Positions 1 to 52,270 of a stretch of DNA of 52,270 nucleotides are shown piece after piece. Position 1 is the first letter of the stretch. Each line of letters begins with the position of its first letter. The stretch is taken from positions 1 through 52,270 of the forward strand of contig NZ_JAMQQG010000286.1 of the NCBI RefSeq assembly GCF_023716925.1, read 5' to 3'. The notes under the pieces were generated by a model that saw nothing but the letters and a program-made list of their open reading frames with translations, was not told the DNA's origin and made no database searches. The translations under genes were made by a program, and so were the position numbers. This stretch comes from Frankia sp. R82 (lineage in GTDB: Bacteria; Actinomycetota; Actinomycetes; Frankiales; Frankiaceae).

Positions 1-2231
1 CCCGCCGCGCGGTGCTGCGTCCCGTCGCGGAGCTCGACGCCGCGACCGCCCGGATCGCCGCCGGGCAGACCGACGCCCCGGCCCGGGTCGCCGGGGTCGA
101 CGAGCTGCGCTCCCTGGCCCGGCGCTTCAACGAGATGACCGGCCGGGTCCGGGGCCGCACCGCCGAACTCCAGCTGCTGCACCGGGTGGCCGACACCGCC
201 CATCGCGCCACCGACCTCGCCACGGCCGCCACCGACGTGGTCGATCTGGTCCGCGCCCACACCGGCTGGCCCGCCGGCCGGGCCTATCACCGCGACGGCG
301 ACCGGCTGGTGCCGCCGATCCACGTGGACGGCGTCCCGCCACTCCCGTCCATGACGCCGGCCGCGCTCGCGGGCGATGCCGCCCCGCCCGGCCAGGCCGT
401 GTGGCTGCCCGACCTGCCGGGGATCGCCATCGCGGTGCGGACCGGACGGGGCGAGGCGGCGCAGGTGGTCGCCGTGCTGGAGTTCCGCACCACCGACGCC
501 ACTGCCCCGGACGACACGTTGCTGGCCCTGCTGGCCGACGTCGCGGCCCAGCTCGGTCAGGTCGCCGACCGGATGCGCAACGCCGATGCGCTGCGCGACG
601 CCGCGTCCGCCGCGCAGCGCGCCAACGCCGCCAAGAACGACTTCCTCGCCACCATCAGCCATGAGATCCGGACGCCGATGAACGCGGTCATCGGCATGTC
701 GGGGCTGCTGCTGGACAGCCCGCTCGACGCCGCCCAGCGCCATCTCACCGAGGTCGTCCACGACAGCGCCCACTCGCTGCTCCTGATGATCAACGATCTG
801 CTCGACTTCTCCAAGATCGAGGCTGGTCAGCTCAGCCTCGAACGGATGCCGTTCCAGGTCGGCGCCTGCGTGCAGGCCGTTCTCGATCTCGTCCGCGCCG
901 ACGCCGCGGCCAAGGGCATCACGCTTGCCTGCACTCTCGAGGCCGGCACCCCGCAGGCCATGGTCGGCGATCCGACCCGGGTCCGACAGATCCTGCTGAA
1001 CCTCCTGAGCAACGCTGTGAAGTTCACCGATCGAGGCGAGGTGACCATCACCGTGGCCGCGTCGCCGGCCGCCGTGGCCACGCGCTCGGGCACCACCGAC
1101 GGCAGTGCCGCCTGCATCACCGAAGGTCCGTCCGAAGGCACAGCCGACGGTCCGTCCGACGGCAGGTACGAGTGGCGCTTCACCGTGCGTGACACCGGGA
1201 TCGGCATCCCCGCCGAACACCTGGAATCCATCTTCGAGTCGTTCACCCAGGTCGACGCGTCCACCTCACGGCGCCACGGCGGCAGTGGACTGGGCCTGGC
1301 CATCTGCCGGCGGCTGACCACCCTCATGGACGGGACGATCACCGCCACCTCCCACCCCGGATCCGGCACCACGATGACCGTCATCCTGCCGGCGGCGGCG
1401 ACGGAGATGCCGCGGCGGGAGGCCCGGCCCGGCCGTCCGGTCCCGCGGTCGCGGACGACGACCCTGGTCCGCTCGGCCACCACGCCTCTCGCCACCACGC
1501 CTCTCGCCACCACGGCGGCCCGCCCGGCCGCGGCCCGGCGGGTTCTGGTGGCCGACGATCATCCGGTGAACCAGCGGGTGGTGCTCCTACAGCTCACCGG
1601 CCTCGGTCACCGGGCCGATCTGGTGAGCAGCGGCGCCGAGGCGGTGGCCGCGGTGCGGCGCGCGCACTACGACATCGTGCTCATGGACGTCCAGATGCCC
1701 GACATCGACGGTCTGGCGGCCACCCGACAGATCCGGGCGCACGTCGACGGGCGCGGCCCGTGGATCATCGCGCTCACCGCGGGTGTGCAGCCCGGTGCGC
1801 GGGAGGCCTGCCTGGCCGCGGGCATGGACGACTACCTGACCAAGCCGCTGGTGATCGCCGATCTGGTCGCCGCGTTGGCGCGGGCGCCGTCGCCCGGAGG
1901 CGGCCCCACGCTGGACCCCGCCGCCCTCCAACGGCTGGGCGAGCTGGTCGGAGATGACCGCGCGGCCCGGTCCAGCCTGATCGCCGACTTCCTCACCGAC
2001 GCCCCGAAGCTGCTGGACACCCTCACCACGGCCGGCTCCGATCCCGGCTCGGTTCACCGCGCCGCCCACACCCTGAAGGGTCTCTGCGCCACCTTCGGAG
2101 CCACCGTCCTCGCCCGGCTGTGCCAGCAGATCGAGACCCGGCCCGGCGCGGACGACGAGATCGCCCTGCTGCTACCGGAGATCGCCGCCGAACACGCCCG
2201 CGTCGCCGCCGCCCTGCGCACCCTCGTCTGA
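1..2231 (+). CDS. Hybrid sensor histidine kinase/response regulator (5' partial)
   Basis: The frame is open from the window edge, so the sensor and membrane part lies upstream. What remains begins inside a HAMP linker (about the first 45 residues, ending [12 protein letters not shown]). A GAF-like segment follows, then HisKA with the phospho-acceptor in SHEIRTPMN near residue 217. HATPase_c follows, with an N box ([11 protein letters not shown]) near 330, DTGIGIP near 395 and GGSGLGLAI near 420. The receiver has its acceptor Asp in LMDVQMPD near 558 and Lys in LTKPL near 610. A C-terminal Hpt carries HTLKG near 686. All catalytic motifs are intact. It should run an internal His-Asp-His phosphorelay to a response regulator not encoded here. 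The short TTPLA tandem repeat before the receiver is a linker. The permease 264 bp downstream is a possible functional partner (inference). Confidence 0.93.
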
Positions 2232-2233
2232 CC

Positions 2234-2255
2234 ACCGTGGCCGCCAGACCACGGT
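2234..2255 (+). terminator. Hairpin after the sensor kinase
   Basis: ACCGTGG at 2234-2240 pairs perfectly with CCACGGT at 2249-2255 over an 8-nt loop, 2 bp after the stop codon. A short TTCTCGCT tail follows instead of a true U-run. It is a plausible weak terminator. The rest of the gap to 2495 holds short GC-rich direct repeats (GGTGCCCGGC at about 2291 and 2330) but no gene. Confidence 0.45.
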
Positions 2256-2396
2256 TCTCGCTCGGCCCCCAGCGTCCGACCGGCGGTTTCGGTGCCCGGC
2301 TGACCCCGGCATGCGGCTGACGGCTTGGGTGCCCGGCCGATTCGGGGGCGAGGGCGCTTGGCCGCTGCTTGGCGGTTGCTAAGCGGTGGCCTGTTG

Positions 2397-2416
2397 GCTG
2401 ACCAGCAGGGGTCAGC
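2397..2416 (+). promoter_or_regulatory. Hairpin in the permease 5' leader
   Basis: GCTGACC (2397-2403) and GGTCAGC (2410-2416) form a perfect 7-bp stem around AGCAGG, 80 bp before the permease start. It could be an operator or an RNA hairpin. There is no further support, and no riboswitch class is recognisable. Confidence 0.25.
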
Positions 2417-2495
2417 GCCGCCCCCGTCGCCCAGCCACCCGCTCCCGTGGTGGCCTCGGACCCGCGCCTGTGCCCCCCGAGAAAGGCAGTCCGCG

Positions 2496-4181
2496 ATGAG
2501 CATCGCCAGCCCTGCGCACGATCCGACCACCCATCCCGGCCCACCCGCCGACCACACCGGTGCCGGCTCCAGCGCCGCGTCCGGGGCCGGGAAGGAGACC
2601 CTCGAGGACTACACCCTCCGGTTCGCGCCGCGCAGCTACCGGCGCTGGGGCACGGGGATGGTCGCGATCTCGGCCCTCGGTGGCATCGCCTACCTCGCGG
2701 ACTTCGCCATCGGGGCGAACATCGGTCTGTCCTACGGGACCACGAACGCCCTGTGGGGCATCGCGGTCTTCACCGTGGTGATCTTCCTGACCGGTTTCCC
2801 GCTGGCCTTCTATGCGGCCCGCTACAACCTGGACCTGGACCTGATCACCCGGGGCAGCGGCTTCGGCTACTACGGCTCGGTCGTCTCGAACGTGATCTTC
2901 GCGTCGTTCACGTTCATCTTCTTCGCCCTCGAGGGCTCCATCATGGCCCAGGGCCTGAAACTGGGCCTGCACATCCCGCTGTGGCTGGGCTATCTGACGT
3001 CCACGCTCATCATCTTCCCGCTTGTTGTCTACGGGATGAAACTGCTGTCGACTCTCCAGCTGTGGACGACGCCGCTGTGGCTGGTGCTGATGGTGCTGCC
3101 GTTCGGCTATCTGCTGATCCGTCATCCCGACTCGATCAGCGCGTTCTTCGACTACGGCGGGCAGCACGGCAAGGGCGGGTTCGATCTCGGCTCGGTCTTC
3201 CTGGCCGCCGGCATCTGCCTGTCGCTCATCGCCCAGATCGCCGAGCAGATCGACTACCTGCGCTTCATGCCGCCGCGCACCCCGGAGAACTCGCGCCGCT
3301 GGTGGACCGCGATGGTGCTGGCCGGGCCGGGCTGGGTCTTCTTCGGCGCCGCCAAGCAGATCATCGGCATGTTTCTGGCCGTCTACCTCATCGCCAACGT
3401 CGCGGACGGCGCGGGCGTGGCGAACCAGCCGGTGCACCAGTTCCTGGAGATCTACCAGGACATCCTGCCGCACTGGGCGGCGCTGGCACTCGCCGTCGCG
3501 CTCGTCGTGATCAGCCAGGTGAAGATCAACGTGACCAATGCCTACTCCGGCTCGCTGGCCTGGACCAACTCGTTCACCCGGATCACGAAGACCTACCCCG
3601 GACGGCTCGTCTTCCTCGGTTTCAACCTGCTGGTCGCGCTGATCCTGATGGAGGCGGACATGTTCAGCTTCCTGAACACGATCCTCGCCTTCTACGCCAA
3701 CTGCGGCATGGCCTGGGTGGTCGCGGTGGCCTCCGACATCGTGTTCAACAAGTACCTGCTGAAGATCTCACCGCTGCGGCCCGAGTTCCGCCGCGGCATG
3801 CTCTACGCGATCAACCCGGTCGGTTTCGGCTCGATGATCCTGGCCGCCGGCATCTCCATCATCGACTTCTACGGGGGCCTCGGTTCGGCCCTCAAGCCCT
3901 ACTCTCCCCTGGTCGCGATCGTGCTCGCCCTCGTCCTGCCGCCGGTCCTGGCCGTGGCCACCAAGGGGAAGTACTACCTGCGGCGCACCGACGACGGCAT
4001 CGACCTGCCGATGTACGACGAGTACGGCAACCCGTCCGGTGCGACCCTGACCTGCCACGTCTGCCAGCAGGAGTACGAGCGCCCCGACATGGTGCGGTGC
4101 GCGACGCACGACGCCTACATCTGCTCCCTGGACCTGTCCACCGACAGGGTCGGCGACCACGTCCTGCCCGCCCAGGTCTGA
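2496..4181 (+). CDS. NCS1-family purine/cytosine-type permease with Cys/His-rich tail
   Basis: This is a 561-residue inner-membrane transporter. The ATG at 2496 is chosen because GAGAAAGGCAG lies just upstream. The larger open frame upstream is low-complexity. About 12 hydrophobic segments run from near residue 50 to 490. Typical NCS1 features are the N-terminal RFAPRSYRRWG segment before TM1, the glycine-rich SGFGYYGS stretch, and QIDYLRFMPP in the central loop. The family imports purines, pyrimidines, hydantoins or related nitrogen compounds with Na+ or H+. The substrate cannot be read from the sequence. The unusual part is the last ~45 residues, with CHVC, C, H and C spaced like a small zinc-binding motif (CHVCQQEYE then VRCATHDAYIC). 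Its position after the sensor kinase hints at kinase-controlled expression, which is inference. Confidence 0.85.
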   Translation: MSIASPAHDPTTHPGPPADHTGAGSSAASGAGKETLEDYTLRFAPRSYRRWGTGMVAISALGGIAYLADFAIGANIGLSYGTTNALWGIAVFTVVIFLTGFPLAFYAARYNLDLDLITRGSGFGYYGSVVSNVIFASFTFIFFALEGSIMAQGLKLGLHIPLWLGYLTSTLIIFPLVVYGMKLLSTLQLWTTPLWLVLMVLPFGYLLIRHPDSISAFFDYGGQHGKGGFDLGSVFLAAGICLSLIAQIAEQIDYLRFMPPRTPENSRRWWTAMVLAGPGWVFFGAAKQIIGMFLAVYLIANVADGAGVANQPVHQFLEIYQDILPHWAALALAVALVVISQVKINVTNAYSGSLAWTNSFTRITKTYPGRLVFLGFNLLVALILMEADMFSFLNTILAFYANCGMAWVVAVASDIVFNKYLLKISPLRPEFRRGMLYAINPVGFGSMILAAGISIIDFYGGLGSALKPYSPLVAIVLALVLPPVLAVATKGKYYLRRTDDGIDLPMYDEYGNPSGATLTCHVCQQEYERPDMVRCATHDAYICSLDLSTDRVGDHVLPAQV

Positions 4182-4187
4182 CCGTCC

Positions 4188-4220
4188 CGATGAGCCGGCC
4201 CTGGCCCTCCCGGCTCATCG
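4188..4220 (+). terminator. Strong hairpin after the permease
   Basis: CGATGAGCCGG (4188-4198) pairs perfectly with CCGGCTCATCG (4210-4220), an 11-bp stem with an 11-nt loop starting 7 bp after the stop. It lacks a long U-tract, as is usual in high-GC actinobacteria. Confidence 0.65.
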
Positions 4221-4346
4221 TTCGGAGTCAGCCGGCTGAGGGCTGGGGCTGGTCACGGTCGCTCCTCGTGGACGCTGACGTGGCCGTGACTCGTCAGCTC
4301 AGGCAGCGCGGTTCGTCATCTCGCACCGGCCGAGACCACCCACCAG

Positions 4347-4431
4347 CACCACAGAAGGAGGGGGTAACGGCACCCCCGACACCACAGAAGCAGGGGGTAC
4401 GAGGCAGGCAGCACCACAGAGGGTGGGGGTG
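4347..4431 (+). repeat. Three ~20-bp imperfect direct repeats
   Basis: Units at 4347-4366, 4380-4399 and 4412-4431 share the form CACCACAGA(A/G)G-AGGGGGTA with a 32-33 bp period. Between the first two, GGGGGT (4360-4365) can pair with ACCCCC (4372-4377). The repeats lie between the permease terminator and the toxin stop codon. A related 12-mer, GCACCACGGAGG, occurs twice near 14300. No function is known. Confidence 0.6.
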
Positions 4432-4451
4432 CGCGTAGAGCGACCTCATGG

Positions 4452-4721
4452 TCACATCCCGCGGTGCACCTCACGGCGGTGGCCGACCCCCACCGCCAGC
4501 ACCACGAGGACGCCGTCGTCCACCTCGTAGAGGATGCGGTGGTCGCCCACCCGCAGGCGGTAGCGGTCCTCGTGGCCGGCGAGCTTCTTCACCTGGGAGC
4601 CCGGCCGCCGCGGATCATCTCCAAGCAGACTCAGCGCCTGCAGCAACGCGAGGGCGGTGGGCTGCGGAATCGCCCGAAGCTGGCGTACCGCCCGTTCGCG
4701 CCAGCGGAACATGTACTTCAC
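4452..4721 (-). CDS. RelE/ParE-superfamily toxin
   Basis: The 89-residue protein has the RelE fold signature: N-terminal FRWRERAVRQLRAIP, a central LAGHEDRYRLRVGDHRILYEVDDG strand pair with conserved R-LRVGD-R-LY, and a C-terminal VVLAVGVGHRREVHR strand. RelE toxins cleave mRNA on the ribosome and are neutralised by a co-expressed antitoxin. The ATG overlaps the antitoxin stop by 4 bp, the standard antitoxin-first layout. The length is normal and the conserved Arg residues are present, so the toxin is probably active. Confidence 0.92.
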   Translation of the reverse strand: MKYMFRWRERAVRQLRAIPQPTALALLQALSLLGDDPRRPGSQVKKLAGHEDRYRLRVGDHRILYEVDDGVLVVLAVGVGHRREVHRGM

Positions 4722-5005
4722 GCAACGCCCTGGTCGGGCACATCCTCGAAGATCGCAGCGGCAACCTCGGCCATGCTGTACGTCCTGGCCTCGGGATTCT
4801 CGGCCAGGTCACGGTCGGCTTCGCGGGACAGGTGCCGATCGACGGCGTCCTCGAGTGCGTTGAAATCCTCGATGGGCACCACCGCTGCCACCGGCTGGCC
4901 GTTACGAGTGATCACCGTCGGCGAACCCGCCTGGGCCCGCCCGATCACCTCCGCGAAGTGCGCACGGGCATCCCGCACACTTACCTCGTTCTGCTCGGCT
5001 CCCAC
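4718..5005 (-). CDS. Phd/YefM-family antitoxin
   Basis: The start of this protein, EVSVRDARAHFAEVIGRAQAG, followed by PTVITRNGQPVAAVVP, is the Phd/YefM DNA-binding fold. The C-terminal half, with DLAENPEARTYSMAEVA, is the disordered toxin-binding tail. I place the start at the GTG at 5005 (VGAEQNEV). The reading frame extends to a GTG at 5035, but those extra codons consist of the repeated TGTAC half-sites of the likely operator. The antitoxin should sequester the RelE-type toxin and repress its own promoter. It follows tauD on the same strand at about 100 bp. Confidence 0.88.
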   Translation of the reverse strand: MGAEQNEVSVRDARAHFAEVIGRAQAGSPTVITRNGQPVAAVVPIEDFNALEDAVDRHLSREADRDLAENPEARTYSMAEVAAAIFEDVPDQGVA

Positions 5006-5011
5006 GACCAG

Positions 5012-5037
5012 CAGTGTACTCCCAACTGTGTACACAT
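5012..5037 (-). promoter_or_regulatory. Putative antitoxin autorepression operator
   Basis: The sequence just upstream of the antitoxin contains TGTACT at about 5015 and TGTACACA at about 5030. On the minus strand this reads GTGTACAC-N6-AGTACAC. Repeated palindromic half-sites immediately before a Phd gene fit an autoregulatory operator. This is inferred from position and symmetry only. Confidence 0.4.
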
Positions 5038-5107
5038 CCGATGCCTGCCGAGCCGGGCCGAGGTGGAGGTTGCTGTGCCCCGGCCCGGCGGGGCGCGGGT
5101 GGTCGGG

Positions 5108-6085
5108 TCAGCGGGGTTCGTCGCCGCGCAGGGTGACGCGCTGGATCACGCGGTGGGCGTCGCCGAAGTCGCCGGTGACGGCGTGCTGGGTCGCGCGGTT
5201 GTCCCAGAAGGCGACGGTTCCCGGCTGCCAGTGGTAACGCACCGTGAACTCCGGGCTAACCGAGTGCTGGTAGAGGAAGGCCAGCAGGGCGTCGCTCTCG
5301 GCGATCTCGAGCTCCTTGATCCTGGTGGTGAAGCCCGGGTTCACGAACAGCGACCTGCGACCGGTCTCCGGATGTGTGCGCACGACCGGGTGCTCGACCG
5401 ACTCGAGCCTGGTGAACGACTTTCCCTCCCAGTGCCCCTCGCCGACCAGGTCGAGAATGGCCCGGAACTGGTCCTCGCCGTCGTGCACGGCGGTGAGCGT
5501 GCCGAGAAACCCCTGCAGCGCCGGGCTGAGGTCGGCGAGGGCGGCCTCCTGGTTGGAGAACAGCGTGTCGCCGCCGGCCGCAGGCACGACGACCGCCCGC
5601 AGGATCGACCCGAGCGGTGGGCGCTGCACGAAGGTCACGTCGGTGTGCCAGTGCAGGCCGCGGGAGATGCCGCCGATCTTCCCGTAGGCCGCGGCCAGTT
5701 GCCGGGCCGCGCTGTAGTCGATCTCGAACACCTCGGGCTGGTCGGCCAGGCCCGGGATGACCGGGTGGCCCTCGGTCGGCTCGCCGAAGCGGCGGGCGAA
5801 GGCGAGGTGCTCGGACGGGGTGAGGTCCTGGCCCGGGAAGAACACCACCTTGTAGTGCAGCCAGGCGCTGCGGATCGCGGCGATCTGGGCGTCGTCCAGG
5901 GTGCGCAGGTCAAGGCCGCGCAGTTCGGCGCCGATGTTGCCCGACAGCGGAACGACGTCGAACGGCAGGTCGGGCGCCGCAGACCCGGCACGGGTCCGGT
6001 CGGTGGCCGTTGCGGTGACGGCCGCTTCGGTGGCGGCGGCCCGGAGGTCGGCGATCCTGGTGTTCGTGTCGGTGGTGACTGTCAT
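5108..6085 (-). CDS. tauD: TauD/TfdA-family Fe(II)/2-oxoglutarate dioxygenase
   Basis: The ATG at 6085 is preceded by GAAGGAG and overlaps the ATPase stop, giving 325 residues. The open frame upstream belongs to the ATPase gene. The fold is TauD: PLSGNIGAELRGLDL near the N-terminus, the iron-binding HxD in HWHTDVTF near residue 145, the distal His in RATQHAVTGD near 307, and the 2-oxoglutarate-binding Arg in HRVIQRVTL. The family oxidises taurine or other alkyl-sulfonates to release sulfite. Linkage to an SsuABC-type transporter supports sulfonate or sulfate-ester use. The exact substrate is not determined. Confidence 0.9.
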   Translation of the reverse strand: MTVTTDTNTRIADLRAAATEAAVTATATDRTRAGSAAPDLPFDVVPLSGNIGAELRGLDLRTLDDAQIAAIRSAWLHYKVVFFPGQDLTPSEHLAFARRFGEPTEGHPVIPGLADQPEVFEIDYSAARQLAAAYGKIGGISRGLHWHTDVTFVQRPPLGSILRAVVVPAAGGDTLFSNQEAALADLSPALQGFLGTLTAVHDGEDQFRAILDLVGEGHWEGKSFTRLESVEHPVVRTHPETGRRSLFVNPGFTTRIKELEIAESDALLAFLYQHSVSPEFTVRYHWQPGTVAFWDNRATQHAVTGDFGDAHRVIQRVTLRGDEPR

Positions 6086-6834
6086 GACGGGACTCCTTCG
6101 TGGTGGGTGCCGGCGGCCCTCTCGTCGATGCCGAGCTCCTGCAGCAGCCGGGTGCGCAGCGCGGTGAACGCGCCGTCCGCGCGCAGTCGGGGGCTGGGCA
6201 GCTCGGCCTGGAGATCGAGGGAGAGATGTCCGTCGGTGAGAACGAGCACACGGTCGGCGAGCAGAATCGCCTCGTCCACGTCGTGCGTGACGAGCAGGAC
6301 GGTGGGGCCGTGCCGGCTGCACAGTTCCTGGACCAGGGCGTGCATCCGGATGCGGGTCAAGGCGTCGAGGGCGCCGAACGGTTCGTCGAGCAGCAGCAGC
6401 TGCGGCTCACGTACGAGAGCTCGGGCGAGGGCGGCGCGCTGCGCCTCGCCGCCGGACAGGGTCTTCGGCCAGTCCCGCTCGTGGCCGTCGAGGCCGACCT
6501 CGCGCAGCGCCGCCCGGCCCCGTTCGGCCGCCGCCGCGCCGCGCTGACCGAGGGTCACGTTGTCGAGCACGCTCTTCCACGGCAGCAGCCGCGGATCCTG
6601 GAAGACGACGGCTCGGCGCGGTGGGACGAACAGGTCCCCGCCCGCGTCCGGGTCGAGGCCGGCCAGCGCACGCAGCAGCGTGCTCTTGCCCGACCCGCTG
6701 CGCCCGAGCAGCGCCACGAACTCCCCCGGCGCGGCCTGCAGGTCGATGCCGCGCAGGACCTCGCGCGGCCCGAACGACCGGGTGAGACCACGCGTCTCGA
6801 AGCCCACCTGGGTGCTCACCGTCCCGGCTGCCAT
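6082..6834 (-). CDS. ssuB: Sulfonate/nitrate-type ABC transporter ATPase
   Basis: The 250-residue ABC ATPase starts at the ATG at 6834. The longer frame upstream runs over the permease gene. Walker A GRSGSGKST is at residues 44-52, the Q-loop Gln near 79, signature LSGGE at 126-130, Walker B LLLLDEP near 147-152, and the switch His in LLVTHDVDEA near 178. The SsuB/TauB-type features are PPRRAVVFQDPRLLPW and the short tail. The gene overlaps tauD downstream by 4 bp (ATGA) and the permease upstream by 19 bp, so it is translationally coupled. It energises sulfonate import at the cytoplasmic face. Confidence 0.93.
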   Translation of the reverse strand: MAAGTVSTQVGFETRGLTRSFGPREVLRGIDLQAAPGEFVALLGRSGSGKSTLLRALAGLDPDAGGDLFVPPRRAVVFQDPRLLPWKSVLDNVTLGQRGAAAAERGRAALREVGLDGHERDWPKTLSGGEAQRAALARALVREPQLLLLDEPFGALDALTRIRMHALVQELCSRHGPTVLLVTHDVDEAILLADRVLVLTDGHLSLDLQAELPSPRLRADGAFTALRTRLLQELGIDERAAGTHHEGVPS

Positions 6835-7808
6835 CTCAGCACCTTTCGATCGAGGAGTCGGATGAGCCCGTCCGAGATCAGGCCGAGCAGGGCGTAGACG
6901 ACGAGGCAGAGCACGATCACGTCCGACTGGAAGAACGTCTGTGCACGGATCATGAGATAGCCGATGCCGGAATGGGCGTTCATCTGTTCGGCGAACACCA
7001 GCAGCAGCCAGGCGACGGCCGCGGCCAGCCGCAGCCCGACGAGAAAGCCCGGCAGCGCGCCCGGCAGAACCACATGGCGGATCAGGGCGCCGCGGCCGAG
7101 TTCGGTGACGTCGGCGAGTTCCCGCCAGCCCGGGTGCAGCGACTTCACCGCCACCGACGTGTTCACGTAGATCGGGAACGCCACGCCCATCACGATCAGG
7201 CTGATCTTCGCCGTCTCCCCCAGCCCGAGCCACAGGATGAGCAGCGGCTGCAGGCCGATGATCGGCACGAAGCGCAGCATCTGGACGTTGGCGTCGACCA
7301 GATCGTCACCGACACGGGTCAGGCCGGAGGCCAGCGCCAGCACCACCCCGAGCGGGATGCCGATCCCGAGCCCCCACAGGACCCGCCGCAGCGACGCCCA
7401 CAGCGCACTGCCGAGCGTCCCGTCGCGGACGAGATCCCAGCCGACGGTGAGCACCGCGGACGGCCCTGCGAGCACCCGCGGGCTGAGCCAGCCGACGCTC
7501 GCCGCGAGCTGCCAGCCGGCGAACAGCAGCACCACCCCCGCCAGCCGCTCGACGCCGCGCGGGACCCGCCACCGTGACCGCGATTCCTCCCCAGCCCGGC
7601 GTGTCGGCAGCCGGAGCAGCCCCCGCGGCGCGACCGCAGCCTCCCCGCCGCCAGCCACCCGCGCCACCTCTGCCGCAGCCACGTCGAACGGAACCACGTC
7701 GGGAACCACGTCCGGCGTTGCGTCGTCCGAAGCCACCACGTCCGAAGGCGCCACGGCCCGCGTCCCCTTCGGCGTCACGTCTGCCGGCGTCACCTCGAGG
7801 CTCGTCAC
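6816..7808 (-). CDS. ssuC: Sulfonate/nitrate-type ABC transporter permease
   Basis: This is a BPD_transp_1 permease with six hydrophobic segments. Its EAA-like loop (ELGRGALIRHVVLPGALPGF) lies in the C-terminal half, followed by LRLAAAVAWLLLVFAEQM, typical of SsuC/TauC. The GTG at 7808 overlaps the binding-protein stop (GTGA). The first ~85 residues are an unusual low-complexity stretch rich in DVV/TP steps. SsuC proteins usually start close to the first membrane helix, so either the N-terminus is extended or translation begins further in. No clear internal ribosome site decides this. Confidence 0.88.
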   Translation of the reverse strand: MTSLEVTPADVTPKGTRAVAPSDVVASDDATPDVVPDVVPFDVAAAEVARVAGGGEAAVAPRGLLRLPTRRAGEESRSRWRVPRGVERLAGVVLLFAGWQLAASVGWLSPRVLAGPSAVLTVGWDLVRDGTLGSALWASLRRVLWGLGIGIPLGVVLALASGLTRVGDDLVDANVQMLRFVPIIGLQPLLILWLGLGETAKISLIVMGVAFPIYVNTSVAVKSLHPGWRELADVTELGRGALIRHVVLPGALPGFLVGLRLAAAVAWLLLVFAEQMNAHSGIGYLMIRAQTFFQSDVIVLCLVVYALLGLISDGLIRLLDRKVLRWQPGR

Positions 7809-8863
7809 TGGCCCTGGGCCTTGGCGACGACCTGGTTGAACCGGGGGTCGAACTCCTTGGCGACGTCTACCTTTGCCGGGATTTCGCCGGCGTCGCGGAA
7901 AAGGTCGGCGAGACGCTGCTGGGCCGGCACGATGTCGCCGGGAAGCGGGAAGAAGCTCGGCGTGCCGGTCCGGGCGACGATCGCGCTCGCCCGTTCCGAG
8001 GTCAGGCCGTACTGCTTGACGTAGATGGATTCGGCGTAGCGACCGGGGTGCGATTCGAGGTAGGCGAATGCCTTGACCAGCCGGGTGAGGTAGTCGGCCT
8101 CGGCGGCCGTCTTGGCGCTGTTCTTCAGCGCGGACTCGCCGGCGATGACGAAACTCGAACGGTCGGGCAGTTCCCTGGTGGTCCCCACCTCCGCGGCGGT
8201 CGGGTTCTTCGCCAGATAGGCGCTGGTGAGCGGCTCGACGGACACACCCGCGTCGGCCGAACCACCCTGCAGTGCCGTGGCGACCTGGGTCTGCGGGATG
8301 TCGACCGTGGTGACATCCGACAGTTTCAGCCCGGCGCTGTCGAGGGCCTGGAGAACCACCGCCTCGCCCGCGGTGCCCTTCTGGTAGGCCACCTTCCGGC
8401 CCTTCAGCGACGCCCAGCCGGTGATCTCACGATGCCCCGGGGCGGTGAGCAGCTGGTAGCCGCCGGTCTTGTAGCTGAACCCGGCCACCGCGCGCAGCCC
8501 CTGCCCACCGGCCTGCGCGAAGATCAGCGGCGTGCTGCCGACAAAACCGGTGTCGAGCGCGTCGGCCTCGAAGGCCTGCAGCATCGGCGGGCCGCCGATG
8601 AACGCCGAGTACTCGACCTGGTAGGAGAAACCGGTGTCCTGACCGGACACGTGCAGCAGGTTCCTGAGGAAGTCCAGCTGGTCCCCGACCCGTAGCGTCG
8701 TTCCGGCCGGGACGGTCGTGCCCACGGCCACCGGGGTGGCGGTGGCCGTGGTGGCGCTCTCCGGGCGGGTCGACGCGCTGCTGTCGCACGCGGTGAGCAC
8801 CACTGCCAGCGAAACCACGGAAAGGAGAAGGCTGGCAATACGAGAAACGAGACGAGAACGCAC
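7805..8863 (-). CDS. ssuA: Sulfonate ABC transporter substrate-binding lipoprotein
   Basis: The 352-residue protein begins with a lipoprotein signal peptide: basic MRSRLVSR, a hydrophobic stretch, and the lipobox LTAC with Cys near residue 26. A Thr/Ala-rich spacer leads into an SsuA/NMT1-type periplasmic-binding fold (RVGDQLDFLRNLLHVSG; GGPPMLQAFEADALDTGFVGSTPLI; SLKGRKVAYQKGTAGEAVVLQAL). It captures alkyl-sulfonates outside the membrane for the SsuC/SsuB-like pair encoded next. It starts at GTG 8863, 133 bp after the leader peptide stop. No strong ribosome site precedes it. Confidence 0.9.
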   Translation of the reverse strand: MRSRLVSRIASLLLSVVSLAVVLTACDSSASTRPESATTATATPVAVGTTVPAGTTLRVGDQLDFLRNLLHVSGQDTGFSYQVEYSAFIGGPPMLQAFEADALDTGFVGSTPLIFAQAGGQGLRAVAGFSYKTGGYQLLTAPGHREITGWASLKGRKVAYQKGTAGEAVVLQALDSAGLKLSDVTTVDIPQTQVATALQGGSADAGVSVEPLTSAYLAKNPTAAEVGTTRELPDRSSFVIAGESALKNSAKTAAEADYLTRLVKAFAYLESHPGRYAESIYVKQYGLTSERASAIVARTGTPSFFPLPGDIVPAQQRLADLFRDAGEIPAKVDVAKEFDPRFNQVVAKAQGQ

Positions 8864-8996
8864 GGGGATCCCAGTTCTTGGGCAGCATGGCAGATCCGGC
8901 CGCAGACGATGGGCCGGTTACAGAGCCAAACGACGAAAAAAGATCAGACACCCCGGGATCGGGGGCCGAAGAAGACGAGCGGACGGTTCTGGAGGG

Positions 8997-9083
8997 TCAG
9001 CGCGAACAGAGCGCGCTGCAGATGCGCTTCAGGTCGACAGGGCGGCGCAGGGTCAGGCCCTCGCCACGCACGCTCGTCGACAT
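8997..9083 (-). CDS. Cys-containing regulatory leader peptide of the sulfonate operon
   Basis: This is a 28-codon frame, ATG at 9083 to TGA at 8997. It reads MSTSVRGEGLTLRRPVDLKR then ICSALCSR. The VDLKRIC...C...R ending matches the family of small putative leader peptides found upstream of actinobacterial sulfur-assimilation operons. Two Cys codons close to the stop suit cysteine-responsive attenuation. A minus-strand promoter ends within about 10 bp of the ATG, so the mRNA may be leaderless. It precedes ssuA by 133 bp and probably couples cysteine supply to expression of ssuABC-tauD. The sequence match is strong. The mechanism is inferred. Confidence 0.8.
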   Translation of the reverse strand: MSTSVRGEGLTLRRPVDLKRICSALCSR

Positions 9084-9091
9084 GCCGACCA

Positions 9092-9120
9092 CAATCACCC
9101 ATCCCGATCGGACTTGTCAA
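9092..9120 (-). promoter_or_regulatory. Promoter for the leader peptide/sulfonate operon
   Basis: On the minus strand a consensus -35 TTGACA (9120-9115) is separated by exactly 17 bp from TGATTG (9097-9092), a partial -10. Transcription would begin near 9083-9086, at the leader-peptide ATG. Confidence 0.5.
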
Positions 9121-9188
9121 CATGATGTACTCGCATACCTGATCGCCCATCGGTTACCCAGGCCGACAGCAGATCCCCGGAGGATGCC

Positions 9189-10157
9189 ATGCGCGCCATC
9201 ATCGCCGACCGTCCCGGCGGCCCCGAAGTTCTGCGCCCTATCGAGCTGCCCGACCCGCGACCAGACGCCGGGCAGGTCCGGGTCGCCGTGGAACACGCCG
9301 CCATCACCTTCATCGACACCCAGCTACGAGCGGGCGCCTCGCCGGGGCCGGGTGTCACCTTTCCGGTGATCCTCGGTAACGGGGTCGGCGGGACCGTGGA
9401 CGCCGTCGCCGCGGACGTGGATCCTGCCTGGCTCGGCGCCCGGGTTGTCACCGCTACCGGCGGCTCCGGCGGCTACGCCAGCGCCGCGCTGGCCCTGGCC
9501 GACGACCTGCACCGCATCCCCACGTCGCTGGCCGGCGCCGACGCCACCGCCGTGTTGGCCGACGGCCGCACCGCCGTCGGGCTGCACCGGGTCGCCCACC
9601 CCGGGCCCGGCGAGGTCGTCGTGGTCACCGCGGCGGCCGGGGGCGTCGGGAGCCTGCTCGTCCAGCTCGCCGTGTCCAGCGGTGCGCAGGTCGTCGCCCT
9701 CGCCGGGGAGGACACCAAGGTCGCCCACGCGCGTGCCCTCGGCGCCCAGCACGGCCTGAACTACCGCGGCGCCGCGTGGGAGCGGCGGCTTCGGGACCTG
9801 CTGCCCGACGGGGTGGACGTGGTCTTCGACGGCATCGGCTCCGCCATCACCGACACGCTGTTCCCCCTCGTGCGGCCGGGCGGGCGTTATCTGCCGCACG
9901 GCGCCGCGAGTGGCCACTGGGGCACGATCGACGAGGCCGACGCCACGACCCGGAAGATCACCGTCGTGCCGCTGCAGGCGATCGGGGCCACCAGGGACGA
10001 CCTGTTCGCCCTGACCGAGGAGGCACTCCAGCTCACCGCGGCCGGAGCGCTGCGGCCCACGATCGGCCAGACCTTCCCTCTGGAGTCCGCCGCGGCGGCC
10101 CACGCCGCCATCGAAGCCCGCACCGCGATCGGCAAGACCCTGCTGACCACGACCTGA
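9189..10157 (+). CDS. MDR-superfamily NADPH:quinone oxidoreductase-like protein
   Basis: The 322-residue zinc-independent medium-chain dehydrogenase has an N-terminal GroES-like domain (MRAIIADRPGGPEVLRPIEL; EHAAITFIDTQLRAG). Its Rossmann domain carries the NADPH loop TAAAGGVGSLLVQLA near residue 155. The tail AHAAIEARTAIGKTLL is typical. No structural zinc cysteines are present, which points to the quinone reductase (QOR) branch. It starts at ATG 9189 behind CCGGAGG. It is divergent from the sulfonate operon and has no evident link to its neighbours. Confidence 0.9.
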   Translation: MRAIIADRPGGPEVLRPIELPDPRPDAGQVRVAVEHAAITFIDTQLRAGASPGPGVTFPVILGNGVGGTVDAVAADVDPAWLGARVVTATGGSGGYASAALALADDLHRIPTSLAGADATAVLADGRTAVGLHRVAHPGPGEVVVVTAAAGGVGSLLVQLAVSSGAQVVALAGEDTKVAHARALGAQHGLNYRGAAWERRLRDLLPDGVDVVFDGIGSAITDTLFPLVRPGGRYLPHGAASGHWGTIDEADATTRKITVVPLQAIGATRDDLFALTEEALQLTAAGALRPTIGQTFPLESAAAAHAAIEARTAIGKTLLTTT

Positions 10158-10166
10158 GCTCGGTAG

Positions 10167-10194
10167 CCTTGACCAACGTTTCCCATAGTCAAGG
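10167..10194 (+). terminator. Inverted repeat after the oxidoreductase
   Basis: CCTTGAC (10167-10173) pairs with GTCAAGG (10188-10194) over a 14-nt loop, 10 bp after the stop codon. It may be a terminator, or an operator for the decayed gene that follows. Confidence 0.35.
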
Positions 10195-10223
10195 TTGCGC
10201 AATAATCGTGAACATGGAGGCTG

Positions 10224-10753
10224 GTCGCCATCGCTGAACTGCTCAGGCTGCACCGGGAGAGTGATCTCGGGGCGGGTCTGTCCCGTCGCGACCGGCTCAG
10301 CTGTGAGTACGAGGCGTATCTACCGGATCCGCTGGTCGGCCAACAGTAGCGGCTGGACGCGGCGACCGCGGCCGACACCACCGACATCGAGCAGCGGCTT
10401 GTCTTGCTGCACGACGACTGGCTGCGCCGGCTCGGCCCCGTCCGCGCCGGCTCGGCCCCGTCCGCGCCGGCTTCGCACTCGAACACATCCTCGGCCTGTT
10501 GCCCGTGGCACCCGTGCTCACGGTCCGCTCGGCCGCGGCCCTGACCGGCCGGAGTGCGCAGGCCGTCAACGAGGCCGTCCACCGACTTGTCGACGCGGAC
10601 GTTCTCCGCCAGGTCACCGTCGGCCGCCGCAACCGCGCGTTCGAGGCCCCCGAGGCCATCGATGCCTTCACCTACCTGGAACGACGTCTCGCCAGCCCGC
10701 ACGGCGACACTCTCCTCAGCCCGCCACGGCGCCGCACACCCCGGGGGCCATGA
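10224..10753 (+). pseudogene. Fic-family protein remnant (core deleted, frameshifted)
   Basis: The first piece (10224-10346) reads AELLRLHRESDLGAGLSRRD then RLSCEYEAYLPDPLVG and resembles the N-terminus of actinobacterial Fic proteins. It ends at an in-frame TAG (10347). Reading on through that stop gives RLDAATAADTTDIEQRLVLL, then a C-terminal winged helix (LTVRSAAALTGRSAQAVNEA; GRRNRAFEAPEAIDAF) of the kind that closes Fic proteins. The catalytic HPFxxGNGR core is absent. In addition, a 20-bp tandem duplication (10431-10450 = 10451-10470) shifts the frame. Removing one copy restores LRRLGPVRAGFALEHILGLL. At least three lesions show it is dead as a Fic AMPylase, although the winged-helix piece (from about 10499) could still be read. 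Confidence 0.75.
10431..10470 (+). repeat. 20-bp perfect tandem duplication
   Basis: CTCGGCCCCGTCCGCGCCGG occurs twice back to back inside the Fic remnant. Being 20 bp, it shifts the reading frame by two. Deleting one copy rejoins the protein. Confidence 0.95.
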
Positions 10754-10796
10754 GCTGACCGAGCACCTGCCTGACGAGACCTCTGACCCGTCCGGA

Positions 10797-13700
10797 TCAG
10801 TCGGCCCCCCGCAGTGATCCGGCGCTGGACTCGATGCCGTTGTAGACGGCAAGCCAGCCCGAGCAGCGGCAGTCACCCGAACGGGTGAACAATGCCACCC
10901 CACGATCCACCGAAGGCGCGCTGGTCTGCGTGGATCGTGGGTCCGACGAGGCGTCCCCCGTCGGGTAGGGCACCGGGTCGGCGCCGAGATCCGCGACGAC
11001 GTGCCGGTGCGGGCCGGCCCACAGCACGGCCGTGAGCGACGCCGGGCCGTTGATCGACACCTGGTGTCCGCGTTCGACCGCGGACGCGTCGGTGGCGCGG
11101 TCGCGCAGCAGTGCCAGATAGTCGGCGCCGTCCAGGCGGCAGTCCTTCGGTGGGCGGCCGACCGGCCAGTCCGGGTTGGTCACGTCCCGTCGCCGGGCGG
11201 CGGTGAACAGTGCCGGCACGACCTCGTCGGCCAGCTGCGCGGTCGCCATCCGCTCGCAGATCCACAGCAGCCGGCCGGCTCCACGCGGGGCCCCCAGGCG
11301 GCGCCAGCGGATCCGCCGGCCGAGGTCACCGGCGCTGACGGCGGCCCACGGGTGAACCGTGCCGAGCGCGCCCTGCGCCGCGAGCCAGGCGAGGTACCGC
11401 GGTGCCTCCGCGAGGATCGGCGTCAGCATGGACGTGGGCAGGCCGGCGACGGTGCGGGCCGGCCGGGTGAACAGCTTCGGGCTGGCGGCGACCAGCCCGA
11501 AGGCGACCTGCGCCAGGTCGCCGGGTTCGATCCCGGTCGGCGGGACGAGGCCCGGGGCAGGGCGGGCCTGCTCGACGTGGTCCGGGCGGCCGCGGGCGCG
11601 CAGCAGCGCGGCCACCCGTGGACGCAGGTCATCGTTGACCGGCGCTTCGGCGAACGACGCCACAAGCCGGGCGACGGCGCCGCCCAGCAGCCATTCCGCC
11701 TCCTGCGGATCGGTGGGCACGGACAGGGCGTCGAGTGCGTCGCGCAGCTCGATCCCGACCTCCACCGGGATCATGAAGCGGTTGGTCAGCTGCCCGAGTT
11801 CCGTGACGATCAGAGCCGCGTCGGCAGGTGTGTGCGGGCTGCCCACCACAGTCAGGTATCCGCCGGTCACCAGCAGGTCGACGGCGTCGCGCACCGCGTG
11901 GCCACCGTCGGCACCCTGGTGGTGGGCCAGGGTGCGCAGCCACCAGGCCTCGGCGTCGGCGAGGGTCGGCACCCGGCCCGACGCGGCCTCGGCCAGCAGA
12001 TGGTCCGCGAGGCCGTCCTCGATGCGCGAGCGCACGGTGTAGCCGTCGACGAGCCGGTTCTGCCAGGCCGTCCGCTCGGTCTCCGAACAGACCAGGAACG
12101 CCCAGCCCTCGGTCTCGCCGGCACCGACGCGACCGGCCCGGCCGAACATCTGCTGCACGGTCGCGACGTCGATCTGGTCGAGGCCCACCTGAGTGTCCCG
12201 GACGACCACGGCGCGGGCGGGCAGGTTCACCCCGGCGGCGACGGTCGTCGTCGCGACGAGGACGTCCAGGCGCCGGGCTCGAAAGTCGCGCTCGGCGGCG
12301 TGCCGATGCTCCCAGTCCTTGTAGTGCAGTCCGACCCGGGCGCTCGCGCAGACCTGGTGCACCCGGTCGACGTCGTCCGGGTCGACGCCGGTGATGGTGG
12401 CGCCGCGGTCGGCCGCGATGGCCAGTGCCGTCGTCCGGACGATCCGGCGGCTGCCGCAGAACACCAGAACGCTGCCGCCGTCGCCGGTGACCTGCCGGGC
12501 TAGGGCGACGGCGGCCCGCGCCCGGGAGCTGTTCTCCGCGCGCCGGTCCCGGGTCGCGGGAATCATCGGCAGCTGCCAGGTCAGCCGGGTGGGACGCCAG
12601 TCGGTGGTGACGACCCTGGCGCCAAGCCAGGCGGCGATGTCGCCGGCGTTCGCCACCGTCGCCGACAGCCCGACGACGCGCACCGGCGACTGCGCACCGC
12701 GCACCGCGCACCCGGGCCAGCAGCGCCTCCAGCATCGGGCCGCGTCCCGCACTGCCGACCAGATGGATCTCGTCGACGATCAGACAGGAGACCTCGGCCA
12801 ACGCGGAGCGCAGCGAGCTTGCCCGGCACACCGACTCGAACTTTTCCGTCGTCGACACCCACAGGTCGGCGCGGCGGGCCCGTTCGACGTCGGTGACGTA
12901 CTCGCCGGAGAACCGTTCGACGTGCAGTCCGAGCGTCCGCCAGGCGGTCAGCTCCCGGTCCAGCTCGTCGGTCAGCGACCGCTGCGGCACCAGCCACGCC
13001 GCCTTGCGTCCGTCACCGAGAATCGCCCGCAGCGCCGCCAGCATGCCGATCATGGTCTTGCCGGCGCCGGTGGGCGCCACGACCAGCAGGTGCCCGTCGG
13101 TGAGAAGGTGCGGCGCCGCCGCGACCTGGGCCGGGTTCAGCCCCGGCCGGGGCAGGTAACGAGCCCAGTCCGCGGGGACGAACCGGGTCGCGTCCACGGG
13201 CGCCCAGGTCGCGTCGAACGGGCCGTCGTGGCTGTCCCACGCCAGCTCGAACGCGTCCCGCGCGGCCTCGGCCGCGGTGCCGGTACGCGGGCTCGGAGTA
13301 TGCCGGGCGGGATTCGTCACCGGCAGCAGACCGGTGATCACCTGCATCGGCCCGAGCCGGCCGTTCGGGCTGACCGTGGAGACCGTCTCGTCCTCGACGA
13401 GATGGCGGACCCGCCGGTGCGGCATACCGGCCGAACCGAGCCGGGCGGCCAGCGCATCGAACTCGGGCGCGTCGGGCAGCAGCACCCGCGCGTCGACGCC
13501 GGGGGCACGGTCAGGAGTGGACGCCCAAGGGTCGGCGATCTTGTACCACTGCAGGAGCCGGCGCTCGGTGATCTGCGGCGCGGGCGGGAACGCGGCCGGG
13601 CTCTTGCGGGGATCAAGCAGCGCGGCGGCCAGCGCCCGGGCACCGGTGGCATCACCCACCGCCACCGATACCCGGCCGAACTGCACTCCGCCGCCCCCGC

Positions 13701-14112
13701 TGGCCGCGCGTCGAGCCGCCGGCCGGGGTGCCGACGGCTTCCTCGGCGTCACCCGCGTCACCGGCTGTTCCGACGGGCCGGCGGTGACCGACTCGGCCCG
13801 CCGGGGCCCGCCCAGCTGCGCATACTGCCGGACGCCCAGATCAGCGAGGGTGTAGGTCGCCGGGCAACTCGGGCACACCAGCGCCACGCCGGCCATGGTG
13901 CGGCCCCCGTAGTCGTGTCGCTGCCGCAGACAGTGCAAAGTTCCCGCGCAGTCCGGACAGCCGCGGGGCGCCGCCTCCACGTAGGACCAGCCCGGATCGC
14001 CGAACCAGGCCCGGGCCAGCGGCGGATCCACTCCCCAACGCGTCAGCGCGATCTCGCGCACGCTCGGGCCAGCCGGCGCCGCATCCTCCGGGCGCCGCGC
14101 CAGATCCACCAA
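10797..14112 (-). pseudogene. Large DEAD/DEAH-box helicase, split by a 7-bp repeat frameshift
   Basis: Two overlapping frames encode one ~1100-residue helicase. The first frame starts at TTG 14112 (or GTG 14109) behind GGAGGAG. It has a CPDC...C...CPSC zinc-ribbon-like region (residues ~50-85), a helicase core with Walker A APTGAGKT near 350 and DEIH near 445, and runs to about 12712. The product then continues in another frame with motif III GLSATV, FCGSRR, ATTTVAAGVNLPAR and motif VI QQMFGRAGRVG, ending at 10797. At the join GCGCACC is present three times in tandem (12692-12712). With two copies the frames fuse as ARVRGAQSPVRVVGLSATV. It sits directly downstream of the BREX genes and is probably an accessory. 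I cannot name the family beyond SF2 helicase. It could be a true mutation, a reversible repeat switch or, less likely, a sequencing error. Confidence 0.85.
12692..12712 (-). repeat. 7-bp x 3 tandem repeat causing the helicase frameshift
   Basis: GCGCACC occurs at 12692-12698, 12699-12705 and 12706-12712. Two units keep the helicase frame, while three move it by +1. It is the sort of short repeat that changes copy number by replication slippage. Confidence 0.95.
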
Positions 14113-14295
14113 TCCACGCTCCTCCGCCGCCAGACACAGCCCGCGTCGGCCCGTACCGACGACCGGCTACCGGTGGCGGACGGCGATCATGACCTCACGA
14201 ACCGCAGCAACCCGCCCAGAATAGTCCGCCCATGGCGTGGGACGAACCGGAAAACCGCGGTCGGTACCCACCATTGACCGCGGCATCTGACCGCA

Positions 14296-14324
14296 GCACC
14301 ACGGAGGCCGCGGCACCACGGAGG
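14296..14324 (+). repeat. Pair of GCACCACGGAGG 12-mers
   Basis: The 12-mer occurs at 14296-14307 and 14313-14324 in the 264-bp gap between the two helicase genes. It resembles the repeats at 4347-4431. The remainder of the gap shows no gene. Confidence 0.55.
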
Positions 14325-14350
14325 GCAACTCCGCCCGGCGGGGCCGAGCC

Positions 14351-14389
14351 AGTTCGGCAGGGTCAGTTCGGCAGGGTCAGTTCGGCAGG
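14351..14389 (-). repeat. 14-bp tandem repeat across the brxHI stop codon
   Basis: AGTTCGGCAGGGTC is present 2.8 times (14351-14364, 14365-14378, 14379-14389). Each copy carries a TCA that reads as TGA on the minus strand, so copy number does not change the end of the BrxHI protein. Confidence 0.85.
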
Positions 14390-16635
14390 AGGGTGAAGCG
14401 GACGGGTTGTCGCAGGATCGCGGAGGCGCCGGTGAGGTCGGCGAGGCGGGTGGCGAGGGTGGCTTCGGCCAGGCGGGGTGGGAGGGCGGTGCTGAACTTC
14501 AGCCCGGCCAGGGCCTCCTCGGTGACATGCGGCAGGCAGAGGCGGGACTCGAGGTCCGCCGTCGCGGTCCGCCACAGCTGTGGGGTCAGGTCGGTGCGTA
14601 GGCGAAGGTAGGCGGCAGTCGGGGCCTGCAGCGCATCGGCGAGATCACCGAGGCTCGCGGTCAGGGTGCGGTTGGCGCGTTCACCGCCCCAGGTCCACCA
14701 GCGGACGTCGGTCAGGTCCGTGGTCCGGACGATCATCGTGCCGCCGGGGTGGACGACGTCGAGATGGCCGGCACGGACGGTCGCGAGCCGCTCCTGGGCA
14801 CGGCGGGTGAGCGGCACCGCCGGGTCGGCGCCGAGAAGGACGTCCCGCATCGCTCTGGTCAGCTCGAAGGACAGGGCTGCGTCGGCGGAACCCAGCCAGC
14901 GGGCCCGGCCGCCGCGGTCGGCGGGTTCGACGAAGCACCGGCGACGTTTCCAGTCGATATGCGTGACCCGCCAGCTGCGACCGCCGAGCAGGAGCAGACG
15001 CGGACCTTCCACCTCATCGGTGAGCAGCACGGGGTCGGTCCGCCCGATCTCCTCGCGGCCGGACAGCACAGTGAACTCGGGCGCGGCGGTGAAGACCGCG
15101 GTCAGTTCGGCGAAATGGCGACGGCCGAACGCACGCTCCGCCTCGGGGCCGATGAACAGCATGCCGCCGTCGGAGTCCAGGTAGCCCATCCGGACGAGGT
15201 GACGCACGATGGGCTCGGCAGAGCGGTCGAACGGGGCGAGGCCGTTCCACTGTTCGACCCACGTCCGGTCGCCGACCCGGTTCTCCTGCAGGCAGTGGGC
15301 GAGCAGCTGTTGGGCGACGATGTGGCGCGGTTCCGGCGGGGGGACGACGGGCTCGACCCAGCCGCGTCCCCAGAGCAGCAGCAGTCCCGCGGTGTGGACG
15401 AGGGCGCTTTCGGACAGGGCGAGGAACAGGCAGTTGCGCACGGTTCCCGGCCGCCGGCCGGTGCGGCCGAGGCGTTGCAGGAACGAGGCGACCGTCGCCG
15501 GGGCGTTGATCTGGATGACGCGGTCGAGGTCGCCCACGTCGATGCCGAGTTCGAGGGTGCTGGTCGAGACGATCACGCAGTCCCGGGCCTGCGCGAACGC
15601 CTCCTCGGAGCGGCGCCGCTCGTCGACCGACAGCGAGGCGTGCGACAGAAACGTCGTCACGCCGAGCGACCGCAATGCCTGGGCCAGCTCTTCCACGATC
15701 TTCTTCGAGTCGCAGAAGACGAGCCGCTTCTCGCCCCGGTGCAGTGCCGCAAGGACCTTCGCCGCGTTCGGGACCGAGCCGACATAGTCCAGCTCGATCT
15801 CGCCGGCCAGTGGCGTGCCAGGCGTGCCGGCTGTCGGCGCCACGCCGGCCAGCTTTGGGGTGGACGGCGACCCGGGCCAGGCGGGTACCAGGTCGGGGGC
15901 GATGACCTGGGCCGGGCGGTGGCCGGCGCGGGAACCCTGCAGCCAGCGCAGCAGCTCCGGCGGGTTACCCACCGTCGCCGACAGGCCGATGACCTGCAGC
16001 TGTTCCCCGGCGGCGACGACGCGTCGCAGCCGTTCGAGGACGGCGAGCAGGTGCCAGCCGCGGTCGTCACCGGCAAACGCGTGCACCTCGTCGACGACGA
16101 CCGTGCGAACGCCGGCGAAGAAGTCGCGGTGGTCGGTGCGGACGCTGACCAACATCGCTTCCAGCGACTCGGGCGTGGTCAGCAGGACATCGGGATGTTC
16201 GCGGCGGATCCGGTTGCGACGGCTTTCGGTGACGTCCCCGTGCCAGACGGCGGCGCGTCGGCCGAGCCAACCGGTGTAGGTCTCCAGCCGCGGCGCGAGG
16301 TTGTTGAGTAGCGCCTTGAGCGGACACAGGTACAGGACGGACGATCCCTGCCAGTTCTCGGCAGCCATCCGCGACAGCGTGGGAAACAGCGCCGCCTCGG
16401 TCTTCCCGCCCGCGGTCGGGGCGAGCAGCAGTGCGTCCGTTCCGGCGAGCAGCGGCTCGACGGCCGCCTCCTGCAACGGCCGCAGCCCCGGCCACTGCAG
16501 GGTGTTCACGATGTGGTGCAGCACGACCGGGTGCAGCAGGTCGACGACGTCCGCGTCCGTGCCGTGGGAGGGCGGCGTCGGCGGTGTTGGTGGAACCGGC
16601 AGTGTTGGTGGAACCGGCGGCTCCGGTTCGGTCAT
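14377..16635 (-). CDS. brxHI: BREX-2 Lhr-like DEAD/DEAH helicase BrxHI
   Basis: The 752-residue SF2 helicase has Walker A APTAGGKTE near residue 73, DEVH near 181, GLSATVGNP near 215, TSTLELGIDVGDLDRVIQ near 355 and motif VI QRLGRTGRRPG near 389, then an Lhr/winged-helix-like C-terminal half. All motifs are intact. Position after pglZ-brxD in the same operon identifies it as BrxHI of type 2 BREX, which probably remodels or translocates on DNA during the anti-phage response. The ATG overlaps the brxD stop by 4 bp. The N-terminal VPPTLPVPPTPPTPP repeat is encoded by an 18-bp tandem duplication (about 16584-16618). Confidence 0.9.
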   Translation of the reverse strand: MTEPEPPVPPTLPVPPTPPTPPSHGTDADVVDLLHPVVLHHIVNTLQWPGLRPLQEAAVEPLLAGTDALLLAPTAGGKTEAALFPTLSRMAAENWQGSSVLYLCPLKALLNNLAPRLETYTGWLGRRAAVWHGDVTESRRNRIRREHPDVLLTTPESLEAMLVSVRTDHRDFFAGVRTVVVDEVHAFAGDDRGWHLLAVLERLRRVVAAGEQLQVIGLSATVGNPPELLRWLQGSRAGHRPAQVIAPDLVPAWPGSPSTPKLAGVAPTAGTPGTPLAGEIELDYVGSVPNAAKVLAALHRGEKRLVFCDSKKIVEELAQALRSLGVTTFLSHASLSVDERRRSEEAFAQARDCVIVSTSTLELGIDVGDLDRVIQINAPATVASFLQRLGRTGRRPGTVRNCLFLALSESALVHTAGLLLLWGRGWVEPVVPPPEPRHIVAQQLLAHCLQENRVGDRTWVEQWNGLAPFDRSAEPIVRHLVRMGYLDSDGGMLFIGPEAERAFGRRHFAELTAVFTAAPEFTVLSGREEIGRTDPVLLTDEVEGPRLLLLGGRSWRVTHIDWKRRRCFVEPADRGGRARWLGSADAALSFELTRAMRDVLLGADPAVPLTRRAQERLATVRAGHLDVVHPGGTMIVRTTDLTDVRWWTWGGERANRTLTASLGDLADALQAPTAAYLRLRTDLTPQLWRTATADLESRLCLPHVTEEALAGLKFSTALPPRLAEATLATRLADLTGASAILRQPVRFTLLPN

Positions 16636-17984
16636 CCCAGGTCCAGGTCGATGTCATTGGCCCTGGTGGCGGCGGCGTTACGTTCCAGGTCGCTCATCTC
16701 GGCCGAAGTGAGGGTGAGCGGGTAGTCGCGGCGGGGGTCGAAGTCGTCGAACTGGTCGACGCGGTCGAGGACGTCGCCGACCAGTTTCTTCAGGAACAGC
16801 CGGGGGGCGACGCCGACCTTCCCACCGAGGCGCCCGGCGACCGCCCCGGCCAGCTCCCGCAGATAGGCGTCGTCGGCAAGGTGCTCGATCCGTCCCGCTG
16901 CCGCACCGGAGGTTCCGGCCGCATACAGGTCGCGGACCCGTCCGCCGAGTTCCACCAGTGATGCCTCGGTGAAACCGGTCAGCCGCAGCTGTACGGCCCG
17001 CGGGTTGTCGAACTTCGGGTTGGCGGTGAAGTCGGTTGCCAGTCGCTGCGCGAGTGGGGCCAGCCGGGCCGCGCCCTGCGGGCCGTCGTAGAAGGCCGGT
17101 GTCCCGGTGATGACGAGGAACAGCCCCGGGAACCGGCCGCTGTGGACCTCGTCGATGAGCTGGCGCAGCGCGTTCAGGGCCTTGTCGCGGGCGTCGGAAC
17201 GCACCCGTTGCAGGGTTTCGACCTCGTCGAGGACAACCAGCAGACCGCGGAAGCCGCTGTCGCGCAGCACCGCCAGCAGGCCCTGCAGGAATCCGAGGGC
17301 GCCGAAATGGTCCAGGTCGCCACGCACTCCGGCGGCCCGTCGGGCGCTCGCCGCGACGTGCGGCTGCCCGCCGAGCCAGGCGAGCACAGCCGCCGCCGTC
17401 GCCTCGTCACCGGTTGCGAGTGCGGCCCGATATCCGCGCAGCGCGGCGGCGAACGCGGGTGCGGTCCGGGCGACGTCGGCGAGGCGGCGGTCGACGAGGT
17501 CGGCCACGGCCCGGTCCAACGCCTCGGCGTTCACCCCCGCCGCGACATCGGTGGCGAGGACGTCCTCTTCCAGCGCGTAGAACCAGCCGTCGACGACCTG
17601 GCGCAGTGCGCTGGGCGGAAACGTCGCGGTGGTGAGGCGCTCGGTGAGGCGGCGGTAGACGGTTTCCAGTTTGTGCAGTGGGGTTTCGTTCTCCGAGATC
17701 TGCACCTCGGCGACGGCCAGCCCCACCTTCTTGGCGCGTTCGGCTAGCCAGCGGGTGAAGAACGTCTTTCCGGAGCCGTATTCGCCGCGGACCGCCTTGA
17801 ACACCGAACCGCCGGCGGCGACGGCGGCGATGTCCTCGGTGGCGGCCCGCTCGAACCGGTCCAGCCCGACCGCGAGCAGGTCCAGCCCGACCGCTGGAAC
17901 CGCGCCACGGCGCAGCGCGTCCAGCACATCCCGGCGCCGTGCCGCGCTGACGCCGTCGGCGCTCCCCGTGCCTGCGGCGCTCAC
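16632..17984 (-). CDS. brxD: BREX-2 ATP-binding protein BrxD
   Basis: The 450-residue P-loop ATPase has Walker A RGEYGSGKTFF near residue 73, then FTRWLAERAKKVGLAVAEVQ and ISENETPLHKLETVYRRL. That combination is characteristic of the BrxD family (DUF2791). Walker B is LLVVLDEVETLQRV near 252 and a sensor-like VITGTPAFYDG is near 295. The length is normal. The GTG start overlaps the pglZ stop (GTGA) and its own stop overlaps the brxHI ATG. BrxD is an ORC-like AAA+ ATPase of type 2 BREX that probably works with BrxHI. Its exact role in defence is not established. Confidence 0.92.
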   Translation of the reverse strand: MSAAGTGSADGVSAARRRDVLDALRRGAVPAVGLDLLAVGLDRFERAATEDIAAVAAGGSVFKAVRGEYGSGKTFFTRWLAERAKKVGLAVAEVQISENETPLHKLETVYRRLTERLTTATFPPSALRQVVDGWFYALEEDVLATDVAAGVNAEALDRAVADLVDRRLADVARTAPAFAAALRGYRAALATGDEATAAAVLAWLGGQPHVAASARRAAGVRGDLDHFGALGFLQGLLAVLRDSGFRGLLVVLDEVETLQRVRSDARDKALNALRQLIDEVHSGRFPGLFLVITGTPAFYDGPQGAARLAPLAQRLATDFTANPKFDNPRAVQLRLTGFTEASLVELGGRVRDLYAAGTSGAAAGRIEHLADDAYLRELAGAVAGRLGGKVGVAPRLFLKKLVGDVLDRVDQFDDFDPRRDYPLTLTSAEMSDLERNAAATRANDIDLDLG

Positions 17985-20900
17985 TGTGGCAGCCCGAACT
18001 GCTGGCGCAGCAGATCGACGTTGAGCCGCAGCGTGTGGCCGTCGTCGAGCTCGTCCAGCACCGGATAGTTGTCGATGTTGAACAGGCGGCGCAGGTTGAC
18101 TGCGAAGCCGCTGGCCCGCCGGGAGAGCTCGCCGGCCCGTTCGGCCACGACGGCTGTCGCCAGCGTGCCGTTCGCGTCCAGCAGCGCCCGTACCGCGGCT
18201 TCCACCTTGCCCACGTCCAACGGCCGAGCCAGGCCCCTGAGCTGGGACTGGAACAGCTCGGAGCCTAGTAGCCCGGCGACGAGGCGCTCGACCGGATCCT
18301 TCTGGCCACCCGGCGGGGACGGGGCTGTCGACGTCGAACTGCCGGCGGATGTGGCGGGGCCTGGATCGACTCCGCTGCTGGCCGGCTGGGGCAGCTCGAA
18401 CAGGGCCGGGCCGGCCTGTTCCGTCGTGGGCCGGCGACGCTTGCGCGGAGCAAGGGCCGTCTCCGCTGCCCCGCCCGTGACCTCGCGATCGGCGGTGAAC
18501 GAGCCGATGCGGACGGTGTCACCGTCGAGGCTGGGGAGCCACTCGGGCGCCTGCAGGGACCACCAGCGGGGACGCTGATCAGGCAGCGGACGCCAGCCGG
18601 GGGGCAGTTTACGGTGCGTCGATGTCGCGGACAGCCGGAACGGCAGGAAGGCCAGCACCGGAACGGTCGCCTCAGCCGGCGACGCCCCGCCGTGATAACC
18701 GCCCTTACGGCCCAGATAGTGCAGCGCCGGGTCCCAGAGTGCGACGATGCGACCGCCGGGTGCGAGCACCCGTGGCCCGGTGAGCACCACCTCGCCATCG
18801 CCGGTCGCGTTGTCGCCGGTCGCGTTGTCGCTAGCGTTGCCGTCGTTTTCGGCCGGGACGCGATGCCGTGCCGATGCGGCGTCAGCCGCCGCGAGTCCCA
18901 CCGCGCCATGATCGACGATATGGCCGTGGTCGCTGGTCACGATCACCACCCGGTCGGCGTTGCGGGCGTAGGCGAGCACCGCACGCAGTCTGCCGAAGTC
19001 GGCCAGGCTCCAGCCGACGTCCTCACGTTGGCGGCCCTTGTCGAGGCTGTCATCGACTGTGTTGATGACGACGGCGACCAGTGGAGTGTCGGAGGTCAAC
19101 GCCTGGGTGAGGTCGCGATCCAGCGGGGAGCCGGGCGCGCCGTCCAGATCGGCGTGGTGGAACAGTCGGGCGCGGTGCCTGCCCCAGCGTGGATGGTGCT
19201 CGAACGCGACCTTCTCGGTCCCCTTGTCGCCACTGGCCAGCTTGCCGACCAGCAACGAGGTGCGCGAGGTCTTGGTGATGGTTGGCAGCACGGCGAGGGC
19301 GGCCTGCCGGCGGGCGGAGCTGGCCGGCTCACCCGTGGCCTCGCCCGCAGGGGAGCCGAGCGGGTCGCACTCCTGCCAGCGGTCGCGGCGCAGCTCGGTG
19401 GCGAGCTGGGTGGCGACGGCGGCGCTCATACCGTCGAGCACGACCAGCAACGCGCGCCTGCCCCCGCTGGCACCGCTGGCGGTCACGACCGGTGCGACAA
19501 CCCGGTCAAGAATCTCCTCGACGAGCAGTGGCCCGCCGGGCATAGCCGGGCCGGCCGTCCAGTCGGCGAGCAGCCGCGCGAAGGACGCGTCGAGGGCACG
19601 CCGCCGCCGGGTCGCGACGCGGAACAGATCGCCGTACACCGTGCCGATGGCGGGCACCAGCTCTCCGCTGGCCAGGTGGCCGAGTGCGACGTCGACCCAC
19701 GCCGAGTCGTCCAGGTGGGCGTGCAGGGCGGCGGGCAGCGTCGTCGGCTCGTCCGGTCGGTCCCTGCTTCGACGCTTCGTGCCGGACATGCCGGACATGC
19801 CGGACGTGCCGATCTCGCCGGCTGTGACGCTGCGCAGCGAACCGGTGGGCTGGGTGGCGAGCCAGCCCACGATCCGCACCGCCATCACCGCCCGCTCGAC
19901 CTCGGCCCGGTCGATGCCTGCCAGGTGGTGCGCGCGCAGCGCGCCGACGGCGGCCACGACGTCGTGCGCGGCGGTCGCGAGCAGTGCGCGGTTGACGCCC
20001 GACTCGGCGGACGTCAGGAAGTCGCGGATCGTGGTGGCGACGAGCGACAGCCGATGGCGCAACCCGGTCCGCAGGATGTCGCTGGCGGCGCCGGCCGCTC
20101 GGCCGTCGAGCTCGTCGAGCAGGCGCTCGGCGGTGTCGAGCAGGGTCGGGAGCTCGTCGTCCGGGTGCAGGGTGGACGAGGCCGCACTGAGGGTGAGACC
20201 GAGCCGGCTCGTGCCCGGGCGCGTTGCCACGAGTGCGGTCGTCACGACCTCGCGGGTGGCGTCGGCGAACGCACGCATGGACGTCTCGTCGAGCCGGGCA
20301 TCGCCGAAGTAGCGTTCCACACGGACTTTGGCCCGTTCGACGGCCGCGGCCTCCACGGCGGCCGGTCGGGCGGAGCCGTCCGGGTCAGGGTGTGGCCAGA
20401 GGCAGTCGCACACCAGGCCGAGGGCGAGCGCCCGATCGCCGTTGCCGGCGGCGACCAGGGTGAACAGGGTCCGCCCGGCGCGGCCGGTCCGGTCGCCGAG
20501 GTAGGTGATGAGGCCGGTGCGCTCGTCGTCGCCGAGCCGGTGCACCGCCTCGGTCGCGCCGGGGACGGTTGTCCAGCGCAGCAGGGTGGCGATGTCGAGG
20601 TCGGCGGCGCCGAGACCAAACTCGCTCAGGCCGAGCCGGACGGCGGCGAGCTCGGCGAGCGCGTCCTCACGGCTGAGCAGGCCGCCGGGCCGGCGCGGCC
20701 AACCGGCGGGCGGGCGGGCTTCCAGCAGCGCCTGGATGATCCAGCGATCCTCGGGGGCACGCAGCCGCGGATCGGCCTGGGTGGCACCGAAATCCTCCAG
20801 CACGGCCGCCCACGGTTCGATGACGTCGACCCGCTGGCGGTGGACCTGCGAGAGCACCGTGTCGCCGAGAACCTCCTCGTCGGCGTCGGTGAGCAGCACC

Positions 20901-21181
20901 AGCCAGCCGTCCTCGACGGGGTCACGGGCCCAGCGGGTGATCTCCTCCAGCACCGCGAGCGGTGACACGCAGGGCACCACCCGCACCGGCCGGCCGCCGG
21001 CAGCAAGCTCCACGGGCGCCGGCCAGTCCGGCTGGGCACGGACCAGCAGGACGCGCGGCTGACCACCGGGGTTGGTGTGCACGGCGCGTTGCAGCCGGCC
21101 GACCCGGACCTGCACGACGGCCGGGGTCACCCGGGGTGCGGCGGTCCCCGCGGGGCTCGTCGTGGCTACCGGGATGGTCAC
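17981..21181 (-). CDS. pglZ: BREX-2 phosphatase-fold protein PglZ
   Basis: This 1066-residue protein starts at GTG 21181, which overlaps the pglY stop as GTGA. The frame extends 34 codons further but only over the pglY end. The PglZ domain of the alkaline-phosphatase superfamily is in the middle: metal-site LLVVLDGMSAAVATQLATEL near residue 580 and VVIVTSDHGHIVDHG near 750. The conserved C-terminal region (LLGSELFQSQL to LRRLFNIDNYPVLDELDDG) is typical of the type 2 form. In the Pgl system PglZ counteracts the toxicity of PglX and is required for phage resistance. The Asp and DHGH metal ligands are intact, so activity is expected. Confidence 0.95.
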   Translation of the reverse strand: MTIPVATTSPAGTAAPRVTPAVVQVRVGRLQRAVHTNPGGQPRVLLVRAQPDWPAPVELAAGGRPVRVVPCVSPLAVLEEITRWARDPVEDGWLVLLTDADEEVLGDTVLSQVHRQRVDVIEPWAAVLEDFGATQADPRLRAPEDRWIIQALLEARPPAGWPRRPGGLLSREDALAELAAVRLGLSEFGLGAADLDIATLLRWTTVPGATEAVHRLGDDERTGLITYLGDRTGRAGRTLFTLVAAGNGDRALALGLVCDCLWPHPDPDGSARPAAVEAAAVERAKVRVERYFGDARLDETSMRAFADATREVVTTALVATRPGTSRLGLTLSAASSTLHPDDELPTLLDTAERLLDELDGRAAGAASDILRTGLRHRLSLVATTIRDFLTSAESGVNRALLATAAHDVVAAVGALRAHHLAGIDRAEVERAVMAVRIVGWLATQPTGSLRSVTAGEIGTSGMSGMSGTKRRSRDRPDEPTTLPAALHAHLDDSAWVDVALGHLASGELVPAIGTVYGDLFRVATRRRRALDASFARLLADWTAGPAMPGGPLLVEEILDRVVAPVVTASGASGGRRALLVVLDGMSAAVATQLATELRRDRWQECDPLGSPAGEATGEPASSARRQAALAVLPTITKTSRTSLLVGKLASGDKGTEKVAFEHHPRWGRHRARLFHHADLDGAPGSPLDRDLTQALTSDTPLVAVVINTVDDSLDKGRQREDVGWSLADFGRLRAVLAYARNADRVVIVTSDHGHIVDHGAVGLAAADAASARHRVPAENDGNASDNATGDNATGDGEVVLTGPRVLAPGGRIVALWDPALHYLGRKGGYHGGASPAEATVPVLAFLPFRLSATSTHRKLPPGWRPLPDQRPRWWSLQAPEWLPSLDGDTVRIGSFTADREVTGGAAETALAPRKRRRPTTEQAGPALFELPQPASSGVDPGPATSAGSSTSTAPSPPGGQKDPVERLVAGLLGSELFQSQLRGLARPLDVGKVEAAVRALLDANGTLATAVVAERAGELSRRASGFAVNLRRLFNIDNYPVLDELDDGHTLRLNVDLLRQQFGLPQ

Positions 21182-24100
21182 GATGCCGGCTGCCAGACGA
21201 TCTCGATGTCGCCGGGTTGGTCGCCGACATGGGCACGTAGCTCGGCCAGGGCCTGGTCCAGGTCGCTGGCACGGATCCGCCACCGCCGCGCCGCCCCGGT
21301 CGGTGGCTCGACCTTTACTGGCTCGATCTTCGATGGATCGACGATCGGTGGCGTGATGATGACCGGCGGTGTGATCACGGGTGGCGGTGTGATGACAGGT
21401 GGCGGTGTCACCACCGGCGGAGGTGTGATGATCGGTTTGGTGGTCGTCTGGGTGGCGCGTCGAAGCAGTGCCGTCGCCTTGACCCGGGCGTCGCTGAGCA
21501 CCGCGGCCAGCGGGCTGATCACGTTCTCGTCGGCGGCGCCGACGGCCCGGATCCGATCGAGGATCTCTCGAGCCTCGGTCTGGTACGGCTCGGGCAGGCC
21601 GGCGATGACGCCGAACGTCTCGTCCCAGGGCGCTGCCGTGATCGCCGCGGTGAGCTCGGCGGCGTGGCTCATGCTGACCAGGAGTCGCTTCGCGGAACCG
21701 CCGAGGTCGGCCCGCGCGAGGCGCGCCACGATCTGTGGGCCGGCCTTGGGGTCGTCCAGCGCCGAGAGCAGGTCGCGAGCGGCCCGCGCGGTGCGTAGCC
21801 GGCCGCCGGCCGTGCCCTCGCCCGCCGACTCGGCGCCGGCGCTGGCGCCGACACCGGTCTGCGGATCAATCCCGAGATCGGCCGCGTGCGCCTCCAGGAC
21901 CGCGACCAGCTCCTGGCTGGCCGACCAGCGAAGCCTGGCCTTCGCGACCAGCTCCTCGGTGAAGGCGCGCAGCAGCCGGCCTCGCAGCAGAGCCGGCGGT
22001 CGCACCCCGAACAGGGCCTGGGCACGTTCCCCGGCTTCCGCCCACTCGGCCGGGTCGGGCAGCGGCTGCTCGCGCAGCGTCATGTCCTTGCTGATCGCGG
22101 TCAGCTCGGGCGGCGGTGCCAGCAGGCCGCCATACCGGTACCAGGCCCGGTCGGTCTGCTCGGCATATGCGGCGACGACCAGATGGGCGACGTGATCGTC
22201 CAAACCGCGCGCCTTCGGTTCGTCGATCCAGCGCAGCAGATCGGCGACCCGCAGCTCGCTGACGCCCGAACCGGCCGAGCCCGAGCTGGACGAGCCCGGG
22301 CCGGCGTTCAGCGCGGCCTGGGCGGCGTGCCGGGTGAAGTGGTCGACCCATTCGCGGCCGAGCGCGAAGCGCACCTCGTGCATCACGCCGAGCCCGAGCG
22401 CCGGGGCGATCCGGCGCACCGGCCCACGGTCGCTCTTCGCGACCTCGATGGATCCGCCGTCGGCCTCGGCCGCCTTCGTGACGTAGCCGAGCACCAGCTT
22501 GAGGTCGGCGAGCTTCACCGGCACGCCGGTCTGGTCGGGGTCGAGATCCGGATGGCCGGGGAACTGGTCGGCGAGCAGGTCGCCGACGAGCCGCCGTGCC
22601 GCGTCCCGAAACGACGCGCCGAGCGGCAGGGTCGGGTTCAGGCCGGGCCACAACGACCGCAGATGGTCGTTGAAGTCGGCGGTGACGTCGTGTTCGTCCT
22701 TGGAGGTGAGCCCGTAGGCCGAGCGCAGCGTCGTTTTCGTCTTGGTGAGCAGCGCGTCATAACGGCTTTTTAGCACGCTGCGGGCCCGCTGGCGGTCGTC
22801 GGCGCTCAGGTGCTGGGCGTGGCTGTCGAACCGGTGGCCGCCACCGGCGAGCAGATGGTCGAGGCGGACGAGCATGCCCAGGTCGACGAGGCGGGCCGCG
22901 GTGAAGTCGGCCGGTATCCAGCTGACGGTCCGGTGCTGGACGCCCGCGCCGCGCAGCCGTTCGATCCGGGCGCGGGCGTTGACCGGCGGCTCGGCGGCGT
23001 CGTCGAACGGGTAGTCGACGACGATCCGCCAGGACTCCGGGTCGAGGGGGGCGAGCTGGTCGTCACGCAGCTCCGCGCCACGCACCGAGGCGAAGACGAC
23101 CTCGGCGGAGCGCTTGCTACCCCGCCAGACGAGGTCGAGCCGGTCACCGAAGGCATCGCCGGTGACGGTGACCCCCAGCTCCTCGACGAGGATCCGCCGC
23201 ACGAGGGCCCGCCGGTTGCCTGCGCTGTCGTAGCCAACGGCGGAGTTGAGGATGCTGTCGACCTCGACGCCGACCAGCTCCAGGCCGACCCCCGGGTCGC
23301 CGCCGTCGACAGGCAGGTACTTGATCTCGCCGAACTGGCCGGCCCACCGTTCGACCTTCTTGCCGACCTGACCGGCCTCGCCGCCCGGGATCGGGCTGGT
23401 GATGCTGCCGTGGTTGAGCGCCGAGAGCCGCCGCGGGGTGAGGTTGTGCAGCGCCGGGACGCTCGGGGCGAGGGCCGCGAGCAGCAGCGTCTTGACCAGC
23501 CGGTCGTCGGCGGTGAACCGGCGGACCTTGGTGGCAAGCACCTGGTCGACCGCCGCACCGGTGGCCTGGGCGCGGCGGACCTGGGCCAACGCCTCCTCGT
23601 CGAGGCCCTCGGCATCGAGCAGGTACGGACGCAGCCGGCGGCCGTAGAGCTTCTGGGCGGCGTCGAACTCGGCCTTGAGCACGTCGGTGAACGGCGTGTC
23701 GGCACCCCAGGTGATGACGTCCCACAGGTCACCGAGCGGGACGACCTGGCCCAGGCGCAGGTCGTCGCGGTGGTCGACGAGCAGCTGGCGCATCAGTTTC
23801 AGCGCGGTCCGGTTGCGCTGCAGCGCGGAGGACACGTGCACGAGGGTGTCCATGAACGCCGGACTGAACGGGTAGGACAGCCGGAAGGCGTCCCGGTCGG
23901 CGCCGATCTGGGAGCTGCCGCCGAGCATCGTCTCCCACACCTCGGCGCGGACCTTCGCCGTCGTCTCGAACGCCTTCTCGATCGCGCGTGCGGCGTCGGC
24001 GTTCGACGGTTTCAGCAGCCGGCGGTTGGCGATCAGCGGGAGGTTGCGGTCCTCCAGGATGATCTTGTCGAAGCGGCCGTCGGCGAGGGTGAGGACGTCG

Positions 24101-25167
24101 AGGAAGCTCAGCCGCACGTCGCCGGCTACCTGCTCGCCGACCAGTTCGCGCAGGTCACGCTGGCGGGCGATGAAGCTGACGATCGGAACGGCCCGGGCGC
24201 CCAGCCCGCCCTCGACGAAGTTGGTGACCTTCTGGACCTCACGGGAGACGAACGACGGGTCGCCCATGTTGTTCGCCAGCCACAGGATCAGCTCGTCGAG
24301 GAACAGGATGACCGCGTCGTAACCGAGGTCCTTGGCATGCCGGGCGATCTCGGCGAGGCCGGCGTCCAGGGAGATGAAGCCCTCGGCGTCCTCGCGCAGG
24401 TCGCGGTAGGTGTTCGCGAACCAGGTCGAGAGCAGGTCGGAGACCAGCCGGCGACGGGCGGCCGCGTCGTGGGCGGCCGGGGCGAGCGCCGCATCCAGCT
24501 CGGCCGCCGTCCAGGAGGCGTCGTCGCCCCACTCGTCCTGCTCGCCACCGCCCTGCCCACCGAGGCCCTGTCCGCCGAGGCTCTGCGTGTCGCCACTGGA
24601 GCCGGCGCGGTTCAGCTCGGCGAGGAAGGTGGCGTCACCGACCTTGGCCCGCACGTTGCGGGCCTCGTCCAGCAGCGCCTCGGCGCGGTGCACCGCGGGG
24701 ACCGGCGCGCCCGGATGCAGGGTGCGCAGGTGGTCGGCGTAGCCACCGAGGACACGCTGCTCGATCGACTTGGCGCCCAGCAGGTGGAACGGGACCAGCA
24801 GGAACTTCTTGCCGGCCAAGCCCGCGTCGTGCTTGCCGAGCACATCGGTCAGCCGGTCGTCGAAGCTGTGGGCGGCCGGCTCGCCAAGCAGCAGCGCATA
24901 CAGCACCGCCATGAAGTGCGACTTGCCGGAGCCGAAGGAACCATGCAGGTAGACGCCCTTCGACGCCCCGGTGCTCACCGCCTGCGCGATCAGGCCGAGC
25001 CCCTCGTCGAAGTTCCCGACGAGCCGATCGGTCAGCACGTAATCGCGCATCGTCGCGGCCGCGTCGGCGACACCCTCGGTGAGCTTGAGGACGAAGTCAC
25101 TGTCGGAGGTCCGCTCCGGAATGTCGATGACCTCGCGCAGCAGCGGCTGGGACGACGGGCTGGTCAT
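21178..25167 (-). CDS. pglY: BREX-2 P-loop ATPase PglY
   Basis: The 1329-residue ATPase starts at ATG 25167, behind CGAGGTGG. It begins MTSPSSQPLLREVIDIPER. Walker A is HGSFGSGKSHF near residue 75 and Walker B is VILFLDELILWL near 289. The N-terminal architecture is that of the BrxC/PglY family. Near the C-terminus lies a linker of about ten TPPPV/TPP steps (DNA about 21320-21440), followed by a small terminal domain ending DIEIVWQPAS. PglY is the large ATPase of type 2 BREX and probably forms a complex with PglX and PglZ on DNA. It begins 67 bp after the pglX stop and overlaps pglZ by 4 bp. Confidence 0.94.
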   Translation of the reverse strand: MTSPSSQPLLREVIDIPERTSDSDFVLKLTEGVADAAATMRDYVLTDRLVGNFDEGLGLIAQAVSTGASKGVYLHGSFGSGKSHFMAVLYALLLGEPAAHSFDDRLTDVLGKHDAGLAGKKFLLVPFHLLGAKSIEQRVLGGYADHLRTLHPGAPVPAVHRAEALLDEARNVRAKVGDATFLAELNRAGSSGDTQSLGGQGLGGQGGGEQDEWGDDASWTAAELDAALAPAAHDAAARRRLVSDLLSTWFANTYRDLREDAEGFISLDAGLAEIARHAKDLGYDAVILFLDELILWLANNMGDPSFVSREVQKVTNFVEGGLGARAVPIVSFIARQRDLRELVGEQVAGDVRLSFLDVLTLADGRFDKIILEDRNLPLIANRRLLKPSNADAARAIEKAFETTAKVRAEVWETMLGGSSQIGADRDAFRLSYPFSPAFMDTLVHVSSALQRNRTALKLMRQLLVDHRDDLRLGQVVPLGDLWDVITWGADTPFTDVLKAEFDAAQKLYGRRLRPYLLDAEGLDEEALAQVRRAQATGAAVDQVLATKVRRFTADDRLVKTLLLAALAPSVPALHNLTPRRLSALNHGSITSPIPGGEAGQVGKKVERWAGQFGEIKYLPVDGGDPGVGLELVGVEVDSILNSAVGYDSAGNRRALVRRILVEELGVTVTGDAFGDRLDLVWRGSKRSAEVVFASVRGAELRDDQLAPLDPESWRIVVDYPFDDAAEPPVNARARIERLRGAGVQHRTVSWIPADFTAARLVDLGMLVRLDHLLAGGGHRFDSHAQHLSADDRQRARSVLKSRYDALLTKTKTTLRSAYGLTSKDEHDVTADFNDHLRSLWPGLNPTLPLGASFRDAARRLVGDLLADQFPGHPDLDPDQTGVPVKLADLKLVLGYVTKAAEADGGSIEVAKSDRGPVRRIAPALGLGVMHEVRFALGREWVDHFTRHAAQAALNAGPGSSSSGSAGSGVSELRVADLLRWIDEPKARGLDDHVAHLVVAAYAEQTDRAWYRYGGLLAPPPELTAISKDMTLREQPLPDPAEWAEAGERAQALFGVRPPALLRGRLLRAFTEELVAKARLRWSASQELVAVLEAHAADLGIDPQTGVGASAGAESAGEGTAGGRLRTARAARDLLSALDDPKAGPQIVARLARADLGGSAKRLLVSMSHAAELTAAITAAPWDETFGVIAGLPEPYQTEAREILDRIRAVGAADENVISPLAAVLSDARVKATALLRRATQTTTKPIITPPPVVTPPPVITPPPVITPPVIITPPIVDPSKIEPVKVEPPTGAARRWRIRASDLDQALAELRAHVGDQPGDIEIVWQPAS

Positions 25168-25234
25168 GAGCCACCTCGGGTGGTCAGGCGAGTGGTCTGA
25201 TGCATCCGAGTACGGATGGTACGGACGGGGTCCG

Positions 25235-28200
25235 TCACTTTTGCGCCGCCTTCCGGCCACGGGCGGCCGGCGCCGGGCGCCAGCCGGTGAGGGCGTCGGC
25301 GGTCAAGTTGTTCCGGCCCATCACGTCGGCGAGGAACGCGTCGTAGACCTCGGCAGGCGAGCCGTCGTACATCGGGTCAACCTCGTTGTGCCACTGACGC
25401 ACCCAGGGCATCACCTCGTGCAGGCCGGCGAGCAGCGGAGTAAGGCGTTCGGCGTTCCAGCCGTCGTTGTCCTGGCGTTCGACGATGAGGGTCGCCAGCG
25501 CCTGGGCCTGCTCGCGGTGGTCCCAGCCTGCCCAGCCGATCAGCAGCGTCGGATCGTTGTCCGGCCCGGCCGGCTGATAGGAGATGAACCGCTCCTTGGG
25601 AACATCCAGCTTGCCCCGAGCTCGCCAGTAGCTGGGCTTGCGAAAATCGGCCGGGGCGTACTTCGGCGGCACCGGAATGCTGTCGCGGATCGCCTTCGAG
25701 GCCTCCGGATCCGCGGCGGCGTCCTCGGCACGCTGCCGGTCCCAGACCAACTCCCAGTCGGCCCGCTTGACCAGACCAGAGTCTTTGTAACGCAGGGCGG
25801 AGAGGAACGGGACATGCTCGTTCTCGACCAGATCCCTGACGACCCTGGCCAGGTTCTCGCCCGGCCGGTAGATCTCGGCGACGGCGACGAAGTCCGCGTC
25901 GCCGGCCAGCTCGTCGGCGAGCCTCCCGGTGGTCCACAGCCGGGGCTGGACCATGTCGTCGACGTCGGCGAACCACAGTTCGCGGGCCTCCAGCCGGTCA
26001 AGCAGCCAGTCCCGCAGCGCCGCATCCTGAAGCTTGTCCCACCCCTCGGTCGCCCACCGGCGCTTGTACTCGGGCCGCTCGATCAGCCCGATGTTCCGAT
26101 CGGTCTCCATGACGGAGATCCGCTTCTCCACCAACGCCCGGTACTCGGCCGGCCAATGCTCGGGCAGCTCGGTGATCGGGGTGGAGCCATGCCGGGCGAA
26201 CCACTCCGATGCCTCCTCACCGGCCGCGATCTTCCGCGCCAGCACAACCTCGAACGCCCGCTCCCCCAACCTGATCTCAGGAACATCGTCCATCGGCAAC
26301 GTCAACTCATCGGCGAGCAGCCCGTACTGCCGATAAACCTGCCAGTCCAACTCCTCCTGCAACGCAATCATCCGCGCCCGGACGGACTCCCACTCGACCT
26401 GTGCCGCGGCCAGCCGGCCTCGCGTCGGCACCTCGTCTGCAGCCACCGACACTGGGCTCACCGCCGTCAGCCCCTGCGCCAGGCCATCCAGCTCCCGCGC
26501 CAGGTCCAACGGATACTCCGCTGGCAGCGGGAAATCTCGAAGCTTGGTACCGGTGAACTCGTAAAACCGCTCCCAAGCCTGGGACTTAACACCCTCATTT
26601 ACACCCTGACTACCCTTATCATGACTGACCTGCTTGAGCCAGAAGCACGCCGTCGAGCTGTTCAGTACGCCCAGTAACCCCAGATGCTCCCCCTCGCTCG
26701 CATTAATCGGCAGCTTCAGAACTGGCGCTGTGTCTTTTATTGGAATTCCCGCGCGCTCAAGAAAGAAGTGATTATGTGTAGCAACACGCGGATAAGCGAT
26801 TGTGGAAGTACCGTTCATCTTGGAGTGGTACAACTCTCGCCATTCATACCAAGGCCGACCAAGATCACGAAGCGGAACACCGAACCGCTTCCGGAGTGAA
26901 AGTGGCGTTCTCAGCGGCCAAAGAAGATGAAGTATCATGCCGAGGTTGTGGGCGGCGTGCAACTCCCACTTTGCCGAGTACGGCGTTAGGATCCATACAG
27001 GCTCGACCAGTCCCCAATCTCTCACAAATGAACCCTCGACAGCGCAGCTTAGGGAGACCTCAGACCCGAGGGTCGCTGTTCGTCTAACGACATATGCGGA
27101 ATCGTCGCCGGTCGTCACCATTCGCCCGGCTGTGTCAATTATTTTGGCGAGTGGCGGCCGTCCAATATTCAGCCATTCGGCTAGGTCGGCGGCTCCACCG
27201 CCAGACAAGCTCCATGGATGCCGGAAATACCGGCCGATCGGAACATCGGCACACGATACCCATGGGCTCACGCTTCCTGGATGATCATATTGCTTCTTGA
27301 TGGCTGACCATACAAGCCCTTTGGAAGGATCGGTCGGGATACTTGGCTCGCCGAGAATGCCGAGTACCGACCGAACGACACCCCCCTTGCTGGGCCACTG
27401 CCGGCGGCCAAGAATAATTACGGTCGGCGTTCCATGGTGTGGAATATGTGCCAGCGAAACATCGATCACTCTATTTAGAGTAATTTCCGGGAGGAAGTCA
27501 CGTACCAATTTTGTGCCAAACTCACGCTTCATGAATGAATTTGCTGTGATTTGTCCAACAAAACCACCGCCACCGGCAGCACCGTCCGGACGCGCAAGTT
27601 TAAAAAGGCGCTCGAAAAATGGGATAGTTAGAGCATATTCACGATGACAGTATGCGTAACGATCGCGATAAGCTTTAGAAATTTTCTTATCTGCCACCTG
27701 AATGTAAGGAGGATTCCCCACGACCGCATGGTAACGACCCTCGTCGAGAATCCCAGGGTGAGCAGCAAGATCCTCTGTGGCGTAGGTGAATTCCGCGAGT
27801 TCGTCGCGGGCATCGCCGAAGAGGTCTGGTTGACGATACTTGATCAGCGAGTCACCGGTGGCGACATGCAATGGGAATGTGTAGCCGGCCGCCGAGTCCA
27901 AGACCGTCACCCCGGCGACACGAAGTGCCTCGATGGTCAGGCGGAACTTGGCAATGGCCGATGCGTAGGGGTTGACATCGACGCCGTGCACCGCATCCAG
28001 TGCTAGCTGTACCCGTTCGAAGACGTCGCGGTCGGGGGCGTTTTTCTCCCACTCGGCGAGCAGTCTGCGGAACGCCCCCAACAGGAAATGGCCGGAGCCG
28101 CAGGTGGGGTCGATGAGTTTGACGACGTCGTAGCCGAACTCGTCGATGGCGGGGGTCAGGGTCAGGTCGAGGATGAACTCCTCGACGAACTCCGGGGTCT

Positions 28201-28807
28201 GGAGCAGGGCGTACTTCTTGCGAACGTCTTCGGAGAGGTCCTGGTACAGGTCGCCGAGGAAACGGGTGTCCCAGGTTGCGTCGGTGAAGTCGTGGATCAG
28301 GGTGCCGGACTCGGTGCGCCGCCGCCAGAAGGCAAGGAGGTTCTTGGCCGCGTCGTGGGTGGGCGGGATCTGGAACAGGGCGTTGTGCCGTCGGTCGAAC
28401 AGGGCGGCGCCGACCGATACTTTGGCGATCTCGTCGAAGCTCGCCAGCAGCCAGTCGCGGGCCGTCTTCTCCGGGTGGCGGGTGTAGAAGTCCTCGGTGC
28501 GCTCTTCTGCGAGGGTGAGGCGGGCCGTCGTGGGGCCGGCGAGGTACGGGTCGCCGATCAGGCCGTTGTCCTCGCAGAAGCGGACAAACACGGTGCCCAG
28601 CACCCAGGCGACCGCCGCCTGGGTGACCCGCTCACCGAGCCAGGCCGACCAGGTCGCCGCCGTCCGGCCGACTTTGAAGGCCCGGTCGTACTCGGCGCGC
28701 AGCCGCGTTCCGACCTCGGTCACCTCGTCGACCTGCGCCCGCAGATCCTTTTCCAGGTCCTTCACCTGCCGCTGAGCGTCCTTCAGCAACGCCACCCGGT
28801 CGATCAC
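25235..28807 (-). CDS. pglX: BREX-2 adenine-specific DNA methyltransferase PglX
   Basis: This 1190-residue protein starts at GTG 28807, behind GGGGGAGAGG. The SAM-binding motif [14 protein letters not shown] is near residue 240 and the catalytic NPPY ([14 protein letters not shown]) near 365, both of N6-adenine methyltransferase type. A long C-terminal region contains the presumed target-recognition domain. The DNA from just after NPPY to about residue 740 (27730-26590) is visibly AT-richer and uses codons such as AAA, ATT and TTT that are rare elsewhere, a sign of domain exchange. PglX marks host DNA in BREX and Pgl systems and is the specificity subunit. It sits 49 bp after pglW and 67 bp before pglY. 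Confidence 0.95.
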
Positions 28808-28856
28808 AAGCCTCTCCCCCACCCACGCACAACAGATATCAGCGGCTTTCCAGTGG

Positions 28857-31800
28857 TCAGGACGCCTTCCCGGCCCGACCCGGCCCGGCATCGCCGGACC
28901 CGGACCCGGACCGGTGCCAGTTGGTAATCCAGGCGTCCGGCAGTGCTATCCATTCGCTCTCGGTCGCCACCTGGACCAGGGCGCCGTCGAGGCGTGGCGG
29001 GCGGGTCGGCTCGGTCGTCGGGCAGAGCACCCAGACGGGCCGTCCGCCGGCGCGGGCCCGCTCGGCGAGCGCGAACAGCAGGTCCATGCCGCGGCCGGCG
29101 TAGCGGCCGAAGATGCCGGCGTCGTGCAGCAGCAGCGGCGCCGGTCCACCGTGCGGCCCGGTCCGGCCGGGGGTGTCGATCAGCCCGGCGAGCAGAGGCG
29201 CGGCCCGGTCCCAGGCCGTCCGGACGTATTCGGCGAGGTTGCCAGCGGCGCGGCTGCCCGGCTCGGCGGTGTCGGCGCGCAGGATCGTGGCCCAGGTCGG
29301 CCTGGGCCGGGGGTCGACCTGGGCGTGCAGCGCGTCGAGGAAGACGGCGGCGACGTCAACCGGCTCGGCGGCGAACCGGTGCGGCAGGGCGAGCTCCGCA
29401 CGGGCGGCCAGGTAGCGGCTGCGCCGAACGGTGAGCGCCCGGAACCCGCCGGCCTCGGCGGCGGCGACGAGTCGCTGTTCGGCAAGCGACGCGGCCGCCT
29501 GCTCGGGGCTGTCGTGGACCTGCCGGGCGGGGCGGCTGCCCAGGTTGGTGGGTTGGCGCACCGACGGTGTCGCCCGCGAGCCGAGCCCGGTCGAGGTCAG
29601 CAGGCGATAGGGCGGCACGTAGCCATCGCGGGCCGCGTCCCATTCGAGGACGAACCCGGCGTCCGCCAGGGGGCCGTCGAGCGCGGGATGTGTGGGCAGC
29701 CTGGTCGTCAGCCCAGGGAAGCGGGTGGTGACGCGTTCATGGATGGCCGGCACCTCGAGCAGCGGCCGGTCGGGGCGTTCACCCGGACCGCCCGGCTGTG
29801 CCGGGATCGGAGCCGGCCGGGGTGGCAGCACTCCGGCCTGTGCCAGTCGCAGCGCCCGGACGAGGCCCAGATCGCGCGGGTAGATCTCGAGGCGGGCGTT
29901 GGCGGCGGCGTTACGGGACGCGGCGGCGGCGAGCCGGACGAGACGCTGCTCGTCGAGCGCCGGCAGCCCGGCGAGCCCGTCAATCACCCCCGCGGCATCG
30001 CCCGCCGAACCGGCCTCGTCCGCGTTGCCTGCGTTACCCGCGGCCGGGGCGGCGGCGCGGACGGCTGCGAGCTCCCGCAGCACGGTCGCCGGTGCGGGGA
30101 TCTCCTCGGCCTTCGCCAGCCGGTCCGCGGCTTTGCCGAGGGCGATCGCGTAGGCGAACAGCGCGGGCGCGGTGGGTGTGAGCGGGCCGTCGTCCTCGGC
30201 TGCCTCCAGGGCCACGAGCGTCCGGTCGTAGAACTTCCGGCGCGCGAGGGTGGGCTCGCTGTCCCGGTCGACGGTTTCCAGGGCGGCGCGGACCGTGGCC
30301 GCTCCCAGCGCCCGGCGCTCCGCTGGCGGCCGTCCGCTGCCATGACCGGCCAGGATGGCGGTCACCAGGTCCTCGAAGCCCATCACCCGGCCGGCATCGG
30401 CCAGGATCTCGACCAGCTCGTCGCGGACCGAGCGGACCGCGCGGTCGGCATGCCAGGCCTTGCGGCGCGCGATGAGCACCTGCGCGATCCGGCCCGGCGT
30501 GACCCCGACCCGCTCGGCTACCTGCTGCTGCGGCGCCCACAGGGGCACCTCCGGGAGCCGTCCCTCGCCGTCGGGGAGGCCGAGCAGCAGACGGGTCGCC
30601 TCTCGTTCGGTGGCGTTGCGACCGCCGGGCAGGGCTCGGGGCAGCAACCGGCCGGCCAGCTCCTCGACGGGCATCCGGGCGTAGTCGGCCGCGGCGCCCG
30701 GGGCGTCCGCCGAGGGCGGTTGCTGGCCGGCCGAGCCAGGCTGGTCAGCCGTTGTCTCCGGGGCGGCGCCGGTCGTCGTGCCAGTTCCGGCCGCTGCTGC
30801 TGCGGCGGCGGCGGCGAGGGCGCGGCGCCACTGGCGGATGCGGGACTGCAGTTCCTGGCGGGTCTTCGCACCCGTGCCCGGCAGACTGATGATCTCCTTC
30901 GAGCCCAGGGCGAGCAGGTCGCCGACAATCGTCGCGTTCAGCCGGTGTGCCGCCGAAACCGCCCGCGGCGACAGACCCGCGGCCTCCAGCGGGGTCTCGC
31001 TCGTCGCCACCGCGGCGGCCGCGTCACGGGCCCGTCGCGCGGACTCCTCATCGTTGTCGCCCCCGGCCACCACCGACCCGGGGGCGACAACGAGGGATGC
31101 ACGGCCAGACGGGCCCGCTCCGTCGTGCGCCGCGGGATGAGCGGTGTTCGTCGGCGGGGTCGAGTCGGCGGCGCGGAAGACGGCGTGCCAGGCGTCCCGC
31201 ATGTCCTTCAGCGCCGCGAAGCGCCGGGTGGCATCCCGGTCGAACGCTCGCAGGAAGAAGGAGGTGAGGCCGGCGCGGATCGCGGGGTCGAACGCCTCCG
31301 TCGCCACGGTCGGCGGTCCCTGGGTGAACCGGGCCTCGGCCGAGCCGTCCCCCCACAGCGGCAGCTCACCGGAGGCCATCTCGTGCAGGGTGACGGCCAG
31401 CGCGTAGCGCTCCGCGTGGTCGTCGTAGGTGGTGCGCAGGCCGGTGCCGAGGAACGGGTCCAGGTAGCGCGGGGTTCCGGCGGCGACGTCGCGCACCGAG
31501 TGGTTGGCCAGCGAGAAGTCGATGAGGACGAGCTGGTAGGTGCGGTTCGGCCGGCGCCTGATCACGATGTTGTCGGGCTTCAGGTCGCGGTGGGCGACGC
31601 CCTCGCCGTCCAGGTAGTCGACGGCGCCGAACAGGTAGTCGCTGTAGGTCTCCAGCTCGTCGACCGACAGGCGGCCCTCGCGCAGCTTGCGGGCCACGGT
31701 CTGCTCGCCCGCATGGTCCAGGACGAGGACGGCGCGCCCGCCGATCAGCAGGGTGTCCGGTCGGGCCAGGCGGATCACCCGGGAGTCGCCGAGGCGGCGC

Positions 31801-33746
31801 AGGACCGAGGCCTCATGTGCCAGCCGCGCCGCCCGCTCGTCAGAGAGGGCGACCTTGAGGACCTCGTCGCGGTTGGTCCGCTCGTTGTGCGCGAGGAACG
31901 CCCGGCTGGTCGAGCCGGTGCCGAGGCGCTCGCGCACGCGCCACTCGCCGCCGAGCAGATCGCCGCGCTGGGCCTCCAGGGGGTCGGGCTCCGGCTCGTC
32001 CTGGCCCGGCGGGTTCGTCGGCGACGCCGTCCCCGTTGCGTCCGCGTCGCCGGAGACCCCGGAGTCGCCGGCCGCAGCATCCCCCGCCGCGGAGTTACCG
32101 GCCGCTGCGGCTGAGTCCGGACGGAGCTCCTCCTCCACGAGCACAAGCCAGTCCAGGAATTCACCGACGCTCGCGTGCCGGTCCTCGGGCAGCGGCTGGG
32201 TTGCTCCCGCGACCAGATCGTTCGCGGTCTCGGACAGCGAGTCGACGACCTCGGCGGGATGCAGGGCGCCGGACTGCTCCAGGCGGGCCTTCAGGGCGTT
32301 GGGACCGTCCGCGGGCGGCTGGCCGGTGAGGATGAGGTAGGCCAGTGCGCCCAGGCCGAAGACGTCGATCCCGACCGGGTCCGGAAAGGGCGCGCCGATC
32401 TCGGGTGCCAGGTAGCCGGCGGTGGCCAGCTCCAGATGCGGCAGGAACCGGGCGGCCGGCTCGATCGCCAGCGCCATCGACGTCTTGCTCATCGCGCTGG
32501 TCAGGACGCCCGTACCCGACCCGGAGCCGACGTCGCGGGCCGCGGCCTGCCAGTCGCTGATGACCAGCCGGGGCGCGAGCCAACCCTGCTCGTCGCCGGT
32601 CTGTCGGCTGCTGTGGCGGCCCGAGGGCACGACCAGAACGCTGCGGGCCGCCAGCGCCCGGTGATAGAGGTGGCGGCCGTGCGCGTAGGCGACGGCCTCC
32701 GCCAGCTGGCGGATCATTCCGAGTCGGGTTTCGGCGTTCAGGCGGTCGCCGTAGCGGTCGAGATACTGGTCGAGGCGCAGTTCGTCCGGCCGATGCCGGA
32801 AGATCAGCGCCGGGCCGGCCTCGTGGCTTTCCAGTCCGTCGACCTGAACGATGCCCGGATGGTCGATTCCGTGCAGCACCAGGAACTCGCGGCGGGCGGT
32901 TGCCTCGCGGCTTGCCCGCTCGGCCTCGCCCGCGGCCCGTTCGACGAGGTAGATCCGCACCCGGCGGCGCTCGGAGGCGACCTGGGCATGGGCGGCGTGG
33001 TAGTCCTGCCAGGTAGGGCCCGAGTCGTACGCCGGGAACTCCAGCTGCCAGGAGCCGACCTGCTGGTGGCGGCGGCTTCGCGCGATCCCGACCGCCGGCA
33101 GCAGCTTGGCGAGCGCCTTCGACAGGTCGGGGAGGATCCGCTGCCGCTCGTCGCGCAGGGGCGCGTCCAGCAGACCGGACCAGATCGACGGCAGCGCGTT
33201 CCTGGTGGCGGTGCCCGTGGCCGAAGCGGGGCCGAAGATCCAGTGCAGCTGGTGGTCGGGAAGCTCGACCCGCAGGGTGGGGTTCGACAGGAAGACCGCC
33301 GGTTGGATGAACGGAACCCGGACCCGCCCCTTGCCGTGCGCGCGGCTGGCGTTCTCCAGCAGGGAGCGCAGCTCCTTGGACTTCTGGTTCGCCAGGTGCA
33401 GCGGGTTGTCGAAGATCCGCGGCTGACCGGTGGCACGATGCTGGGTCCAGTTCGACCCCGAGGCGGTCAGCCGCCCGGCCAGGCTTTTGATCTCGATGAG
33501 ATAGACCCCGCCGCGGGCGATGACCAGCAGGTCCACCTCGCGGATGTGCCCGGTCGTCGCGGTGAACGTGAAGTTCGACCAGGCCCGGTAGGGCTCGGCA
33601 TCCGGCAGCAGCGCCCTGACCTGCTCCAGGGCCTCCCGCTCATGCGAGAACTGCGACGCCGTGACCGTCTCCCACCGGCCCTCCCCCTCGCGCACACCGA
33701 CCCCCGCCGTCGTCGCGACGCCCACCCCCAGACGCCGCACCCCCAT
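28857..33746 (-). CDS. pglW: BREX-2 serine/threonine kinase PglW
   Basis: The protein has about 1629 residues and starts at ATG 33746 (a TTG lies three codons upstream; neither has a good ribosome site). A NERD nuclease-like domain is near residues 35-170, with EVDLLVIARGGVYLIEIKS keeping the D...E-K core. A first kinase-like domain (~220-540) has HRALAARSVLV where HRDLKxxN is expected and SDWQA where DFG is expected, so it is a pseudokinase. A second, complete kinase (~600-860) has GTGSTSRAF, HRDLKPDN near 717 and LIDFSLAN. An RpoA-CTD-like helix-hairpin-helix is near 935 (TIVGDLLALGSKEIISLPGTG). A sigma-region-4-like helix-turn-helix is near 1085 (QQVAERVGVTPGRIAQVL). PglW is the first gene of the BREX-2 operon and is thought to control the system by phosphorylation. 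Confidence 0.94.
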   Translation of the reverse strand: MGVRRLGVGVATTAGVGVREGEGRWETVTASQFSHEREALEQVRALLPDAEPYRAWSNFTFTATTGHIREVDLLVIARGGVYLIEIKSLAGRLTASGSNWTQHRATGQPRIFDNPLHLANQKSKELRSLLENASRAHGKGRVRVPFIQPAVFLSNPTLRVELPDHQLHWIFGPASATGTATRNALPSIWSGLLDAPLRDERQRILPDLSKALAKLLPAVGIARSRRHQQVGSWQLEFPAYDSGPTWQDYHAAHAQVASERRRVRIYLVERAAGEAERASREATARREFLVLHGIDHPGIVQVDGLESHEAGPALIFRHRPDELRLDQYLDRYGDRLNAETRLGMIRQLAEAVAYAHGRHLYHRALAARSVLVVPSGRHSSRQTGDEQGWLAPRLVISDWQAAARDVGSGSGTGVLTSAMSKTSMALAIEPAARFLPHLELATAGYLAPEIGAPFPDPVGIDVFGLGALAYLILTGQPPADGPNALKARLEQSGALHPAEVVDSLSETANDLVAGATQPLPEDRHASVGEFLDWLVLVEEELRPDSAAAAGNSAAGDAAAGDSGVSGDADATGTASPTNPPGQDEPEPDPLEAQRGDLLGGEWRVRERLGTGSTSRAFLAHNERTNRDEVLKVALSDERAARLAHEASVLRRLGDSRVIRLARPDTLLIGGRAVLVLDHAGEQTVARKLREGRLSVDELETYSDYLFGAVDYLDGEGVAHRDLKPDNIVIRRRPNRTYQLVLIDFSLANHSVRDVAAGTPRYLDPFLGTGLRTTYDDHAERYALAVTLHEMASGELPLWGDGSAEARFTQGPPTVATEAFDPAIRAGLTSFFLRAFDRDATRRFAALKDMRDAWHAVFRAADSTPPTNTAHPAAHDGAGPSGRASLVVAPGSVVAGGDNDEESARRARDAAAAVATSETPLEAAGLSPRAVSAAHRLNATIVGDLLALGSKEIISLPGTGAKTRQELQSRIRQWRRALAAAAAAAAAGTGTTTGAAPETTADQPGSAGQQPPSADAPGAAADYARMPVEELAGRLLPRALPGGRNATEREATRLLLGLPDGEGRLPEVPLWAPQQQVAERVGVTPGRIAQVLIARRKAWHADRAVRSVRDELVEILADAGRVMGFEDLVTAILAGHGSGRPPAERRALGAATVRAALETVDRDSEPTLARRKFYDRTLVALEAAEDDGPLTPTAPALFAYAIALGKAADRLAKAEEIPAPATVLRELAAVRAAAPAAGNAGNADEAGSAGDAAGVIDGLAGLPALDEQRLVRLAAAASRNAAANARLEIYPRDLGLVRALRLAQAGVLPPRPAPIPAQPGGPGERPDRPLLEVPAIHERVTTRFPGLTTRLPTHPALDGPLADAGFVLEWDAARDGYVPPYRLLTSTGLGSRATPSVRQPTNLGSRPARQVHDSPEQAAASLAEQRLVAAAEAGGFRALTVRRSRYLAARAELALPHRFAAEPVDVAAVFLDALHAQVDPRPRPTWATILRADTAEPGSRAAGNLAEYVRTAWDRAAPLLAGLIDTPGRTGPHGGPAPLLLHDAGIFGRYAGRGMDLLFALAERARAGGRPVWVLCPTTEPTRPPRLDGALVQVATESEWIALPDAWITNWHRSGSGSGDAGPGRAGKAS

Positions 33747-33908
33747 TTGTCGCAATGAGGGAGACTAGACCACTGTTGTACGACCAGAGCGAACTGGTGG
33801 CCACGCTTGGTCGCAATCACCTCCGCACAGGCCATCCGGGTGATTACTGCGCGCAGCACGGGAAGCCGACATCCTGGGCCGTAGGCTGGTGCGGTGGGAG
33901 GTCGTGGG

Positions 33909-35088
33909 GTGGACGGGAGCGCTCAGCCGGTACCGTTTCTGCGCCGGGTGCGGGTACAGGGCTTCCGGTCGATCCGCGACGCGGAGGTGACGTTCGGGCC
34001 GCTGACGGTGCTGCTCGGGCTGAACGGCGCAGGCAAAAGCAACGTTCTGGACGCGGTGCGCTTCGTGGGCGACGCGCTGGCCAGCTCTCCGGGCCAAGCT
34101 GTCACCGACCGCCAGGGCCCTGCCGTGGTGCTTCACCGTGGGCCTTCACCTGCAGGTCCGGGCCGAGTGCACCTCGAGGTACACGTCGAGGTGCGTCCGC
34201 CAACAGGCTCGTCCAGCACCGGTGCCCAGCGGCTGACGGCCCGCTACGCCATCGGGCTTCGGCTTGACGATGCGGCCGAAGCCGAGGCCGGCACGGTGAT
34301 CGAACACGAGGAATGCACGGTCACCAGCGCCGAACCTGGAATGTCAGCGAGCTACCTGGCCCACCACGGCCGGGTTCTTCGCGGTCCTGACCAGTTGATG
34401 GGGCCGGTCGCGGACACCGGCACCCTGGTGCTGCCCGCCGCCGCCCGCTGGCTGCCGTTCGCCCCCGTTCATGCCGCGCTGCGCGGGATGGCGTTCCACG
34501 CCCTGAGCCCGGCCGCGATGCGGCCCGCGCACCCGCGTGCCGCGCAGCTGACCCTGGACCCGGCCGGCGGGCGGCTCGCCGAGATCCTCGACCAGCTCGC
34601 CGCCCGTAACCCGGCCGCGAAACAGCGCGTCGATGACTATCTTGGCGCGATCCTGCCCGGCGCGCTCGGAATCGACACGTTCACCATCGACCAGTACCAG
34701 ACCGTCCGGCTGCGCATGGCCGACCCGACCGCCGAGCAGGGCGTGGCGGTGTTCCCCGCGGTCGCGATGTCCGATGGAACTCTGGCTGCTGCCGGGCTGC
34801 TCACCGCGCTGTTCCAGCCCGGCACCTGGACCGGCGTGGTCCCGCTCGTCGCCGTCGAGGACCCCGAGCTGGGACTGCACGATCGAGCAGGTAGCCGTCC
34901 TCACTCCCACCGCGCCGGCGATCCTCGTCGTGTTCGATGCCGACGACGACTGTCCTGCCGCGCTGGCTCCGACCCTGCTCTCTCGTGCCCAGGCCACCCG
35001 GCCCGACCGGCACATCGCCGTCGTGCTCGCCAACCGCGAGTTCGAGTCCTGGTTTCTCGCCGCCGCGACAAGCAACCAACACAATTAG
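33909..35088 (+). pseudogene. AAA ATPase / DUF4276 pair fused by internal deletion
   Basis: The first part (GTG 33909, after GGGAGG) is a RecF/OLD-like AAA ATPase: FLRRVRVQGFRSIRDAEVTF, Walker A LLGLNGAGKSNVLDAV near residue 40, and Walker B VAVEDPELGLH near 320. Right after GLH (about 34878) the match moves to another frame, which reads IEQVAVLTPTAPAILVVFDA then DDDCPAALAPTLLSRAQATR and LANREFESWFLAAAT. That is the middle of a DUF4276 protein, a family usually encoded directly after such ATPases. The D-loop and switch region of the ATPase and the N-terminus of DUF4276 are missing, and the second piece ends abruptly at 35088. A deletion has therefore fused the two genes out of frame. AAA/DUF4276 pairs resemble known ATPase + TOPRIM-like defence modules. 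This copy is dead. Confidence 0.75.
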
Positions 35089-35289
35089 CACGGTCGGCAT
35101 TTCTCGACACGGCGATATCTGCGCGGTCGCGAGGTGGCACCGACACCGGCGGCGGATTCGTCCTCGTTCTCGGCCCCACAGCCTTGGTCGCCGTGCTCGA
35201 TCTGGCCCGCGCCGCACGCCCACACCGGATGGCCTGCGGGTAGGTCGGAACAGGTCAGCGTGGCGTGAAAGCGCAAGAGGCCCGGAGCG
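35089..35289. other. Gene-free stretch after the AAA/DUF4276 remnant
   Basis: These 201 bp show no convincing coding sequence, repeat or hairpin. They may be further debris of the deleted genes. Confidence 0.4.
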
Positions 35290-35682
35290 CTATGCCAGCC
35301 GCCGGGCGAACCGGTGGTACATCCGTTCGCCGAACCGTTCCGCCTCGTACTCGCTCCCACCATGGCCGGCCGCCAGAAAGGAGCGGTGATGCGCGATCTC
35401 GTGGAAGATCGTGATGATCGCCGTCCGCCTGTCAGTGAGGGCAAGGTCCGACAGTTGGATGAGTGGTCGCCGCCGTGACCCGAGAAGCGGCCGGCCGCCT
35501 CCGTCGTGCGGGCTCGCTCCGAACGCGGGCTGGCCCCGCGGCCCGGGCAGAACACGCACATGTTCGATGTCGTAGCCACGCACGCTCAGGCCGTGCCGAC
35601 CCAGCATCGTCATCACCTGACGGACACTGACCGCCGAAGCAACCTTTCCCGTTGACCGTCCTCGTACGGCCTGATTCTCCAT
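35290..35682 (-). CDS. Small HExxH metallopeptidase-like protein
   Basis: The 130-residue protein contains TIFHEIAHHRSF, a zincin HExxH motif, followed by GGSEYEAERFGERMYHRFA. The downstream Glu in EYEAERF could be the third zinc ligand. This layout resembles ImmA/IrrE-like mini-peptidases but the similarity is only at the motif. It has no signal peptide or membrane segment. It starts at ATG 35682 without a strong ribosome site. It is transcribed away from the XRE-ATPase operon with 200 bp between starts. ImmA/IrrE peptidases often cleave a neighbouring XRE regulator, so the XRE domain of the divergent gene is an obvious candidate target (inference). Confidence 0.6.
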   Translation of the reverse strand: MENQAVRGRSTGKVASAVSVRQVMTMLGRHGLSVRGYDIEHVRVLPGPRGQPAFGASPHDGGGRPLLGSRRRPLIQLSDLALTDRRTAIITIFHEIAHHRSFLAAGHGGSEYEAERFGERMYHRFARRLA

Positions 35683-35882
35683 TGCACACCCCGCAACCAG
35701 TCACAGTTTCCGTTGAACTGGACCGAGTGCAGCAGGATGAATATTGACCGGTCGATGGCTACGGATGAACCCGGCGGAAGCCGGAAGCGGCTAACGATGC
35801 CAGATCCCTGACCTGCACGATGACGCGCGGCGGCGCGTGCTCGTATGCTGTCCCGGAACGTCCGAGGCGGGGGGCCGGAGGG

Positions 35883-38150
<2,268 letters not shown>

Positions 38151-38209
38151 CCATCCAGCACGCCTCCGGGCGGGCCGATGCGGGACAGCAGACCCGCGAA
38201 AGGGAAACC

Positions 38210-38845
38210 GTGGCCGACGACGATCTCACCCCCTCCGACGGAGCCGTCCTACTCGCCCTGATGGCGGAGGCCCGCGCGATGCTCAACACCGAGCTCTTCG
38301 AGCTCTACGGCATCGACGTCCGCAAGCCTCAGCGGGACAAGCTCAACCGGCTGCGGCTGCTGCGCAGCGTGCGCTCCCGTCGCACCTATCAGCATGACCT
38401 GGACGAGAAGGGCTGGGTGCGGCTCCAGACGCCGGTGGATGTGAGCAGCCCGCGGGCACGGGCCATCGGCGGAGCTCTGCTCGCGGTACACCTGAACCTG
38501 CTCAACCGGGTAGTGCCCCGCAGCGAGTTCGAAAGTCTCGGCGAGATGTTCTCCCGCGCCGCTGTCACCCCGACGCGCCGGCCGGGAAACCTGGAGATCC
38601 GGCTGCGCGGTGCCTACACGGCACTCACCGCGGAGCCCGGGGGTTGGGTGTCACTGACCAGAATCCGACCGTTCTTCACCGACGTCGCGCCGGCCGACCT
38701 CGATGCGGCGCTGGTCATTCTCAGCCGGGGCGGCGACGTCAACCTCGTCCCGGAGAACAACCAGAAGATGCTCACCGACGCCGACTGGGCCGCGTCGGTG
38801 AGCATCGGCGGTCAGGACAAGCATCTGCTCGCCATCGGAGTGTGA
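38210..38845 (+). CDS. Small winged-helix-like protein of the ATPase operon
   Basis: The 211-residue protein lies between the two ATPases. I start it at GTG 38210, preceded by AAAGGGA. A GTG at 38147, overlapping the previous stop as GTGA, would add 21 low-complexity residues. The N-terminal half is helical (LTPSDGAVLLALMAEARAML; ELYGIDVRKPQRDKLNRLRL) and looks like one HTH. The C-terminus (GGWVSLTRIRPFFTDVAPAD to LVPENNQKMLTDADWAASVS, then IGGQDKHLLAIG) looks like a second winged helix. No enzymatic motif is visible. Its stop overlaps the next start (TGATG), so it is translationally coupled to the AAA-HerA protein and is probably its partner or adaptor. I do not recognise a named family. Confidence 0.7.
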   Translation: MADDDLTPSDGAVLLALMAEARAMLNTELFELYGIDVRKPQRDKLNRLRLLRSVRSRRTYQHDLDEKGWVRLQTPVDVSSPRARAIGGALLAVHLNLLNRVVPRSEFESLGEMFSRAAVTPTRRPGNLEIRLRGAYTALTAEPGGWVSLTRIRPFFTDVAPADLDAALVILSRGGDVNLVPENNQKMLTDADWAASVSIGGQDKHLLAIGV

Positions 38846-41800
38846 TGGACAGCGCGCAGCGGGCCGCCCTGGATTCGATCCAGCTCACCTGGGCGCCGGT
38901 ACCGGACGACGTCTGGCGGTCGCTTTCCTACCATGTGGACGGCCTGCATCCAGGTGTGGTCCAGGCGGTGGAGATCGGTCTGCGCGAAGCCGCGGACAGC
39001 GCGGACGCCAGCCCCATCGGTCTGGTGCTGCAGGGCCAGCGTGGCTCCGGCAAGACCCACCTGCTGGGCTGGCTACGGCGCGAGGCCCAGGAGCAGGGTG
39101 GCTATTTCTTTCTCGTCAGCCTTCTGAGCACCAAGGACATCTGGGTAAGCGTTCTGACGTCCATGCTCGACGGGCTGGCCCGACCGATGGCGGACGGTGA
39201 GACCCAGCTTCGCGTGCTCCTACGGCGACTCTCGGCCCGAGTGGGCGTTCCGCCCGCGGAGCGACGTGCGCTGCTGGGCGAGACCGAGCTGACGAAGGAA
39301 AAGCTGGACCTGTTCATCTCCGCGATCTCCGCGTCGGACGGCTACGTCTTTCGGACCAGTCGGGACACCGCCCGAGCGCTGGCCCTCAGCGCGTCCCCGG
39401 GCACCGACCACCAGAACATCGCCGACGACTACTTCGCCTGCGACGAGGAGAGCACACCCGGAGACCGCGCGTTCTGGGGAATGCGTCGCACCACCCGCAC
39501 CGCGGAGGAGATCGTCCAGGAGCTGTCGCGCCTGATCGCGTTGACCGGCCCCTCGGTGATGGCCTTCGACCAGATCGACGTCCTGCTCTCGCAGTCCAAT
39601 CTGCTCGTCGACTCCGCCGCGGCCGGCAGCGAGCCCAGCCACGCTCCCAGCCAGGCGCAGCTGCTTCTGCTCGACAGCATCGCCGGGGGTCTGATGACCC
39701 TGCGCGAACGGACCAGGCGCACCCTGACGGTGGTCGCCTGCATCCCCGGCTCCTGGGATCTGATCAAAAAGAAGGCGGTCGACACTGTCCGCGACCGTTT
39801 CCGGGAAGCTCCACAGCTGAAGTCGATCAACCGCCCGGACCTGGCCCGTGAGATCGTGGCGCAGCGTTTCAAGCCCTACTTCACGGCGGCCGATTTCGAT
39901 CCACCGTATCCGACCTGGCCCATTCATCCGGACGCCTTCTCATCCGGCGGGGACTTCACCCCACGGCAACTTCTCATCCTCATCGACGCCCACATCCGCG
40001 CCTGCCGACTGCGCGATGAGGCCACTGAAATGCGCACCCTCAAGGAGAAGACGACGGGACCACCCCTGAAGGTGGATCCCGACCTTCCGACCATCAGCAC
40101 GACTGTTCTCGCCCGCTACGACGAGCGATTCGCCGAGCTGAAGCACAAGGCGGATGTGATCACCCCGTTGGAGCCCGAAACCGAGGACACCGCGGTGCCG
40201 CCCCTGCTGGCCGCCGGCCTCACCGCGTGGATTCTGGAACGGCCGGACAGCCCGAAACGCTTCTCGATCGATCCCGCGCCGAGCGGGCGGCCGGACCTGC
40301 ACGCCCGGTTGCGCCTCACCCTCGCCGAGGATATCGAGGATGAGGTTCACTGGTGCTTTCGCGCGGTCAGTGGTGGGCACCACGGAAACGCCGCGCTGAA
40401 CCGACTCCGCAGATCCATCACAGCCGCCGCCCTGGACCCGGAGATCAGCAAGCGAAAGCTTTTTCTACTCCGCCAGGAGGACTGGTCGACCGGGGCCAAG
40501 ACGCGCGAGTCGCTGGACGTCGTGGAAGCCTCCCACGGCGACACCCTGGCGCTCGACCACGAGGATCTGCGCATCCTCTCGGCGCTGCGGACGATGCTCG
40601 ACGAGGACCGGAGTTCACCGAGCCACGGGACGTCCGACCTGGGCCAGTGGCTGCTGGCCCGACGCCCCACCGAGACGGTCACGGTGTTGGGTAAGGCGCT
40701 CCGCGATGTCGCCGACTGGCTGCCCCCGGAAGCGAGCGCCACCGTCACGCGACCCAAGGGCACGCCCACGGAGACGACCTCCGTGGCGGATACCGCTGGG
40801 AGCACCGGAACCACCGGGACCCCCCCGCTGGTGCGACCGACCCTCGATATCGGACACGATCACGCGACCGCGGAGCCCGTGGCACTCGAGTTGGAGGCCC
40901 TGCGCAAGCATCTGATCGTCATCGCCGGCTCGGGTTCGGGCAAGACGGTGCTCCTGCGCCGCATCGTCGAGGAATGCGCCCTGCGGGGCGTATCCGCGAT
41001 CGTGCTCGATCCCAACAACGACCTGGCTCGCCTCGGGGACGCCTGGCCAGAGCCGCCGAGCCTCTGGGGTGCGGACGACGGCCCCAGAGCCGTGGAGTAC
41101 CTGGACAACACCGAGGTCGTGGTGTGGACCCCACGCCGCGAGGCCGGTCGTACGCTCAGCTTTCAGCCCCTGCCGGACTTCCCGGCCACCCTGGCCGACC
41201 CTGACGAGTTCGCCGAGGCCGTGGAAGTGGCGGTCGCCGCCCTGGTGCCGCGGGCGATGCTGGACGGAAGGGCGGCGAAGGCACATCTGGGCCGCGCGGT
41301 GCTGCGCCGGGCCGTCGAGCACTTCGGCCACCGGGGTGGCACCCGGCTGACCGGCCTGATCTCCCTTCTCGCCGATCTACCGGCGGACATCATCGACCTG
41401 GACGGCGCCGAGAAGATAGCTGCGGGGCTCGCCCAGACACTCAGCGCCGCGATGGTCAACGACCCGCTGTTCGGCGGCTCCGGCACGCCCGCGGACCCCG
41501 GCGTCCTGCTCACCCCGGCGGCGGGAAAGCGTGCCCGCATCTCGGTCATCAGTTTCGTCGGTCTGCCCGACGAGGGCGTCCGGCAGAGCTTCGTGAACCA
41601 GCTTCAGATGGCGCTCTTCTCCTGGATCAAGAAGAACCCCGCGGTGGACCGTCCCCTGCTCGGGCTGCTGGTCATGGACGAGGCCCAGACGTTCGTCCCG
41701 TCGGGTGCGATGACCGCGTGCACCCAGAGCACACTCGCCCTCGCCTCCCAGGCCCGCAAGTACGGTCTCGGCCTCGTGTTCGCCACCCAGGCACCGCGCG

Positions 41801-42060
41801 CCCTGCACAACCGGGTGCCAGGCAATGCCGCCACCCAGATGTACGGCCTGCTCAACAGCCCCACGCAGGTGGAAGTGGCCCGGGAGATGGCGAAGGCCAA
41901 GGGCGGAGATGTCCCGGACATCTCCCGCCTACGCACCGGCGAGTTCTACGTCGCGCTGGAGGGCGAGGCACCGCGCAAGATCCGAACGCCCCTCAGCCTG
42001 AGTTACCACCCACGCGGGCCACTCACCACCGAGGAAGTGGTCGCCCGCGCCCGGCAGTAG
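38845..42060 (+). CDS. Double ATPase: N-terminal AAA domain fused to HerA-like translocase
   Basis: The 1071-residue protein has two separate P-loop domains. The first, ORC/AAA-like, has Walker A GQRGSGKTHLL at residues 64-74, Walker B VMAFDQIDVLL near 240 and a sensor-like VVACIPGSWDL near 300. The second, from about 665, is HerA/FtsK-like: Walker A IAGSGSGKTVLLRRIVEECA near 693, LDPNNDLARLGD near 720, Walker B LGLLVMDEAQTFVP near 943, and ARKYGLGLVFATQAP near 975, with a typical HerA C-terminus. A Thr/Pro-rich linker (~640-665) joins them. Both ATP sites look intact. HerA-like hexamers pump DNA and work with nucleases in several defence systems, but no nuclease is encoded in this operon. 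Its position at the end of a coupled three-gene operon next to BREX suggests defence. Confidence 0.8.
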   Translation: MDSAQRAALDSIQLTWAPVPDDVWRSLSYHVDGLHPGVVQAVEIGLREAADSADASPIGLVLQGQRGSGKTHLLGWLRREAQEQGGYFFLVSLLSTKDIWVSVLTSMLDGLARPMADGETQLRVLLRRLSARVGVPPAERRALLGETELTKEKLDLFISAISASDGYVFRTSRDTARALALSASPGTDHQNIADDYFACDEESTPGDRAFWGMRRTTRTAEEIVQELSRLIALTGPSVMAFDQIDVLLSQSNLLVDSAAAGSEPSHAPSQAQLLLLDSIAGGLMTLRERTRRTLTVVACIPGSWDLIKKKAVDTVRDRFREAPQLKSINRPDLAREIVAQRFKPYFTAADFDPPYPTWPIHPDAFSSGGDFTPRQLLILIDAHIRACRLRDEATEMRTLKEKTTGPPLKVDPDLPTISTTVLARYDERFAELKHKADVITPLEPETEDTAVPPLLAAGLTAWILERPDSPKRFSIDPAPSGRPDLHARLRLTLAEDIEDEVHWCFRAVSGGHHGNAALNRLRRSITAAALDPEISKRKLFLLRQEDWSTGAKTRESLDVVEASHGDTLALDHEDLRILSALRTMLDEDRSSPSHGTSDLGQWLLARRPTETVTVLGKALRDVADWLPPEASATVTRPKGTPTETTSVADTAGSTGTTGTPPLVRPTLDIGHDHATAEPVALELEALRKHLIVIAGSGSGKTVLLRRIVEECALRGVSAIVLDPNNDLARLGDAWPEPPSLWGADDGPRAVEYLDNTEVVVWTPRREAGRTLSFQPLPDFPATLADPDEFAEAVEVAVAALVPRAMLDGRAAKAHLGRAVLRRAVEHFGHRGGTRLTGLISLLADLPADIIDLDGAEKIAAGLAQTLSAAMVNDPLFGGSGTPADPGVLLTPAAGKRARISVISFVGLPDEGVRQSFVNQLQMALFSWIKKNPAVDRPLLGLLVMDEAQTFVPSGAMTACTQSTLALASQARKYGLGLVFATQAPRALHNRVPGNAATQMYGLLNSPTQVEVAREMAKAKGGDVPDISRLRTGEFYVALEGEAPRKIRTPLSLSYHPRGPLTTEEVVARARQ

Positions 42061-42080
42061 GCCATGGTGCGCTCAGCGCC

Positions 42081-42118
42081 GGTCAGACTTACAATAAGAT
42101 CATCGGTATATGCTGACC
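42081..42118 (+). promoter_or_regulatory. Candidate PadR promoter/operator
   Basis: GGTCAG (42081-42086) and CTGACC (42113-42118) are inverted repeats flanking an AT-rich core that includes a -10-like TACAAT (42090-42095) and GGTATATG. It lies directly before the PadR start, where autorepression is common. Confidence 0.35.
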
Positions 42119-42120
42119 AC

Positions 42121-42465
42121 ATGGGTATCGAGGAGATGCGGGAACCCACATTCCTGGTACTGGCGGCGCTCGCCGACGGGGCCAAACACGGGTATGCGCT
42201 GATCGGGGAGGTCTCGGCGATCTCCGGCGGGCGGGTGACGTTACGGGCCGGCACGTTGTACGCCGCGCTCGACCGGCTGACCGGGGAGGGCCTGGTGCGC
42301 CAGAGCGGCGAGGAGGTGGTCGAGGGCCGGCTGCGCCGCTACTACGACCTCACCGACCCGGGCGCCGAGATTCTTGCTGCGCAGGTTGACCGCCTTCGGT
42401 CGAACGCCGCCGAAGCCGACCGCCGGCTGCGGTCCCGGCGGCGGCTGGGAACGGCACCGGCATGA
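42121..42465 (+). CDS. PadR-family transcriptional regulator
   Basis: The 114-residue protein has the PadR winged helix: MREPTFLVLAALADGAKHGYALIGEV, then RAGTLYAALDRLTGEGLVRQ, then GRLRRYYDLTDPGAEIL. All hallmark positions (GYAL, GTLYAAL, RRYYDLT) are present. Such regulators usually repress a neighbouring membrane or efflux gene and dissociate on binding a small ligand. Its stop overlaps the following membrane-protein start by 4 bp, so the two are co-translated. Confidence 0.93.
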   Translation: MGIEEMREPTFLVLAALADGAKHGYALIGEVSAISGGRVTLRAGTLYAALDRLTGEGLVRQSGEEVVEGRLRRYYDLTDPGAEILAAQVDRLRSNAAEADRRLRSRRRLGTAPA

Positions 42466-43517
42466 CCGCTTCCCGGCTTGAGATCGCCTACCGTCGGCTG
42501 CTCCGCTGCTACCCGCCTCGCTGGCGCCACGACCACGGGGACGAGCTCATCGCCACCCTGCTGGACCTGGCCGACGCGACCGGTCACACCAGACCGAGCC
42601 CGGCGGACATCGCGGATCTGGTCGGCCACGGTCTGGCCACCCGGCTCGGCGCATCGCTGGGCCTGGTGCCCGTGGTGGTGCGGCAGCGGACCGCGATCCT
42701 GGCCCTGTCGTCCCTCGCGGTGCTGTCGGCGGGGCTGTTCGTAGTCGCGGAGGTGATACCGAAACCTTTGCCGGCCTATGCGGGCAATCCGCCGAGCGCC
42801 GGTCTGACCTTCGGGCCGTTTGTCACCCTCGGTGCGGCGATCTATCCGCTGCCGGTTGCCGCCCTCGTCGCCGCGTCGGCCGGCGCACGCCGCACAGCTC
42901 GCGTGCTGCTGGGTCTGACGTGCATCGCGGTGTGCGCTGCTGTGCTCGTGGCCGCGTGGACCGATATCGCGCGGCCACCGCTCTATCTGCTCGCGGTGCT
43001 GTTCCTGCAGGCGGGGATGGCGTCGGCGGGGATGCCAACGGCGCTCCGCCGCCGCGACCTATTCACCGCGGCGGCACTGTTCTGCCTGTTCTTGGCGGCG
43101 GCCGGAACTTACAGTCTCTCCCTCGTCCATTCCAATGGCTACGTGTATTACAACAACCCATTCGCCGCCTACCGAGGGCCGGACGGTCTGGTCGACAGCA
43201 TCCAGAGGATCCTCCCGGCCACGGTCCTCGTGGGCGTTGCAGCCGCGACCGTGATCAGCCTGAGGCGACCCGGCTGGGCCGTCGCGGTCTTCGTCGTCGG
43301 TGCGGCCTGGTCACTGATGCCCATCGCCGAGTCGATCCGCTACTACCCGTGGGGCGCGGCGAACAACGTCGTCAGCGGCGGCTTTCTCCTCGCCGCCGTC
43401 CCCGTCGTCCTTGCAGCCGTTATGGACCTGTCCCGCGCTGCCAGCCAGCACGGGTTGGGATCCGCACCGGCACGTCAGGGATCAGCACCTCCCAGCAACG
43501 ACCCCGACCAGGGGTGA
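42462..43517 (+). CDS. Multi-pass membrane protein paired with PadR
   Basis: The 351-residue protein has a short cytoplasmic N-terminal segment (EIAYRRLLRCYPPRWRHDHG then DELIATLLDLA), a motif that recurs in actinobacterial membrane proteins encoded after PadR regulators. About eight hydrophobic helices follow, from residue 75 to 335. There is no transporter signature, so the function is unknown. The ATG at 42462 overlaps the regulator stop (ATGA), a strong sign that PadR controls it. Confidence 0.8.
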   Translation: MTASRLEIAYRRLLRCYPPRWRHDHGDELIATLLDLADATGHTRPSPADIADLVGHGLATRLGASLGLVPVVVRQRTAILALSSLAVLSAGLFVVAEVIPKPLPAYAGNPPSAGLTFGPFVTLGAAIYPLPVAALVAASAGARRTARVLLGLTCIAVCAAVLVAAWTDIARPPLYLLAVLFLQAGMASAGMPTALRRRDLFTAAALFCLFLAAAGTYSLSLVHSNGYVYYNNPFAAYRGPDGLVDSIQRILPATVLVGVAAATVISLRRPGWAVAVFVVGAAWSLMPIAESIRYYPWGAANNVVSGGFLLAAVPVVLAAVMDLSRAASQHGLGSAPARQGSAPPSNDPDQG

Positions 43518-43676
43518 CACCACCCGAGTCTCGGGCAGTCAGCCCGGGCCCGGACCCCGCGGGGACGGCTCCTGGCGCCGACGAATGGAACGGCCATGAC
43601 TCTGCCGGCCGGCTCGGTGGCAACCGCAGCGCTGTGATCCCCCCCGCAACCGACCCCACAGCAAGATCCATCTATA

Positions 43677-43726
43677 CGGGTCGCCGTGGGGGGCATATCG
43701 GACACGAACACCCCCACGGCGACCCG
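43677..43726. terminator. 16-bp perfect inverted repeat, bidirectional terminator
   Basis: CGGGTCGCCGTGGGGG (43677-43692) is the exact reverse complement of 43711-43726, with an 18-nt loop. It lies between converging genes (membrane protein on plus, Rieske on minus). It is the strongest hairpin in the window. There is no poly-T on either side. Confidence 0.75.
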
Positions 43727-43764
43727 CGTGCACCCTGCACACCCGTAGCCTGCTGAAAGCGGCG

Positions 43765-44091
43765 TCACAGAAGGTAACCATGGTCGAGGGACGTGCCGCG
43801 GTGCGTGGCCGTCGGGCGGTGCCGACGTGGCCGCGGGCGGGGAGAGCGCGCCTTGCCGGTGCGCAGGCAGAACCGGGCGAAGTGCGGCACGCACTCGACC
43901 GTGCCGTCCTCGATGTAGCCCTCGGCCAGGGACGACTCTGCGTGGCTGCGGGTGTCGTCAGTGGCGAACAGCTCGCCGTCGACGTTGAACACCGCGATGG
44001 GCGGGGTCGTGGGGAGGACGACGGCCTCGCCCTCGGGAATCTCGTCGATATGGCAGACGGGATGCCACTGCTCCGGCGCGTCATCGGGCAT
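43765..44091 (-). pseudogene. Degenerate Rieske-type ferredoxin subunit
   Basis: It starts at ATG 44091 behind GGGAGGAAATGTC. It follows the dioxygenase ferredoxin pattern: VCHIDEIPEGEAVVL, AVFNVDGELFATDDT, then the Rieske segments. The first cluster motif CxH, however, reads RSH (DDTRSHAESSLAEG), losing a cysteine ligand, and the second reads CVPH. After LRTGKA, where the family continues with a conserved strand pair, the protein becomes RSPRPRPRRHRP, which looks like a frame-shifted tail. The loss of one ligand plus a scrambled C-terminus means it probably cannot hold a normal 2Fe-2S cluster. A diverged non-Rieske role cannot be excluded. It lies 114 bp after the antiporter on the same strand. 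Confidence 0.65.
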
Positions 44092-44205
44092 GACATTTCC
44101 TCCCGCGCATGCCGCAGCGGGTCGGGGGCCGTTCGCCGCTGGTCGCGGGCCTCGTCCTCACCACCGTCCCGGTGGGGGTGGTGCGGGGTCACCGTCCGGT
44201 CTCGA

Positions 44206-45498
44206 TCACCTGCCCGTCGGCGGGACGGGCGGGATGGGCGGGACGGCGAGGCGGTCTGGCGGCGGTGCCTCGGCGGCTTCGCGGATCCTGGGGTGGCGCG
44301 CTGCCGCGGCCTCGTACCAGCGTCCGTAGCTGCGCGCGCCCCACGGCGCGGTGAGGCCGTGCAGGACCACGCTCATACCCACGGTCAGCATCACCACCGG
44401 GACGATCTGGTGCTGTTCGGGCAGTCCACTGGTGGCGACCAGATCCGCGAAGACGATCGACGCCAGCCCCCGTGGCCCGAACCAGCCGACATATGCCACG
44501 GTCGGAGGGGCGACCTTTGATCCCCACAGCGAGACGGCGACCGGGATCATCCGGACGACGGTCAGGCTGAGCAGCCCATAGATGAGCGCGGTCCAGGTCG
44601 CGTGTGCGAGGGCTGGCGCCAGAAGCAGGGCGCCGAACAGCACAAGGCTCACGCAGACACCAAGCTGGGCGACATCCTGCGGCGTCTGCTGCGCCGCGGA
44701 CAGGCTCTCGCCCGCGACCAGGCCGGCCACGAGGCCGGCGGCCCAGGCCGCGATGAAGCCGCTACCGTCGATCAGGTCTGCCAGGACGTAGGCCAGGGCC
44801 GCCACAGCCAGCAGCGCAAGCGACTGCCACAACCGGCTGGACCAACCCCTGTGCACCGACCACCGCAGGGCCAGTGCGCCACCGGCGCCCAGCGCCATCC
44901 CGATGGCGCCGGAGGCCACCAGAGCGCGCAGAAACACCGACACGGCATGTCCGCGGCCGACGGTCTTCTCCTCCTCCAGTGCCAGGGCCAGAAAAATGGT
45001 CACAAACGGAAGTGCCAGGCCGTCGTTCAGGCCACCTTCGACGTTCAGGGCATGGCGGATCAGCCGGGGAACCCGCGTGTTGTTGATGACCGGCAGCCCG
45101 AGGGCCAGGTCGGTGGGCGCCAGGATGGCCGCCAGCAGCGCCGTCTCCCACCCGCCGAGGCCGGGAAACAGCGCGGACGCCAGCAGCCAGCCGACGGCGA
45201 TGGTCAACGGGAACCCGATTCCCAGCAGCCGGCCGGGCAGCGGCGACTCGGTCGCCCAGGGGCCCAGACCGGCCCCCATCGCGTCGGTGAACAGCACGAC
45301 CACGAGGGTCAGTTCCAGCACGGCGGTGACGCCATGCTCACCGATGGACGAGCTGATCAGTCCCGAGACCTGGCCGCTGGCCAGCAGGCCGGCCGCGGTG
45401 AACACCAGTGCGCCGCTGATCGGCGTCTGCCGCAGGCGCCGCTCCACCAGCGCGTAGGCCAGCAGCGTCACCGCCACGACCGCGACCGCGGACTCCAA
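44206..45498 (-). CDS. CPA1-type cation/proton antiporter
   Basis: The 430-residue protein has 12-13 hydrophobic helices. The functional core has APTDLALGLPVINN near residue 128 and NVEGGLNDGLALPFV near 152. The Asn-Asp pair of CPA1 Na+/H+ exchangers is visible as LND. FGPRGLASIVFADLV near 345 is another conserved family segment. A short Pro-rich cytoplasmic tail follows. I use TTG 45498 as start because AGGAG lies 8 nt upstream. It should exchange Na+ or K+ for protons in the cytoplasmic membrane and take part in pH or salt homeostasis. It is transcribed divergently from the amidotransferase gene. Confidence 0.9.
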   Translation of the reverse strand: MESAVAVVAVTLLAYALVERRLRQTPISGALVFTAAGLLASGQVSGLISSSIGEHGVTAVLELTLVVVLFTDAMGAGLGPWATESPLPGRLLGIGFPLTIAVGWLLASALFPGLGGWETALLAAILAPTDLALGLPVINNTRVPRLIRHALNVEGGLNDGLALPFVTIFLALALEEEKTVGRGHAVSVFLRALVASGAIGMALGAGGALALRWSVHRGWSSRLWQSLALLAVAALAYVLADLIDGSGFIAAWAAGLVAGLVAGESLSAAQQTPQDVAQLGVCVSLVLFGALLLAPALAHATWTALIYGLLSLTVVRMIPVAVSLWGSKVAPPTVAYVGWFGPRGLASIVFADLVATSGLPEQHQIVPVVMLTVGMSVVLHGLTAPWGARSYGRWYEAAAARHPRIREAAEAPPPDRLAVPPIPPVPPTGR

Positions 45499-45772
45499 TG
45501 CTGTGCTCCTGTCTCACATCGACTCGCCCAGGTGATCAGGGGAAGGCGCAGACGGCTGGGAATCCTCCGTGTAGGGCCGAAAAACGATCAGGACCCTGCT
45601 CGGACGTATTCAGTACCGCCGCCGCATCCTCACCTTCTTCCCCGGCCAAACCGGCCTGACCCTTGGTTCAGCGCTCCATGGTCAAACTCCGAACATTAAA
45701 GATCTGGCCATAAAAACGGCGGTTGCCCCGGCCCCGCGTGGGCACCCTTGCCGTAGCGGACTGGAGGGTGGC

Positions 45773-46603
45773 ATGTGCAGATGGATGGGGTATCGGGGCG
45801 ATCCCATCGTCCCATACGCGTTGTTGTACGAACCCGAAAGATCACTGATTGCCCAAAGCGTCAGGCATGGACCGGACCTGCTCGAACCCAACGGTGACGG
45901 GACCGGTCTGGGCTGGTACAGCCGGCGCAGGACCCCGGCCATCTTCCACAGCGACTCACCCGCGTGGGGTGATGAGAACTTTCGGGAACTGGCCGAGGAG
46001 ATCTGTTCCCCGATGTTCCTCGCGCACGTGCGGGCGGGCACCGGAACACCGGTGCAGAAGACGAACTGCCATCCGTTTCGCTATCGGAAATGGATTTTCG
46101 TACACAACGGGTACATCGACGGCTTCGGTTCGCTTCGCCGTGAGCTGCTGATGGCCGTACATCCTGACCTTTTCAGCAACATAAAAGGCACCACGGACTC
46201 CGAGGTGATGTTCCATCTTGCCCTGACGTTCGGTCTGGAGGAAGATCCCGTCGGGGGGTTGGAACGCATGGCCGGTTTCGTCGAGAGCGTCGGAGCCGCT
46301 GCGGGTGTTGCCGAGCCCCTGCAGATGACGGTCGGGTTGGCCGACGGCGAGACACTGTTCGCGGCCAGATACGCCAGCGGGCCGGTGGTCAACACGCTGT
46401 ACATGAGCGAGAGCGTCGACGCGATCCGGATGCTCTACCCCGAGCACGAACGCCTGCGGCACATACCCGGCGACGCCCGCGCCATCCTGTCGGAACCGCT
46501 GAGCGAACTACCCGGGGTATGGCGGGAAATACCCCCGTCCACGGCCATCGTCGTCACCGAGACGCCCCATCAGCGCACCTTCCGTCCACAGCCGCCCGGG
46601 TAG
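45773..46603 (+). CDS. Class II glutamine amidotransferase domain protein
   Basis: The 276-residue Ntn-type amidotransferase has its nucleophile Cys directly after the initiator Met (MCRWMGYRG). Conserved NGDGTGLGWY is near residue 41, FLAHVRAGT with NCHPFRY near 85-100, FVHNGYIDGF near 110, and TTDSEVMFHLAL near 142. These are the standard glutaminase site elements, as in EgtC and YafJ. It is a stand-alone domain without synthase partner, so its acceptor is unknown. It starts at ATG 45773 after ACTGGAGGGTGG. It lies 60 bp before the GH15 gene and could be co-transcribed with it. Confidence 0.9.
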   Translation: MCRWMGYRGDPIVPYALLYEPERSLIAQSVRHGPDLLEPNGDGTGLGWYSRRRTPAIFHSDSPAWGDENFRELAEEICSPMFLAHVRAGTGTPVQKTNCHPFRYRKWIFVHNGYIDGFGSLRRELLMAVHPDLFSNIKGTTDSEVMFHLALTFGLEEDPVGGLERMAGFVESVGAAAGVAEPLQMTVGLADGETLFAARYASGPVVNTLYMSESVDAIRMLYPEHERLRHIPGDARAILSEPLSELPGVWREIPPSTAIVVTETPHQRTFRPQPPG

Positions 46604-46662
46604 GAAGCGGGAAGCCGCCCTGGGTTCTCAAGTGGCACGCGACGATCGCGGGAGGAACCAGC

Positions 46663-48516
46663 ATGAACGCCTATCCACCGATCGCGGACCACGGTCTCGT
46701 GGGCGACCTGCAGACCGCGGCGCTGGTCGCCGCGGACGGGACCCTGGACTGGTGGTGCACCCCGCGGTTCGACTCGCCAAGCGTGTTCGCCTCGTTGCTC
46801 GACAGCGATCGCGGGGGCCACTGCCGCCTGGCCGCTGATCTCGGCGAGGCCGACGAGGTGGGCGTCCGGCAGCTCTACCTGACCGACACCGCCGTGCTCG
46901 TCACCCGGTTCATGGCCCCGGGCGGGGTGGGCGAGGTGGTCGACTTCATGGAGCCCGATGCCTCCACCACCCCGTCGACGCGCCACCGGCTGATCCGGGT
47001 CGCCCGGGTGGTTCGGGGCAGTCTGCCCTTCGAGCTGCTGTGTCGGCCGCGGTTCGACTATGGTCGCGCGGCCCACACGTTGCGCCATCTCGACGACGGA
47101 TCGGTGGTGTTCCACGGTCCTGACACGGATCTGCACGTGCAGGCGACCGCCCCGATCGCGCTTCATCCGGACGGCCACGACGTTTCCGCCCGTTTCACCC
47201 TCGACGCCGGCGAGCTGGCCGCGGTCGTCCTCACCAGCGACAGCGGTGACGCCGCCACCCGCGGCGAACGTCTCGGCGGTCCGCCACCCACGGTGGAGAG
47301 CATCACCGCCGCATTCGACGCCTGCCGCGCCTTCTGGCTGAGCTGGCTGCGGGCGTCACGCTACCGAGGCCGGTGGCAGGAGATGGTCACCCGCTCGGCG
47401 ATCACCCTGAAACTGCTCACCTACGCGCCCACCGGCGCTCCCATCGCCGCCGCCACGATGGGTCTGCCCGAGCAGATCGGCGGCGAACGCAACTGGGACT
47501 ACCGGTACACCTGGATCCGCGACGCCTCGCTGTCCGTCCACGCCCTGAGCACCCTCGGTTTCACCCGCGACGCGAACGCCTACCGCCGCTGGCTGCGCGA
47601 GCGCCTCGACGCGGGCTGGACCGCCTCCGGCGAACCGCTTCAGATCATGTACCGCGTCGACGGGGAACCCCACCTGACCGAGGAGGTCCTCGACCATCTG
47701 GAGGGCTACCGCCGGTCCGCGCCGGTCCGCGCCGGCAACGCCGCCGCCGACCAGATCCAGCTCGACATCTACGGCGAGGCCGCCTATGCCCTCGCCGAGG
47801 CGAAGGACATCGGCGGGGTCCGCGGCTGGAAGGCCTTCGCCGCCGTCATCGACTGGCTCACCGACCACTGGGACCGCCCGGACGAAGGCATCTGGGAAAC
47901 GCGTGGGGGCCGGCAGAACTTCACCTACAGCCGCCTCATGACCTGGGTCGCCTTCGACCGGGCCATCGGGATCGCGACCGCCTACTCCCGTCCCGCCGAC
48001 CTCACCCGCTGGCGGACGGCCCGCGACACCGTCTTCCACCAGATCATCGACCGCGGCTGGAACGACAAGCGCCATGCCTTCGTCCAGCACTACGACACCG
48101 ACGTCGTCGACGCCTCCCTGCTGCTCATGCCGCGCGTCGGTTTCCTCGCCCCGACCGACCCCGACTGGCTGAGCACGCTCGACGCCATGAACGACGAACT
48201 CGTCAGTGACAGCCTCGTCTACCGGTACAACCCCGCCGCCTCTCCCGACGGCCTGCGGGGCTCCGAGGGCACCTTCAACCTCTGCAGCTTCCTCTATGTG
48301 CAGGCCCTGGCCCGCGCCGGCCGCCTCGACCAGGCCCGCTACGCCTTCGACAAGATGCTCACCTACGCCAACCACGTCGGCCTGTTCGCCGAGGAGATCG
48401 GACCGTCCGGCGAACAGCTCGGCAACTTCCCCCAGGCCTTCACCCATCTCGCGCTCATCGACGCCGCCATCGCCCTCGACGAGGAGCTCGACCGCGCCGA
48501 GAATCCGGCCCGCTGA
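46663..48516 (+). CDS. GH15 family glucoamylase/trehalase-like enzyme
   Basis: The 617-residue protein starts at ATG 46663, behind GGGAGGAACC. An N-terminal beta-sandwich domain (YPPIADHGLVGDLQTAALVA; GTLDWWCTPRFDSPSVFASL) precedes an (alpha/alpha)6 barrel. Its active-site segments are IGGERNWDYRYTWIRDASLS near residue 280, and EEIGPSGEQLGNFPQAFTHL near the C-terminus containing the catalytic Glu. The members of this actinobacterial branch act on trehalose or alpha-1,4-glucans. Sequence alone does not decide between them. No signal peptide is seen, so it acts in the cytoplasm. Confidence 0.92.
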   Translation: MNAYPPIADHGLVGDLQTAALVAADGTLDWWCTPRFDSPSVFASLLDSDRGGHCRLAADLGEADEVGVRQLYLTDTAVLVTRFMAPGGVGEVVDFMEPDASTTPSTRHRLIRVARVVRGSLPFELLCRPRFDYGRAAHTLRHLDDGSVVFHGPDTDLHVQATAPIALHPDGHDVSARFTLDAGELAAVVLTSDSGDAATRGERLGGPPPTVESITAAFDACRAFWLSWLRASRYRGRWQEMVTRSAITLKLLTYAPTGAPIAAATMGLPEQIGGERNWDYRYTWIRDASLSVHALSTLGFTRDANAYRRWLRERLDAGWTASGEPLQIMYRVDGEPHLTEEVLDHLEGYRRSAPVRAGNAAADQIQLDIYGEAAYALAEAKDIGGVRGWKAFAAVIDWLTDHWDRPDEGIWETRGGRQNFTYSRLMTWVAFDRAIGIATAYSRPADLTRWRTARDTVFHQIIDRGWNDKRHAFVQHYDTDVVDASLLLMPRVGFLAPTDPDWLSTLDAMNDELVSDSLVYRYNPAASPDGLRGSEGTFNLCSFLYVQALARAGRLDQARYAFDKMLTYANHVGLFAEEIGPSGEQLGNFPQAFTHLALIDAAIALDEELDRAENPAR

Positions 48517-48546
48517 CCGTCTGCGACGCGACCGAAAGCGAGGTAC

Positions 48547-50001
48547 GTGGCGACGATGACCGAGCAGACGCCCGACGTGGGTCTCCGCACCCTGCCACGG
48601 TCGGCCGGCGCCGACCGGCGAGTCCTGGCACCGCTCGCGCTCGCGCAGTTCATCTGCAGCTTCGCCGGGTCGAACATGAACGTGATGATCAACGACATCA
48701 GCCATGACCTCGACACGACCGTCCAGGCCGTTCAGGTCGTCATCACGGTCTTCCTGCTCGTCATGGCCGCGCTGATGATTCCCGGCGGCAAGCTGACCGA
48801 CCTGCTCGGTCGCAAACGCTGCTTTCTCGTCGGGCTCGCGGTGTACGGGACGGGTGCGTTGCTCAGCGCCGCCGCACCGGGCGTGGGCGTGCTGCTTCTC
48901 GGCAACTCGATCCTGGAGGGCATCGGCACCGCCCTGCTGATTCCCCCGGTCTACATCCTCACCACGGTGCTGTTCACCGACCTCACCGCCCGGGCCCGCG
49001 CCTTCGGGGTCATCATGGCCGGCGGCGGCCTCGGGGCGGCGGCGGGCCCGCTCATCGGCGGCCTGATCACCTCCGCGATCAGCTGGCGCGCGGCGTTCGC
49101 CTTCCAGGCCCTGATCATCGCACTCGTCATCGGGCTGAGCCGGTCCATCACCGACCCGCTCCCGGCGGACCCGCACCGTCACTTCGACATCCCGGGCGCG
49201 GTCCTGTCCGCAGGCGGTCTCACCCTGATCGTCCTGGGCATCCTCGCCGCCGACGACGACCTGGCACTCACCGCCGCACTTCTGGTCGCCGGACTGCTTG
49301 TGCTGGCCGGATTCCTGCACTGGGTACGCCGCGAGGAGCGAGCCGGCCGGGAGCCGTTGCTGTCCACCAGCCTGTTTCGCAACCGGGTCTCGAACCTCGG
49401 CCTGATCACCCAGAACATCCAGTGGCTGCTGCTGATGGGCTCGTCCTTCACCGTCGCCACGTTCCTGCAGGTGGTACGCGGCTATGACGCCATCAGGACG
49501 GGCCTCATCTTCACCGCGGCCACGGTCGGTCTGCTCGCCTCGTCGACCGCCGCTGAGCGGCTCGCGAAACGTCACTCCCAGGGCGCCCTGATCACGGCCG
49601 GGTTCGCCCTGGCCATCGCCGGAATCATCGTCCTGATCGGCCTGGTCGCCGGATCACGCAGCCCCTGGGCGTTCACCCCCGGGCTGTTGCTGATCGGTCT
49701 CGGCCTCGGGGTGATGCTCACCCCCTCGGTCAACGTCGTCCAGTCCTCCTTTCCCGAACAACGCCAGGGCGAGATCTCCGGCCTGTCCCGCAGCGTCTCG
49801 AACCTCGGTTCCTCCTTCGGCACCGCCATCGCCGGGACCATCCTCGTCGCCGGCCTGACCACGAACGCCTACGCCACCGCCATGGCCACCCTCGCCGTCC
49901 TCGGCGTCGGCGGCCTGGTCGCCGCCGTGCTGATGTCCCGGACCGCTTCCACGGTCACCGCACCGGATGGCGGCCGGCCCGCTATCGGCCCGCACGACTG
50001 A
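48547..50001 (+). CDS. MFS transporter, DHA2-type drug exporter
   Basis: The 484-residue protein has about 14 hydrophobic segments. It carries the MFS motif A-like loop GGKLTDLLGRKRCFLVGLAV near residue 80, and a motif C-like GGGLGAAAGPLIGGLI near 160, typical of proton-driven exporters. It starts at GTG 48547 after GCGAGG (an ATG three codons on is possible). It lies 30 bp after the GH15 gene on the same strand. No regulator is adjacent, and the substrate is not predictable. Confidence 0.9.
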   Translation: MATMTEQTPDVGLRTLPRSAGADRRVLAPLALAQFICSFAGSNMNVMINDISHDLDTTVQAVQVVITVFLLVMAALMIPGGKLTDLLGRKRCFLVGLAVYGTGALLSAAAPGVGVLLLGNSILEGIGTALLIPPVYILTTVLFTDLTARARAFGVIMAGGGLGAAAGPLIGGLITSAISWRAAFAFQALIIALVIGLSRSITDPLPADPHRHFDIPGAVLSAGGLTLIVLGILAADDDLALTAALLVAGLLVLAGFLHWVRREERAGREPLLSTSLFRNRVSNLGLITQNIQWLLLMGSSFTVATFLQVVRGYDAIRTGLIFTAATVGLLASSTAAERLAKRHSQGALITAGFALAIAGIIVLIGLVAGSRSPWAFTPGLLLIGLGLGVMLTPSVNVVQSSFPEQRQGEISGLSRSVSNLGSSFGTAIAGTILVAGLTTNAYATAMATLAVLGVGGLVAAVLMSRTASTVTAPDGGRPAIGPHD

Positions 50002-50011
50002 CCTGCACCCG

Positions 50012-50029
50012 GTGGCCTCAGATGGCCAC
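50012..50029. terminator. Hairpin between convergent genes
   Basis: GTGGCC (50012-50017) pairs with GGCCAC (50024-50029) around TCAGAT, in the 31-bp gap between the converging MFS and YihY-like genes. It could stop transcription from both sides. Confidence 0.4.
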
Positions 50030-50032
50030 GGT

Positions 50033-50962
50033 TCAGCACCTGAACAGGGATCTCACCCGCCGTCCGACCGTGCCGATCACGGATATTTCCTGCGTGTTGT
50101 ACCAGGCCCCGACGATCGCCCCTCCGGTGAGCACGACCCCGAGTCCGATCAGCCAGGAAAGAAGTGTGAAAACGACTCCGATCTCGCCGTAGTTCCGCTC
50201 GTTCTCCACGATCGACGTCGAGAACAGCAGCCGGCTCACCACCCCGAGGCCGGTCAGGCCGATCGTGGTGAACACGGCCACGGGCAGGATGTCCCGCCAG
50301 GCCAGCCGACCGCGGACGAGAACCCAGGTGCCGATCCAGAACAGCAGCCCCATCGCGGCGATGACGATCAGAGCCTGGCATACCTGGCCGACGACCGTGC
50401 CGGTGAGCGCCGCCCCGGTGGCGGTGGTGCCAGCCAGAAAGACGATCAGTCCGGCGAGCCAGACCGCCTGGGCCGGCACACCGCGCAGACCGAACGCCGG
50501 AACCCGGAAGACCCGCAGATAGACCGACTGCACCGCCCCGGCCAGGCTCAGTCCCCCCAGGCTCAGCCAGACCGCACCGAGGACCGTCCACTCAGCCTGC
50601 GCGGATCCGCCGCTGTGGGGGGTGAACAGACGCTCGACGGCCAGCGCGGCGTCGTGGTTCAGCCCCATCCGCCGGACGATGATCTCGGCCGCGCCGCCGG
50701 GGCGCAGCGGCGACACCGCGGCCAGCGTGATGACAAACGGGAAGAACAGCATCAGGATGAGCGCGGCGAGAGTCATCGCCCCGTTTATCAGGTCACTTTC
50801 CCACAACTGGCAGGCCAGGCCCTCCGCCGACGAACCGCGCCACCTTTCCCGATACCCTCCGCATTTTCTCTGCGCCCGCCTCCGAGCCTCGGAAAGGCGC
50901 CTTTCCGAGTACTCGCGGCTATCCCGGACGCCGACTCCTCCCCGCCGCCGACCCACTCCCAC
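50033..50962 (-). CDS. YihY/BrkB-like integral membrane protein
   Basis: The frame encodes about 310 residues from GTG 50962 (GTG 50956 also possible; neither has a clear ribosome site, so the start is uncertain). A basic N-terminal stretch (SERRLSEARRRAQRKCGGYRERW) is followed by six hydrophobic helices. They include LILMLFFPFVITLAAVSPL, FWIGTWVLVRGRLAWRDILP and LLSWLIGLGVVLTGGAIVGA, matching the YihY/UPF0761 (formerly RNase BN) fold. The function of the family is not settled. The usual N-terminal segment before the first helix is atypical here. Confidence 0.65.
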   Translation of the reverse strand: MGVGRRRGGVGVRDSREYSERRLSEARRRAQRKCGGYRERWRGSSAEGLACQLWESDLINGAMTLAALILMLFFPFVITLAAVSPLRPGGAAEIIVRRMGLNHDAALAVERLFTPHSGGSAQAEWTVLGAVWLSLGGLSLAGAVQSVYLRVFRVPAFGLRGVPAQAVWLAGLIVFLAGTTATGAALTGTVVGQVCQALIVIAAMGLLFWIGTWVLVRGRLAWRDILPVAVFTTIGLTGLGVVSRLLFSTSIVENERNYGEIGVVFTLLSWLIGLGVVLTGGAIVGAWYNTQEISVIGTVGRRVRSLFRC

Positions 50963-51157
50963 AGCATCACCCGAAGTGAGGGTCGGCGCATCCCACCTGG
51001 TTGAGGAGGCGGAAGCAGGCGCCGATATTTCCGGAATCTCGCGGCGCCGTTCTCCGCCTCGTCCACGACCGGTTTTCGGCTGCTCCTCGCCGGGCAGGAA
51101 CCGGCCGCGAGACCGCGCTGGCAGCCGCACCAGGCAGAAAGCAGGGGGGACCGCACC

Positions 51158-52270
51158 ATGGTTACCAGTGCTGGCGGCAGTTCCGACGGCCCGGCACATT
51201 CGGACGACACATCCTTCCTGTCCGGCGGGGAACGCGCGGAGTACGAGCGGCTGCGCGGCGCGGCAGCGGTGCGCCACGACCGGCTGAGGACCGTCGGGGC
51301 ATCCCTGCTGCTCCTGCTGGCCGCCGTGCTGGCGCCGCTCGCCGTGGTCGCCACCTGGGCGGACACGACGATCTCCGACACGGACCGGTACGCCGACACC
51401 GTCGCACCGCTCGCCACCGACCCCGCGGTGCAGAACATGGTGATCAACCATCTGACCGACCTGGTCGTCAGGAACGTCAACGTCGACCAGGTCACCGCGT
51501 CACTCGACGGTGTCCTCACCCGAAACAACGTTTCCCCCGTCGTCGTGGACCACGCCGACGCCCTGACCGGCGCGTTGAAAAACGCCCTGACCAGCGCGGT
51601 ACATCAGGTGGTTCAGGGAGTGGTCACCAGTGACCAGTTCCCCCTGGTATGGCAGAACGCGAACCGTCGGGCGCATGCCGCCGTGGTGAAGGTGCTCACC
51701 GACCAGGGCAGCAACGTCCTACAGGCCAAGGACGACACGATCGTGTTGGACATCGGCCCGATCGTCGACAGTGTGCGGCAGCGGCTGGCCGACGCCGGTT
51801 TCGAGCAGGCCGGCAGAATTCCCGACGTCGACCGACAGATCGTGCTGCTGCGGACGGACACCCTGACCACGACCCAGGACGCCCTGCACCTGCTCGCCGT
51901 CCTCGGCCGGTGGCTGCCGGTCGCCGTGGTGGCGCTCGCCGCGCTGGGCGTGTGGCTGGCGCCCTCGCACCGCGCCGGGCTCATGGCCCTGGGCGTCGGC
52001 CTCGGCGTGACGATGATCGTCCTGCTCGTGGTGCTGGCCGTCGCGCGCCAGCGCTATCTGGACTCCGTCCCGCCCGACACCCTGCCGCACGACGCGGCAG
52101 CGGCCATCTACGACGTTCTCGTCCGTTTTCTGCGAGACAGCGCGCTGACCTGGCTGATCGTAGCCATCATCACCGTGGTCGCCGGATATCTCCACGGGCC
52201 GGGACGCGGGGCCCGCGCCCTGCGCACCGGCGCCACCCACACCACCGGGGCCGCCGGCCGGGCCGCGGCC
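51158..52270 (+). CDS. Actinobacterial membrane protein with large external domain (3' partial)
   Basis: The frame from ATG 51158 (behind GCAGGGGGGA) stays open for 371 codons to the end of the window. After a hydrophilic ~45-residue start there is one helix (ASLLLLLAAVLAPLAVVATW). An external region of about 190 residues follows (WADTTISDTDRYADTVAPLA; repeated Val/Asp-rich helices). Then come three more helices (LLAVLGRWLPVAVVALAALG; MALGVGLGVTMIVLLVVLAV; ALTWLIVAIITVVAGYL). It resembles conserved actinobacterial membrane proteins of unknown function. It is divergent from the YihY-like gene and could share a promoter region with it. Confidence 0.8.
   Translation, partial: MVTSAGGSSDGPAHSDDTSFLSGGERAEYERLRGAAAVRHDRLRTVGASLLLLLAAVLAPLAVVATWADTTISDTDRYADTVAPLATDPAVQNMVINHLTDLVVRNVNVDQVTASLDGVLTRNNVSPVVVDHADALTGALKNALTSAVHQVVQGVVTSDQFPLVWQNANRRAHAAVVKVLTDQGSNVLQAKDDTIVLDIGPIVDSVRQRLADAGFEQAGRIPDVDRQIVLLRTDTLTTTQDALHLLAVLGRWLPVAVVALAALGVWLAPSHRAGLMALGVGLGVTMIVLLVVLAVARQRYLDSVPPDTLPHDAAAAIYDVLVRFLRDSALTWLIVAIITVVAGYLHGPGRGARALRTGATHTTGAAGRAAA

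Follow-up and report, generated by a model that had tools for sequence, protein, structure and literature searches.

We found that the AT-rich middle of pglX in the window, the 52,270-nucleotide stretch of Frankia sp. R82 analysed here, is very probably an exchanged specificity cassette within a type 2 BREX PglX, which starts at about the NPPY motif, takes in the rear half of the methyltransferase fold and all of the target recognition domain (TRD), and is set in a native frame. The native frame consists of the N-terminal half of the protein and, behind the block, of a C-terminal spacer and DUF7008. The block is separate from this frame both in composition and in phylogeny, and relatives show repeated replacement of the equivalent segment, even between frames that are 99% identical.

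A type 2 BREX operon with an AT-rich block in pglX

By profile matches, pglX belongs to a predicted minus-strand operon of type 2 BREX (Pgl), together with pglW, pglY, pglZ, brxD and brxHI. Type 2 BREX is the original phage growth limitation system. The operon has the following features:

28857-33755, minus strand: pglW kinase gene (NF033442, 1667.6 bits, cut-off 990)
25235-28807, minus strand: pglX, adenine methyltransferase/specificity gene (NF033451, 1700.8 bits, cut-off 400; PADLOC PglX, 1681.7 bits)
25250-26371, minus strand: DUF7008, the C-terminus of PglX, part of the conserved frame (Pfam PF22654, 554 bits)
21178-25260, minus strand: pglY, BrxC-like ATPase gene (NF047891, 1446.8 bits, under its curated cut-off of 1700, this being the top-scoring model and covered over almost its full length; PADLOC BrxC-PglY, 1504 bits)
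17981-21283, minus strand: pglZ (NF033446, 952.6 bits, cut-off 200)
16632-17984, minus strand: brxD (PADLOC BrxD, 669.7 bits)
14377-16635, minus strand: brxHI helicase gene (PADLOC BrxHI, 1085.7 bits)

The start of pglX was placed at codon V29 (28807), where homologue matches begin, within an open frame that extends up to 28891, and residues of PglX are counted from V29. PglX matches were present in 23 of the 35 genomes of the order, the own genome counted, and none of the 35 had a BREX-1 PglX above the cut-off; a search for lower-GC BREX-2 of the Verrucomicrobiota type gave matches in 2 of 194 genomes.

Some observations concern the surroundings and the integrity of these genes. A minus-strand gene with a DEAD helicase domain (11629-14112) adjoins brxHI. 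The junction between pglX and pglY looks like an insertion hot spot, since it holds extra genes in some relatives, namely the loci L072 (5554-11046, an ATPase-like gene), L077 (9205-14058, by eye a restriction-endonuclease-like gene and a toxin-antitoxin-like pair), L076 and L079. On a plasmid of Candidatus Thiodictyon syntrophicum (L141), pglX is annotated as two genes (1501-3978 and 4482-5657), the split separating the TRD part from the C-terminal part with a small gene in between. The pglX of genome G011 (L020, 1501-2190 and following) is a decayed remnant from about residue 800 with two stops, while a F. canadensis-like pglX that lies on two contigs with a 9-base overlap looks like an assembly break.

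The preliminary description had reported a switch from GC-saturated to mixed codons inside pglX between ordinary high-GC flanks, and sliding GC3 together with a changepoint fit bore this out. Within pglX, we place the following features:

26513-27880, minus strand: AT-rich, probably exchanged block (two-changepoint GC3 fit)
27704-27715, minus strand: NPPY motif IV (residues 365-368), close to the block's left limit
26588-27280, minus strand: TRD, about residues 510-740 (profile mapping to BREX-1 PglX; structure model and its matches)
26630-26662, minus strand: conserved 11-residue stretch, residues 716-726, among the conserved stretches near right-hand limits

GC3 is 0.878 in the left flank, 0.535 in the block and 0.882 in the right flank, and the fit yielded a log-likelihood gain of 89.6, compared with a maximum of 12.2 among 200 permutations. 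The middle 900 bp of the block have a GC content of 0.532, a value as low as which occurred in none of 425 background windows from the same genome (147 kb in 20 contig stretches of the 6.9-Mb assembly); the middle of the orthologue in genome G017 has a GC content of 0.571, matched by one of 1280 background windows there. No similar GC3 block was found in the five other genes of the operon (7 to 10 islands each; 6 in pglW).

The position given earlier for NPPY, residue 365, is exact when counted from V29. The limits of the block, which had been described as sharp, are gradual: in the fit, GC3 starts to fall about 55 codons ahead of NPPY, and it needs some 60-80 codons to recover, with the minimum (0.30 in 40-codon windows) directly after NPPY. 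At the DNA level, the block relative to L003 covers residues 370-704 (about 26696-27700).

When GC3 was regressed on identity in 101 control bins from the five other operon genes (all bins but the first of each gene), the pglX bins at about residues 373-722 lay 9.2-12.1 residual SD too low. Divergence alone was rejected as the cause, as control bins with identity down to about 0.46-0.56 keep a GC3 of at least 0.83, except for bin 1 of pglZ (identity 0.50, GC3 0.69). The control genes show a mild tendency of their own: in all five, GC3 tends to be lower where a bin is less conserved (r 0.39-0.75), and the strong pglX dip is superposed on this.

Relatives share the frame and differ in the middle

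We compared the window gene with its nine closest relatives, ten full-length genes in all, and with one partial gene. The N-terminal parts are 80-97% identical in pairs and the C-terminal parts 81-90% (the latter among the ten full-length genes), while the middle reaches only 39-61% among all eleven genes of this Frankiaceae set. All nine full-length relatives have their own GC3 dip in mid-gene, the weakest being that of L009. The segment is thus AT-rich in the window and in its nine relatives, yet its sequence differs in each. Divergence is confined to the segment named in the preliminary description, as it had proposed, with the catalytic start and the C-terminus close to those of relatives; of the vertical conservation of one AT-rich block, which it had set as refuting, the composition is found in relatives and the sequence is not. 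The frames themselves are mosaic, as L008 is 94% identical to the window gene in the N-terminal part and 83% in the C-terminal part.

The comparison was extended to 119 BREX-2 pglX genes, that is, the window gene and 118 of 121 loci (L012, L141 and L146, which are incomplete or split, were excluded). Since 72 of the 119 genes come from one genus (g24, presumably Streptomyces by inference, of whose matches 60 were taken in), the rows are not independent. Across 1806 pairs with a backbone identity of at least 0.65, TRD identity (residues 468-707) showed a Spearman correlation of 0.06 with backbone identity; the median was 0.43-0.45 in every backbone class between 0.65 and 0.95, and 0.40 for the seven pairs with backbones of at least 0.95. 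The clearest exchange is seen on comparing L080 with L258, whose N-terminal and C-terminal parts are each 0.99 identical while their TRDs are 0.46 identical; in 20-codon bins, their DNA matches at 0.88-0.98 as far as residue 340, at 0.37-0.78 in residues 341-820 and at 0.85-0.98 beyond. At least 15 recombinant trios were seen of the kind represented by L264, whose frame is that of L190 (0.95; TRD 0.37) and whose TRD is akin to the one in L266 (0.70; frame 0.78). Other pairs keep the same TRD, such as L242 and L249 (TRD 0.91, frame 0.95), so exchange is frequent and not universal.

Tree comparisons gave a similar picture. In AU tests, the backbone tree was rejected on TRD data, with p 1.1e-6 for 12 Frankiaceae-centred genes and p 3.6e-5 for 21 g24 genes, the latter chosen partly for looking recombinant; the TRD tree was rejected on backbone data, and the N-terminal and C-terminal parts alone each favour the backbone tree. 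L003 was left out of the tree test.

The allele of the window fits this pattern. Its backbone is nearest to L003 (0.94 in the N-terminal part, 0.90 in the C-terminal part), and its TRD has a mean identity of 0.37 to the nine near relatives and 0.36 to 109 distant genes, with the best match, 0.46, in L033 from Pseudonocardiaceae. In the TRD tree, the window's TRD groups with L033, away from the eight near relatives in the set and from L011 and L013, with 99% support. Residues 365-465 are foreign as well, with an identity of 0.57 to near relatives, which share 0.78 among themselves, and 0.56 to distant genes; this explains why the block appeared to begin at NPPY. No donor of the window's block was found, the best TRD match being the one of 0.46, and blastn gave no phage match to the TRD DNA.

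The shared frames with unlike middles, the flat TRD identity, the conflict between trees and a window TRD no nearer to its sisters together indicate that the segment is an exchanged block. A segment could instead diverge where it stands, if point mutations accumulated very rapidly under diversifying selection and no exchange took place; the preliminary description had named diversifying selection beside exchange. Such divergence predicts that TRD identity rises with backbone identity, whereas the two are nearly uncorrelated and the pair with frames at 99% has TRDs at 46%. It also sits badly with the window TRD, which is as far from its sisters as from other families, with the conflict between TRD and backbone trees and with the replacement of the moderately conserved segment after NPPY along with the TRD, and we regard it as very improbable. 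Conflicting trees and a TRD that is uncoupled from its backbone speak for exchange of the target-recognition segment rather than diversification in place.

Over 59 pairs, of which one (L266/L287) was mis-segmented because L266 is truncated, the 10-90% ranges of the block limits are residues 301-545 on the left and 671-876 on the right. By eye, the limits seem to recur near NPPY (365), GHGTPTVI (456), NSSTACFW (716) and a conserved 12-residue stretch (811). Because they are graded and vary between pairs, there may have been several nested exchanges.

The probably exchanged segment in the structure of PglX

In BrxX, PMC11842806 places the TRD at residues 651-837 and NPPY at 508-511, and profile alignment with BREX-1 genes maps this TRD to about residues 510-740 of the window PglX. 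A structure model of residues 180-835 built with 103 sequences has a mean pLDDT of 89.4 and a pTM of 0.82; it replaced an earlier model from 19 rows that was poor in the TRD (mean pLDDT 62.4). The model matches CamA (7rfk, Z 31.1), E. coli BrxX (9ewz_C, Z 27.9, rmsd 3.6 over 541 residues), MmeI (5hr4, Z 23.8) and M.TaqI (Z about 21), and together with these matches it shows one TRD in the window PglX. As modelled, the exchanged unit consists of the complete TRD together with the rear half of the methyltransferase fold. According to PMC11842806, the methyltransferase domain and the TRD of BrxX both take part in reading the site, and the TRD is the most variable part of the protein; the participation of both domains would give a reason for swapping the rear methyltransferase half and the TRD together.

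The BrxX/PglX proteins of type 1 BREX from E. coli HS and Salmonella (PDB 9ewz, 8c45) have the same order as the window PglX, with the methyltransferase followed by the TRD and a C-terminal region, and BREX-1 pglX genes, like those of BREX-2, have a variable, AT-shifted segment. They differ in that the C-terminus of the BREX-2 protein is DUF7008 and its operon contains PglW and PglY, and in that the low-identity stretch of the BREX-1 set extends past the TRD to about residue 1000 of L307, unlike in BREX-2. Among four Enterobacterales BREX-1 genes, identity is 0.78 before it falls to 0.46 in the bin that follows NPPY, and it does not recover until about that residue; an earlier dip, to 0.48, lies at residues 401-440. 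The fold with a methyltransferase and then a TRD is also common to type IIL/IIG methyltransferases (MmeI, CamA, M.TaqI, DrdV), from which the window PglX differs in having no nuclease domain by Pfam and in working within a BREX operon.

Base composition of the target recognition domain

The AT shift is a general property of the segment. In the window gene, GC at four-fold degenerate sites is 0.89 in the backbone and 0.54 in the TRD, so the shift is not an amino-acid effect. The TRD lies below its own backbone at four-fold sites in 115 of 119 BREX-2 genes and in 17 of 18 BREX-1 genes, the latter hand-picked for taxonomic spread from Lactobacillaceae to Paracoccus, and by GC3 in 114 of 119 and again 17 of 18. 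For BREX-2, four-fold GC is 0.863 in backbones and 0.591 in TRDs. Amino-acid composition is ruled out as the general cause, as four-fold sites alone show the shift. The gain of the BREX-2 TRDs at these sites is equal for A (0.136) and T (0.133), which leaves no signature of strand-specific deamination and rules out strand-biased mutation.

The AT-richness had first been taken as a mark of import. This use of it does not hold, because the segment is AT-rich in nearly all relatives while its sequence differs, and AT-richness alone is no sign of one recent import; it is a standing property that marks the segment generally and not one recent donor.

The blocks may come from an AT-shifted source, such as mobile elements, the accessory gene pool or lower-GC donors, and be replaced before they adapt to the host, an explanation to which we give slightly less than an even chance. 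In the high-GC hosts of the 119 BREX-2 genes, the composition of the TRD shows no relation to that of the host (four-fold slope 0.02 +- 0.14), and a few TRDs are GC-rich (L207, L208, L210, L016, L018), which means that AT-richness is no structural need. However, BREX-1 TRDs do track the host (GC3 slope 0.77 +- 0.13; four-fold slope 0.71 +- 0.17) and are shifted in AT-rich hosts too, including Nostoc, Acinetobacter and Enterobacterales. A single donor pool of intermediate GC, which BREX-2 suggested, is contradicted by these genes, and the lack of a donor also speaks against an AT-shifted source.

Alternatively, alleles may be too unlike to recombine inside the block, so that they escape a GC-raising process and drift towards an AT-biased mutational balance; we hold this to be possible and rather doubtful. 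The process would be GC-biased gene conversion or codon selection, acting on the rest of the gene. An AT shift that recurs in nearly all BREX-2 and BREX-1 genes, across hosts of widely differing GC, and that adds A and T alike in BREX-2, is consistent with such an escape, as is the loss of GC3 with falling identity in control genes (r 0.64). Equally divergent control segments lose much less GC3, however, leaving the pglX bins 9-12 residual SD below expectation, and directly behind NPPY a strong shift accompanies divergence that is no more than moderate. Polarised synonymous changes gave W-to-S to S-to-W ratios of 303:545 in TRDs and 139:714 in backbones, figures that favour neither explanation, as the outgroups are too distant and the backbone itself shows a parsimony artefact.

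HsdS was considered as a parallel in Frankiaceae and set aside, as whole hsdS frames are equally low and show no intragenic dip like that of pglX. The HsdS matches have a mean GC3 of 0.74, with 13 of 30 below 0.75 (30 of the 65 matches listed, one locus each).

Probable exchange between genomes and its meaning

Segment exchange is known in restriction-modification specificity genes. For pglX, the process may begin when a divergent allele enters the cell and recombination at flanking stretches conserved in all alleles replaces the block. The conserved ends would keep PglX fit to the other BREX proteins while a new site is read. Judging from the sequences, a swap of the block very likely resets the methylation target; it would thereby alter what DNA is treated as self and what phages are kept out, and phage pressure would favour new blocks.

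Local, programmed switching would also change the segment, through invertible or silent cassettes, through a diversity-generating retroelement, or through domain movement within a gene that has two TRDs. One inverted repeat, perfect over 16 nt, pairs a site in the conserved C-terminal part (26088-26103) with a site inside the block (27234-27249), and domain movement is known in restriction-modification specificity genes, as PMC3077401 describes. Against such switching, the own assembly, 95% complete, contains no second copy of the block (a chance match only, E 0.4) and no silent or extra specificity cassettes, a feature of phase-variable shufflons; the block of L258 matches only pglX-length open frames in four g24 genomes, and the repeats around the block are short and imperfect. 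Programmed switching therefore appears highly implausible. The domain movement (DOMO) or TRD exchange of type I/IIG specificity genes in H. pylori resembles the change in pglX in that target-recognition segments differ between alleles while the frame stays; there, according to PMC3077401, two TRDs and flanking repeats are involved, whereas pglX has one TRD, no such repeats and exchange between genomes.

In the literature searched, which included few subscription papers, we saw neither phylogenetic evidence for TRD exchange in pglX nor a mention of the AT shift. PMC9009780 covers E. coli and Salmonella pglX, PMC12839542 TRD divergence between BREX types, PMC11341690 PglX structure and engineered specificity, and PMC3077401 TRD movement in H. 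pylori. The exchange of TRDs is itself expected from restriction-modification specificity genes; the general AT shift relative to the gene's own backbone is less expected.

This shift may allow exchanged specificity segments to be detected from sequence only, and it offers a way to decide directly whether the blocks come from an AT-rich source or escape GC-raising processes. It is conceivable, although we consider it somewhat unlikely, that the TRDs of PglX make up a compartment whose base composition is its own; exchanged whole and too dissimilar for recombination within the block, they would escape the GC-raising process of the host and drift towards AT in both BREX-1 and BREX-2, in hosts of widely differing GC. 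If so, intragenic AT dips would be a general signature of exchanged specificity modules, and the blocks would serve as natural probes of what keeps bacterial GC high. For the defence system itself, our results indicate that in type 2 BREX the defence machinery stays stable while its address label is exchanged, which means that target specificity is not readable from species identity.
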